Shown: piece by piece, positions 1 through 64,000 of the stretch
Position numbering within the stretch: position 1 is the stretch's first letter
Layout of the letters: each line of letters opens with the position of its first letter
NCBI RefSeq assembly: GCF_040958095.1
Contig: NC_091175.1
Span: 21,066,503 to 21,130,502, forward strand
DNA from: Procambarus clarkii
Taxonomy: Eukaryota; Arthropoda; Malacostraca; Decapoda; Cambaridae
Direction: 5' to 3'
DNA length: 64,000 nt
Position numbers and translations under genes: made by a program
The notes under the pieces: model-generated
The model's input: the letters and a program-made list of their open reading frames with translations, nothing else
The model's database searches: none
What the model was told of the DNA's origin: nothing

Positions 1-62
1 GTTTACCCATGCCCCCTAACCCTGACTTTGCTGACCCTGATCCCGACCCTGATATTCTTTAA
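1..62 (+). pseudogene. 3' end of LINE ORF1 (gag-like), cut by the window edge
   Basis: One frame reads LPMPPNPDFADPDPDPDIL and stops at TAA 60-62. The same Asp/Pro ending occurs in the third copy of this family near 9325-9365 (LPNPDFSDPDPS then stop), directly before its endonuclease start. It is therefore the C-terminus of ORF1; the zinc-knuckle part lies outside the window for this copy. Confidence 0.6.
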
Positions 63-85
63 CGTGCTCTGTTGCTCTTTCGCCT

Positions 86-3000
86 TTGTTTCTTCCTTGT
101 TCTCTGTTTTTGTCCTTTCTCTTCTCGTCGTTGTCCATTCTTCAATGGAACGTTCGAGGTTATTACGCCAATTTCCTCAAACTCCAACTTCTGATTTCGC
201 GGTTTTCGCCCCTTTGTGTCTGTCTCCAGGAGCCGATGCTTGGTGCTCGTCCTGGTCGTTTTCGTGGCTATTCCTTTCTCTCCCCCCCCCCAGCCGTTGC
301 TGGGGCTTCTAATTCTTCTGCTCTTTTGATTCGTGCTGATGTTCCCTTTGTTCCTTTACTTTTTCCTTCGCCTCTCCATTGTTCTGCTGCTCGTATCTTT
401 GTGGGGAAATGGTACAGTTTGTTCCATTTATCTCCCCCCGAGTGTCCCGCTTTCTCTTCCTGATTTGAAACACCTCCTAGACTCCTTGCCGAAGCCTGTG
501 CTCCTGCTGGGTGACTTCAATTGTCGTCATTCTCTTTGGGGTGACGTTCTGACGAATACCCGGGGTTGCCTTCTTGAGCCGTTTCTCCTCTCTTCTTCCC
601 TGTCTCTTCTGAATTCTGGTGAGCCCACTCATTTGGACTCTCGGACTCGCACCCTTTCTTGTCTTGATCTTTCTCTCTGCTCTTCTTCTCTTTACTTAGA
701 TTTCACGTGGCAGGTTCTTGATGACCTCCATGGAAGTGATCATTTCCCCATCGTTGTTTCCTTTTTCTCTTTTCGCCCTTCCCTCTCTTTCCCTAGGTGG
801 CAGTTTGCTAAGGCGGACTGGACCCTATTTACCCTCAGTGCTACTCTCTCTGACCTCTCCCTTCTGCCTCTCTCTCGCGCTCTCCTCTTTTTTCATGACA
901 CTGTCTTCAACGCTGCCCTCCGCTCTATCCCTCGCTCTTCCTCTCGGGGTCCACGGAAGTGCGTTCCCTGGAGGAATGCGGGTTGTGCTCGGGCTGTCCG
1001 CTGTAAGCGTGCAGCCTGGAAGAGGCACCGTCGTAGGCAGACGACCGATTCTTTTCTTTTCTTTCGGAAAGCGAGTGCAGTGGCCCGTAGGTCCATCCGT
1101 ACGGCTAAACGTGAATGTTGGGCATCTTATGTCTCAACAATTACGTCCGAAACTCCTCTGGCCCAGATCTGGAAGCGTATCCGCAAGATAGCGGGTAAAT
1201 TCGTTCCCGATGTTTCACCGGTCCTTCACCTCCATGATACTCTTGTGGCGGACCCGTTGCAGGTCGCTTCCGTACTGGGTTCCCACTTTTCTTCTGTTAG
1301 CTCTGGTCTTCATCTTCCCCAATCTTTTCTTCTTCGTAAACCTGTCCTTGAGTCTCGTCCTTTAGATTTCTGCACTCGTCTTCAACTTCCCTATAATGAT
1401 CCCTTGTCTCTCTCTGACCTTCGTTCTGCCCTGGCCCTCTGCGGTTCTACGGCGGCGGGCTCCGATGGTATTCATTATGAGATGCTTCGCCATCTCCCTC
1501 CGTGCATGTCTCAGTATTTACCGAGTCTGTATAATCGGATCTGGGAGTCGTCGTCAGTCCCTGAGGACTGGCTCGATGCCGTTGTCCTCCCTGTTCGCAA
1601 ACCGGGGTCTCTGGGTACTTCCCCTAAGGACTTTCGCCCTATTGCTCTCACAAGTTGTGTCTGCAAACTCTTTGAACGTATGGTTAACGTTCGTCTGATG
1701 TGGTTCCTGGAACACCATCACCTCCTCTCCCCTTCTCAATTTGGTTTCCACAAGTGCTGCAGCACGACAGATGTCCTGGTGAACTTGGAGGTCTATATTC
1801 GTACTGCTTTTGCTGCGAAGACCTCCGTTGTTGCCGTCCTTTTTGACCTGGAAAAGGCTTACGACACCACTTGGCGATATCATATTCTATCTCAACTTCA
1901 TTCTTTTGGCCTTCGTGGTCATCTCCCTCTCTTTCTCTGCAGCTTCCTCTCTCGTCGTCCCTTTCGGGTGTGCCTTGGTACCGCTCTCTCTGCCTCTTTT
2001 CAGCAATACGAAGGTGTGCCCCAGGGTAGTGTTCTGAGCACTACTCTTTTTCTGGTTGCCCTCAATGGTCTTCTTTCCTCTCTTCCTTCTGGTGTCTTCT
2101 CCGCTCTCTATGTCGATGATCTTACCCTTTGCTGTCAGGGGTGATGATTTGCCTCTCCTTCAGTGCCGTCTTCAACTTGCAATTGATGCCGTGTCGTCTT
2201 GGGCCACCGATCATGGCTTCAAGTTCTCTACTTCTAAGACTTGTGCCATGACTTTTACGCGGAAACGGGTTGTTCTTCGTCCCTCTCTGTCACTTTATGG
2301 TCATCCCCTTGAATACAAAGATTCCGCGAAGCTTTTGGGGTTATCCCTTGACACTCGTTTGTCTTGGTCTCCCCATATCTCTTACCTCCGTGTTGAGTGC
2401 TCTAAAGCCCTTACCCTCCTTCGGGTCTTGTCCCATACTTCTTGGGAGGCAGATAGGCGTACTCTCCTTGCTTTACATTCCTCTCTTGTCCTGTCTAAGC
2501 TCTATTATGGTTGCCCTACTTACTCGTCTGCTTCTCCTACACTTCGCCGTCTTGATGCTTTGCACCATACTGGGTTGCGCCTCAGTTCTGGTGCCTTTCG
2601 TTCGACTCCCGTCCTTAGCTTGTATGTTGACACTGGCTTCCTGTCTCTCCAGGACCGCCGTGATCGCTACTGTCTTCGCTATCTTGCACGGTCCTTACAA
2701 CATCCTTCCTCTCGCCTCTGTCGTGCTTTAACTTTTACCCCTCCTGCGGTTCCTGTTCCTCTTCACCACCTCCCTCTTTCTGTCCAGTTATCTTGCCTCC
2801 AGGATTCTCTTTCCGTTCGTATTTCTAATGTTTCTCCTCGTGTTGTTCCTTCTTTGCCCCCGTGGAGAGTCCCTCTTCCGCGGTTTTGTACTTCCTTGAC
2901 CCGTATCACTAAAGCTTTTACCCCTCCTACGGTTCTAAAACGCCTTTTTCTTGAGCACTTTTCTTCTTACTCCTGCTCCGTTTCTGTCTTCACCGATGGG

Positions 3001-3804
3001 TCTAAGTCTGCAGACGGTGTTGGCTACTCTGTTGTTTTTCCTGATCGCACTTATATGTGTCGCTTACCTCCGGAGACTAGTATCTTTACAGCGGAACTTT
3101 ATGCTATTCTCTATGCTCTTCGTCTCCTGCTTTCTCGTTGTCAGTCTTCCTTTGTAGTTGTTGTTGACTCTCGTAGTTCCCTCATGGCTCTCGGGTCCTT
3201 TAGTCCGGTCCATCCAGTAGTTGTCGAGATCCAGCATTGGCTGTTTCTTGTTCACAGTAAATTTAAGTCGGTTGAGTTTTGTTGGGTTCCCAGCCATATT
3301 GGTGTGTCTTTAAATGAGCGTGCGGATGCTGCCGCCAAGGAAGCTGTCCACTCTTGTCCCGTCTCTCGTAAAGGCATTCCGTATTCCAACTTTTACCCGG
3401 TTATCCATTCCTCCATCCTTACCCGTTGGCAGGCTTCTTGGTTGTCTGTTACTGGTAAGAAGCTACGTACTCTTAAATGTTGTGTTTCCTCGTGGCCGTC
3501 CTCCTTCCACCGTAACTGGCGGTGGGAAACAGCTCTGGCGAGGTTGCGTATTGGCCATACTCGCTTAACACATGGTCACTTGGAGCGCTGCCCTGCTCCT
3601 TATTGTCCTAGTTGCATTGTCCCTCTTACGGTCGTGCATGTCCTTCTTGAATGTCCTGACTTCCAGGACGCGCGTGTGTCTTGCTTTCCGACTGCCCCTC
3701 GCGGTCACCTGTCCCTCAATAGAATTCTTGGTGACTCGGATACTTTTGATATCGTTCGCCTTATGCGTTTTTGTTCTCGTATTGGCATCCTTGGTGATAT
3801 TTAG
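86..3804 (+). pseudogene. LINE ORF2: endonuclease, reverse transcriptase, RNase H (two frameshifts)
   Basis: Three frames join. Positions 86 to about 415 give the endonuclease start (ILQWNVRGYYANF and LCVCLQEPML). About 415-2144 gives the rest of the endonuclease (LLLGDFNCRH, GSDHFPI) and most of RT (FRPIALTS, SPSQFGFH, VLFDLEKAYD, GVPQGSVLS, and the catalytic YVDD at 2109-2120). From about 2140 to the stop at 3804 comes the thumb and RNase H (FTDGS near 2990, FTAEL, VVDSRSS, NERADAAAKEA), then a CPSC-x-H-x-C-type motif near 3600-3650. The first shift is near 410-420; the second is at the G run after YVDD. With two shifts this copy should not make a full ORF2, although every catalytic motif is still legible, so the inactivation looks recent. 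Confidence 0.85.
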
Positions 3805-3889
3805 CGCCCTCTGATTATTTTGCGCATTTGATGGTGCTACATAGCCTTCCCGGTTTGGTGCCTTCTTTTGATAATTACTTACTTCTATC

Positions 3890-4240
3890 ATATCTACATT
3901 TGAAACTGTGTATGGAGTCTGCTTCCACCCTCCACCACATCACTGCCTAATACATTCCATCTGTTAACTACTGACACTGAAAAAGTTCTTTCTAACATCA
4001 CTGTGGCTCATTTGGATACTACGTTTCCACCTGTGTCCCATCAATGCTAAACAGTGTATCTTTATCTACCATGTCAATTCCTCTGAGAAATTTATAGGTA
4101 GTGATCATGTCTCCCCTAACTTTTCTGTCTCCCGGTGTCGTGAGGTTCAGTTCGAGTAATCTTTCCTCGTAGCTCATATTTCTCAGCTCATGAACTAGCC
4201 TGGAGGCATACCTCAACCTTTTCTAACTTTTTGTGTTTGA
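3890..4240 (-). mobile_element. LINE 3'-end fragment (CR1-like), C-terminal RT region
   Basis: The minus strand encodes NMSYEERLLELNL, RKVRGDMITTYKFLRGI and related residues (4216-4019), then a decayed continuation to about 3890. It matches the C-terminal end of the LINE ORF at 11985-14441 (SYEERLEALNM, KRGDMITTYK). It is a 5'-truncated copy abutting the 3' end of LINE copy 1. A second fragment of this type is at 10845-11245. Confidence 0.75.
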
Positions 4241-4811
4241 CTAGGTGTTGACTCCAGGCTGGAACTGCATATTCCAGTATTGGTTTGACATACGTGGTAT
4301 ACAAGGTTCTGAAGGAGAAATTTGCGTAATATTTTCCATTCTATTCGAATATAATTTATTTATTTATTTACTTATTTATTTATTTATATACAAGAAGGTA
4401 CATTGGGGGTTAACAGAGAATGTAGAAATTAAGTTGATTTTACATTCTTGTAAAGCCACTAGCATGCATGGCATTTCGGGCAAGTCCTTAAACCGATAAT
4501 TTTTAGATAATTCACAATAAAATTAACAAAAAATGTTTACGGGTACTTTACAGCTTTATTTCACAGGTACAGATAATTTTAAGTAGAATTATGGTATTTG
4601 TGCTTGGGGTTCTACTACACAAAATCATTTACGTCCTAATAGCAGCATTTACTCTATTAGAACAATATCTAACTCTGGCCCCAGACAGCACTCAGTACCC
4701 TTACTCAAATCTTTGAATATGTTAGATATTAAGTCACTGCACATCCTCTCATGTGTACTCTATATATTTAAAACTCTGAACTGCAATGTCAATCCTGACC
4801 TTAGAAGCTTC
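4241..4811. other. AT-rich spacer with TTTA/TTTATT microsatellite
   Basis: Positions 4352-4388 are an imperfect (TTTA)n tract. The rest is AT-rich with no recognisable coding sequence; it may be the remnant of another dispersed repeat. Confidence 0.5.
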
Positions 4812-6595
4812 CTAAGAGTAAGTAATTATCAAAAGAAGGCACCAAACCAGGAAGGCTATGTAGCACCATCAAATGCGCGGAATAATCAGAGGGCGCTAAA
4901 TATCACCAAGGATGCCAATATGAGAACGAAAACGCATAAGGGGAACGATATCAAAAGTATCCGAGTCGCCAAGAATTCCATTGAGGGACAGGCGACCGCG
5001 AGGGGCGGTTGGAAAGCAAGAGACACGCTCGTCGTGGAAGTCAGGACATTCAAGGAGGACATGCACGACCGTAAGAGGGACAATGCAATTAGGACAATAA
5101 GGAGCAGGGCGGCGCTCCATCAAGTGACCATGGGTGAAGCGAGTATGGCCAATACGTAACCTCGCCAGAGCTGTTTCCCATCGCTGGTTACGGTGGTAGG
5201 AGGACGGCCACCAGGAGACAACATTTAAGAGTACTGTACGTAGTTTGTTACCAGTAACAGACGACCAAGAAGCCTGCCAATGGGTAAAGATGGAGGAATG
5301 GATAACCGGGTAAAAGTCGGAATATGGAATACCTTTACGAGAGATGGGACAAGAGCGGACAGCTTCCTTGGCGGCAGCATCCGCACGCTCATTTAACAAC
5401 CCGTTCTCGCAAATTTAATAAGTCAATATTGACTTATTAGTTGCGTGCATAGGTGACATACTAAACATAATAGTTTCCCTTGAAAAGCGTCATAGAAAAC
5501 ACCGACCTTACCTAACTTACTTAGTATGTTAAAATAAGCATCTTATAGCTTCGTAATTACAATTGTTACTTAACCTATTATAGGTATAGGTTAGGTAATA
5601 ATTGTAATTACGAAGCAATAAGATGCTTATCTTGACATACTAAGTAGGTTAGGTAAGGTCGGTGTTTTCTATGAAGCTTTTCAAGGGAAACTATTATGTT
5701 AAGTATGTCACCTATGCACATATTTAATAAGTCAATACTGACTTATTAAATTTGCGAGAACGGGTTGCATTTAAAGACACACCAATATGGCTGGGAACCC
5801 AACAAAACTCAACCGACTTAAATTTACTGTGGACAAGAAACAGCCAATGCTGGATCTCGACAACTACTGGATGAACCGGATTAAAGGACCCGAAAGCCAT
5901 GAGGGCACTACGAGAGTCAACAATAACAACTACAAAGGAAGACTGACAACGAGAATGCAGGAGACGAAGAGCATAGAGAATAGCATAAAGCTCCGCTGTA
6001 AAGATGCTAGTCTCCGGAGGTAAGCAACACATATAAGTGCGATCAGGAAAACAACAGAGTAGCCAACACCGTCCGCAGACTTAGACCCATTGGTGAAGAC
6101 AGAAACGGAGCGGGAGTGAGAAGAAAAGTGCTCAAGAAAAAAGCGTTTTAGAACCGTAGGAGGGGTAAAAGCTTTAGTGACGTGGGTCAAGGATGTACAA
6201 AACTGCGGAAGGGGGACTCTCCATGGGGGCAAAGAAGGAACAACATGAGGAGAAACATTAGAAATACAAACGGAAAGAGAATCCTGTAGGCGAGATAACC
6301 GGACAGAAAGAGGGAGGTGGTGAAGAGGAACAGGAACCGTAGGAGGGGTAAAAGTTAAAGCACGACAGAGGCAAGAGGAAGGATGTTGTAAGGACCGCGC
6401 AAGATAGCGAAGACAGTAGCGATCACGGCGGTCCTGGAGAGACAGGAAACCAGTGTCAATATACAAGCTAAGGACGGGAGTCGAACGAAAGGCACCAGAA
6501 CTGAGGCGCAACCCAGTATGATGCAAAGCATCAAGACGGCGAAGAGTAGAAGGAGAAGCAGACGAGTAAGCAGGGCAACCATAATCGAGCTTAGC
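4812..6595 (-). mobile_element. RNase H-bearing LINE, copy 2, 5'-truncated, split by a MITE
   Basis: This reverse copy of the 1-3882 family starts at its 3' end near 4812 and is truncated within the RT C-terminal region near 6595. The C-terminal part (5399-4896: NERADAAAKEAV..., CPNCIVPLTVVHVLLECPDF) and the RNase H/RT-thumb part (6590-5775: YGCPAYSSASPS..., FTNGSKSADGVG, FTAELYAILYALR, VDSRSALMAFG) are separated by the foldback MITE at 5397-5767. Frame changes occur near 5950-6030, and TDGS of RNase H reads TNGS here. It is a dead copy, highly similar to copy 1. Confidence 0.86.
5397..5767. mobile_element. Foldback MITE, copy 1, with 7-bp target duplication
   Basis: The element begins CAACCCGTTCTCGCAAATTT and ends with its inverse, ...GCGAGAACGGGTTG; almost the whole 371 bp is two inverted arms meeting near 5580 (AACCTATTATAGGTATAGGTT). 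It interrupts LINE copy 2 and is flanked by CATTTAA at 5390-5396 and 5768-5774. The uninterrupted LINE at about 3309-3316 has this heptamer once (read as TTAAATG on the LINE sense strand), so the empty site confirms the boundaries. There is no coding capacity. The 7-bp duplication does not by itself name a superfamily. Confidence 0.9.
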
Positions 6596-8047
6596 GCAAT
6601 ACGAGGCGACAGTATTCGGCATAAGATGACAATCCTAGAACAACCACAAAAGAAAGGACAAAACAACAAAAGGGGAAGGACAAGGAGGGGAGGACGGAAC
6701 GAAAGCCAAAGCAACTCCCACCCCAAAGTCCGGACCCTTATAACCAAAACGGGGCAGTTTCGGGGCATCCGGGGTCGCAACCAACCTAGCATACAACGCA
6801 GCAGCTGCCTGCACCCACATACATTGAGTAGCATGAGTGAACTGGAGCACGTACAGACAACAATGTCGCACGACTCCGAGTCAAAAGAATCGACGACCCA
6901 ACAGGCAGTATGGCGGAGGCACAACTAGTGAATGTCGCCATGAGACAAGGAAACGGAGCAACCTTCAAACTCGCAAGAATCGAGAGGGGACTCAAGGGTC
7001 ACATCCAACGGACCACAGAGCCCCCGCGGGGTTTCTCAGGGCCCTTAGCCATTTTAACATGCTAAGGGAAGCCCAGGCCAGGTGCTACGAACCGGCACCC
7101 AAGTCTACCAAATGAACTTCTACAAGCTGAACCCCTGAGACGTGTTCACTCGCAGGGGCCTAGTAGGGGATACCACTAATACACAAGAAAACACACACTG
7201 ACCCCAGCAACAGAGAGGGGGAGGACAAGGCAGACTCCCAAAACCAAGCAGAAACAAACAAAAAAGAAAAAACCGTGCAAGTGGACAACGTACCCAGGAA
7301 GAGCAGAGCCGGCCACTATAATAGGTGATAATTAGCTGTGCAGTACCCTGCACCCATACCAGTGACAAAAACTACCTCCTACCCAGAGACAAACAAGGGC
7401 AACAAAACCTCAGCTGACCCCAAGGGTGGCCAAGTACCGAGCAGTAAAAAGACACAGCGGAGGTAGATCCCAAGACGACTTGTGGAAGGAGGCCCCAAGC
7501 CCCAAGGGCAGTGCTTACAGGGCACCTAGGGAAGGGAACCCTAGGCGCATCCAGCCCGAGTACTGTGGAATATTACTCCTGGCTCACACACCACCTGTAG
7601 AGACAGACCACACAAGGCACAGAATTGAAACAAAACAAGAGCCAGAGGCACACGATTTCTCTAGAATTGCATCAGCCAAGAATTGCCGGTTGGATCACCG
7701 GCGCGGGGGTCTGATGCTTCCCCTTTCCCCGCGCCGGTAGCAATATTTCCACCAGAATATTTTCACTCATTCGGCTTTCGTTAGCAATATTTTCACAAGA
7801 ATAAGGGTTTGTTTTGGGGCGCCTACCTTTCTGGGTGCCTGTCTCGGTCAATGGCAGATATGGAATGCTCCCAACCACAGGGGAGTTTCTATAGGCCAGT
7901 GCTCCTCATGCCTCTCTGAGGGGGCCAGGTTCTGGCTTGTTGTCCTCAGTAGGCAAGAACTCCAAGCACATTGACTGATGCTAGAAAGTTATACATATCG
8001 ATTCAGCCTGGATAGCTCCGGGAGGCCGACGGGGCTTCCCCAGAAAG
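6596..8047 (-). mobile_element. DIRS-type retrotransposon fragment: Gag N-terminus, 5' leader and ITR
   Basis: Minus strand. From right to left: an inverted terminal repeat (8047 to about 7690), leader, a Gag-like N-terminus near 7005-6640 (CEFEGCSVSLSHGD, CLRHTACWVVDSFDSESCD; an in-frame stop follows the GDIH residues), and a scrap of tyrosine recombinase (PNTVASY, about 6625-6600). RT, RNase H and most of the recombinase are missing. The element is joined directly to LINE copy 2 at about 6595. Comparison is with the near-complete element at 41127-47503. Confidence 0.8.
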
Positions 8048-8050
8048 TGC

Positions 8051-9810
8051 ATCTCTTCTCCACACCTCTGCAATAGGTGTTGGAAATTTGGACATGGTGC
8101 ATTGAAGTGCCATAGTGAGGCATCTTTTTTGCCCTCTATTTGGTTACTCTGACAATACTTTAAGCTGGATTGTTCGTCTCACGCTCACTGTCTCAACTGT
8201 GGAGAGGCCCATCCCGTGTTTTCACCCTCATGTATTCATTAAAGTGTAGGTTTGAACAGACTGCCCTCCTTTGACATCAGGATCACGTTACTTTCCCTGA
8301 AGCAAAGTGACAGGTCCACCTTCTTTCCCTTTTCTAGCATGACTCGTGCTCCTCTGCCCCACCCTTTTCTCCTCCTCTTCCTCAGTTGTGTTCATGGTGT
8401 GGGGAGCCAGTGGCTGACTGGACAGAACACTCAACGCATGATCCTGTGGTCCCGGGTTCGATCTCGGGCGCCAGCAAGAAACAATGGGCAGAGTTTCTTT
8501 CACCCTGATTCTCCTGTTACCTAGCAGTAAATAGGTACCTGGGAGTTAGTCAGCTGTCACGGGCTGCTTCCTGGGGATGGAGGCCTGGTCGAGGACCGGG
8601 CCATGGGGACACTTAGCCCCGAAATTATCTCAAGATAACCTTAAGATGGTTTGAACCCCAATACTGTACATCCATAATCCCCACCCCCCCCCCCTTCATC
8701 TTCTGCTCTCCTACAGTTTAAGTCCTTAGACTTAGTGCCATTGACTGACATTTCTGCCCCATTTCCCAAGTTTTTCCCTGCCTGTCATTATTCTGTTTGT
8801 GATTCTGCCTCTTTAGTCTTCTTTGCCCAATGTAGGCCCCCCTCTAACTCTGTCCTGTCTTTCTTTTCAGTCCTGCCCCTCTTGTCTTCCAGCCTTCTCC
8901 AGAATGTGACATTTTGGTCTGATATCCACCCTCTGCCTGTTTGTCCTCATGTCACCTACTCTCGTTCTCCTTCCCCACCTCAGACAAATGCGACAATCTC
9001 AGAGTATCTTCATGCCAGCATTCCTGTGTCTTTTAGTCAGAAACACAAACCTGAATCCTCACCTTCTACCTCCCCAGTGAATAAGAAGGCATTAGCCGTC
9101 CCCTTCTTGTACCTCCCTTACTCCTGTCTCCATAGCGGAACCATCTAACATCTCTATATGTAGTCCCATTGCCTTTCTTTCCTCCTCTGATGCTTGCCCC
9201 TTCTCCAGAATGCACTTTTGTTCCTATCCCTCCTCGATCTACCCTTCATGGCACCCAGTCCTCACTACCCTCATCTCACCAGACTGCCGACTCCCATGCC
9301 TCTCTCAACTCTGCCGAGATTGGCCATGCTCCCCAACCCTGATTTCTCTGATCCTGACCCTTCTTAGTTCTGTGCTTTTTACCTATCTCTTTTCTTAGCT
9401 TTGAACTTCTTGTCATAGCTGTTCTTTCTTATTTCTGCTATCAATTGGAATGTCCATGGCTTTTATGCCAATTTTGGTGGGCTGAGGTCTTAGTTTGACA
9501 GTTTTTACTGCTTTGTGTTTGTCTTCGGGGAACTGATGCTTGGCACTCATCTCTTGGTATCTCTCTTATGTTCTGATTTCTCTTCCTGATCTCAAGCATC
9601 TTTTAGACTTGCTGCCAGAACCTTTTCTCTTCTTGGGAGATTTTAACTGTTGTTATCCTCTCTGGGCAATGTCCTTATGATTTCTGTTTAACAATAACTT
9701 TATAACCCAGCCCCCACAAATTAAATGAAAAAGTGTTAACGTTTTGGTCTGTCCTGGCTACATAGTCCCCCCAGCTTGGTGCCTTCTTTGGATATTTATT
9801 TACTTGGTCT
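8051..9810 (+). mobile_element. RNase H-bearing LINE, copy 3: decayed ORF1 and ORF2 start, internally deleted
   Basis: Two zinc knuckles are legible near 8060-8215: CNRCWKFGHGALKC (C-x2-C-x4-H-x4-C) and HCLNCGEAHPVFSPSC. They mark this as ORF1 of the family whose ORF2 begins at position 86. ORF1 continues through a proline/serine-rich stretch to LPNPDFSDPDPS and a stop near 9365. A decayed endonuclease start follows (INWNVHGFYANF near 9440, FLGDFNC near 9640). The copy then jumps to the family 3' end (TTGGTGCCTTCTTTGGATAT, near 9775-9810), so most of ORF2 is deleted. A SINE interrupts it at 8401-8647. Confidence 0.75.
8401..8647 (+). mobile_element. tRNA-headed SINE, copy A
   Basis: The head resembles a tRNA with a B-box-like GGTTCGATCTC and an acceptor-like GGGAGCC start. 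The body has CCTAGCAGTAAATAGGTACC and CAGCTGTCACGGGCTGCTTC; the tail is AGGCCTGGTCGAGGACCGGG...CTCAAGATAACC. Further copies are at 18110, 23734, 29552 and 49852. It interrupts LINE copy 3. Confidence 0.87.
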
Positions 9811-10161
9811 GTCCAGGAATCTTATCAAGCCTTGCTATGTCATGACTTAATAAGGGTCCAGGACAAACCACAATGTCATCACTTTAATTTCAAATGTGTG
9901 TTGTGAGTTAGGTTAACTCTCTTCAGCCACATTGTGACTTACTCTCTGTGTGAATACAACTTTGATGTGGGTCTGAAGTGATTTTGAATGATAAAATATG
10001 ATTTAAAATCAATGTCCAAACAAATTTGTATGAAATAAGTAAAAAAAACTCACCAAGTGGCTTTCAATTGGCAATAGCATATATTTATGTAAACACTGTA
10101 CAGTATTTCGATATGAAACTAAATATATTTAAAGTATTAGTTATTCACTATTTCAATTTTC
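9811..10161. other. Region downstream of the RBFA stop codon
   Basis: AT-rich sequence with no recognisable element; on the minus strand it should hold the RBFA 3' UTR. I could not choose a poly(A) site. Confidence 0.4.
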
Positions 10162-10470
10162 TTATTTATTTTCAAAATCAAATTCTTCAATACCTGTATA
10201 GTCGTCATCCTCCTCTTCCTCTATATATTCTATGTCATCACTTTCAGCAGACCACTCTTGAGGCACACTTAACAAAGCTTCGTCATTGTCTTTACTGCGG
10301 GACTGTTTCCTACACAGCTGTTGATACTTATTGGCCCACTGACGAATTTCCTGGGTTCTTGATATGCTATTAATCATATCTGAACTTTCTTCCAATGTTG
10401 ACAAACTATATTCGTGCGCTTCCTGATTCTTACGATGCTCTGCTCGGGCTCTTACAAGTCTCTCCTGCAC
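10162..10470 (-). CDS. RBFA: RBFA exon 6 (C-terminus and stop)
   Basis: Acceptor GATTTTGTAG|GTG is at 10471/10470. The reading frame continues in phase 0 from exon 5 for 102 codons to TAA at 10164-10162. It encodes a basic helix (VQERLVRARAEHRKNQ), a polar middle with RTQEIRQWANKYQQLCRKQ, and a strongly acidic tail (DDIEYIEEEEDDDYTGIEE). The first codon is GTG, so this is a spliced continuation and not a start. AATAAA overlaps the final codons, but I could not identify the true poly(A) site. A basic helix followed by an acidic tail is compatible with the variable C-terminus of mitochondrial RBFA. Confidence 0.82.
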   Translation of the reverse strand: MQERLVRARAEHRKNQEAHEYSLSTLEESSDMINSISRTQEIRQWANKYQQLCRKQSRSKDNDEALLSVPQEWSAESDDIEYIEEEEDDDYTGIEEFDFENK

Positions 10471-10844
10471 CTACAAAATCCAAGATAGAAATAACATTAA
10501 AAGTACTGTAAAAAAAAAAAAAACAAAAAACAAAAAAAACTGTTGACCTGCATCAGTTTAACACTGCATTGTTTTATTTTTTCATGTCTTGATAAGATTT
10601 ATTATAACATTATGGATTATTCAAAGAGGTGACCCTTCCAAAATTTTCTATGTTTTTCAATCATAAAATAATTGCTCCCATGCATAATTAGTCAAATCTG
10701 TTGGCATTATTCACTTGTTAATCTTCATAAAATAAATTTGTTCTTAAATATCCCTATTTCAGAGTTATACCATTCAAGTGCTCTAAGAGCAAGATACTTT
10801 CTGGTTCCATAAGACCAGAACATTCACACTTATAGGGTGGGGGG

Positions 10845-11245
10845 TATGAGCTACAAGGAGAGACTATGGGAACTAAACCTCACGTTGCTGAAAGACACGA
10901 GTTAGAGGAGACATGATCACCACATACAAGATTCTCAGAGGAATTGAAAGGGTAGATAGATAATTTATTTAACATGGGGTACATGAACAAGAGGACACAG
11001 GTCTAAACTGAGTACCCAGATGAGCCAGAGAGATATTAGAAACAATTATTTTAGTGTCATAGTTAACAAATGGAATGCATTAGGCAGTGATGTGGTGGAG
11101 GCAGACTCTACACACAATTTCAAAGGTAGATATGATAGAGCCCAATAGGCTCAGAAATCTGTACACCAATTGATTGACAGTTGAGAGGTGGGACCAAAGA
11201 GCAAAAGTTCAACCCCCCACAAGCACAACTAGGCAAGTACTTGAT
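10845..11245 (+). mobile_element. LINE 3'-end fragment (CR1-like)
   Basis: The start translates as SYKERLWELNLTLL, followed by a decayed copy of the GDMITTYK region, and ends in a 3' UTR with ATTGATTGACAGTTGAGAGG and CACAACTAGGCAAGTAC. The same 3' UTR motif recurs at 21356-21420. The fragment lies inside RBFA intron 5, antisense to the gene. Confidence 0.7.
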
Positions 11246-11879
11246 GCAGAACTAATTAAACACTGATACAGCCAGGTCAAGCTAGTGATAGGGAGGCACT
11301 GGAGAATTACTTAACCCCTGCTTTGACATAGCACATGCATAGCTTTGCATAAAAAAGCTTTAACCACCGTGCTGCGCCGAGTTTATTGTGAAATTCCCCC
11401 GGTGCGCATGAAATAAAGTGTTCCCCCAAAATTCTTTTTTCTTTGTAAAATGATAAATTCCCTTCCCTGAACATGTCTATGTAAAAATAAATACCAAATT
11501 CCACTTACTTTGGCTGTGGGGATGTGGACAAGGTGCACTGTGACGTCATCAGGGCCTAGTCGCCCGTGCATGAATCGCCCAGACACGGTCGCGCAGGCCA
11601 TTCAAGCACCGGGTGTTGCCACAAATATATTTTCAATTATTTGTTTTATGTAGTTCCAACGTGGTTTTATTTTTTTTTATCGTATATGATGCATATTTGT
11701 GTCCTTTACAATATGTATACAGTAGAACGTTTATAATGTTCCCTGGAACTGTGATACATGTGTCAGTAATGTGTCCACAATAAATGTTTATTGTCGCAAT
11801 ATTACCTGTTAAAAATTCACTAAAATTACAATATGTACAGTTTCACACACTATTTACACAGTAACACACTTTATTACAC
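11246..11879. other. Intronic spacer without a recognised feature
   Basis: AT-rich sequence of RBFA intron 5. No convincing coding sequence or repeat was recognised. Confidence 0.4.
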
Positions 11880-14485
11880 ACTCAGAATCAGGATGATAAC
11901 CTGATAATTGTAAATACCTACAGCCCACCAGCAAGCAACACGTGGACAAAGGAAGAACTGGATGACAAACGAGAGGGCCTCATAATGGTCATGAGAGATA
12001 TTATTGTACAAGCAGATAAAGATAAATCACGACTGTTGATACTGGGGGACTTCAACTTTAGAGCAATAGACTGGGAGGCCTATGAAGCAAGAACGGAGGA
12101 CTTTTGGACATGCAGATTTGTGAACCTCATTCTGGAGACATTCTTGTATCAACACATAAAGCAAGCCACAAGAATGAGGGAAGGAGATATACCGTCAGTA
12201 CTGGATCTAGTATTCACCAGGAAAGAAGAAGAGATTTTTGACATCCAGTACCTTCCTCCCTTGGGAAAGAGTGATCACGTCCTGTTAGACATTAAATATG
12301 CTTTAAGATATCATCTAGAAGAAAATGGGGACATTGAAACAGTTGATAAACTCGATTTAAAGAGAGGCAACTATGGGGAACTTCAAAATTTTTTTAATGA
12401 GTGTAATTGGACAGAATTGTTGCTAGGCAGGGAAGTAAATGAAATGTATGCCAAATTTTTAAAACTATACGAGGAAGGCACACAAACATTCATACCAAAA
12501 CAGAGATGCAGGACCAGAAAACAGGATTGGTTCGACAGAAATTGTGAGAGGGCAAGAGACCAAAAGACACAAAAATGGAATCAGTATAGGAAGAGGCCAA
12601 ACCCCCAAACATACCAGCGATACAAAGATGCGAGAAACAATTATACAGCAGTAAGGAGAGAGGCAGAAAGAAATTTTGAAAAAGGGATAGCAGATAAATG
12701 TAAAACAGAACCGGGCCTATTCTACAAATTCATAAACAACAAATTGCAGGTAAAGGATAATATCCAGAGGTTGGAAATGGGAAACAGATTCACGGAAAAT
12801 GAAAAGGAAATGTGTGAAACATTAAATGAAAAGTTCCAAAGTGTGTTTGTACAAAATGAAATCTTCAGAGAACCAGACACAATAAGAATTCCAGAGAACA
12901 ACATAGAGCGGATAGAGGTGTCTAGAGATGAAGTGGAAAATATGCTAAAGGAGCTCGGGAGGAACAAAGCAGCTGGCCCAGATGGCGTTTCACCATGGGT
13001 TCTGAGAGAATGTGCATCTGAGCTCAGCATTCCACTTCACCTGATCTTTCAGGCATCCCTGTGTACAGGAATCGTAGCAGACGTGTGGAAACAGGCTAAC
13101 ATAGTTCCAATCTACAAAAGTGGCAGCAGGGAAGACCCCCTCAATTATAGACCTGTATCATTGACAAGTGTAATAGTGAAAGTATTGGAAAAGCTAATCA
13201 AAACTAAATGGGTAGAACACCTGGAGAGAAATGATATAATATCAGACAGACAGTATGGTTTTCGATCAGGAAGATCCTGTGTATCGAATTTACTCAGTTT
13301 CTATGATCGGGCCACAGAGATATTACAGGAAAGAGATGGCTGGGTTGACTGCATCTATCTGGACCTAAAAAAGGCTTTCGACAGAGTTCCACATAAGAGG
13401 TTGTTCTGGAAACTGGAAAATATTGGAGGGGTGACAGGTAAGCTTCTATCATGGATGAAAAATTTTCTGACTGATAGAAAAATGAGGGCAGTAATCAGAG
13501 GCAATGTATCGGAATGGAGAAATGTCACAAGTGGAGTACCACAGGGTTCAGTTCTTGCACCAGTGATGTTTATTGTGTACATAAATGATCTACCAGTTGG
13601 TATACAGAATTATATGAACATGTTTGCTGATGATGCTAAGATAATAGGAAGGATAAGAAATTTAGATGATTGTCATGCCCTTCAAGAAGACCTGGACAAA
13701 ATAAGTATATGGAGCACCACTTGGCAAATGGAATTTAATGTTAATAAATGTCATGTTATGGAATGTGGAATAGGAGAACATAGACCCCACACAACCTATA
13801 TATTATGTGAGAAATCTTTAAAGAATTCTGATAAAGAAAGAGATCTAGGAGTGGTTCTAGATAGAAAACTATCACCTGAGGACCACATTAAGAATATTGT
13901 GCAAGGAGCCTATGCAATGCTTTCTAACTTCAGAATTGCATTTAAATACATGGATGGCGATATACTAAAGAAATTGTTCATGACTTTTGTTAGGCCAAAG
14001 CTAGAATATGCAGCTGTTGTGTGGTGCCCATATCTTAAGAAGCACATCAACAAACTGGAAAAGGTGCAAAGACATGCTACTAAGTGGCTCCCAGAACTGA
14101 AGGGCAAGAGCTACGAGGAGAGGTTAGAAGCATTAAATATGCGAAAACTAGAAGACAGAAGAAAAAGAGGTGATATGATCACTACGTACAAAATAGTAAC
14201 AGGAATTGATAAAATCGACAGGGAAGACTTCCTGAGACCTGGAACTTCAAGAACAAGAGGCCATAGATTTAAACTAGCTAAACACAGATGCCGAAGAAAT
14301 ATAAGAAAATTCACCTTCGCAAATAGAGTGGTAGACGGTTGGAACAAGTTAAGTGAGAAGGTGGTGGAGGCCAAGACCGTCAGTAGTTTCAAAGCGTTAT
14401 ATGACAAAGAGTGCTGGGAAGACGGGACACCACGAGCGTAGCTCTCATCCTGTAACTACACTTAGGTAATTACACTTAGGTAATT
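11880..14485 (+). mobile_element. CR1-like LINE, 5'-truncated
   Basis: The copy begins within the endonuclease (the frame is open back to about 11880) and ends with tandem ACTTAGGTAATTAC repeats at about 14460-14485. Short terminal tandem repeats instead of poly(A) are usual for CR1-type LINEs. The stop-to-tail segment (GGGACACCACGAGCGTAGCT...) is repeated at 21452-21500. Confidence 0.86.
11985..14441 (+). CDS. LINE ORF2, endonuclease C-terminus plus reverse transcriptase (open frame)
   Basis: The reading frame is uninterrupted for 818 codons, and is open further upstream to about 11880 (NLIIVNTYSPP...), so this ATG is internal and the true N-terminus is lost. The endonuclease part shows LLILGDFNFRAIDW (residues ~16-30) and GKSDHVLLDIKY (~95). 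RT has KAAGPDGVSPWVL, YRPVSLTS, YGFRSGRSC, YLDLKKAFDRVPH, SGVPQGSVLAP and the catalytic FADD at about residues 547-550. The C-terminus has SYEERLEALNM and a final FANRVVDGWNKL-type segment. There is no RNase H. It lies antisense in RBFA intron 5. The intact frame suggests a young insertion, but 5' truncation makes autonomous mobility unlikely. Confidence 0.88.
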   Translation: MVMRDIIVQADKDKSRLLILGDFNFRAIDWEAYEARTEDFWTCRFVNLILETFLYQHIKQATRMREGDIPSVLDLVFTRKEEEIFDIQYLPPLGKSDHVLLDIKYALRYHLEENGDIETVDKLDLKRGNYGELQNFFNECNWTELLLGREVNEMYAKFLKLYEEGTQTFIPKQRCRTRKQDWFDRNCERARDQKTQKWNQYRKRPNPQTYQRYKDARNNYTAVRREAERNFEKGIADKCKTEPGLFYKFINNKLQVKDNIQRLEMGNRFTENEKEMCETLNEKFQSVFVQNEIFREPDTIRIPENNIERIEVSRDEVENMLKELGRNKAAGPDGVSPWVLRECASELSIPLHLIFQASLCTGIVADVWKQANIVPIYKSGSREDPLNYRPVSLTSVIVKVLEKLIKTKWVEHLERNDIISDRQYGFRSGRSCVSNLLSFYDRATEILQERDGWVDCIYLDLKKAFDRVPHKRLFWKLENIGGVTGKLLSWMKNFLTDRKMRAVIRGNVSEWRNVTSGVPQGSVLAPVMFIVYINDLPVGIQNYMNMFADDAKIIGRIRNLDDCHALQEDLDKISIWSTTWQMEFNVNKCHVMECGIGEHRPHTTYILCEKSLKNSDKERDLGVVLDRKLSPEDHIKNIVQGAYAMLSNFRIAFKYMDGDILKKLFMTFVRPKLEYAAVVWCPYLKKHINKLEKVQRHATKWLPELKGKSYEERLEALNMRKLEDRRKRGDMITTYKIVTGIDKIDREDFLRPGTSRTRGHRFKLAKHRCRRNIRKFTFANRVVDGWNKLSEKVVEAKTVSSFKALYDKECWEDGTPRA

Positions 14486-15479
14486 ACTCAGTACTTCGGA
14501 AGTGAGTAATAATCAATGAAGTAGCCCATGGTACACAGCGCGACTTTGCTCTCAGTGCCCCAGGTACAGATAAATTTTCGCTTCCTGTTTCTTCATTCTG
14601 TGTGCTTGCAAATAACGCACTCACGTACACCCTTGGCTTTAGTACTTGTAGGTTGTATGTACCCAAGCTTGTAAAACATAAGGTAGTATTGAAAAAGATT
14701 ATAGGAAGCGATCAATTTGTAAGGTAGTCTTGAAAAGATCGCTTTGTATGGTCCCACACAGGAAGAGATTCAGCTTACCTCAAGAGTGTCCGTCAGTCAG
14801 AAAGAGATTCAACCAGCTTTAAAGAGTGTCCGTCAGTTAGGAAGAGATTCAGGTATTCTTGAAAATATCTATGGAAAACACCCTCATGGAAGCCGCTAAC
14901 ACTGTTTATCTATGTTATTTGTATCAGATGCATCATCCCTGAATGCAGAAAACGATTCATCTATGTATCATCTAAATAAATTGTAGATAGCATAGGATTG
15001 CAAGGGTGACGCTCAGAGCTACAACTGGATACGCTTGCTGTATCGTCCTCATAGGTGCTGTATCACTTGCATCTGACCTTTGTGTTAGGTCCTTATTGTG
15101 CCTAGCTTCACCAATATTATGACCCTTATGTTCTTCAAACAATAAGGTTTGAATTTCACCGACAGAGCGTTATCTTTCAACACCGCGTCGAACAGGTGTT
15201 TGGGAGCCAGGAGGCGTGTGCGCCACCCATGGCTGCTCATTCAGTACTAACCCAGCCAGCAGCCCTAGGGCATTTTGGGAATTTTTTCCAAAATGGCTGC
15301 TTCTCACTGGAGGTCCTAGGAGTCCATTTCGTACACAACCAATCTCATACATATTTAGAATTGGTACCGAAAAATCAAAGAGTTTTCTCGGTTGGTGCAG
15401 TTTCCCGCCGACCGAGAATAAATCAGTTGGTGCAGTTAACACTTTAGTGCGCTCGGCACTCCTGGAAAAAAAAAGCGCG
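14486..15479. other. Intronic spacer with a short tandem repeat
   Basis: Positions about 14762-14852 hold two to three imperfect copies of a ~38-bp unit containing AAGAGATTCA and GAGTGTCCGTCAGT. The rest of 14486-15180 shows nothing recognisable. 15190-15460 has the feel of a dispersed repeat, but I have no second copy in the window to prove it. Confidence 0.5.
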
Positions 15480-16440
15480 GCGTTCTGGGCGCTCAAGCGT
15501 AAACACAAAAAAGTGTATAATCTTTTCACGCTCCTAACATCAATTCTCGAGCTACGTTTTTCATTTTGGTATCACTGCGCTGGCAATAAAATTCTCTACA
15601 AGATCATATGCATAAAATGTCACCAAAGCATTTGCTATCCCACCACGAAGTAAATAAACACGAAGATGACTCGCCGTGACAGCCAAACAGGAAGTAAATG
15701 TTCATAATCTTTCGTTTGTTGCCAGCCTCACAGTCATCCTACAGCGCTTATTTTGATATCACTGAACTCGCAATAAAATTCCCCACCCAGACATATGCCT
15801 ATCAATGTCTAATTATGGTAGGGGTGACCCGCACGAGTGTGGGAACTGGGCGAAGCGTTAGCCGTGATTTCAGCAGCGACGACACTGTTGTGATGCAGCG
15901 CTTTGAAAGTTTATACTTATTTCACTGTCCTGACATTATTTCTCGAGCTACGTATTTCATTTTTATAGCAATGTGTTCGCAATAGAAAGTTCTATAAGAA
16001 CATGGGTAGAATTGGCCAACAGAGCGTCAAGTAAATTTGCGGCGAATAAAATCTTACGCGTGTTTGTACCCGTGAGCGTAAAATGTTTTTACTTTGCTCA
16101 TGTTTTTCAAGTTTATACTTGTTTCACACCGTTTTTTTTGTTTGTATAGTGTTCGGAATAAAATTCTCTACACAGACATATGCATATAAATGTAGAATCA
16201 TGATCGCGGCCAACACAAGAGAGTGTGGAGTGGGCGATTACCCTCGTGTCACCAACTCAATAGTCTCTCCTCTAAGTTACAATACATTGCCGTTTTCTCA
16301 AATAGGCACTGTGCCAATTAGAGAAAACGGAAATTTAATGGCAAACATATTCATACAAACCCCAAGTCGATCGAGTAGTATATACCCACTATAACACGGA
16401 CCGTAAATGTACGCCGTGATCCGACAAGCGCTTAAATAAA
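15480..16440. repeat. Dispersed repeat with ~200-bp internal periodicity, copy 1
   Basis: Motifs recur at about 200-bp spacing: TTCTCGAGCTACGT, then TTTCATTTTGGTATCA, then GCAATAAAATTCTCTACA, then ACATATGC. Instances fall near 15545, 15735, 15945 and 16130. A related block lies at 48935-49625. No coding sequence is convincing. The pattern fits a decayed, composite satellite-like repeat. Confidence 0.65.
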
Positions 16441-16589
16441 CCGCCCGTACATCCATGTGAAGATCTCAGAAAAGTGTTAATTGGTTAAGTACTGTATCGG
16501 GAATGATTCACCAATTCGGAAAGTTGGACAAGAAATGTGTACTGTACCGAGAAAGGAAAGAAAAGAGGATGATAAACCGTGGGACGAGA
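16441..16589. other. Spacer before the DIRS fragment
   Basis: No recognisable feature. Confidence 0.3.
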
Positions 16590-18433
16590 GACCCCTACAA
16601 AAGTGGGGTCAAATGGGGTCCAAGTCCCCAAATCGACTCCTCCCCAGCCCCGGGGTCCTCCACATCAGGACCCGGACCAGAGCAGTCCTCCACACCCTCT
16701 GCCCCTAAAGAAAAGGCAGTCCTGGGAAAATGCTGAGAAGAGGGACTGCTGGTAAGACCTGGAAGCCTCCTTGAGGAACAGGCTCGAATGCCTCCATTGC
16801 ACAACCCAGATGGGGCAGTCCCTGAAGCCACCTGGGTCTCATCTTCATCTAAACCCTGCCCCGACTTTGAAACCCTCAGACGTTTAGGAACTGGAAGCGA
16901 AGGAAGGGATGGGGGGGAGGGGGAAGCAGGACGAACAACACCAACCAGGGAAGGTCTAGGAAGCGCGGACAAAACCAAAGTTGAAGCGACGCCCCCAAGT
17001 CCGGGTCCCTATAACCCAAATGGAGCAGCCTTGGGGCATCTGGGTGGGCAACCAATCTAGCACCCTGCAGCAACCTATACCTAGCATGCAGCGCCAAAGC
17101 CGCCTGTACCCCAAACATCAGAATCAGGAGAGTGGGTGAACTGTAGTACGAGCAAGGAACAGGACTCGAAAGACTCCAGGTCAAAGGTGTCATTGACCCA
17201 GCAGGCAGCATGGTGGAGGCAAACCTGTTGAGTGTCACCCTGAGACAAGGGGGGGACAGAGCAACCATCAAACTAGCACTCGGCAAACTCGAACCCAGAG
17301 GATGCAGCCATAGGTCAAAGAGCCCCAATGGACTTTTTCAGGGCCCTTATGCTGATTGCTAAGGGAAACCCAGGCAAGCTATTGCTAACCGGTTGGACCC
17401 AAACTACCAAGAGACCTGCTAAAAATCTGAACCCCTGCGATGTGTACAAGCACAGGGGCCTAGCGGAGGACCACCAATACAACAATAGGTAGACACAACC
17501 AAAGGGAAAGACCCTCACCAGGCAAAGCAAACAAAAAGAAAAAGAAAATCCTATGAAAGCACGTCTCCAGGAAGAACAGAACCCGCCACTGTGTAATGGG
17601 AGACAAGCTGCACAATACCTTGCCAGCAACCAGCAATGACACCACTCCCTACCCAATGTCAAACAGGAACCACAACAACCCCAGCTGACCCAAAGGGTGG
17701 GCAATTGCCGGGCAGCAAAAGACCCCTATGGGAGCGGTTCCCGAATGCCCTGTGGAAGATAACCCCAAGACGCAAGGGCAGTACTTAGGAACTGAATGCT
17801 GTAGTGGCCAGCACGGTGTAGTGATGGTGGCGGTGGGGGTTACTGCATCACTAATGTAGTTAGTGACATTTGCTTGTTTGCTTGTATTAGTTTGGAAGTT
17901 CTGCCTCCCTGTTCAGTATTTAGGTAGCAATTTTTACCATATGAGGTTATGAGGTTGTTTTGTTACGCCTACCTTTCTGGGTGCTAAACCCCAGTCGATG
18001 GCAGACATGGAATACTTCCAAACACATGGGGGTTTCCATAGGCCATTGCTCCTCGTGGCAAGGGGCAAGGTTCTGGTTCATGGTCCCCAGAATGCAAGAA
18101 CTCCCATTAGGGAGCCGGTCGGCTGAGGGAACAGCACGCTGGACTTGTGATCCTGTGGTCCCGGGTTCGATCCCAGGCGCCGGCGAGAAACAATGGGCAG
18201 AGTTTCTTTCACCCTATGCCTCTGTTACCTAGCAGTAAAATAGGTACCTGGGTGTTAGTCAGCTGTCACGGGCTGCTTCCTGGGGGTGGAGGCCTGGTCG
18301 AGGACCAGGCCGCGGGGACACTAAAAAGCCCCGAAATCATCTCAAGATAACCTCAAGACTGATGCAATGGTCTAACACACACACACACATCAGCCCGGTA
18401 AACTCCGGGGAGCCGACGGGGCTCCCGACAGAA
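16590..18433 (-). mobile_element. DIRS-type fragment: Gag N-terminal part, leader and ITR
   Basis: Minus strand. The ITR lies at the right end (about 17950-18433, GGAGCCGACGGGGCTCCCGACAG) and is interrupted by a SINE at 18110-18357. Decayed Gag-like sequence runs from about 17330 to 16595; its shifted frames contain counterparts of the CEFEGC...H..C finger, the RLVAHPDAPRLLHLGYRDPD segment and the PKRLRVSKSGQGLD segment of the element at 41-47.5 kb. Everything downstream of this Gag portion is absent. Confidence 0.78.
18110..18357 (+). mobile_element. tRNA-headed SINE, copy B
   Basis: A well-preserved copy: GGGAGCCGGTCGGCTGAG start, GGTTCGATCCCAGG B box, CTAGCAGTAAAATAGGTACC body, AGGCCTGGTCGAGGACCAGG and CTCAAGATAACCTCAAG tail. 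It sits inside the DIRS ITR at 17950-18433, between AAGAACTCCCATTA and ACTGATGC, which are adjacent in other ITR copies. Confidence 0.9.
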
Positions 18434-20045
18434 ATAGATGAAGTTGCAAGGAATAACCACAGTGGTTAAAACTAGGAAATACCATCACAAATCCGATGTG
18501 AGCATCATATAAAGAGTTGTGAGTACAGTATAAGTAGGATCAGAGCCCTCATAGATGGAGGATAGCTCTTGTAAATAACAAAGGTAAAACTTCATTGGTA
18601 ATGTTGAATTTTGTTCTAGCAAAATACATGCAGTATGCTACAATAAACAATAATGTCACTTGCCTTTGGCCACATTAATGCTACCTGTGGCCACACCCAC
18701 ACTAGTGTCTCCTACCTGTGGCCACACCCAGATTACCTGTGGCCACACCCAGATTACCTGTGGCCACACCCACACTAGAGTCACCTACCTGTGGCCACAC
18801 CCACACTAGTGTCACCTACCTGTGGCCACACCCACACTAGTGTCACCTACCTGTGGCCACACCCACACTAGTGTCGCCTACCTGTGGCCACACCCACACT
18901 AGTCACCTACCTGTGGTCACACCCACACTAGTGTCACCTACCTGTGGCCACACCCACACTAGTGTCACCTACCTGTGGCCACACCCACACTAGTGTCACC
19001 TACCTGTGGCCACACCCACACTAGTGTCACCTACCTGTGGCCACACCCACACTAGTGTCACCTACCTGTGGCCACACCCACACTAGTGTCACCTACCTGT
19101 GGCCACACCCACACTAGTCACCTACCTGTGGCCACACCCACACTAGTCACCTGTGGCCACACCCACACTAGTCACCTACCTGTGGCCACACCCACACTAG
19201 TCACCTACCTGTGGCCACACCCACACTAGTGTCACCTACCTGTGGCCACACCCACACTAGAGTCACCTACCTGTGGCCACACCCACACTAGAGTCACCTA
19301 CCTGTGGCCACACCCACACTAGTGTCACCTACCTGTGGCCACACCCACACTAGTGTCACCTACCTGTGGCCACACCCACACTAGTCACCTACCTGTGGCC
19401 ACACCCACACTAGTGTCACCTACCTGTGGCCACACCCACACTAGAGTCACCTACCTGTGGCCACACCCACACTAGTGTCACCTACCTGTGGCCACACCCA
19501 CACTAGTCACCTGTGGCCACACCCACACTAGTCACCTACCTGTGGCCACACCCACACTAGAGTCACCTACCTGTGGCCACACCCACACTAGTGTCACCTA
19601 CCTGTGGCCACACCCACACTAGAGTCACCTACCTGTGGCCACACCCACACTAGTGTCACCTACCTGTGGCCACACCCACACTAGAGTCACCTACCTGTGG
19701 CCACACCCACACTAGTGTCACCTACCTGTGGCCACACCCACACTAGTCACCTGTGGCCACACCCACACTAGTCACCTACCTGTGGCCACACCCACACTAG
19801 TCACCTACCTGTGGCCACACCCACACTAGTATCACCTACCTGTGGCCACACCCACACTAGTCACCTACCTGTGGCCACACCCACACTAGAGTCACCTACC
19901 TGTGGCCACACCCACACTAGTGTCACCTACCTGTGGCCACACCCACACTAGTGTCACCTACCTGTGGCCACACCCACACTAGTGTCACCTACCTGTGGCC
20001 ACACCCACACTAGTGTCACCTACCTGTGGCCACACCCACACTAGT

Positions 20046-21220
20046 ATCACCTACCTGTGGCCACACCCACACTAGTCACCTACCTGTGGCCACACCCACA
20101 CTAGAGTCACCTACCTGTGGCCACACCCACACTAGTGTCACCTACCTGTGGCCACACCCACACTAGTGTCACCTACCTGTGGCCACACCCACACTAGTGT
20201 CACCTACCTGTGGCCACACCCACACTAGTGTCACCTACCTGTGGCCACACCCACACTAGAGTCACCTACCTGTGGCCACACCCACACTAGTGTCACCTAC
20301 CTGTGGCCACACCCACACTAGTGTCACCTACCTGTGGCCACACCCACACTAGTGTCACCTACCTGTGGCCACACCCACACTAGTGTCACCTACCTATGGC
20401 CACACCCACACTAGTGTCACCTACCTGTGGCCACACCCACAGTAGTGTCACCTACCTGTGGCCACACCCACACTAGTGTCACCTACCTGTGGCCACACCC
20501 ACACTAGTGTCACCTACCTGTGGCCACACCCACACTAGTGTCACCTACCTGTGGCCACACCCACACTAGTGTCACCTACCTGTGGCCACACCCACACTAG
20601 TGTCACCTACCTGTGGCCACACCCACACTAGTATCACCTACCTGTGGCCACACCCACACTAGTCACCTACCTGTGGCCACACCCACACTAGAGTCACCTA
20701 CCTGTGGCCACACCCACACTAGTGTCACCTACCTGTGGCCACACCCACACTAGTGTCACCTACCTGTGGCCACACCCACACTAGTGTCACCTACCTGTGG
20801 CCACACCCACACTAGTGTCACCTACCTGTGGCCACACCCACACTAGAGTCACCTACCTGTGGCCACACCCACACTAGTGTCACCTACCTGTGGCCACACC
20901 CACACTAGTGTCACCTACCTGTGGCCACACCCACACTAGTGTCACCTACCTGTGGCCACACCCACACTAGTGTCACCTACCTATGGCCACACCCACACTA
21001 GTGTCACCTACCTGTGGCCACACCCACAGTAGTGTCACCTACCTGTGGCCACACCCACACTAGTGTCACCTACCTGTGGCCACACCCACACTAGTGTCAC
21101 CTACCTGTGGCCACACCCACACTAGTGTCACCTACCTGTGGCCACACCCACACTAGTGTCACCTACCTGTGGCCACACCCACACTAGTGTCACCTACCTG
21201 TGGCCACACCCACAGTAGTG
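20046..21220. repeat. Higher-order duplication (587-bp period) within the 31-bp array
   Basis: Rare variants recur with the same 587-bp offset: TAGTATC at 20046 and 20633, CCTATGG at 20396 and 20983, and CAGTAG at 20441 and 21028. A block of about 19 units has therefore been duplicated as a whole. Confidence 0.88.
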
Positions 21221-21340
21221 TCACCTAACTGTGGCCACACCCACAGTAGTGTCACCTACCTGTGGCCACACCCACACTAGTGTCACCTACCTGTGGCCAC
21301 ACCCACACTAGTGTCACCTACCTGTGGCCACACCCACACT

Positions 21341-21530
21341 ATAAAAGGAGTTAGTAAACAGTTGATTGACAGTTGAGAGGCGGGCCGAAAGAGCAAAGCT
21401 CAACCTCCGCAAACACAAGTGGGTGAATACAACTAGGTGAATACACACACACGGGACACCACGAGCGTAGCTCTCATCCTGTAACTACACTTAGGTAATT
21501 ACAAACAAACACACACACACATTAGTAGTG
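21341..21530 (+). mobile_element. LINE 3'-tail fragments plus CA repeat inside the 31-bp array
   Basis: 21356-21420 matches the LINE 3' UTR at 11176-11240 (GATTGACAGTTGAGAGGCGG...). 21452-21502 matches the LINE end at 14424-14475 (GGGACACCACGAGCGTAGCT, CTTAGGTAATTAC). A (CA)n tract follows. It splits the array into 2.7 kb and 1.0 kb blocks. Confidence 0.85.
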
Positions 21531-22615
21531 TCTCCTACCTGTGGCCACACCCACAGTAGTGTCACCTACCTGTGGCCACACCCACACTAGTGTCACCTAC
21601 CTGTGGCCACACCCACACTAGTGTCACCTACCTGTGGCCACACCCACACTAGTGTCTCCTACCTGTGGCCACACCCACACTAGTGTCACCTACCTGTGGC
21701 CACACCCACAGTAGTGTCACCTACCTGTGGCCACACCCACACTAGTGTCACCTACCTGTGGCCACACCCACACTAGTGTCACCTACCTGTGGCCACACCC
21801 ACACTAGTGTCACCTACCTGTGGCCACACCCACACTAGTGTCACCTACCTGTGGCCACACCCACACTAGTGTCACCTACCTGTGGCCACACCCACACTAG
21901 TGTCACCTACCTGTGGCCACACCCACACTAGTGTCTCCTACCTGTGGCCACACCCACACTAGTGTCACCTACCTGTGGCCACACCCACACTAGTGTCACC
22001 TACCTGTGGCCACACCCACACTAGTGTCTCCTACCTGTGGCCACACCCACAGTAGTGTCACCTGTGGCCACACCCACACTTGTGTCACCTACCTGTGGCC
22101 ACACCCACAGTAGTGTCACCTACCTGTGGCCACACCCACAGTAGTGTCACCTACCTGTGGCCACACCCACACTAGTGTCACCTACCTGTGGCCACACCCA
22201 CACTAGTGTCACCTACCTGTGGCCACACCCACACTAGTGTCACCTACCTGTGGCCACACCCACCGTAGTGTCACCTACCTGTGGCCACACCCACACTAGT
22301 GTCACCTACCTGTGGCCACACCCACACTAGTGTCACCTACCTGTGGCCACACCCACAGTAGTGTCACCTACCTGTGGCCACACCCACACTAGTGTCTCCT
22401 ACCTGTGGCCACACCCACACTAGTGTCACCTACCTGTGGCCACACCCACACTAGTGTCACCTACCTGTGGCCACACCCACTAGTGTCACCTACCTGTGGC
22501 CACACCCACTACGGACCACTTAGTCTGCTATGTTTCCCACTTTCACAAAGCCGCGGTGTTTTTCACTCTCGTGGCAATTTTAGCGGTAAACAAAAAAATA
22601 CAAAAAAAGACTTAC

Positions 22616-22789
22616 CACTCTATAAATGTATTTGGTGTCAACCCCAAACACGTCATTTCTCATTGGTGGTAAGTCAGACGGGAGGACATTTACCGTTTCC
22701 TCATCTGGTAAAGATGGAGAATCCATGGAGATTTTAAGGGCTTCTTCAAATAGATCTTCATTTACAATATCCAGATCATTTATGGTTGC
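22616..22789 (-). CDS. RBFA: RBFA exon 5
   Basis: Acceptor ATATTACAG|GCA is at 22790/22789 and donor GTG|GTAAGT at 22616/22615, a strong donor. The 174 nt are exactly 58 codons in phase 0. They encode an acidic, low-complexity stretch (DLDIVNEDLFEEALKI...) ending with NDVFGVDTKYIYRV, which resembles the G-I-D-x-x-x-x motif in the C-terminal half of animal RBFA. The exon is sandwiched between two tandem arrays: the 31-bp array ends about 105 bp downstream (22510), and the 21-bp array begins 1.2 kb upstream (23983). Confidence 0.84.
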
Positions 22790-23140
22790 CTGTAATATAC
22801 AATAGATATGAATAATATATATTTAGAAAATCGTATTTTCCCAATTATGACAAATAAAACAATAACCCTTTAAGTGTGATACCATTTTATTAGCCTATCC
22901 TCACCAATAGGTCAAAATGACCAAAAACAATTGTAATAAATTTACATTTGTTATAATAATTCTAATAAGAAAAGGACCTGCTCTTTATTACCCTTACTGA
23001 AAGAGAGGAGCTTTACCAAACCTGGAAAAGAGGGGGTGCTCTTCCAATCCTGAAAAAGAGGCTGATGAGAACCCTTACCCCACATGAATCAGCAAGCATG
23101 ACCTCTTCAGGGAAAAGCAAGTAGGCCAAAACCAGCAAGG
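22790..23140. other. Intron 4 sequence upstream of exon 5
   Basis: AT-rich at first; nothing recognisable apart from the exon 5 acceptor at 22790. Confidence 0.4.
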
Positions 23141-23710
23141 ACATTCATGACACCACTTTTCCCCTGGCCTTGCCAATCCATCCACAACAGAGCAGGAAGA
23201 CCACAGTACTCCTGAGCCCTCCCAAAAGTGAGAGAAAACTCACGAGCCTGGCAAGGACAACTAAGAGACCAACTTTCAACAAAGGCAAGAATCCAGAACT
23301 GAAAAGGAGTCTAGATTCCAAAAAAAACAGGCCCAAGAGGGAAAATATCCCAAAAATCTACAATCACAGACCACAAGCAAAATGCAGAAAGAGAACCAAC
23401 CTTGTAGGTAAAGGGAAACCCCAGGAACTTCCAGAGACTAGACCACCAGACACACACAAAACCTTGAGATTGGAAAACTGAAGAGTTAGCCACCGCCTGT
23501 GACACCCTGGGAAGAAAATTGGAACGGATCCCAAATAGACACATGGCCATGGCTTCAGAGTAGGATCCAAAGGCACTGCTAACCAAAATGCAACAAGAAG
23601 CAAAAACCACAAACACCTGTGCAAGATAAAAACAATCCAAGAGTACTGGATCCAGAAACACATCCACATGTTTGAGCACAGGAGGCCACAGTAAAGATAG
23701 ACAGGATAAC
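23141..23710 (-). pseudogene. Probable decayed DIRS Gag fragment
   Basis: Minus-strand frames resemble the middle of the Gag-like protein of the 41-47.5 kb DIRS element: LLDCFYLAQVFVVFASCCIL...AFGSYSEAMA compares with LLKLFTPILRDAVSLFYASR...GSSVESAWA. The similarity is low, with many stops. Assignment is tentative. Confidence 0.45.
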
Positions 23711-23733
23711 ATGGCTAGGTGGAGGGCAGGAAT

Positions 23734-23980
23734 CTTGAGGTTATCTTGAGATGATTTCGGGGCTTTTTTAAGTGTCCCGCGGCCCGGTCCTCGACCAGAC
23801 CTCCACCCCCAGGAAGCAACCCGTGACAGCTGACTAACACCCAGGTACCTTTTACTGCTAGGTAACAGGGGCATAGGGTGAAAGAAACTCTGCCCATTGT
23901 TTCTCGCCGGCAGCTGGGATCGAACCCAGGACCACAGGATCACAAGTCCCGCGTGCTGTCCGCTTGGCCGACCGGCTCCC
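23734..23980 (-). mobile_element. tRNA-headed SINE, copy C (reverse), at the edge of the 21-bp array
   Basis: Reverse orientation: CTTGAGGTTATCTTGAGATG tail at the left, GGGATCGAACCC B box and GGCCGACCGGCTCCC head at the right. A lone 21-bp array unit lies to its left (23711-23733) and the main array begins at 23983, so the SINE inserted into the array or beside its first unit. Confidence 0.9.
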
Positions 23981-23982
23981 CA

Positions 23983-26887
23983 ATGGCTAGGTGGAGGACA
24001 GGAATGGCTAGGTGGAGGGCGGGAATGGCTAGGTGGAGGGCAGGAATGGCTAGGTGGAGGGCGGGAATGGCTAGGTGGAGGGCGGGAATGGCTTGGTGGA
24101 GGGCGGGAATGGCTTGGTGGAGGGCGGGAATGGTTTGGTGGAGGGCGGGAATGGTTTGGTGGAGGGCGGGAATGGTTTTGGTGGAGGGCTAGAATGGCTA
24201 GGTGGAGGGCAAGAATGGCTAGGTGGAGGGCAAGAATGGCTTGGTGGAGGGCAGGAATGGCTTGGTGGAGGGCGGGAATGGCTAGGTGGAGGGCGGGAAT
24301 GGCTAGGTGGAGGGCGGGAATGGCTAGGTGGAGGGCGGGAATGGCTAGGTGGAGGGCGGGAATGGCTTGGTGGAGGGCGGGAATGGCTTGGTGGAGGGCG
24401 GGAATGGTTTTGGTGGAGGGCTAGAATGGCTAGGTGGAGGGCAAGAATGGCTAGGTGGAGGGCAAGAATGGCTTGGTGGAGGGCAAGAATGGCTAGGTGG
24501 AGGGCAAGAATGGCTTGGTGGAGGGCAAGAATGGTTAGGTGGAGGGCAGGAATGGCTAGGTGGAGGGCAAGAATGGCTAGGTGGAGGGCAAGAATGGCTA
24601 GGTGAAGGGCAAGAATGGCTAGGTGGAGGGCAAGAATGGCTAGGTGGAGGGCAAGAATGGCTAGGTGGAGGGCAAGAATGGCTAGGTGGAGGGCAAGAAT
24701 GGCTAGGTGGAGGGCAAGAATGGCTAGGTGGAGGGCAAGAATGGCTAGGTGGAGGGCAAGAATGGCTTGGTGGAGGGCAAGAATGGCTTTGTGGAGGGCA
24801 GGAATGGCTTGGTAGAGGGCAGGAATGGCTAGGTGGAGGGCAAGAATGGCTTGGTGGAGGGCAAGAATGGCTTGGTAGAGGGCAGGAATGGCTAGGTGGA
24901 GGGCAAGAATGGCTTGGTGGAGGGCGGGAATGGTTTTGGTGGAGGGCTAGAATGGCTAGGTGGAGGGCAAGAATGGCTAGGTGGAGGGCAAGAATGGCTT
25001 TGTGGAGGGCAGGAATGGCTTGGTAGAGGGCAGGAATGGCTAGGTGGAGGGCAAGAATGGCTTGGTGGAGGGCAAGAATGGCTTGGTGGAGGGCAGGAAT
25101 GGCTTGTTGGAGGGCAAGAATGGTTAGGTGGAGGGCAAGAATGGCTAGGTGGAGGGCAAGAATGGCTAGGTGGAGGGCAAGAATGGCTAGGTGGAGGGCA
25201 AGAATGGCTTGGTGGAGGGCAAGAATGGCTTGGTGGAGGGCAGGAATGGCTAGGTGGAGGGCAAGAATGGTTAGGTGGAGGGCAAGAATGGCTAGGTGGA
25301 GGGCAAGAATGGTTAGGTGGAGGGCAAGAATGGCTAGGTGGAGGGCAAGAATGGTTAGGTGGAGGGCAAGAATGGCTAGGTGGAGGGCAAGACTGGCTAG
25401 GTGGAGGGCAAGACTGGCTAGGTGGAGGGCAAGACTGGCTAGGTGGAGGGCAAGAATGGCTAGGTGGAGGGCAAGACTGGCTAGGTGGAGGGCAAGACTG
25501 GCTAGGTGGAGGGCAAGAATGGCTAGGTGGAGGGCAAGAATGGCTAGGTGGAGGGCAAGAATGGTTAGGTGGAGGGCAAGAATGGTTAGGTGGAGGGCAA
25601 GAATGGCTAGGTGGAGGGCAAGAATGGCTAGGTGGAGGGCAAGAATGGCTTGGTGGAGGGCAAGAATGGTTAGGTGGAGGGCAAGAATGGTTAGGTGGAG
25701 GGCAAGAATGGCTAGGTGGAAAGCAAGAATGGCTTGGTGGAGGGCAAGAATGGCTTGGTGGAGGGCAAGAATGGGTAGGTGGAGGGCAAGAATGGCTAGG
25801 TGGAGGGCAAGAATGGCTAGGGTGGAGTGCAAGAATGGATAGGTGGAGGGCAAGAATGGCTTGGTGGAGGGCAAGAATGGTTAGGTGGAGGGCAAGAATG
25901 GCTAGGTGGAGGGCAAGAATGGCTAGGTGGAGGGCAAGAATGGCTTGGTGGAGGGCAAGAATGGTTAGGTGGAGGGCAAGAATGGCTAGGTGGAGGGCAA
26001 GAATGGCTAGGTGGAGGGCAAGAATGGCTAGGTGGAGGGCAAGAATGGCTAGGTGGAGGGCAAGAATGGCTAGGTAGAGGGCAAGAATGGCTAGGTGGAG
26101 GGCAAGAATGGCTAGGTGGAGGGCAAGAATGGCTTGGTGGAGGGCAGGAATGGCTAGGTGGAGGGCAAGAATGGTTAGGTGGAGGGCAAGAATGGCTAGG
26201 TGGAGGGCAAGAATGGCTAGGTGGAGGGCAAGAATGGCTTGGTGGAGGGCAGGAATGGCTAGGTGGAGGGCAAGAATGGTTAGGTGGAGGGCAAGAATGG
26301 TTAGGTGGAGGGCAAGAATGGCTAGGTGGAGGGCAAGAATGGCTAGGTGGAGGGCAAGAATGGCTAGGTGGAGGGCAAGAATGGTTAGGTGGAGGGCAAG
26401 AATGGCTAGGTGGAGGGCAAGAATGGTTAGGTGGAGGGCAAGAATGGCTAGGTGGAGGGCAAGAATGGTTAGGTGGAGGGCAAGAATGGTTAGGTGGAGG
26501 GCGAGAATGGCTAGGTTGAGGGCGAGAATGGCTAGGTTGAGGGCAGGAATGGCTAGGTGGAGGGCAGGAATGGCTAGGTGGAATACAAGAATGGCTAGGT
26601 GGAGGGCAAGAATGGCTAGGTGGAGGGCAGGAATGGCTTGGTGGAGGGCAGGAATGGCTAGGTGGAGGTCAGGAATGGCTAGGTGGAGGTCAGGAATGGC
26701 TAGGTGGAGGTCAGGAATGGCTAGGTGGAGAGCAGGAATGGCTAGGAGGAGGGCAGGAATGGCTAGGTGGAAGGCAGGAATGGCTAGGTGGAAGGCAGGA
26801 ATGGCTAGGTGGAAGGCAGGAATGGCTAGGTGGAAGGCAGGAATGGCTAGGTGGAAGGCAGGAATGGCTAGGTATAGGGCAGGAATT
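23983..26887. repeat. 21-bp minisatellite array in RBFA intron 4
   Basis: About 138 near-identical units containing AATGGCTAGGTGGAGGGCA. Variants are GGTTAGG/GGCTTGG, GGGCGGG/GGGCAAG/GGGCAGG, and an early TTTTGGTGG variant. Since 21 is divisible by 3 and the unit has no stop in most frames, long repetitive reading frames exist on both strands; they are by-products. On the RBFA sense strand each unit reads CTTGCCCTCCACCTAGCC, pyrimidine-rich followed by TAG. Confidence 0.97.
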
Positions 26888-27983
26888 GACACTTTGGTGA
26901 GTTGACTGAGAAGGTGGATGTATTTGGTGTTTTCCAAAGTTATATGTTGTGTGATTTTCATGAGCAGTCAGCCGTAGTTGCTCTCAAATTCTTGTGTGGC
27001 GACTCAAATTCTGAATTCATGTTGACATTTGAACATCAAGTGGTTTAGTTCTGACATCCAGATGAGTGAATAAATAATAATAAATATCTAATTGATTAGC
27101 TTACTTTTAAAGTGTCTTTAATTCTGATCCCTAGATCTTAGATTCATGTCTCTTGATACAGTGAAAGCTAGAGTGGAGAGTACTCTGAAGTTTACATGCT
27201 AAAGATTATGACTTAAAGATTCTTGACTATATGATTTACATTCTTACAGTTGTTGCTTGATAATATCAGATAATATTGTGGTACAGACAAGTTCCATTCC
27301 TTGTCTTATAAACAACCTGAATAGATGGTGGCAGCACTTTCTATCTCTTTCCTTCAGCCCTTCCTTTTTTCCTCCTTCCTTCTCCAGCCCCCTTCTTTTC
27401 CTAGTCCATCTTCCTTCCTTCCTTTCCCTTTTCCCTTCTTCCTTCTCCTTAGCCCTTTCTTCAACTCATCTTTAACCTCCTCCCACTTCACTGAGTTTTC
27501 CTCCTCCTTTCTCCAATTTCCGATACGTTACAAGGATGCGGACAGGTTGGATACCTGGGGCACAACATACACATCTGCTACGTTATCAACTAGTTTCATG
27601 TACCGAATCTTTATGGTTTTTTAAGAAGAGAAAGTCCCTGGACATTTTCCTTTCATATAAACAAAATATGCCTTGCTCACTGATATAACCATCCTCCTAT
27701 CAGTCTGTCTATTCATACATATATTATGGGCACATATTCACCACACTGTATTTTATTCTTTATAAGCTGTGGGTTTTTCAATAGTCTTCAACACTTACAG
27801 GTACAGTACTTGAAATATCTAAAGAAAATTCAACCTGAAATCACCCAATTCAAGATGGGATTTCACAAAAGAAAAATGAGCATCAAAAATACAGATATAG
27901 TAGATGTTTAGCCATTTAATTAATAAAAAAATCCTTTGTAAGCAATATTATCATTTTCAACAATTTTTGTGAGCAGAGTTTAC
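26888..27983. other. Intron 4 sequence with a polypyrimidine tract
   Basis: Positions 27335-27500 are strongly C/T-rich on the plus strand (CTTCCTTCTCC-type). The rest is AT-rich without recognisable coding sequence. Confidence 0.55.
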
Positions 27984-28123
27984 CTTAAGACTACTATCCA
28001 AATTAGTTTTGAGCACAAGGGTTGACTTTAGGTGATGTGTTGGGTCTGTTGGCACAAAATCTTCGCCAAAATCTGCAACAGACAGCATCTTTTCTACTTC
28101 TTGTAGTTTATAAAATCGGCGAT
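27984..28123 (-). CDS. RBFA: RBFA exon 4 (post-domain VADFG segment)
   Basis: Acceptor CCTTGCAG|AT lies at 28124/28123 and donor CTTAAG|GTAAAC at 27984/27983. The exon has two nucleotides to complete Asp and then 46 codons; the other two frames stop at once. It encodes RRFYKLQEVEKMLSVADFGE followed by a polar stretch. In animal mitochondrial RBFA a similar L-x-x-V/L-x-x-x-L-x-V-A-D-F-G segment directly follows the FV-x-D strand, which ties this exon to exon 3. The exon lies about 150 bp from the palindromic element at 28269-28428. Confidence 0.88.
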
Positions 28124-28268
28124 CTGCAAGGAATACAGTTTAATTAATTTAATTAATCATGTTCAAGACCAAGTCAGTCACCTCCAATCAGCTGTCAACT
28201 CTGTTACATATACCTCTGTATCATCCTCTAACTAGACCATTCTAATGCAATTAGAGTGGAAGCCACAT

Positions 28269-28428
28269 GTTAACCAGACCACACACTAGAAGGTGAAGGG
28301 ACGACAACGTTTCGGTCCATCCTGGATCATTCTCAAGTCGATTGTGTCAACACAATCGACTTGAGAATGGTCCAGGACGGACCGAAACGTCGTCGTCCCT
28401 TCACCTTCTAGTGTGTGGTCTGGTCAAC
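28269..28428. mobile_element. Near-perfect palindromic (foldback) element
   Basis: Arms of about 79 bp (TGTTAACCAGACCACACACT...CGATTGTGT and its inverse ending GTGTGTGGTCTGGTCAACA) meet near 28349-28350 with only a few mismatches. There is no coding capacity. It looks like a small foldback MITE, in RBFA intron 3 just upstream of exon 4. Confidence 0.85.
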
Positions 28429-29551
28429 ATACTTCAGCCACGTTATTGTGACTCATCACCTGCACGTGGAATCCACATATTTCTGTTTCTGGCTATGTGG
28501 GGATTCGAAGATTTTGGCAGCCATGAAATTTCCCCGTCCTACATTAGTGAACACCTTTACTGTTTAGTACATCTAAGATTAAGGTGATGGAAGGGTTATC
28601 AGCCCTATCATCTATGGTCATAGATAACGCACATTTTTAATGCAGCATAAAATGAAACCATCATTAACTCTTGGACAGCACCTATGGAGAGATCATCATA
28701 CCCACCAATGCAGAAAAAAACAGTTCCTTAACCACTGTCTCAAACTGAGCACATTCTCAGCATGAGAAGAATTCTCACTGTTGAGAATTTTTCTCATCAA
28801 TGAGAAAAATCTGAGCCTCACATAGGAGCCAAAGCTAGCCTTGGGGCACAATAGGGAGGAATTGGTGGTTCTGAAAGACTGCCCCATTCCTCAGAGGAAG
28901 CAATGAAGGGTCCTCCTATGCATAGGAGGAGGAACCAAAAAACTGCAGAGGTTGGAAAATTCATTAAAATTTCCAAGGAAAAAGAATGTTCAGTATCTCC
29001 TGCCTTAATCCCAGCATCCACCAGCATTACAGAGGACTGACACATCTTAGCCCAAGCACAATGCTGATAACATACAAGTTGAACCTTCATCTACAGAGAA
29101 ATCAGGAACAGAATACTGAGCAGAGCCCATGTTTTACAGCCGAGAGTCACAGGTCGCGGCAACAAGAAAAGGTTGAAAATTCTCAACAAAAATAAAGATT
29201 ATGCCAAGAATCTGCAGACTCCAAAAATAGAAATCATTAGCATTGATAATTTTGTGCTCACACACTATGTTTAGTGGTAACTTTGCAAGGTACATGCCAA
29301 GATATGTAGGTTTAAATAAGGACACCTAATTCTGACACTGAAAAAACATGAACAAACTCACCTTGAGCCCAAGAAGGGATTGAAGGATATATAAAGAATG
29401 ATTGTCATGGTCAAAATACTCCATATGTCACTTTTCTATACTGCACCAGGGAGAGTTTTGCCTGTAACACAAGTGTTATGCCAAAATGACCAATAGACAA
29501 CAATTCAAATTACCAAAGTCTATGATCCAGAAGACCGGTGGTTGATCCAAA
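28429..29551. other. Intron 3 sequence without a recognised feature
   Basis: No convincing coding sequence. 28690-29150 has a purine-rich composition reminiscent of the decayed DIRS Gag at 23.1-23.7 kb, but I could not align it. Confidence 0.35.
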
Positions 29552-29785
29552 GGGAGCCGGTGGCTGAGCAGACAGAACACTGCACGCGTGATCCTGTGGT
29601 CCCGGGTTCAGTCCCAGGCGCCGGCGAGAAACAATGGGTTTCTTTCACCCTGATGCTCCTGTTACCTAGCAGTAAATAAGTACCTGGGAGTGAGTCAGCT
29701 GTCACGGGCTGCTTACTGGGGGGAGAGGCCTGGTCGAGGACCGGGCCGCGGGGACACTAAGCCCCGAAATCATCTTAAGATAACC
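29552..29785 (+). mobile_element. tRNA-headed SINE, copy D
   Basis: GGGAGCCGGTGGCTGAGCAG head, GGTTCAGTCCCAGG B-box-like site, CTAGCAGTAAATAAGTACC body, AGGCCTGGTCGAGGACCGGG tail. It lacks GGCAGAG after AACAATG. It ends about 75 bp before the outer DIRS element. Confidence 0.88.
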
Positions 29786-32104
29786 ATCAAATGGTATGGG
29801 CTCAACAAGCTATACTTCTGCTGTACATAACTAGCTTTAAACTAATACAAGTCCCCAAAAAACAGTGTTGAATATAATGAAATGCTATTTTCTAGGCGAC
29901 ACCTGGAGGCTCCCCGGAGCTATACCAGGCTGATGTGTATATATTAGACTGTGGCAACAGTCAATTGATGGAGTTCTAGCCTACAGAGGACCACAAGCCA
30001 GAACCTGGCCCCCTCAGAGAGGCACGAGGAGCAATGGCCTATAGACCCCCAAGTAGTTGGAAGCAGCCTGTCTGCCATCTACCAGGTCAGGTACCCAGAA
30101 AGGTAGGAATCCCAACACCAACTACAGCTGGTTAGAAATTGCACACTGAAAGACGAACGAGCAAGCAGGACTCCCCAATCGGAAAACAAGCATGATGTCA
30201 CCACAGCCGCCGTGCCGCTGTTTGAGGAAGCGGTGGTGGAATCCCCAGACCTCCAGCGCCGGCGACCCAACCCCAGTTCAGAGGCTGAATATCAAAAACA
30301 CAAAAAAACATCGACTGGAGGGAGGGAGGGATGCTGGGGAGCCTCCAGGTCTCGTCCAGAAAATGGCATTTTATTACATTCAATGCTGGTTTTCTGTGGA
30401 CAGCCCCTGGAGCAACTTAACCAAAAATAAACAAAAAAACCAGCATTGAATGTAATGAAACGCCATTTTCTGGGCGAGACCCGGAGGCTCCCCGGAGCTT
30501 TACCGGCTGATATGCTAATGTCAGACTTTGGCATCAGTCATGTGTATGGAGTCCTAGGGCCTACCGGGGACCACGGCCAGAACCTGGCCCCCTCAGAGAG
30601 GCAAGGGGAGCAATGGCCTATAGAAACCCCCGTGTGGTTGGAAGCATTCTATGTCTGCCATCGACTGGGTCAAGCATCCAGAAAGGTAAGCATTCCAAAA
30701 CAAACCCCTATTCTGGTGAAAATTGCTACCTAAAGCCGAACTAGTGGATAGAACTCTTCAACAGAAAACAAGGAAACTAGTATGACGTCATACGTCACCG
30801 CGCCGCTGTCTGCACAGCTCCCCCCTCCCCGGGAGGGGGAAGGGGGAGCCCCAGACCTCCCACGCCGGCTATCCACCCATCAGTTCTGAAGCTGGATGTC
30901 AAAACACGCGAAAAACCGCCGACCGGAGGGAGAGGGGGTTGCCGGGAGCCTCCGGGTCTCACCCAGAAAATGGCGTTTCATTACATTCAACGCTGGTTTT
31001 CTGGGGGGAGCCTCGTCGGCTCCCCGGAGCTAACTACCCACAGAGGAAGGTCAAAGGGACAGAACCGGGAGGCGGACACCACGCACCCCCCAAGGAGGCG
31101 AGACAACCGGCAGCAAACGCCAACCCAAGGCGCCACAGCCCCGAAAAGTCCCGGGAACAACACGAGAACAACGAGCAGCAACGCCCCTGCACAAACACCA
31201 AAAAACCATGCCCGAAAGACCGCAAGGCCACGTCGCCCAGACGGCAGCAAGAGCAGCGAAGCCACGAACGCCACAGGCATGAGGGAAGAACACAGGCAGC
31301 TTAGCCGCAAGAACACGGCTGACCACCCGGGACACTATCACCCGCGAACCAGGAAGAACAGAACCTGATCAACGCAAAACGCGCTCCGGACCCAAACGCT
31401 GTGGCACTCAAACAACAGCGGAGGGCCGCCACTGAACACAAAAAACGACACCCCCGCCCGACCAACGAAGCACCAACAAACCCTGGACCCCTCCAGAACG
31501 CAGCAGCCCCACCCCGCGCCAGAAAAGATGGAGACTGCTGCCACCGAACAACCAAAACGCTAAAACCGAAGGAGCAAGAAAACTCAGCGACTCGACCCCC
31601 AGAGGCAAAGGCCAAAAGGAAAGAGCCAATGAAAAAAACACACCGGAACCGAAGGGGCACTACCAACCGAGGAGAAGACAGCGCACGCTGACCAGAGACC
31701 AGGATGGTGCAAGCGGCGCATGAACAGGCCGGAGGTGAAACAACGCACAAGACAGCTGACTAACGGTGCAGAAGCAACACCAAGACCGAAAGCAAGCTGA
31801 AGCGGCTCCGCCCGCGCAGCACGAAAAGAGGCGACAGTATGTGGCAAGACGACGGCCCCCAACCCCCACCAGAAAACCAAGCCGAGAGTAAACCAAGCTA
31901 ACCACCACCTAAGAAGGGACAGGAAAAGGAAGGACCGCCAAAATACCCCATACTGCCGACAAGAGAAGCAGGCAGGTGGGACACCTACCACGAAGCCACC
32001 CGACCACCAACCGGAGGCGAGACCGCAAAGCAGAACATAAGCAGCCCCGACAAGGCCCCTCCGAGCCCAGGAAAAGGCGGAGCCGCGGGAAGATCTCGGG
32101 CGTG

Positions 32105-34220
32105 ACCACCGAAACCCAGACGGCACAAGGAGATGGAACGTCTGCCGAACAGAAAAAACTCCCCCAAAGCATGCAAGCCCGCCAGGAGTTCAAAAACGAC
32201 GGGTCCGACGCGAGACATCGCAAGACCCCAAAAAAAAACAACCGGCAGGGCAAGCTAGGAAACCAAAGAAGGCGGAAAGGTCGCTGCCAGAACAGTACCC
32301 GAACCAAGGGGTACAAACAACTGCAATAGACTGAGACAAAGAAGCACATCACAGGACACAGGCGGACAAACGCCTATGAACACATGCAGAACACACCTGC
32401 TGCAGAGGAGGCAGGAAGAAAGAGCAGAAGCACAAAAACCCCAGGATAACAACCAGGGGTGGACAATCAGGCAGGGACAAAAAAAAAACCCACGCAATCC
32501 CCAGGCACAAAACGGCAGCAAAGCGCCACTCCACAACCGGACACAGGAACAAGGACACGCCACCGTGAAACACGGTACCAATGCACACGTGCAGCAGCAG
32601 CAACAGGCACCACTGCAACATGCAACATGTAACGTAGCAACTCTCTTCTGCAAAGGCAGAGAACGGAGCAGGCAGACCCCAGACAGGGCCAACAGACACG
32701 ACAAAACCCCGCAGGCCCAGAAACCTGCACCAAGCGACCGACGGCGGAGAAACCCCGCTCGATACCTGCTGGATGAGGTACTGGGAGCTCAATTCACACC
32801 TCAAGCCCGGCCCAAGGCCAGGCTAGACCGGCCAGAGGGTGGCCCACCAGGCAGCTGCTAGGAGCAGTCCACCGGCCCACATACCCCCACAACCAGGACG
32901 AGCCGGAACTGCCATACGAAAACAGGCTAGTGTGCCCTGGAAGTCCACGGACGAACCAGCAAGGAGGCTTATGCTAGCAAGTAGGTCGTGGAACAAGCAC
33001 AGACCTCTGATGGTAATACAGTGTTCCCCAAATGTGCCAATAGCACCACTGCACTCCACTGGTACTATCCCGCAAGTTCTACCAGATAGGCGGGACCCAA
33101 GAGCCAGAGCTCAAATCCTGCAAGCACAGCCAGGAGCCTTACCAGGTGAGTACAGAACCAACCCTACAACCCCACACCTCACAACATTAAAAAAAAAGGA
33201 GGGTCCCCTGAATGACTCCAGCATGGGTTGGACATGCACATGAGGGGGACAGGAAGGGTTGAAAAAGGGACAGTCACTGGTGTGCGAACGGTCTCAGTCT
33301 TACAAAATATACCTAAATAAAGACAGGTATATAAACAACTCCGCATCCAGCGTCCGGCCAAAAGACGCCAGACCGCAGAAACTCGCCTGGCGAACGGTGG
33401 CACGAACTTGACACGACTTAACCGTGCCCAGAAGAACCTGGGAGCACCGCCAGGTGAAGACGCCAGAGCCGGACCCTGCCGGACCCGCAGGAGAGCAGGC
33501 AGAGGCGAAGGAGGCAGTTCACACCCATGACACAGGGAAAACCGCGGTGTCCTCCCCACAACTGGGAACCAGGACACCCCCGGCGCGAAGGGGCACATAC
33601 CGCAGCCAGGGAGAAGAACGAGAGGCGAAGCACTGTAGCAAAAAGGGCGCAAAACACCAGCACTGAAACACCGCCCAGACCAAAACCAACTCCACGGCGT
33701 ATAACACGCTGGCCGAACCGCACACCCTCTCTGCGGGAAGGCGCCAGCCAGGACTACTGCACGAGAAAAGTAGCCAAAAGAGGAAGCAGGAACAATAAAA
33801 CCGGCCAAAGAAGCAAAGAGCCCAAAAAGGAACCCAACCGGGCGACAAGCAGCCCAACCGGGCGTCAAGCAGCCCAACCGGGCGTCAAGTAGCCCAACAG
33901 GGCGACAAGTAGCCCAACAGGGCGACAAGTAGCCCAACAGGGCGACAAGTAGCCCAACAGGGCGACAAGTAGCCCAACAGGGCGACAAGGACGAGGAGTC
34001 GACAGACATTCCAATAATCCGGGAAGTAGCGAAAAACCATCCCGTACCCTCGAGAACACAGAAGCCAACACTAGTCCCGAAGGCACACGAAGGCGCAGGC
34101 GCACCCGAGATCAGAAGTCACGCAGAACCCCATCGAACGGGGAAATATGACGAAAACACCGTCCCAAAGGGGTGGGAGGAAACTTCCACCCACAGGACGG
34201 AACCAACCGACTCAAAGGCC
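32105..34220. other. Unmatched GC-rich cargo segment of the nested DIRS element
   Basis: This fills the place of RT/RNase H and part of Gag. Open frames exist on both strands but none shows a family motif. It has a CAG-rich stretch near 32590-32615 and the 20-bp tandem repeat. It may be captured host sequence or another repeat. Confidence 0.5.
33831..33990. repeat. 20-bp tandem repeat, 8 units
   Basis: Units read GGGCGACAAGTAGCCCAACA, with early variants CGTCAAGC and CCAACCG. The array lies within the unmatched segment of the nested DIRS element. Confidence 0.93.
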
Positions 34221-37200
34221 AAGGAACCGAGCCCGGGGAGGGGCCGACGCCCAACAGCACGTACAGCGAGTGGGGAGGAAAGACCCCACTCCGCGTAACC
34301 ACAAGCCCCACCTAGAGGGGGATAAAAACCCCCACAGGGTCCAACGGGGCCAAGGCCCCCCCCAAGTCAGCCCCTCCCCAGCCCCGGGAACCTACACGAC
34401 AGGCCCCGGGGCCGAGCCGTTCCCCCAAAGCCCCGGCCATACCAGAAAACCGGGGCAGCCGTGAAAACACTAAGGAAGGGAGCCCACTGGCAGACTCATA
34501 CAACACGGCTGGAGGAACAGGCTCAAATGCCCCCGTCACTACCCTGGAAGGGGAATTCCCTGAGACTGCCCGAGTCTCAACACCAAAAACCCCGCCCCGA
34601 ACCTACAGACGGTAAGGAACCGGATGCAGGCAGGAAGGGTGATCCAGGGAAAAGACAAGGGGGTGTGGATGGAACCGAAGCAACCAACACCCCCAAGTCC
34701 CAAAACGAACTACAACGGGGCAGCCCCGGGGCTCCCGGGGAGGAAACCACGAGAACGTTGCCACCACCAAGGCTCAAGTGCAATGCCCCTGCTGCCCGCA
34801 CCCGCTTTGTTAGCACAACTGGGTAACCGAGCCACAACGAGCAACCAAACTCGCAGGACTCCGGGTCGAAGGTGTCACCGACCCCACAGGCAGCAGACGG
34901 AGGCAAAACAGAGTCACCCAGAGACAAAGGGTGAGAGCAACCCTCGAACTCGCTGGAAGCGAGGGGGGGGACTCTGGGGTCACATCCATCGGACCCGCGC
35001 GCCCCCAGGGGTTTCCCAGGGTCCCGAGCGTTTACTATAAGAGGACTCGCGCTCAGGTAATCCCAGGCAGGGTACTGCTAACCGGCACCCAAAGCTACCA
35101 AACAACTTTCTAAGAGCTGAACCCTCGGGACGTGTACACTCACGGGGACCTAGCAGGGGGTACCACCAGAAAATACTCAGAACACAAGGAACACAAGGGG
35201 CAAGAACGAAAACAGAGGACCCAACCAGGTAGATAAACAAAAAGAAAAAGAAAACCCCGCAAGAGGACAGCGTACCCAAGCGGAACAGAGCCGGCCGCTA
35301 TGATTGGTAAAGACAAGCTGCACAGTACCCTGCGCCCCACCAGTGCAAAAACTGCCCCTTACTCTAAGGCGAACAAGGGAGACAGAACACCCGAGCACAC
35401 AAAGAGCGGCCGAAAACCAAGCAGTAAACGGCCAAGCAGGGGCAGGACCCAAGGAACTTGTGGAAAGTGGCCCCAAGCCCCAAGGGCAGTACTTACAGGG
35501 CACCTAGGGAAGGGAACCCTAGGCGCATGCAGCCCGAGTACTGGAGAATCACTCCCGGCTCACGCACCACCTAGAAAACAGACACCACACTCTAGGTACA
35601 GTGCTGAAACAACCACTGGAGCCGGAGCACACAACCGTTGCCTATAGCATCAGCCGAAGAACTGATGGATGGATAGCCGGCGTGGGAGGTCTGGGGCTCC
35701 CCCTTCTCTCTCCCGGGGAGGGGGGAGCTGCGCAGACAGCGGCGAGGTGACGTATGACGTCATACTAGTTTCCTTGTTTTCTGTTGAAGAGTTCTATCCA
35801 CTAGTTCGGCTTTAGGTAGCAATTTTCACCAGAATAGGGGTTTGTTTTGGAATGCTTACCTTTCTGGATGCTTGACCCGGTCGATGGCAGACATAGAATG
35901 CTTCCAACCACACGGGGGTTTCTATAGGCCATTGCTCCCCTTACCTCTCTGAGGGGGCAGGTTCTGGCCGTGGTCCCCGGTAGGCCCTAGAACTCCATAC
36001 ACATGACTGATGCCAAAGTCTGACATTAGCATATCAGCCGGTAAAGCTCCGGGGAGCCGACGGGGCTCCCCCCAGAAAAGAGGGACTTAACCAGGAGGTG
36101 GCAGCCACTTGCTTCTCAACTCAAAGTCAAGACAACTGGCTACAACCTGCGACCCAAGGCTACACAAGTCCAAGAAAGGCCAGGAACTTTAACGAGGTAC
36201 CGTGCGGCTAGGACCCTGTTCGACCTCCAAAAACCCTGTGCCTGAATGTCAGCCCAGGTCATACTAAAACTAAAACACAGTATTACCGACAGTATTCGGC
36301 ATAAAATGATGGTCCTGAAACAACCAAGAGAGAAAAAAAAAAACAACCTGAATAGAAATCAAAGACAACCTACGAAGAGACAAGAGTGCTGAAAGGACCG
36401 CCAGGAAACTTCATACTGCCATCAAGACGAAACTCGCAGGTGGGGCAACATCAACGAAGCCACCTGATCATCATACACATTGTAATAAACCCGCATCAAA
36501 AAGACCAGACGTGAAGATCGGAGAAGATTGAACCAGCCATGCACCAGACTGGACTAATCTGCTGGAAAAGGCGGAGCCGCGTGAAGACCCTCGGGTTTGG
36601 ACATCGAGCAAGCAGCACCTGAAACCAAGGCTGGGCTGGCCACCAAGGGGCCAACATGGGCCTTACTCTCCCCTGGTAAGTCTCCAAGCGAGCCAGGATC
36701 CAGAGCAACAACCCAACCGGGAAGAAGAGGTACAGGGTAATCCCATTTCGACCAGTCCAGCCTAAAGGCATCAACCTCGGCAGCCTCGCAGTCGGGAAAG
36801 GGCGCCGCATATACACCGGAAGACACCTCGAGTAGGCTGACACAAAAGAGGTCCACCTCCAGGCACCCGAAAGTCCAGCAGAGGCAACGGAACGAGTCGG
36901 CATCGACCATCCATTCCGTGGACAGGAGAATGAAACGGGACAGGCCATTCCCCTCCCTGGTCCCTCCCCCTCTGGAGAAGGGGCCAGGGCCAGCCCCAAA
37001 TCTGGCACCACTGGCTTACAACAACCAAAGGAATCCCGAGCCATGGCACGACCCTTCTGAGCAGGATCCCCATGGCCCCCTGGAGAACCAACAAGTCAGC
37101 ATAGGGCAGCAACTAGATGAAGGTGCCTGCAGAAAATGCACCACTGCAGATTCTGCAAACAGCAACAGACAAAACAGGGACAAAAATCTAAGAACCAGGG

Positions 37201-39042
37201 CCCAAGCAGATTCCAAAAAGTGGACGAGCACCGCCTGTTGGTACGCGAGGCTAGAAGCAAAGAACCAAAACACCGCTTCCTTCAGAATCGCGCAAACAAC
37301 TTCAATAAGGCAGCCGAGGCTAGTACATTGGATGCTGGCCTGGAACCCAGCTCCTCCACATCCTCCTCAAGCCAGTCCGAAGACAGCACCAACAGGAAAA
37401 CGAAGCGCAAGACCGAAGCCAGATGCCCATGGGTGCACAAATCCTCAGCGACCAGAGACGCCGAAAAGGAGGGAACCTGCACGTGAAGCTGCACCTGGTC
37501 AATATCGCGAGGAAGCACAGGGGCAAACAAGTACACATTGAGGTACTCCAACTCGACCCCCAGGAAAACCTGAAGGACTTTATTTAAAAGGTCTGACTAA
37601 ACCTTATTTAGTCAACTCCCACCACTCAAGCATGCGGGTTTGACAGAACACATGTCACGCCCCCAACGAAATGAAAGGGCAGTCTGCCCTTTCCCATCCA
37701 GAAAGACACCAACCTAGCACATTGCAGCAACTTAAACCTCGCATACAACACAGAAGCTGCCTGCACCTGAACATCAGCATCACAGGATTGAGTGAACTGG
37801 AGTACAAGCAAGGAACACCACTCACAGGACTCTGAGTCAACTGTGTCATTGACCCAACAGGCAACATAGCGGAGGCAAAAACGGTGAGTGTCACCCTGAG
37901 ACAAGGGGACAGAGCAACCTTCAAACTCGCACAAAGCGAGACGAGACTCGGAGGATGCATCCGTTGGACCAATGAGCCCCAATGGGGGTTTCCAGGGCCC
38001 TTAGGCTGACTGCTAAGGGAAGCCCAGGCAAGGTACTGCTAACCAGTTATCCCAGAACTACCAAACAAACGAACAGAAGCTGAATCCTTGTGATATGTGC
38101 AATCACAAGGACCTAGCAGAAGGCCACCAAAATAATACAAGTGGTCCTACAGCCACACCAGGCAGACCCCCACCAAGTAAAATAAATTAAAAGAAAAGAA
38201 ACACCCCCACAAAAGCACAACATCTCCAGGAGGAACAGAACTGGCTGGTATGCATATTATAAGACAGCACCACAGTACCTTGTGCCCCAGCCAGCGACAA
38301 TACTACCTCCTACCCTTGGCCAAACAATGGTAGGGAAAAAATTTCAGCTAACCCCAATGGCGGGCAATCACCGAGCAGCAAAAGAACCCTGCGGAGGTAG
38401 TCCCCGAACAGTTTGTGGAAGGTAACCCCAAATTGCAAGGGCAGTATTTACAGGGCACCTATGGAAGGTGACCCTAGGCATATGCAGCCCCAGTACACTG
38501 TACTTCTTGAATTACTCCTGGCTCGCACACACAACAGAGGAACGCCGTAAAGCATAACACTGCTCTAAGGATGGAGCCAGAGTCTATCGACTGCCACTCA
38601 ACACCACAGCCTCAGAACTGGGGCACGGGAGGTCTGGGGCTCCCTCCTCACCCTCCCGGGGAGGAGGGAGCTGCACAGACAGTGACACGGTGGCTGTGGT
38701 GATGTGATACTTGTTTGCTTGTTTTCTGATTGGAGAGTTCTACTTGCTCATTCGGCTTATGGTTTGCAATTTCTAGTCAGCTGTAGTTTGTTTGGGATTC
38801 CTACCTTTCTGGGTGCCTGACCTGGTAGATGGACTGCTTCCATAGACTGATGGACATACACTGCTTCCAACTACATGGGGGCGTCTATAGGAAATTGCTC
38901 CTCATGCCTCTCTGAGGGGCCCAGGTTCTGGTTCGTGGTCCCCGGTAGGCTAGAACTCCATCGATTGACCATTGCCACGGTCTAATATATACACATCAGC
39001 CTGGTATAGCTCCGGGGAGCCGAAGGCACTCTCCTCAGAGAG

Positions 39043-39717
39043 TACTACAAACATTCAAAGACTAGTAAATATCCAGTGTAAGCATAGCCCACTGTGTACC
39101 AGAAAAGTGTAAAGGATGCAGACAAGTAAAAGTTAACAGAAAATTCCCATTTCAGTATGCCAGTTATACATGGGACAAGTGTCAGGTAGCACATAAGGTG
39201 GCTCATGTCAAGGAACCCAAAGGTGTACATGAAAATAACCAGGCAGGCCAACTAGTACTTAGTTAAAGCTCTCTTTTGACAGTCACTTGTGATGCCAATT
39301 CAGCTCAATCTGAACTGGAATTTTTATTATTCAGAGCCTCCCTAGCATCTATAACAGTCATGTAGGGACATTTGTAAAGTTCCCTGTGGTATGTGTCAAT
39401 ATATTATATTGCCTGACTCTGGATGATCTTATAATGCCTGACTCTGTATGATCCTATACAAGAACACAGGTTTTACTTTAGGGAGCAGTTAAATGTGGCA
39501 GCACAGAAATGTTTATTATTCAAACAATTAATGTGTGTGTACAAACAGCATACACAAAGAGTTCTTGTTAAAACTGTAGTCATTATTCATTATGTATCAA
39601 TCACACAAGCTTACTGTGGCATGAATTAGTTGTACTGATGGATACAATTATTTCATGCCACATAAATGATAATTTAATTGCATATAAAAGATTAAAGTGA
39701 AATCAGTCAGTCCTCAC
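39043..39717. other. Intron 3 sequence between the outer DIRS and exon 3
   Basis: AT-rich, no recognised element. The exon 3 donor marks its right border. Confidence 0.45.
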
Positions 39718-39886
39718 CTTTCACAAAAGTGATGGGAGGTACGTGCCCAATAACACGCATTTGACTTATTTCATGGCGAATCGCTTTGGCATTTCTCATC
39801 AGCACCTCTTCTATTTGTCTATCCTCACCTGTACCTGTGCACATCCAATGCACATTGATGCCCAAGAAGTCTGGTAATACTTTCAC
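39718..39886 (-). CDS. RBFA: RBFA exon 3 (core of RbfA domain)
   Basis: Acceptor TTAACAG|GTG lies at 39887/39886 and donor AAAG|GTGAGG at 39718/39717. The exon is 169 nt, 56 codons plus one nucleotide, entering in phase 0 after exon 2. It encodes VKVLPDFLGINVHWMCTG, a strand with the central helix IEEVLMRNAKAIRHEIS, and the strand VIGHVPPITFVK. The order strand, long basic helix, then V-P-P-I-x-F is the conserved C-terminal half of RbfA proteins, and in mitochondrial RBFA the P-P-I-x-F-V motif is recognisable. The spare G joins AT of exon 4 to make Asp, giving FVKD. Confidence 0.9.
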
Positions 39887-39959
39887 CTGTTAAAAATAAA
39901 AAGAATTATATATACTTTAAATACTAATAAGTCTTGTATTATTAAATAAACTAAAATAG

Positions 39960-40850
39960 AGTTCAGTATAATGAAATGTCCCTTTCTGGCATCAGCCTCA
40001 GTAGCCTCCCTATGTTTATGCTTTGGTTGTTAATGGTCAACACCAGGTACCAGAGAGTCTCATTGCCTACTGGATACAAGGGTGACAAAGAGACCTTGTA
40101 TTGATGGATCAGACTAAAACAAATACCCAATGAACATTTTATTGACCTAACAAATTCAAAAAGACCCGAAAGCTGTAAATATTATGATGAATACCAAATG
40201 GAGACATTTAATATGGAACTAACAGAGCAGGAACTCGGCAATGTAATGTCATAGTGGCCAGATTATGCCTGGGATACAGACGTATCTGGCAGCTTTCTCA
40301 AAACTCAAATGTCGAATACATCATATGTCAACTTTGTGAAAGAGAAAACCTGGCTAGCCAGATCGAGGGCTAGCAGACATGTTGGTTGACTAGGGGCCCA
40401 AATCAGCTAGTTGTAAAGGTAGGCAGAACTTGAACCCCCAACAAACAAAGATGAGCCACCACGACCTAAGCCACTCTGGTTAAACTATGGGGGAGCCAGA
40501 TTCAAGTTGAAGAGAAGGACACTGGGGTGGTAAGCCTCATGTCCTATGTCAAAACGTAACCACTCTCCTAACTCCAGATGTATGGGGACATACTAAAGTG
40601 AGTCATGCGGAAAGTGCGGCAGGTGGTGAATACTGTACCCTGGAAGATTGAGGATGAATTGGAGCCCCACCAAGTCCCACTCAGGGACTGTGAATAGGCG
40701 AGACACTCAGCAAAGAGATGCAGTTGCCTCAACCGTGCCAGAAGCCACCCACTCTGCAATGACCTGACAGAGATGGAAAGAGTCCTGCTCCAAAAGTTGT
40801 AAAACAAACATTCAAATCCGCAGTGTGCCACAACTATTCAGGTTTCTCAT
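39960..40850 (-). pseudogene. Very old DIRS remnant (RT region)
   Basis: 40350-40510 (GGCTAGC...TGGTTGACTAGGGGCCCAAA...GAGCCACCAC) aligns by eye with 44000-44125 in the intact element, which encodes the RT catalytic region. 39965-40000 (AGTATAATGAAATGTCCCTT) resembles a DIRS end. No reading frame survives. Confidence 0.5.
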
Positions 40851-40902
40851 TTGGCAGAAATTTCAGCAACTCAAATTTCTGTTCAGATTAAAAGGTATTC
40901 AA

Positions 40903-41035
40903 AAGAAATTTTGAATACCAGGTATATCAACTCTCCACTTGCATGACAGCAATATATTACAGAATTTGAACAAACAGAACCCTGAAGCACAAAACCAATA
41001 AATACAGTACTCACTTCCTAACTCAAGAGGCAGAC
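40903..41035. repeat. 133-bp direct duplication, left copy
   Basis: Matches 47850-47982 at a constant offset of 6947 with one visible mismatch (GAAGCAC against GAAGTAC) and no indels. The right copy is the intron sequence adjoining the exon 2 acceptor. Confidence 0.93.
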
Positions 41036-41159
41036 TCAAGACTTGAACATGAATTAAGATTACTAGTAAGTTTGGGTTATCAAATCAGCTCTTTGAAAAT
41101 GTTGTGAAAAAGTGTACCTTATCAAAAAACCAGCGTTGAATGTAATGAAACGCCATTTT

Positions 41160-41591
41160 CTGGGCGAGTCCCGGAGGCTCCCCGGAGCTATCCCAGGCTG
41201 ATATGCTAATGTCAGACTTTGGCATCAGTCATGTGTATGGAGTTCTTAGGCCTACCGGGGACCACGGCCAGAACCGGGCCCCCTCAGAGAGGCAAGGGGA
41301 GCAATGGCCTATAGAAGCCCCCGTGTAGTTGGAAGCATTCTATGTCTGCCATCGACCGGAACAGGCACCCAGAAAGGTAAGCGCCCCAAAACAAACCCCT
41401 ATTCTGGTTAAAAATTGCTACCTAATACCGAACTAGTGGATAGAACTCCCCAACCGAAAACAAGCAAATTAGTGTGACGTCACACACTGCCGCGCCGCTG
41501 TCTGCGCAGCTCCCCCCTCCCCGGGAGGGGGAAGGGGGAGCCCCAGACCCCCCGCGCCGGCTACCCACACCTCAGTTCTTGAGGCTGGATG
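41160..41591. repeat. DIRS inverted terminal repeat, 3' side
   Basis: Inverse complement of 47071-47497 with few differences; it contains GATATGCTAATGTCAGACTT, a TGACGTCACAC motif and a C/G-rich hairpin (CCCCTCCCCGGGAGGGG). Confidence 0.92.
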
Positions 41592-41633
41592 TCAAAAACG
41601 CGAAAAACCGCCGACCGGAGGGAGGGAGGGATG

Positions 41634-41725
41634 CCGGGAGCCTCCGGGACTCACCCAGAAAATGGCGTTTCATTACATTCAACGCTGGTTTTCTGGGGGG
41701 AGCCCCGTCGGCTCCCCGGAGCTAA
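41634..41725. repeat. DIRS internal complementary region
   Basis: The first ~60 bp complement the left terminus (41127-41185). The remaining ~35 bp complement the right terminus (about 47470-47503). They meet at a short T run (CGCTGGTTTTCTGG), representing a fused-ends junction. Confidence 0.88.
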
Positions 41726-41780
41726 CTACCCACAGACAGAAAAAGAGGGACTTACCCGGGAGGCGGTCGTCGCTCACCCC

Positions 41781-42774
41781 TCAACTCGAAGCCGAGACAA
41801 CTGGCTGCAACCGCCGACCCAAAGCAACACAGGCCCGACGAGGGCCAGGGACATTCACAAGGTAACGAGCAGCCAGGACCCTGTTCGACCGCCAAAATCC
41901 CCGCGCCCGAATATCAGACCAAGACATATTCCCAAAGACGGCAGCAAGAGCCGCGAACTTACGAACGTCATGGGCACGGGGATAGACCGCAGGCTGGCTA
42001 GACCTAATAACCCTGCGGACGACCTGAGAGACCCGAACCCGCGAACAGGGAAGAAGGGAAACCGGATCAACCCACAGCGCGTCCCCGGACACAGAAGCTG
42101 TGGCGCGCAAATAACGGCGAAGCGCCGCAACCGGACACAAAACATGATGCACCCCCGGCCTGACCAACCAAGCATCAACCACCCATGGACCCCTCCGGAA
42201 CGCAGCAGTCTCATTCTTCGCCAGAAAAGAAGGAGACGGCTGCAAACGAACAAAACTATCACCACGACCAAAAGAGCAGAAACCCCTGCGCCGGAGGAGA
42301 GCATGAAGCTCCCCTACCCGACCCCCAGAGGCCAAAGCCAACAAGAAAAGTGCCTTGGAAAAACAATCCTGGACCGAAGGGGCCACAACGAAACGAGGAG
42401 ATGAAAGGAAAGAGAGCACTCTGTCCAAAGACCAGGACGGCTCAGGCGACGCATGAGCAGGCCGGAGGTGAAACAATGCACGAGACAGCTTGTGAAACGG
42501 CGCAGACGTAACATCGATACCGAAAGCAAGCTGAAGCGGCTCCGCCAGCGCCGCACGATACGAAGCGACAGTGTTAGGCATAAGATGACGGTCCTGAAAC
42601 AACCACGAGAGGAAGGACAAGACCACCCGAACAGACAAGGAGCTAACACGACGAAGACGCAAAAAGAAACGTTAGGACCGCCAGGAAACTTCATACTGCC
42701 GCCGAGAAGAAGCCCTCAGGTGGGACACCAACAAGGAGGCCACCTGATCACCATAGAGATGATGATAGACTCGA
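41781..42774 (-). pseudogene. DIRS tyrosine recombinase (ORF3) with one in-frame stop
   Basis: The N-terminal part reads TRVYHHLYGDQVASLLVSHL and RASSRRQYEVSWRS to a TAA at 42674-42672; the same frame resumes after it (RFFLRLRRVSS...) to 41781. Numbering from 42662, the catalytic set is visible: R115 in LASGGRVGEL, H231-x-x-R234 in AHDVRKFAALAAV, W257 in RGFWRSN, and the nucleophile Y267 in LAARYLVNVPG. These recombinases integrate circular DNA copies without staggered cuts. The T run at the ORF2/ORF3 border could allow slippage. The lone stop is probably the inactivating lesion, unless it is read through. Confidence 0.87.
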
Positions 42775-42775
42775 G

Positions 42776-44626
42776 TCAAAAAAAAAACCATACGCGAAGA
42801 CTCGAGGAGAAGATCGAACCAGCTACGTGACGTACCGGCCCGATCTGCTGAAAGAGGCGGAGCCGCGGGAAAACCCTCGGGTTCGGACACCGAGCAACCA
42901 GCGCCTGAAACCAAGGCTGGGCCGGCCACCAAGGGGCCAGAAGGACAACTCTCCCCCGGTAAGTCTCTAAGCGAGTCAGGACCTGGAGCAACAGCCGAAC
43001 TGGGGGAAAGAGGTACAGGAACCCCCACCTCGACCAGTCGAGCCGAAAGGCATCGACCCCGACGGCCTCGCAATCGGGGAAGGGCGCCGCATAAACGGGA
43101 AGACGCCGCGACCACGCCGACGCGAAGAGGTCCACCTCGGGGCGCCCGAACGTCTGGCAAAGCCAACGGAAGGACTCGTCGTCGACCGTCCACTCCGTGG
43201 AGAGGGGAACGAAGCGAGACAGGGCGTCGGCCAAGACGTTGGACACGCCCCGTACGTGAACCGCCAGGAGAGCCAAACCCCGAGAACTCAGCAGACGAGT
43301 CACCCGAAGCGACCAACCCCAAAGAGACAAGGACCGCATCGAACCCCCGCGGTTCAGGCAATGAACCACCGGAGAGCAGTCCGAATGGAGCCGAATCGTC
43401 GATCCGCGGGCCACCCGAATCCTCCCCAGAGCAAACCACACTGCCGCGAACTCCCGCACCGTACTGTGAGCTCGACGGAAGGACGGATCCCAACGCCCCT
43501 GGCCGGCCTGGTGAGCACTGGTCACAAAACCCCAGCCGAGAGACGACGCATCCGTGTACACATCGAGCGAGGGCTCGGGTAGGCGCCAAGGCACTGAACC
43601 CCGAAAAACCCGAAGAGGAAGCCGGTGACGCAGCAACCGACGCAAGTCCCCCGGGGGTCGAACTCTGCGATCGCGAGAGAGGCGGAAGGGGGAACCCCGA
43701 AGGAACCAGAACAGCCGTCGAAGCCAAACCCGACCCGGCGGGTAGACCACCATCGCGAAGTTCAGGCTCCCGCACAGCCCCTCGAGCAACCGCCGGGTGA
43801 CCCGAGGGCCCTCCAGAAACAGACGAAGGCGGGACCGCAGCCGCAGGAGAGACTCCGGAGGGAGAGACAAGGAGGCGGTCCGAGAGTCCCACACGAGACC
43901 CAGCCAAGTCTGAACCTGAGAGGGAACCAGATGGGACTTCCTCCAGTTCACCAAGAACCCGAACCCGGCGAGCTGGGAAAGAACCAAATCCCTGGCTAGC
44001 AAGCAAGCTGACTGGCTGGGAGCCCAAACCAGCCAGTCGTCGAGGTAGGCCAACACCCGAACACCTAGGAGACGCAAACGAGCCACCACAACCCGTGTAA
44101 GGCGTGTGAACACGCGAGGTGCCAGGTTCAACCCGAACGGGAGACAACGAAAGCGGTAACTCAGACGCCCCACTACAAAACCGAGCCAGTCCCTGAACCG
44201 CGGATGAATCGGGACATGCCAATAAGCGTCCCGGAGGTCCAGGGACACCATCCAAGCACCCGGCTCCAAGAGGAGCCGAACCTGAGACAGCGTAGTCATC
44301 CGAAAGGAGGGGCAATGAACCCAGGGGTTCAGACGGGACAAGTCCAGAATGAACCGCAGGTCCGCGCAGTCCCGTTTCGGAACCGGAAACAGACGGGAAA
44401 CCCATCTGAGGGACGACGTCGTTTCGACGACGCCCAAGCGTACCCACTCCAAGACGACTCGACAGAGCGCAGGGGAAGAAGCCTGCCCCGCCAGCCCCGA
44501 CCCCCCAAAGGGGGGGAGGGGCCACCCAACGCCACCGCAGGCCGCAAGACACGACCCGAAAGGCCCACGAATCGTGGGACCAGGCGCGGGCGAACAACGC
44601 AAGCCGCCCCCCCATCGCCCCGTCAA
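42776..44626 (-). CDS. DIRS reverse transcriptase / RNase H (ORF2)
   Basis: 616 residues in one frame. RT motifs: FRFP-type VPKRDCADLRFILDLSRLN (~83-100), SLDLRDAYWHVPIHP (129-142), FRCLPFGLNLAPRVF (~159-173), and the catalytic AYLDDWLVW (YLDD 194-197). RNase H acidic residues fit YTDASSLGWGF (D359), STVREFAAVW (E392), LHSDCSPVV (D416) and LADALSR (D467). The C-terminus has VDLFASAW...LPVYAAPFPDC, DAFRLDWSRW and APWWPAQPWF, typical of DIRS polyproteins. The frame starts near the end of Gag (overlapping by 4 nt) and stops just after a T run at 42779-42788. A longer overlapping frame (45017-42672) is not the RT; only its last ~33 codons matter, as the start of the recombinase. Confidence 0.9.
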   Translation of the reverse strand: MTGRWGGGLRCSPAPGPTIRGPFGSCLAACGGVGWPLPPFGGSGLAGQASSPALCRVVLEWVRLGVVETTSSLRWVSRLFPVPKRDCADLRFILDLSRLNPWVHCPSFRMTTLSQVRLLLEPGAWMVSLDLRDAYWHVPIHPRFRDWLGFVVGRLSYRFRCLPFGLNLAPRVFTRLTRVVVARLRLLGVRVLAYLDDWLVWAPSQSACLLARDLVLSQLAGFGFLVNWRKSHLVPSQVQTWLGLVWDSRTASLSLPPESLLRLRSRLRLFLEGPRVTRRLLEGLCGSLNFAMVVYPPGRVWLRRLFWFLRGSPFRLSRDRRVRPPGDLRRLLRHRLPLRVFRGSVPWRLPEPSLDVYTDASSLGWGFVTSAHQAGQGRWDPSFRRAHSTVREFAAVWFALGRIRVARGSTIRLHSDCSPVVHCLNRGGSMRSLSLWGWSLRVTRLLSSRGLALLAVHVRGVSNVLADALSRFVPLSTEWTVDDESFRWLCQTFGRPEVDLFASAWSRRLPVYAAPFPDCEAVGVDAFRLDWSRWGFLYLFPPVRLLLQVLTRLETYRGRVVLLAPWWPAQPWFQALVARCPNPRVFPRLRLFQQIGPVRHVAGSIFSSSLRVWFFF

Positions 44627-46431
44627 AGGGGCAAACCGCGAAAGGGCCGGCGACCCTTACGAGACCCAGAACCCCGCACAGCGCGAACACCGCGCCGACC
44701 AGACGAGGGAGGGTCCGCAGGAGGAGCCAACCCCAAACCTGACACCAGAGGCCTACCACGACGAGAGGAACCCCGAGCCCTGGCACGACCTTTCCGGGAA
44801 GACCCACCCCGGGACCCCCGGAAAACCAACAAGTCCGACATCGGACGACAAGCCGCCGACGCAGCCTGAATAAACTGCGCCACGGCCGACTCCCCAAACA
44901 GGAGAGGACAAAAAGGTGAAGAACGCCTAAGAGCCAGAGCCCAAGCAGATTCCACGGAGGAACCCAGCACCGCCTGCCGACACGCGAGACGGGAAGCATA
45001 GAACAGGGAAACCGCATCCCGCAAAATCGGCGTGAACAGCTTCAACAAGGCAGCCGACGAACGCGCAGCCGAGGACAAGGTGCCGGACCCCGGGACGGAC
45101 CCAAGCGTCCCCACATCCTCCACGAGCCAATCCGAAGACAGCTCCAGGAGGGAAAAGAACCGCAAGGCCGAACACAAAAGGCCCCGAGCGCGCAAGTCCT
45201 CCGCCACGAGCGCCGCCGAAAGGGAGGGAACCTGCACATGGAGCTGAATAACGCCCACATCGCGGGGAAGGGCAGGGGCAAACAAGCACTCATTCAGGTA
45301 CTCAAGTTCACCCCCCAGGAAAACCTGAAGCACCGTGGAAGCTTCCCGCCACTCCAGCGTGCGGGAACGACAGAAGGAATGCCAGGAATCCAGACCAAAC
45401 AAGGGGCAGTCTGCTAGCCAGGATGACTCCGGAACCTCGTAACGGAGCCAGAAAGGGAACGAAGTCCCAAACCTGAACGTGGACGGATCCATTTCCGAGG
45501 CATAATCCGGGTCACGCAGGAGGTAAGCTGCAAAGGCCGCTCGCACCACACCAGGTTGGATGCGATAAGCCGAAAACCTCCGGAAGGACGGAACCGACGT
45601 ACCCGGGGGAACACGGAACCGTACCCGGGGAGGGGCCGACACCAAATCCAACTCGTACGCAGAGGGGGGGAAAGAAAACCCCACTCCTTGTAACAATAAG
45701 CCCCGCTCAGTGGGAAGAAAAACCCAGGCGGGGTCCAGCGGGGCCCAAGGCCCCCAAGTCAGCCCCTCCCCAGCCTCGAGGTCCGTCACCACAGGACCCG
45801 AGGCCGAGTCCTCTCCCCAAGCCCCGACCCCACAAGACAAGGACGGAGCAGCCGGAAAAGCTGGAGGAAGGGGGGCCCACTGGTCAGACCCTGAAGCTTC
45901 GGCCGGGAGACAAGACTAGAATGCCTCTGCCGCCCCCCCGGAAGGGGCAACCCCCGAAGCTGCCCGAGTCTCGAGATCAAGTAACCCCTGCTCCGACCCC
46001 GAAACCCTCAGACGCTTCGGGGCCGGAAGCAGGGGCGGGGGACCAGAACGAACAGAAGGGGAAGGACGAGGAGGTGCGGACTGAACCAGGATCGAAGCGA
46101 CCCCCACCCCCAAGTCCGGGTCTCGAAAAGCAAAGCGGGGCAGCCCCGGGGCATCCGGGGAAGCAACCAACCGAGCGCGTTGCAACAGACGAAACCTAGA
46201 CTGCAACGCACGTGCCGCCTGTACCCGAATAGAATCATCAGAGGATTGGGTAAATTGAGTCACAAGCAAGCAGCAACACTCACAGGACTCAGGGTCGAAA
46301 GTATCACCGACCCAACAGGCAGCGTGGCAGAGGCAAAAACAATGAGGGTCACCCTGAGACAAGGGGACCGAGCAACCCTCAAACTCGCACACAGCGAGTG
46401 GGGACTCCGGGGTCACATCCATCGGACCCAC
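44623..46431 (-). pseudogene. DIRS Gag-like ORF1 (one frame break)
   Basis: Two minus-strand segments: 46431-45916 and 45840-44623. The first starts MGPMDVTPESPLAVCEFEGC and has a Cys/His cluster (CEFEGC...GDPHCFCLCHAACW...FDPESCECC), then a Pro/Ser-rich linker with PKRLRVSGSEQG and a stop at 45916. The second, 405 residues, is well ordered and helical-looking (RLACRQAVLGSSVESAWAL, CPLLFGESAVAQFIQAASAA) and ends in an Arg/Gly-rich tail (RGSRGGSSRKGRARARG) that could bind nucleic acid. The break lies between 45840 and 45916. The same N-terminal cluster occurs in the DIRS copies at 7.0, 17.3, 34.9 and 37.9 kb. A capsid-like role is assumed from position only. Confidence 0.72.
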
Positions 46432-47070
46432 GCGCCCCCTAGGGGATTCCCAGGGTCCTGAGCGTTTACTTTAAGAGGACTCGCGCTCAGGTAGTCCCAG
46501 GCAGGGTGCAGCAAACCGGCGCCCAAAACTACCAAGCAAACTTCTAAAGCTGAACCCCAGGGACGTGTACACTCACGGGGACCTAGCAGGGGGCGCCACC
46601 GAGGAGAACAGTGGAAGGGCAAAAACAAACTGAATAAAATGACAGAACCCCCCACCAGGCAAAAACAAAAAGAAAAACAAAACCCCGCAAGAGGACAGCG
46701 AACCCCAAGGAACAGAGCCGGCCGCGATGTCGGGAATTACAAGCTGAGCAGCACCCTGCGCCCCTACCAGTGCAAACTGCCTCTTACCTGCCGGTAACAA
46801 GGGAGAACAGAACACCCAAGAGCCCAACAGGCGGCCGAAAAACCGAAAGGTAAAACGGACCAGCAGAGGCAGACCCCGAGGAGCCTGTGGAAGGTGGCCC
46901 CAAGCCCCAAGGGCAGTACTTACAGGGCACCTAGGGAAGGCAGCCCTAGGCGCATGCAGCCCGAGTACTGAAGATAACTCCTGGCTCTCGCACCCACAAA
47001 ACTAACACCACACTCAAAGCACAGTGCAGTAGCGACACCGGAGCCAGAGCACACGACCATCGCCTATAGC

Positions 47071-47497
47071 ATCAGCCTCAAGAACTGAGGTGTGGGTAGC
47101 CGGCGCGGGGGGTCTGGGGCTCCCCCTTCCCCCTCCCGGGGAGGGGGGAGCTGCGCAGACAGCGGCGCGGCAGTGTGTGACGTCACACTAATTTGCTTGT
47201 TTTCGGTTGGGGAGTTCTATCCACTAGTTCGGTATTAGGTAGCAATTTTTAACCAGAATAGGGGTTTGTTTTGGGGCGCTTACCTTTCTGGGTGCCTGTT
47301 CCGGTCGATGGCAGACATAGAATGCTTCCAACTACACGGGGGCTTCTATAGGCCATTGCTCCCCTTGCCTCTCTGAGGGGGCCCGGTTCTGGCCGTGGTC
47401 CCCGGTAGGCCTAAGAACTCCATACACATGACTGATGCCAAAGTCTGACATTAGCATATCAGCCTGGGATAGCTCCGGGGAGCCGACGGGGCTCCCC
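47071..47497. repeat. DIRS inverted terminal repeat, 5' side
   Basis: Inverse of 41160-41591; it presumably carries the element promoter. It includes the TGTGACGTCACAC palindrome near 47176-47190. Confidence 0.92.
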
Positions 47498-47658
47498 CAG
47501 AAACTATAATTTACTCTAATAAAATACTACAAATTGTTATAAAAGATGAATTACTATAATATATTGAAAAATTATAAGAAATTAAATTTGTAAAGCATAT
47601 GACCATATATTCTAGATAATTGCAATGTATGCAGACAATATTAATGGTGGATACAAAC

Positions 47659-47845
47659 CTCAGACACTTCAAGACTAACACCACACAACTCATCTGACAC
47701 TTTCCCTGTAGACATTACATCAGTGATTTTATCCCGTAAAACTTTATTCAAAACTCGAAGTCGATGTGTAGTTTTCACTCCTTTGCCAAGAGGCTTAGCC
47801 AATTCAGAGGGGTTTGTCATCATCCTACCATCATGCCATACACGC
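47659..47845 (-). CDS. RBFA: RBFA exon 2 (start of RbfA domain)
   Basis: Acceptor TTTCTTCCAG|G is at 47846/47845 and donor GAG|GTTTGT at 47659/47658. The exon is 187 nt: one nucleotide completing the Arg codon, then 62 codons. It encodes RVWHDGRMM..., then a helical stretch TTHRLRVLNKVLRDKITDVM and LCGVSLEVSE. This is the first helix of the RbfA KH-like fold followed by the first strand; an R-x-x-x-L-N-x-x-L-x-x-x-I pattern is typical of the family. Reading on into the intron would give only VCIHH and a stop, which supports splicing. The flank on the acceptor side is duplicated at 40903-41035. Confidence 0.87.
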
Positions 47846-47849
47846 CTGG

Positions 47850-47982
47850 AAGAAATTTTGAATACCAGGTATATCAACTCTCCACTTGCATGACAGCAAT
47901 ATATTACAGAATTTGAACAAACAGAACCCTGAAGTACAAAACCAATAAATACAGTACTCACTTCCTAACTCAAGAGGCAGAC
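47850..47982. repeat. 133-bp direct duplication, right copy (next to exon 2 acceptor)
   Basis: It begins 5 bp outside exon 2. The two copies flank exon 2 together with the near-complete DIRS element. Confidence 0.93.
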
Positions 47983-48934
47983 AACTTTATAAAATGGTAC
48001 TGAATGTGATGAAATGCCTCTTTTTGATGTGTCCTTCAGTAGATGTCCAAAGATACCCACCTGAATGCCTGTCACACCTTTATTACCACCCATTTGTACC
48101 TGGTGCATTAATTCTCTCTCAAGATTAACATTTTTATCATATTTTTCTTAAAATTGTGGATTGAATTTGCTTCAACAACCACTTTCTTAAATGCAAGCAA
48201 TACAGTACACTGAAAGACGAGGCTGCTGACATCCCTCCGCCCAGGACCACCACCTTTTACCAACTTCTTCCATGGGTATGACCTGGTAGTATTTTTCTGA
48301 TTTATGAATTTGTTCATGCAGTTGCTTGAATTGCTGTTTAAGCTTTCTCATGGGGATTTGTCTTGGTGTTCAGTAGATCCTGAGCTCCAAGCTCCCCTCG
48401 CCACAAAAGAGGGCCAGATTCTGGTTCTGGCTCCCAATTGGGATCTCGGAGTTTTTGGGGTATCGGAGGTCTTTTGCAGCTACCTAAGGCATGGCTTGAC
48501 CACTGCCTAGCTACGGGGACCTACTGAAAGGTCCTCCCCCCCCCTCCCAGGAAATTTAGTATGCCATAATTTTATGGATATTTTGGTGGTTTTGGTATTA
48601 ATTGTTAACAGATACCAGTACATGTGCTATAATTATACTTTAAAATTATATTTTAATTTTTTTATATTTTTTTATATTTTAAAATTATATTTTAATAGGA
48701 AAATGCAAAAGAATATGTAGGAAATTAATGAAATTTGTGTTATTTGGTATAAATAAGTGTTCTATGCCCCCAAATTGCAATGTGATTTCACAGATAATAG
48801 GGATTAGCAGAACTGGACATATTACGTTACAATAATCTAAGAATCTGAAAAATGGGGATCAGGATAATAGGAGAGAGCCAGTCTAAATGTGAAGATGGTT
48901 GCTCTCTCTAACTCTCTTAAAACTTTCAGTATCC
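47983..48934. other. Intron 1 sequence without a clear feature
   Basis: AT-rich; 48001-48030 (ACTGAATGTGATGAAATGCC) is a degenerate echo of a DIRS end. 48655-48700 is a T/A-rich repeat. No coding sequence was recognised. Confidence 0.4.
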
Positions 48935-49625
48935 CGGCGAAGGTAAAAAAAAAAAGTGGTATGTGTTCACGGCGTTTTGCCGCGTAAGCGTAAAAACAAA
49001 AATGTGTATACATGTACGCTTTTTACTCTCCTGACCTTAGTTCTCGAGCTACGTATTTCATTTTGGTGCCAACGTGTTCGCAATAAAATTCTCTAGAAGA
49101 ACATCAGTAAAAAAAGTCACGAAACGTATAGGGATACCAGCACCAAATAAATAACTACGAGGATGACTCGCCGTGAGCACCCAACAGCAACAAAATGTTT
49201 TTACTCTTGGGATTGTTATCACCTCCACACTTGTCGTACAGCGTTAATTTTGGTATCAATGGACTCGCAATGAAATTCCCAACACGGTGATATGAATATA
49301 AGCGTAGAATAATGATTGCGGCCCGCCCGCAAGAGTGTGGGAAGTGGTGAAATTGTTACCCGGTATCGGTGACGGGACGACACACGGCGTTTTGAAAGTT
49401 TATACTTATTTCACTCTCATGACATTATTATTCTATGTACGTCATTCATTTTTGTGTCAATGTGTTCCCAATAGAATGTTCTATGAGCCCGTAGGTAAAA
49501 AAGATCAACAAAGCGTAAGATAGAATAGCGCCAAATATAAAACAAAGCTGGAACATATCAGTGAGAGTCAAACACACACGAAATGTTTTTACTTTTGTTA
49601 TGTTTGTGAACCTTTCATGAACTTA
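48935..49625. repeat. Dispersed repeat with ~200-bp internal periodicity, copy 2
   Basis: Same order of motifs as 15480-16440: TTCTCGAGCTACGTATTTCA near 49042, GCAATAAAATTCTCTA near 49080, GATGACTCGCCGTGA near 49161, then GAAAGTTTATACTTATTTCA near 49392. Confidence 0.65.
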
Positions 49626-49851
49626 TTGTACCATGCAGCCTATTGGTGAGAAAGAGAGCCTCATGGCGTGCAGTTTGAAACAAACCTAAAGTAAATCGGA
49701 TAAAAATTGAATTTTATACAAATATTTTAAAAGAGGACATAAATTTATGTCCACCATGCGGGAGCGGGTAGGCGAAACAGGATGCCAGGAGGAGTCCTCA
49801 TCCGCAGAAAGTGTTAACATGTAGGGTGTTGACACCTGGTGGTTGTCTGGG

Positions 49852-50111
49852 GTAGGGGCTTGACAGCCAAGAGGACAGCGCAATCAGATTCTAAGTCCTG
49901 AGGTTCTGGATTCGATCCCCAGTGGAGGCGGAAACAAATGGGCAGATTTCTTTTACCCTGATGCACCTGTTCACCTAGCAGTAAATAGATACCTAGGAGT
50001 TATACAGCTGCTACGGGCTGCTTCCTGGGGGTGAGTAACAAAAAGGAGGCCTGGTCGAGGACCGGGCCACGGGGACGCTACGTCCTGAAATCATCTCAAG
50101 ATAACCTAAAG
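49852..50111 (+). mobile_element. tRNA-headed SINE, copy E (diverged subfamily)
   Basis: B-box-like GGATTCGATCCCCAG, body CACCTAGCAGTAAATAGATACC, and tail GGCCTGGTCGAGGACCGGG...CTCAAGATAACCTAAAG. The head differs from the other copies (GACAGCCAAGAGGACAGCG), and the body has an extra GTAACAAAAAG. Confidence 0.8.
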
Positions 50112-51294
50112 ATAGTACAGTATCCAGGAAGATCGACAAGACGGTCCTTAGTAATCACCGTCAAGTCCACGTAATGCTTGGAGGTTTTCTTTTTAGCAAA
50201 AAATTAGGTTTCATATAGGCTGGACGGAGTAATCCAGTCTCTTCCGTCTGCCACTGTCACCCAGTGATGACATTTTAAAAGTTCCCTGACATAATGGAAA
50301 GCAAATGTCAACAGTGTCACACTGTTGTTAATCCTGTCCTGGGAAGAGCAGGATATAGCCTAAGAAAGTAACCAAGCAGCCTAGCTCAGAAAGAAGGTAC
50401 AAAGATATTTAACAGGCAAGAATTAATTGGGTTCAAGTAAGGAAATTAATTAAATGATAAGTTCATTTTGGTACAATGAAAGTTATGAATCTGAAGAAAT
50501 GTATTTAAAATCTTACAGTATATACGGGTTCTGTTTCTGGGTGTGAGAGGGGAAGGGCCACGCGGTGCGAGCTCCGCGGAAAACAATATATATCTAGGGA
50601 TATTTCAGTGATACAGAAACTAAACACAGTCAAATAACTTTTAAAGTGTGTCTCAGCATATTAACCAATATATCATAGTGATTACCATCCGATCGTTTGT
50701 GTTCAAGAAAAAATAAGTGAAACTCGTGTGTAGTCAAGGCCTGCCCTCGTGGTGCCAGGAGGCCTTAGGCGATAGTTGCCTAGTCGTCAATAAATCACAT
50801 TTCTCGCTATTGAAACATCAAGTAATCAGTGCCCATAGTGCTAAGCTCTCTATGCAAAACCTGTGTCTATTATAACAAAAATTAAGATAACATATTTTAA
50901 TATCAAGTGAACAAATTATACACAAAATAAGTCCGTCGTGTGTATGTAAACAAGGGCCACTTGGAGGTAGGCCCACCCCAGTACCCTCTGTGTGTGTATT
51001 CTTTCAAATAGTGTAACGTACTCAGGTAACTATGCCCAGACACAGAAACTAGACGTCGCCGCTGTAAGGTAACTAGTGGGAAAATGAAAGTAATGTAATC
51101 TAACAAGTGAACAAAATAAATTAAGAGTGCGACACATGGTAGCAACAGTGGCCATCCATACAGCCTCCTCCAGGCCTGTCTCAAGTTGGTAAACACCATG
51201 GTCAATACCCACAGCCAGCACCCGCGGTCAACCCCCCCACCGGTCAACACCCCACCTTGTAAGACCATTACCACTGAACAGAAGTGTTCAAAAA
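50112..51294. other. Region upstream of the LINE ORF1 (possible LINE 5' UTR)
   Basis: No coding sequence recognised. The LINE 5' end cannot be placed; it may lie anywhere between about 50530 and 51200. Confidence 0.4.
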
Positions 51295-51534
51295 ATGGCT
51301 TTGATAAAAACGTGCATAGAATGCAAAATGAAGGTAGATTACCAACAGAGCTTTCAATGCCAACTCTGTTCAGCAGCCATACACAAAAAATGTGCCAACA
51401 TGACTAACAATTCAAGGAGAAATGGTCCCAGTGACCACTCTGTGTACTGGCTCTGCAAAAAGGATGATGTAACTTTTTTGAAATTGATGGAAATCCTTGA
51501 TAAAACTCCCGCCGAAAACAGAATTACTAATTAA
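51295..51534 (+). pseudogene. LINE ORF1, N-terminal PHD-like zinc finger
   Basis: Begins MALIKTCIECKMKVDYQQSF with C-x2-C (CIEC), C-x2-C (CQLC), H-x2-C (IHKKC) and W-x-C (YWLC), the spacing of a PHD finger with the last pair incomplete. This frame ends at TAA 51532-51534. The protein most likely continues in the next frame (LLINACIAISNVFKQTVHDT, to 51685) and then, after an extra G in a GGGGG run near 51672-51676, in the frame of the repeat. Confidence 0.68.
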
Positions 51535-51554
51535 TGCCTGCATAGCAATTTCTA

Positions 51555-54500
51555 ATGTCTTCAAACAAACTGTACATGACACCAAGGTACAACCAGCTGT
51601 GGCACAGAGCTCGGTGGCAGCAGAGCCTGAGCAGGGCGCGGAGTCGGGGACGCCTGAGCAGGGCGCGGAGTCGGGGGACGCCTGAGCGGGGCGCGGAGTC
51701 GGGGACGCCTGAGCGGGGCGCGGAGTCGGGGACGCCTGAGCGGGGCGCGGAGTCGGGGACGCCTGAGCGGGGCGCGGAGTCGGGGACGCCTGAGCGGGGC
51801 GCGGAGTCGGGGACGCCTGAGCGGGGCGCGGAGTCGGGGACGCCTGAGCGGGGCGCGGAGTCGGGGACGCCTGAGCGGGGCGCGGAGTCGGGGACGCCTG
51901 AGCGGGGCGCGGAGTCGGGGACGCCTGAGCGGGGCGCGGAGTCGGGGACGCCTGAGCGGGGCGCGGAGTCGGGGACGCCTGAGCGGGGCTCGAAGTCGGG
52001 GACGCCTGAGCGGGGCGCGGAGTCGGGGACGCCTGAGCGGGGCGCGGAGTCGGGGACGCCTGAGCGGGGCGCGGAGTCGGGGACGCCTGAGCGGGGCGCG
52101 GAGTCGGGGACGCCTGAGCGGGGCGCGGAGTCGGGGACGCCTGAGCGGGGCGCGGAGTCGGGGACGCCTGAGCGGAGCGCGGAGTCGGGGACGCCTGAGC
52201 GGGGCGCGGAGTCGGGGACGCCTGAGCGGGGCGCGGAGTCGGGGACGCCTGAGCGGGGCGCGGAGTCGGGGACGCCTGAGCGGGGCGCGGAGTCGGGGAC
52301 GCCTGAGCGGGGCGCGGAGTCGGGGACGCCTGAGCGGGGCGCGGAGTCGGGGACGCCTGAGCGGGGCGCGGAGTCGGGGACGCCTGAGCGGGGCGCGGAG
52401 TCGGGGACGCCTGAGCGGGGCGCGGAGTCGGGGACGCCTGAGCGGGGCGCGGAGTCGGGGACGCCTGAGCGGGGCGCGGAGTCGGGGACGCCTGAGCGGG
52501 GCGCGGAGTCGGGGACGCCTGAGCGGGGCGCGGAGTCGGGGACGCCTGAGCGGGGCGCGGAGTCGGGGACGCCTGAGCGGGGCGCGGAGTCGGGGACGCC
52601 TGAGCGGGGCGCGGAGTCGGGGACGCCTGAGCGGAGCGCGGAGTCGGGGACGCCTGAGCGGAGCGCGGAGTCGGGGACGCCTGAGCGGAGCGCGGAGTCG
52701 GGGACGCCTGAGCGGAGCGCGGAGTCGGGGACGCCTGAGCGGAGCGCGGAGTCGGGGACGCCTGAGCGGAGCGCGGAGTCGGGGACGCCTGAGCGGAGCG
52801 CGGAGTCGGGGACGCCTGAGCTGAGCGCGGAGTCGGGGACGCCTGAGCGGAGCGCGGAGTCGGGGACGCCTGAGCGGAGCGCGGAGTCGGGGACGCCTGA
52901 GCGGAGCGCGGAGTCGGGGACGCCTGAGCGGAGCGCGGAGTCGGGGACGCCTGAGCGGAGCGCGGAGTCGGGGACGCCTGAGCGGAGCGCGGAGTCGGGG
53001 ACGCCTGAGCGGGGCGCGGAGTCGGGGACGCCTGAGCGGGGCGCGGAGTCGGGGACGCCTGAGCGGAGCGCGGAGTCGGGGACGCCTGAGCGGAGCGCGG
53101 AGTCGGGGACGCCTGAGCGGGGCGCGGAGTCGGGGACGCCTGAGCGGGGCGCGGAGTCGGGGACGCCTGAGCGGGGCGCGGAGTCGGGGACGCCTGAGCG
53201 GGGCGCGGAGTCGGGGACGCCTGAGCGGGGCGCGGAGTCGGGGACGCCTGAGCGGGGCGCGGAGTCGGGGACGCCTGAGCGGGGCGCGGAGTCGGGGACG
53301 CCTGAGCGGGGCGCGGAGTCGGGGACGCCTGAGCGGGGCGCGGAGTCGGGGACGCCTGAGCGGGGCGCGGAGTCGGGGACGCCTGAGCGGGGCGCGGAGT
53401 CGGGGACGCCTGAGCGGGGCGCGGAGTCGGGGACGCCTGAGCGGGGCGCGGAGTCGGGGACGCCTGAGCGGGGCGCGGAGTCGGGGACGCCTGAGCGGGG
53501 CGCGGAGTCGGGGACGCCTGAGCGGGGCTCGGAGTCGGGGACGCCTGAGCGGGGCTCGGAGTCGGGGACGCCTGAGCGGGGCGCGGAGTCGGGGACGCCT
53601 GAGCGGGGCGCGGAGTCGGGGACGCCTGAGCGGGGCGCGGAGTCGGGGACGCCTGAGCGGGGCGCGGAGTCGGGGACGCCTGAGCGGGGCGCGGAGTCGG
53701 GGACGCCTGAGCGGGGCGCGGAGTCGGGGACGCCTGAGCGGGGCGCGGAGTCGGGGACGCCTGAGCGGGGCGCGGAGTCGGGGACGCCTGAGCGGGGCGC
53801 GGAGTCGGGGACGCCTGAGCGGGGCTCGAAGTCGGGGACGCCTGAGCGGGGCGCGGAGTCGGGGACGCCTGAGCGGGGCGCGGAGTCGGGGACGCCTGAG
53901 CGGGGCGCGGAGTCGGGGACGCCTGAGCGGAGCGCGGAGTCGGGGACGCCTGAGCGGAGCGCGGAGTCGGGGACGCCTGAGCGGAGCGCGGAGTCGGGGA
54001 CGCCTGAGCGGAGCGCGGAGTCGGGGACGCCTGAGCGGAGCGCGGAGTCGGGGACGCCTGAGCGGAGCGCGGAGTCGGGGACGCCTGAGCGGAGCGCGGA
54101 GTCGGGGACGCCTGAGCGGAGCGCGGAGTCGGGGACGCCTGAGCGGGGCGCGGAGTCGGGGACGCCTGAGCGGGGCGCGGAGTCGGGGACGCCTGAGCGG
54201 GGCGCGGAGTCGGGGACGCCTGAGCGGGGCTCGAAGTCGGGGACGCCTGAGCGGGGCGCGGAGTCGGGGACGCCTGAGCGGGGCGCGGAGTCGGGGACGC
54301 CTGAGCGGGGCGCGGAGTCGGGGACGCCTGAGCGGGGCGCGGAGTCGGGGACGCCTGAGCGGGGCGCGGAGTCGGGGACGCCTGAGCGGAGCGCGGAGTC
54401 GGGGACGCCTGAGCGGGGCGCGGAGTCGGGGACGCCTGAGCGGGGCGCGGAGTCGGGGACGCCTGAGCGGGGCGCGGAGTCGGGGACGCCTGAGCGGGGC

Positions 54501-56834
54501 GCGGAGTCGGGGACGCCTGAGCGGAGCGCGGAGTCGGGGACGCCTGAGCGGGGCGCGGAGTCGGGGACGCCTGAGCGGGGCGCGGAGTCGGGGACGCCTG
54601 AGCGGGGCGCGGAGTCGGGGACGCCTGAGCGGGGCGCGGAGTCGGGGACGCCTGAGCGGGGCGCGGAGTCGGGGACGCCTGAGCGGGGCGCGGAGTCGGG
54701 GACGCCTGAGCGGGGCGCGGAGTCGGGGACGCCTGAGCGGGGCGCGGAGTCGGGGACGCCTGACCGGGGCGCGGAGTCGGGGACGCCTGAGCGGGGCGCG
54801 GAGTCGGGGACGCCTGAGCGGGGCGCGGAGTCGGGGACGCCTGAGCGGAGCGCGGAGTCGGGGACGCCTGAGCGGAGCGCGGAGTCGGGGACGCCTGAGC
54901 GGAGCGCGGAGTCGGGGACGCCTGAGCGGAGCGCGGAGTCGGGGACGCCTGAGCGGAGCGCGGAGTCGGGGACGCCTGAGCGGAGCGCGGAGTCGGGGAC
55001 GCCTGAGCGGAGCGCGGAGTCGGGGACGCCTGAGCGGAGCGCGGAGTCGGGGACGCCTGAGCGGAGCGCGGAGTCGGGGACGCCTGAGCGGAGCGCGGAG
55101 TCGGGGACGCCTGAGCGGAGCGCGGAGTCGGGGACGCCTGAGCGGAGCGCGGAGTCGGGGACGCCTGAGCGGAGCGCGGAGTCGGGGACGCCTGAGCGGA
55201 GCGCGGAGTCGGGGACGCCTGAGCGGAGCGCGGAGTCGGGGACGCCTGAGCGGAGCGCGGAGTCGGGGACGCCTGAGCGGAGCGCGGAGTCGGGGACGCC
55301 TGAGCGGAGCGCGGAGTCGGGGACGCCTGAGCGGAGCGCGGAGTCGGGGACGCCTGAGCGGAGCGCGGAGTCGGGGACGCCTGAGCGGAGCGCGGAGTCG
55401 GGGACGCCTGAGCGGAGCGCGGAGTCGGGGACGCCTGAGCGGAGCGCGGAGTCGGGGACGCCTGAGCGGAGCGCGGAGTCGGGGACGCCTGAGCGGAGCG
55501 CGGAGTCGGGGACGCCTGAGCGGAGCGCGGAGTCGGGGACGCCTGAGCGGAGCGCGGAGTCGGGGACGCCTGAGCGGAGCGCGGAGTCGGGGACGCCTGA
55601 GCGGAGCGCGGAGTCGGGGACGCCTGAGCGGAGCGCGGAGTCGGGGACGCCTGAGCGGAGCGCGGAGTCGGGGACGCCTGAGCGGAGCGCGGAGTCGGGG
55701 ACGCCTGAGCGGAGCGCGGAGTCGGGGACGCCTGAGCGGAGCGCGGAGTCGGGGACGCCTGAGCGGAGCGCGGAGTCGGGGACGCCTGAGCGGAGCGCGG
55801 AGTCGGGGACGCCTGAGCGGAGCGCGGAGTCGGGGACGCCTGAGCGGAGCGCGGAGTCGGGGACGCCTGAGCGGAGCGCGGAGTCGGGGACGCCTGAGCG
55901 GAGCGCGGAGTCGGGGACGCCTGAGCGGAGCGCGGAGTCGGGGACGCCTGAGCGGAGCGCGGAGTCGGGGACGCCTGAGCGGAGCGCGGAGTCGGGGACG
56001 CCTGAGCGGAGCGCGGAGTCGGGGACGCCTGAGCGGAGCGCGGAGTCGGGGACGCCTGAGCGGAGCGCGGAGTCGGGGACGCCTGAGCGGAGCGCGGAGT
56101 CGGGGACGCCTGAGCGGAGCGCGGAGTCGGGGACGCCTGAGCGGAGCGCGGAGTCGGGGACGCCTGAGCGGAGCGCGGAGTCGGGGACGCCTGAGCGGAG
56201 CGCGGAGTCGGGGACGCCTGAGCGGAGCGCGGAGTCGGGGACGCCTGAGCGGAGCGCGGAGTCGGGGACGCCTGAGCGGAGCGCGGAGTCGGGGACGCCT
56301 GAGCGGAGCGCGGAGTCGGGGACGCCTGAGCGGAGCGCGGAGTCGAGGACGCCTGAGCAGGGCGCGGAGTCGGGGACGCCTGAGCAGGGCGCGGAGTCGG
56401 GGACGCCTGAGCGGAGCGCGGTGTCACAGGCCCCGGAGCGGAGCGCGGTGTCACAAGCACCGGAGCAGGGCACAGTGTCGGGGACGCCGCAGCAGAGTGC
56501 GGTCCCTGGCAAAGGGAAACAAACAAAACAAGGCCCCAAAATCTGTTGGTATTACAAATGGGCAACCTGTAAGCATGGGGAATCGGGAAGAATAAATGGA
56601 ACGTGTACATACGATCACCCTAGAAAGTGCAGAAACCTCCTCAATACAGGTAAATGTACCAAAAGCTGTGAATTCTTCCACCCAGAAATTTGCAAGAACT
56701 CTTTGGACAGGAAAGAGTGCTTCAATGCTGAATGTCCAGCTTTTCATATAAGAGGTACTAGGCGAATAAAACCGACAGACTACGACTATGAAAACAGCCA
56801 CTACTCCATCGACCGGGATAATTTTTTAACATGA
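51555..56834 (+). CDS. LINE ORF1, 9-residue repeat domain and CCCH fingers
   Basis: The frame is open for 1759 codons. From about residue 41 to 1620 it is a tandem array of GTPERSAES/GTPERGAES with rare GSES, GSKS and EL variants. It then passes through degenerate units (QAPERSAVS, GTPQQSAVPG) into KGKQTKQGPK and three fingers near 56540-56750: C-x7-C-x11-C-x3-H, C-x8-C-x3-C-x3-H and C-x8-C-x4-C-x3-H. The ending is DNFLT, with the stop at 56832-56834. The codons before the array (51555-51670) are probably not the natural frame. The repeat is hydrophilic, rich in E/R/S/P and without hydrophobics, so likely disordered. CCCH fingers commonly bind RNA, matching an RNP-forming ORF1 role. Whether this is translated at this length is unknown. 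Confidence 0.75.
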   Translation: MSSNKLYMTPRYNQLWHRARWQQSLSRARSRGRLSRARSRGTPERGAESGTPERGAESGTPERGAESGTPERGAESGTPERGAESGTPERGAESGTPERGAESGTPERGAESGTPERGAESGTPERGAESGTPERGAESGTPERGSKSGTPERGAESGTPERGAESGTPERGAESGTPERGAESGTPERGAESGTPERGAESGTPERSAESGTPERGAESGTPERGAESGTPERGAESGTPERGAESGTPERGAESGTPERGAESGTPERGAESGTPERGAESGTPERGAESGTPERGAESGTPERGAESGTPERGAESGTPERGAESGTPERGAESGTPERGAESGTPERGAESGTPERSAESGTPERSAESGTPERSAESGTPERSAESGTPERSAESGTPERSAESGTPERSAESGTPELSAESGTPERSAESGTPERSAESGTPERSAESGTPERSAESGTPERSAESGTPERSAESGTPERGAESGTPERGAESGTPERSAESGTPERSAESGTPERGAESGTPERGAESGTPERGAESGTPERGAESGTPERGAESGTPERGAESGTPERGAESGTPERGAESGTPERGAESGTPERGAESGTPERGAESGTPERGAESGTPERGAESGTPERGAESGTPERGAESGTPERGSESGTPERGSESGTPERGAESGTPERGAESGTPERGAESGTPERGAESGTPERGAESGTPERGAESGTPERGAESGTPERGAESGTPERGAESGTPERGSKSGTPERGAESGTPERGAESGTPERGAESGTPERSAESGTPERSAESGTPERSAESGTPERSAESGTPERSAESGTPERSAESGTPERSAESGTPERSAESGTPERGAESGTPERGAESGTPERGAESGTPERGSKSGTPERGAESGTPERGAESGTPERGAESGTPERGAESGTPERGAESGTPERSAESGTPERGAESGTPERGAESGTPERGAESGTPERGAESGTPERSAESGTPERGAESGTPERGAESGTPERGAESGTPERGAESGTPERGAESGTPERGAESGTPERGAESGTPERGAESGTPDRGAESGTPERGAESGTPERGAESGTPERSAESGTPERSAESGTPERSAESGTPERSAESGTPERSAESGTPERSAESGTPERSAESGTPERSAESGTPERSAESGTPERSAESGTPERSAESGTPERSAESGTPERSAESGTPERSAESGTPERSAESGTPERSAESGTPERSAESGTPERSAESGTPERSAESGTPERSAESGTPERSAESGTPERSAESGTPERSAESGTPERSAESGTPERSAESGTPERSAESGTPERSAESGTPERSAESGTPERSAESGTPERSAESGTPERSAESGTPERSAESGTPERSAESGTPERSAESGTPERSAESGTPERSAESGTPERSAESGTPERSAESGTPERSAESGTPERSAESGTPERSAESGTPERSAESGTPERSAESGTPERSAESGTPERSAESGTPERSAESGTPERSAESGTPERSAESGTPERSAESGTPERSAESGTPERSAESGTPERSAESGTPERSAESGTPERSAESGTPERSAESGTPERSAESRTPEQGAESGTPEQGAESGTPERSAVSQAPERSAVSQAPEQGTVSGTPQQSAVPGKGKQTKQGPKICWYYKWATCKHGESGRINGTCTYDHPRKCRNLLNTGKCTKSCEFFHPEICKNSLDRKECFNAECPAFHIRGTRRIKPTDYDYENSHYSIDRDNFLT
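51640..56430. repeat. 27-bp GC-rich minisatellite inside LINE ORF1
   Basis: About 175 units of exactly 27 bp, consensus GGGGACGCCTGAGCGG(G/A) followed by CGCGGAGTC. Two unit types alternate in blocks; the last stretch (about 54840-56345) is some 56 consecutive A-type units. Rare variants share spacing in multiples of 27 (CTCGAAG at 51989, 53825 and 54230). Antisense frames are also open for about 5 kb; they are by-products. Confidence 0.97.
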
Positions 56835-59800
56835 GGAGGAGGAGAAGAATGGCTAAAAATGACCAGACTCTACCACCAACTCGGTCAAATGCTAGAGAGG
56901 ACGCAAACACAGTGGCCTCCTTACCAGAGCCTCAGATATTAACACCAAGTAAAGCATCCAGCACTTCCACTAACACGATAACATCATTTATATTTGCCAA
57001 CATCCAGGGTATAAAAACACGCAAATCCAACAAAGTTCACTTTATAGATGGTCTCCTTCATGAGGTAAATGCAGTGTTTGCAGCCCTAACGGAAACTCAC
57101 ACAAAGGACTACCTTGATGGTGAAATATGGATCTCAGAGTACAATCTCTTCAGATGTGATAGGAAACACCGGCTTCAGGGTGGGGTCAGCCTCTACATCA
57201 AAGACACACTCATCTGTACTGAGCTGCTAAACACCTCAAATGATATGGTGGAAGTGCTGATAGTCAAAATAGAGATCCTAAATGTAGTTGTTGTCCTTGC
57301 ATATAAGTCACCGGAGGCAAACTCTCAGCAGTTTAAAGACCAACTAATGAAAATAGAACACTGCTTGGAAAACCTCACAAATCCAGCTCCGATCATCATC
57401 CTGCTTGGGGACTTCAACCTACGGCACCTGAAATGGAAGCACCTGGCTAATACAGTAATATCAGAAAGAATACCAGGAAGTAGCCTAAATGAACAGGCAC
57501 ATGCAAATGACCTGCTACGGATGTGCGATAGATTTGCCTTAAACCAGCAAATAGTAGAACCAACTAGGAAGGAGAACACGCTGGATCTCATTTTCACTAA
57601 TAATGATGAGTTGATCGGGAACATAATGATTACAAATACAGTACCAGTTACTCAGATCACAACTTAATTGAAGTTCTGACAACCATGGGGAATGGACCTT
57701 CAAAACCAGTCCAGATTCCCGGTGGAGGAGATTTCAGCAAATTCAACTTCAATAATAAACAGATAAACTGGGAGCAAATAAACCAGGACTTCACAGAAAT
57801 AAACTGGGAAGAACAGCTAGAAAATGCAAACCTGAACCAGTGCCTGGAAAAAATAAGCTCAGTAGCACTAGAAATATGTTCAAACCGCATACCACTAAGA
57901 AAAAAGAGGAAGAGATGCAGATTGGAACGGGAACGTCGTTCCCTATATAGGCGAAGAAAACGAATCGCGGAACAACTTGAGAGTCGCACCCTATCTCAAG
58001 AACGGCAAAGAAGGTTAGGTAGAGAAATAGAAACAATTGAACTCAAGCTACAAGAATCATACAAAACCCAGGAGAGGCAAAGAGAGCAAAAGGCCATCAG
58101 TGAAATAGAAAGAAATCCGAAATATTTTTTCTCCTATGCAAAATCAAGATCAAAAACCACATCTAGTATCGGGCCCCTGCGAAAGGGAGATGGAACTTTC
58201 ACCGATGACAAAAAAAGAAATGAGCGAGTTACTGAGGAAGCAGTACGACTCTGTTTTCAGCGAGCCATTAAATGCGCTAAAGATTGATAACCCAAATGAA
58301 TTTTTCATGGATATGATACCAACATCAAATCATATATCAGACGTCGCCCTATCCCCACTAGATTTTGAAGAAGCCATAAACAGTATGTCTATGCACTCTG
58401 CACCAGGCCCGGATTCTTGGAACTCCATATTCATCAAGAACTGTAAAAAACCACTATCGCAGGCCCTTCACATTCTGTGGAGACAAAGCCTAGATACTGG
58501 CGTTATCCCTGACATACTAAAAACAGCAGAGATAGCACCACTCAATAAAGGAGGAAATAAGGCAGAGGCAAAAAATTACAGACCAATAGCACTAACATCG
58601 CACATCATAAAAATTTTTGAGAGAGTGCTAAGAAATATAATCACAAAATACATGGAATCACAGCATCTCCATAACCCCGGACAACATGGTTTCAGAACAG
58701 GGCGCTCTTGCCTGTCGCAGTTGCTGGACCACTATGATATGGCATTAGATGCTATGGAAGACAAACAAAACGCTGATGTAATTTACACAGATTTCGCAAA
58801 AGCTTTTGATAAATGTGACCATGGTGTTATTGCACATAAAATGCGTTCAAAAGGAATTACCAGGAAAATAGGCAGATGGATCTACAATTTCCTGACTAAC
58901 AGAACCCAATGTGTAATAGTCAACAAAATAAAATCCAGCCCATCAACCGTGAAGAGCTCAGTCCCCCAGGGTACTGTGCTTGCTCCAGTACTTTTTCTCA
59001 TCCTCATATCGGACATAGACCAGAACACAACCTATAGCACTGTATCATCCTTTGCAGATGACACTAGGATTTTCATGAGAGTTGGCAACATAGAGGACAC
59101 GGCAAACCTCCAATCAGATGTAGATCAGGTCTTTCTATGGGCTACAGAAAATAATATGGTGTTTAACGAGGATAAGTTCCAGCTCATGCGCTACGGAAAA
59201 ATTGAAAATATAAAAACAGAAATCACGTACAAAACTCAGGCAAATCATAACATAGAACGAAAAGGCAATGTAAAGGATCTGGGTGTACTCATGTCGGAAG
59301 ACCTTACCTTTAAAGAACACAATAAAGTAGCCGTCACAACTGCAAGAAAAATGACAGGTTGGATAACAAGAACTTTTCACACTAGAGATGCTATACCGAT
59401 GATGATACTTTTCAAAACGCTTGTGCTCTCTAGAGTGGAATACTGCTGCACAATGACAGCCCCTTTCAAAGCTGGAAAAATTGCTGACCTGGAGAGCGTG
59501 CAGAGATCCTTTACTGCTAGAATCCACTCAGTAAAACATCTAAATTACTGGGACCAACTAAAGAGCCTAAATCTGTACTCCCTTGAGCGCAGGCGGGAGA
59601 GATACGTAATAATTTACACATGGAAAATAATTGAGGGGCTGGTCCCAAACCTGCACACAGAAATAACATCACATGAGACCAGGAGGCATGGCAGGATGTG
59701 CAGAATACCCCCGTTGAAAAGCAGAGGTGCAACAGGTACTCAGAGAGAACTCCACCAACATCAGAGGCCCGAGACTGTTTAACACGCTTCCACTACACAT

Positions 59801-59984
59801 AAGGGGCATAACTGGCCGACCCCTCACAGTGTTCAAGAGAGAACTGGATAAGCACCTCCAAAGGATACCTGATCAACCAGGCTGTGACTCATACGTCAGG
59901 CTGCGAGCAGCCGCGTCTAACAGCCTGGTTGATCAGTCCAGCAACCAGGAGGCCTGGTCGACGACCGGGCCGCGGGGACACTAA
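56831..59984 (+). pseudogene. LINE ORF2: endonuclease and reverse transcriptase (three frameshifts)
   Basis: The first frame, 56831-57667, gives the endonuclease: FIFANIQGIKTRKSNK, FAALTETHTKDY, LLGDFNLRHLKW, LDLIFTNN. The expected YSDHN lies just after a shift near 57640. The second frame, to about 58212, gives a basic coiled-coil-like linker (RLERERRSLYRRRKR). After a shift in an A run (58209-58216), RT follows: SAPGPDSWN, YRPIALTSH, GFRTGRSCLSQLL, YTDFAKAFDKCDH, SVPQGTVLAPVLF, and the catalytic FADD at 59051-59062. A third shift near 59727 leads to the C-terminal NIRGPRLFNTLPLHIRG, ending at a stop at 59982-59984 (CACTAA). There is no RNase H. Confidence 0.85.
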
Positions 59985-60018
59985 GCCCCGGAAGCACCTC
60001 AAGGTAAGGTAACCTCAA
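59940..60018 (+). repeat. LINE 3' tail shared with the SINE family
   Basis: AGGAGGCCTGGTCGACGACC, GGGCCGCGGGGACACTAAGC and CCTCAAGGTAACCTCAAGG-type sequence match the tails of SINE copies A-E almost base for base. The ORF2 stop codon falls inside this shared segment. Confidence 0.92.
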
Positions 60019-61149
60019 GGTATATATAAATACAATACAGTATATACAGTATTAGTCTTGCCTGTTTTTTTTCTGATACAGTAATCCATTCCATTTGTTT
60101 ATCACTCAGAAAATATATGTCAATTGGTTGGACTAATATTATTTGTCTTATGAAAACAAATATTGAAAAGATGATGTGATTATGCAGTATGGATGAGTGA
60201 GAAAACTATCATCAATATACAGTACTGTATTTTAAGTAATTGACCAATTGTCTTCAGCCAATCACAGGGTGCTTTCTCAGGGATAGGTAAGGGATTGCCC
60301 TATCATAAGTAATGACTTTCTTTGGATAAATTGTTCACTATACAGTAAACTGTATATCAGAGATATTTATTTAATTATATTTTGCACATGCAGTTTTAGC
60401 ACTTCCATAATGACAGTAGAAAGTGACAAGTTACATGAAGTGGTAAGTCATTTGTACATAATGAGCAAGATGAAAGTAACTGTCGCTTAGACAAGGTGAT
60501 TCTTTTCAAAATGTAAGAAAATTTGAATGACTGATTACGGTAAAATCAGCAGTTCAAATTTTCTTACTGAAGCCTAACATTATAAAACTGAATTTTGTTA
60601 TGACATTTATGATTGAAAGGGACAGTAAAGCCCTGAAATTAGTTGAGAATTCATATACTGTAGAGTATTTTGGATTCATACTGTGTAAAGAAGAAACAAA
60701 AAAGTTTAGCAAAATGAGGAAGTGATTGTGCACCTGAAGAGGGTTATTAGAAAAGAATAAATGTTATTGTGGATAAGATCAAATTGTGAGAAAATACAGC
60801 ATACTAGTTCCAAGAGTTTGAAATGGGACCTATGAGCCAAATCTCAATCCTGCTAGTAAAGCTAAAATACATGCCTGTATGTGGAAGGGACTAGCATAGG
60901 TTGACAATAAATGAACAGGACTGCACTTTAATGTATATGGAAAGCCCAGCATATATAGCTGAAAAAAAAACTCAAGAACAATGTGGGGGGGGGGGGTTTA
61001 TTTGACAAGCCGCTGATTTCCTGTCCCCGTCGAGGGCACTAAAGATGATGGTCGTTAGATTAATTCAGGTAGTGTAAATATATACCCCCCCCCCCCCTCA
61101 CTGGACTGAGAAACTGGCAATGAGTATGGATGAAGATGTATTGTATTAC
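60019..61149. other. Intron 1 sequence adjacent to exon 1
   Basis: AT-rich with G and C homopolymer runs near 60984-60998 and 61085-61099. No coding sequence or recognised repeat; the exon 1 donor is at 61149. Confidence 0.45.
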
Positions 61150-61397
61150 CTCTTCTTGCCTTCATTTTGTAGTAGAAACTTTTTGGCCAAATTAGTTCTA
61201 TATTTTGAATGGATCACCGATGCTGAAGAAAACTGGCAACGCATTAAATTCTCCAATACAGTTCGCTGATAGCCGAGAAAGATTGCTTTTCTGACCATCA
61301 TCTTTGCCACAGTAGTTTCTTCCAAGTTCAGGTCTCTTTGTCAAACTTCAGTATCTTCTTGCTTGCATTTTACATCAGATAAGAAAGAACTGTCTTC
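61150..61397 (-). CDS. RBFA: RBFA exon 1 (start codon, mitochondrial targeting region)
   Basis: The coding part runs from the ATG at 61301 down to 61150 (50 codons plus AG). Two ATGs stand in tandem (61301 and 61298), and an in-frame TGA lies upstream after about 14 sense codons, so the start is well supported. The N-terminus begins MMVRKAIFLGYQ, is rich in basic and hydrophobic residues and lacks acidic residues early on, as expected of a mitochondrial presequence. The donor is AGAAGAG|GTAATA (GT at 61149-61148). A TTTTACAG acceptor lies just right of 61397, suggesting that 61302-61397 is 5' UTR following an upstream non-coding exon. The split codon AG+G with exon 2 gives Arg. The segment ending KKFLLQNEGKK just before the junction resembles the stretch before the RbfA fold in vertebrate RBFA. 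Confidence 0.83.
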
Positions 61398-62498
61398 CTG
61401 TAAAACATTAATGATGTGAGATTACCCAATGATGGGGGGGGGGAAGGTTTTGTTTTATATTTCAATTTAATCTTGTTACTTTAATTTATGTTGCTTAAGG
61501 GAATCTGAAAGGGCATGTGAAGTGAACAGAGAAATTACAGGCACCAAGCATATTGGCACAGGGATAAGGTTAGTGAACTATGCAACCAGCATGCACCATG
61601 ATGCCTGTAAGGGATTGATCCAGGGATTGATTTCTTTAGACAACTTATAATCCTGTCATTAAAGCCTAATGCCAGGCTTCACATCAAAGAATATTATTAC
61701 AAAATTTAACCCAGCCAAACCCAACCTAACGATGTCTACCGTTTAACAATTAGAAAACGAGGTGTCGAAACACCTATACAGTTTTAACTTTACATATACA
61801 ACAGCTTGGCATGGGCATCAACTTTCATATTTTCTATCAAACCTGTAAACAAAGGAATTAACAAATTGATTCTGGCAGCTTCATTAAGTATCTATATGTA
61901 TAATTTATCAAATTTATCAATATATCAAATTTACCAATAATGTACTATAAAAAATATATGAACAAATTATTTACAAATGGCTCGACTCCTGCCATGTAAA
62001 ATTCAACATGATAAATCAATGCCAGTTTGGCATATATTTCCCCCAAAAAATAAGAGTACCACTGATGCCATTATTAGTCTGCTTGATACAATCTACACAG
62101 CCCATGACAAAAGTAGTTCCCAATTGACCTCTTTATTGACCTGAAAGTCACCCCGTCTGGAGAACCAGCCAGAACACGTCAAAAAAAAAATCTATCAACA
62201 ATCCTGTGACCCAAGGCGATATGTGCGCCAGGATACAAGACACTGTACATTAACAGTGTCTATGTATCTTGTGTCTTGTATATCATCTCCAAGACACTAC
62301 AGCTTCGACACAGAACAGGCAGCAGACTAGGACCGCATTGAGCTACAACGCTCTCCCCACATAGAGCTCCGCGACTACGGCCACACTCAGCTCTCTGCTC
62401 TGCTCCAAGCTTCGTCTCAACGTCTACGACACTGCTGTATCCAGCCCTACTAAATAAATATAAAACTAACTAAACACTGTGTATCTCATCTACCCAAG
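61398..62498. other. Region upstream of RBFA exon 1
   Basis: Probably contains the 5' end of intron 0 and possibly a non-coding exon, but neither could be placed. 62225-62280 has a short hairpin-like AAGACACTG.../...TTGTGTCTTG arrangement. No other feature. Confidence 0.4.
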
Positions 62499-62840
62499 GG
62501 TCCGTCTAATTACCACAAGCTACACAAGCTTCAGAAAGCTTCCTGGCAATACGTTAGTAATGAATAAATATGATATGTTAGGTTAGGCTGACCTGACCTA
62601 ACCTAACCTAACCTAACCAAACCAAACCTAACTGAAGCTTGGATTGTCGACTTGATTTGGCGTCACCAGCTTTTTATTTTCGTCTAATTTCTTTATAAAA
62701 AGATACTTTTTCAGATTAAAATTATGTTTTTTCGCGTTGTACATTCAGCACCAACATTATAATGAGTAAATATATCATATTTATTCATTACTAACGTATT
62801 GCCAGTAAGCTTTCTGAAGCTTGTGGTAATTAGACGGACC
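62499..62840. mobile_element. Foldback MITE with TTAGG-type core
   Basis: Inverted arms begin GGTCCGTCTAATTACCACAA and include CAATACGTTAGTAATGAATA and ATATGATAT; the left arm has a 9-bp insertion (ACACAAGCT-like). The loop holds GTTAGGTTAGG followed by four ACCTA repeats (62577-62630), which are TTAGG on the other strand. I could not define a target duplication. Confidence 0.82.
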
Positions 62841-63117
62841 GCAACCCAACAATGTAACATAACCGTACGTTACAGCGCTTTCCCCCCTGAGAGTTAGAGC
62901 GCTTTGTTAACAAACAAAGTAATACAAACAGTGCGGTAAGCATTGTTAATGGAAGTGCTAGTTATATGATGAAGTGTCATGTATTTATTCAGACGAGAAC
63001 AGCAGCGAACACAAACCAGCGCATATATGAACAAAATGGTTTGTATGTACAAATTTCTCAGTGAACGAAGTTGTTTCTAGCCTGGTATCCGAAATTGCAG
63101 TAGACGACTTGACCCGT
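62841..63117. other. Spacer between two MITEs
   Basis: No recognised feature; it ends with GACCCGT (63111-63117), the likely left target duplicate of the next MITE. Confidence 0.4.
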
Positions 63118-63484
63118 CCCGTTCTCGCAAATTCGTAAAGTCAATATTGACTTATTAAATAAGTGCATAGGTGACATACTAAACATAATAGATACCCTTA
63201 AAAAGCTTCATAGAAAACACCGACCTTACCTAACCTTGTTAGTATCTTAAGATAAGCATCTTATAGCTTCGTAATTACAATTGTTACTTAACCTATTATA
63301 GGTATAGGTTAAGTAATAATTGTAATTGCGAAGCAATAAGATACTTATCTTAAGATACTAACAAGGTTAGGTAAGGTCGGTGTTTTCTATGAAGCTTTTT
63401 AAGGGTATCTATTATGTTTAGTATATCACCTATGCACGTAGTTAATAAGTCAATATTGACTATACGAATTTGCGAGAACGGGTT
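63118..63484. mobile_element. Foldback MITE, copy 2 (same family as 5397-5767)
   Basis: Ends CCCGTTCTCGCAAATTCG and GCGAGAACGGGTT; same arms and same central AACCTATTATAGGTATAGGTT as copy 1. Flanks GACCCGT (63111-63117) and GCCCCGT (63485-63491) look like a 7-bp target duplication with one mismatch. Confidence 0.88.
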
Positions 63485-64000
63485 GCCCCGTGCGCCAGGC
63501 GTCGTACAATCGGACCGCTGAAAAGGGATGCCAAGCGGCAGTAGCAAAGCCAAAACAGGAAAACAAGACGTGACCAGGCGACCCCTAGGCGGAGGAGGTG
63601 TCCAGACGTCCGCTCGGCTTCAAGGTTGAACCAGGAGTTCACTATTGAGAATGACAATGTTTCAAGAGTTTGTGGTGTAGGCAGAGGAGCGGGGACTCAG
63701 CTGTAGCGTGTGTTAAGAGGGAGACTTGCCACACTGTGGGACGGGCCCGGCGGGCTGTTGTGTTTACGGCGTCAGCTGATCCTTGGTGCTACCGCAGGGT
63801 TGCCAGTTCCAAATTGCTAAAAGTAGCGAGCTGACAGCCAAAAAGTAGCGAATTTGCAAGTAGAGTAGCCCAATTTTTTGTTTAGTCAAATCGAATCAAA
63901 TCAAATGTTTATTCAGGTAAAAGTACATACATACAAGATGAGTTACAAACATAATGTTAGATTTCTAGATAGCGACAGTACATACAGACAGACGACATTC
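63485..64000. other. Right-edge region, possible RBFA promoter side
   Basis: 63485-63800 is more GC-rich than its surroundings, which could suit a promoter or 5' exon for the minus-strand gene, but no core motif decides it. 63880-64000 (AAATGTTTATTCAGGTAAAA, TACATACATACAAGATG) looks like the end of another dispersed repeat. Confidence 0.35.

Follow-up and report, generated by a model that had tools for sequence, protein, structure and literature searches.

Tandem repeats inside the coding part of a LINE have a described counterpart in mouse. The length polymorphism region (LPR) of LINE-1 ORF1 is built from 66-bp or 42-bp units, of which an element has no more than four, and alters the coiled coil between families (PMC3600994, in the portion cited here). 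ORF1s of the CR1 and L2 lineages often carry a PHD domain, either alone or with an RRM, CCHC knuckles or a transposase-22 domain (PMC4120745, in the part drawn on). Minisatellites that arose within human transposable elements are reported to grow over time through local unit duplication after their start (PMC3389668, as excerpted). Tandem repeats have also been described in a LINE 3′ UTR, not in ORF1 (PMC2861651, in part), and a survey of decapod repeats provides context (PMC10454600, in part). In searches of an open-licence library, we found neither a LINE ORF1 with a long coding repeat nor one in which a variable repeat separates a C1/PHD-type finger from a CCCH-like region.

Here we describe a 27-bp tandem array in ORF1 of a LINE in Procambarus clarkii, found in a 64,000-nucleotide stretch of contig NC_091175.1 that was analysed at its full length (hereafter the window). 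The human SVA is a non-coding, non-autonomous retrotransposon with a VNTR. The present family likewise carries a variable tandem repeat in its copies, but the repeat is coding and the element type autonomous. As in the mouse LPR, the repeats lie in frame in a LINE ORF1 and whole units are gained and lost; unlike the LPR as far as the cited portion of PMC3600994 describes it, the units are of 27 bp, number 5-228 per copy, encode a Pro/Glu/Ser-rich stretch and vary from copy to copy. Like the PHD-bearing CR1 and L2 elements, the family has two ORFs, with an N-terminal finger in ORF1 (here of C1/PHD type) and an endonuclease and reverse transcriptase (RT) in ORF2. What accompanies the finger here is a repeat array and a CCCH-like region, in contrast to the ORF1 architectures in the part of PMC4120745 drawn on; the words 'CCCH' and 'tandem' occur zero times in the text of that paper. 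As in the human minisatellites excerpted from PMC3389668, tandem repeats are seeded inside transposable elements, but here the seed is present in every anchored copy of the family, in its own ORF1.

The 27-bp array and the LINE that carries it

An endonuclease followed by an RT, a target-site duplication and many dispersed copies identify the element as a LINE (non-LTR retrotransposon; Table 1). The 12-bp target-site duplication TACAGTATATAC lies at 50514-50525 and 60036-60047, and in five other copies the match starts at positions 26-41 of a query that begins at 50501. The RT matches PDB chains of R2 (E 1.3e-16) and LINE-1 ORF2p (E 7.8e-14). From the finger and the non-poly(A) tail, our guess is that the element belongs to the CR1/L2 lineage of the Jockey superfamily. 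Relatives in viral contigs were found neither by RT protein nor by repeat unit. The family is young and multi-copy, and the window copy is inactivated: the reading frame changes between finger and array, where a stop also intervenes, and ORF2 is spread over three frames, so that both ORFs are broken, in agreement with the frameshifts noted originally outside the repeat.

Table 1. Features of the array-bearing LINE copy, in window positions
Feature	Position	Strand	Basis
Full-length LINE copy with array	50526..60035	+	TSD search; 5′ starts of matches in other copies
N-terminal C1/PHD-type zinc finger of ORF1, with a stop codon at its end in the window copy	51295..51534	+	Pfam; three-frame translation
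27-bp × 180 array, 9 codons per unit, PERGAESGT / PERSAESGT, 1-bp insertion in unit 2	51626..56486	+	TRF; unit parsing; wrap-around alignment
ORF1 C-terminal part: three Cys/His clusters spaced roughly as in CCCH fingers; stop codon 56832-56834	56529..56834	+	Translation; Pfam weak; spacing by eye
ORF2 endonuclease, Exo_endo_phos type	56849..57667	+	Pfam Exo_endo_phos_2, E 9.8e-11
ORF2 reverse transcriptase, in a frame different from the endonuclease in the window copy	58109..59782	+	Pfam RVT_1, E 6.2e-27
LINE 3′ end with CTCAAGGTAAC-like tail, not poly(A)	59948..60035	+	blastn within the window; sequence

The array lies between a C1/PHD-type finger and a CCCH-like region. The original prediction had placed a PHD-like finger on one side and three CCCH fingers on the other. 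The first stands as a C1/PHD-type finger: its ORF reaches Pfam C1_1 (E 4.7e-6, 26.8 bits against a cut-off of 26.5) and falls below the cut-off for PHD (E 3.1e-4), and a PDB search gave weak C1 and PHD matches (best E 0.018). Pfam, on the other hand, barely recognises the CCCH fingers (zf-CCCH, E 0.3). Their spacings, judged by eye, are C-x7-C-x11-C-x3-H, C-x8-C-x3-C-x3-H and C-x8-C-x4-C-x3-H, near the CCCH norm with an 11-residue middle gap in the first cluster. A single-sequence AlphaFold model of this region was uninformative (pLDDT 34).

Other LINE-related sequence is also present in the window. A second LINE at 11865-14441 has an open frame of 858 codons comprising the end of an endonuclease and an RT with ~34% identity to that of the first; upstream of it, no ORF1 was recognised. 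A third LINE-like element (330-3804), spread over two overlapping frames, encodes an RT and, as judged by eye, a C-terminal stretch resembling RNase H. Five places share ~60 bp of the LINE 3′ end at 82-90% (blastn): 8579-8638, 18288-18350, 23741-23804, 29725-29783 and 50044-50104. Those near 8400-8650 and 49850-50104 look SINE-like by eye, as if borrowing the LINE tail.

The giant 9-residue repeat of the original prediction is real. Unit-by-unit parsing gives 180 units, and TRF calls a 27-bp period at 51625-56425 with 177.8 copies and 99% matches. The accompanying statement that there was no indel holds for 179 steps of exactly 27 bp but fails for one of 28 bp: unit 2 carries one extra base at ~51673, seen by parsing and by wrap-around alignment. 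PERGAESGT (84 units) and PERSAESGT (81) dominate, and 10 rarer types make up the other 15 units, 8 of which sit in the first two and last six units of the array. The two main types are strongly blocky, forming 14 runs in units 3-175, against a lowest value of 62 in 10,000 shuffles. The proline in each 9-residue unit makes a coiled coil in the array unlikely.

The frame is kept from unit to unit because 27 bp are 9 codons. We rejected the reading of this frame retention over ~180 units as a mark of selection, since a unit of 9 codons holds the frame by its length and a low indel load is found in other arrays too. The array has 1 indel base in 4800, as against 4 in 2905 for a 21-bp non-LINE array in the window, 68 in 3755 for a 31-bp array and 0 in 157 for a short 20-bp array.

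The window insertion and its 5′ flank are assembled a second time on a different contig of chromosome size, C10 (30162500-30172460, locus L009, against window 48066-57997). The two are 99.2% identical over 9.96 kb, including 2.4 kb of flank, with identical unit order and the same extra base in unit 2. Comparison of the two arrays shows 3 mismatches and 60 gaps, each 1-2 bp long, with zero whole units gained or lost; the 5.05 kb compared outside them (flank and element) has 14 gaps and a single mismatch. L009 was considered as an independent giant insertion and rejected, its 5′ flank being that of the window. It looks like a duplicated assembly stretch of lower quality rather than an old duplication. 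The 60 small gaps, set against 14 elsewhere, indicate that long arrays are error-prone in this assembly, and could suggest that the giant array is itself an assembly artefact. We regard this as highly improbable: the units and their order agree between the two assembled instances (which may share the same reads, so are not independent read-level proof), a second giant array with different units is present on contig C5, and other kilobase arrays were assembled as well.

Copies of the family across the genome

Copies were compared within the 4.03-Gb assembly from which the window comes. Probing the assembly with 601 bp of the endonuclease returned 2476 candidates, of which 40 were scored matches at 98-100%, counting the window and its duplicate. 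Sample 1 comprised 20 of the remaining 39, taken roughly from the top of the ranking by score, with L009 among them; 9 of the 19 others had both the finger and the CCCH side and were counted, and the other 10, which had no finger side, were left uncounted. For sample 2, we used an exact 26-bp motif from the 3′ side of the array, which has 422 sites in the genome (reversed control, 0). The sample took 20 loci, roughly every fifth of 100 listed motif sites, on contigs C1-C19; 15 were anchored and 5, again without a finger side, were not counted. Units in sample 2 were counted by a simple walk with fixed thresholds. Units are irregular in L018, L024, L039 and L047, the last entered as 9 (8 units and one irregular step, which leaves the median unchanged). 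In L035 the array filled the whole fetched stretch, which was extended before the count. Frequencies apply to these samples rather than genome-wide, because sample 1 consists of the closest endonucleases and sample 2 of loci with the exact motif by the array. A 5′ flank test on 26 anchored loci found that the window and L009 are the only pair with the whole flank in common; L023 and L034 match over 372 bp (89.5%) at differing distances, and we interpret this as a common repeat.

The array is present in all 25 independent insertions anchored at the finger and CCCH sides, window included. It has 5-74 units (median 14) in 23 of them, 180 in the window and 228 in the second giant. Sample 1 copies carry 13, 14, 14, 16, 17.6, 18, 29, 30 and 74 units; sample 2 contains 14 copies with 5-37 units besides the 228 of L035. 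Thus, 22 of the 25 have a short array (5-37 units). The possibility that the window copy alone had acquired a repeat was thereby rejected. An ordinary array has two ordered blocks of 9-residue units, PEQGAESGM/T-like (consensus P-E-Q/R-G/S-A-E-S-G-M/T) and then PEQSAVSQA-like (P-E-Q-S-A-V-S-Q-A). The family ORF1 reads as finger, array, CCCH-like region and a tail overlapping the start of ORF2.

Finger, array and CCCH-like region lie in one open frame in 4 of the 9 sample 1 copies and do not in the other 5. In sample 2, the stretch from the linker to the array end is open and in frame in 9 of the 12 examined among 14 ordinary copies, and not in 3. Array length is equal modulo 27 in 7 of the 9 sample 1 copies, the exceptions being L018 and L024. 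Whole-unit variation in copy number, together with local homogenisation, places the array among minisatellites or VNTRs. These comparisons show that a short, variable and usually in-frame coding repeat belongs to the family ORF1, and so bear out the suggestion that the repeat is part of the ORF1 design.

A stronger version of that idea holds that selection maintains the array in ORF1, giant form included, as a charged, disordered and multivalent segment of tunable length that condenses LINE RNA into particles, its long forms being functional variants. The presence of the 9-residue repeat in every anchored copy, mostly in frame, speaks for it, as do the preserved order of the two block types and the 29-74 units of 5 of the 23 ordinary copies. 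However, ordinary copies range all the way from 5 to 74 units, and the ORFs of the giant copies are broken. Nor are nonsynonymous unit changes depleted: pooled over live and dead copies, the distinct changes number 32 nonsynonymous to 9 synonymous, where 119 : 43 are possible. The period is retained, with no visible guarding of the residues in these pooled counts. The giant arrays also look younger than their own insertions (see below). Together these points leave the stronger version quite unlikely. The ~1600-residue multivalent RNP scaffold envisaged in the original prediction is not borne out, with interrupted giant ORFs and no depletion of nonsynonymous unit changes, and the giant form probably does not work as a protein.

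As a point against the reading favoured below, large arrays of lesser size may exist in recently active elements, because L026, with 74 units, is open from array to CCCH-like region (its finger is in another frame) and shows little private change (end branch 0.0021). With an obligatory coding VNTR in ORF1, between the finger and the CCCH-like RNA-binding end, unit number might tune spacing or valency in RNP assembly, long-array variants of tens of units being translated and transposing. We consider this doubtful.

Growth of the giant arrays

The second giant array (L035, on C5) is far more uniform than the element around it. Of its 228 units, 223 are identical; the remainder are two that have one change in common, a +1 and a -1 unit side by side, and a degenerate one at the end. 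Outside the array, this copy carries 31 private substitutions in 1197 bp (2.6%), a rate at which ~157 would be expected in 225 units. The window copy points the same way, with 11 private substitutions in 1478 bp outside the array and 5 substitution events (8 variant units) in 4671 bp within it. Here the difference (Fisher p 0.0002 for 5 events or 0.0016 for 8 units) is suggestive rather than strict, because the label 'private' depends on comparison with no more than 18 other copies, and some of these changes may predate insertion. On these counts, each giant array looks younger than the insertion that holds it. The two elements are both broken, and we take the arrays as separate events because their unit sequences differ (PEQSGESGT on C5, PERG/SAESGT in the window). 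As a point against growth wholly after insertion, part of the seed of the window array was inherited, because the array of L022 includes 5 of the window's PERSAESGT units; L022 also has several otherwise rare substitutions in common with the window, and a tree does not join the two.

Unit number could instead change mainly during retrotransposition, by slippage of the RT on repeated RNA, and not in the chromosome. Copies less than 1% apart in the CCCH-plus-endonuclease region would fit, as they range up to about five-fold in units, from 14 (L013) to 74 (L026), so that an LPR-like constancy within a subfamily is not seen. L012 and L025 argue otherwise. Their common flank (98.1% over 6.58 kb) and identical 5′ truncation mark them as one insertion, and they have zero divergence in the CCCH-plus-endonuclease region. 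Yet TRF counts 18.8 units in L012 and 22.8 in L025, with some small irregular indels; therefore, unit number changes in place. The uniform units within the otherwise diverged C5 copy, and neighbouring non-LINE arrays that are similarly large without any such step, also weigh against slippage, which we think rather improbable as the main source of variation.

These neighbouring arrays are abundant. Tandem arrays outside ORF1 (period at least 7 bp, length at least 150 bp) occupy 46,702 of 253,569 bp, or 18.4%, in stretches that adjoin LINE copies, some with common flanks, a figure that is not a genome average. Periods of 18-42 bp characterise the eleven stretches of 1 kb or more (e.g. 30 bp × 205, 36 bp × 174 and 40 bp × 137). 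By TRF, the window itself has two other kilobase minisatellites: a 31-bp array at 18755-22509 (× 122, 3.8 kb) and a 21-bp array at 23982-26886 (× 138, 2.9 kb). The 21-bp array is open for 691 codons in a minus-strand frame, which its 7-codon unit length can explain without a gene. A giant minisatellite is ordinary in these surroundings; the unusual part is a LINE ORF1 as its seed. In six cases (the C5 locus L035/L049/L050, L022, L026, L028, L011 and L020), a different tandem array ends ~1-40 bp from the start of the LINE 5′ match, an adjacency that may be chance, given that ~18% of the sequence is array.

The reading we favour, at a probability of roughly 0.85, is that a coding VNTR in a LINE ORF1 seeds minisatellite growth after insertion. 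The short 9-residue repeat would serve as a flexible, length-tolerant spacer between the N-terminal finger and the RNA-binding-like end, and its unit number shifts mostly by whole 27-bp units between close relatives. In some inserted copies, the window's included, the array most likely acted as an ordinary minisatellite. Local duplication or unequal exchange in the chromosome would, judging by the mutation counts, have carried it to 180-228 units, and the giant arrays would be by-products rather than working proteins. The original prediction had offered expansion after insertion as its other option, and this is the option that the data favour: 2 of 25 copies are giant, in broken elements, with different units and over-uniform arrays.

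Two look-alikes are thereby separated. One is the short coding repeat that belongs to ORF1; the other is the giant array, most likely a by-product of minisatellite growth in a genome prone to repeats. Its 422 array-end sites within a single genome mean that the family offers a natural replicate experiment on minisatellite growth from a common seed.
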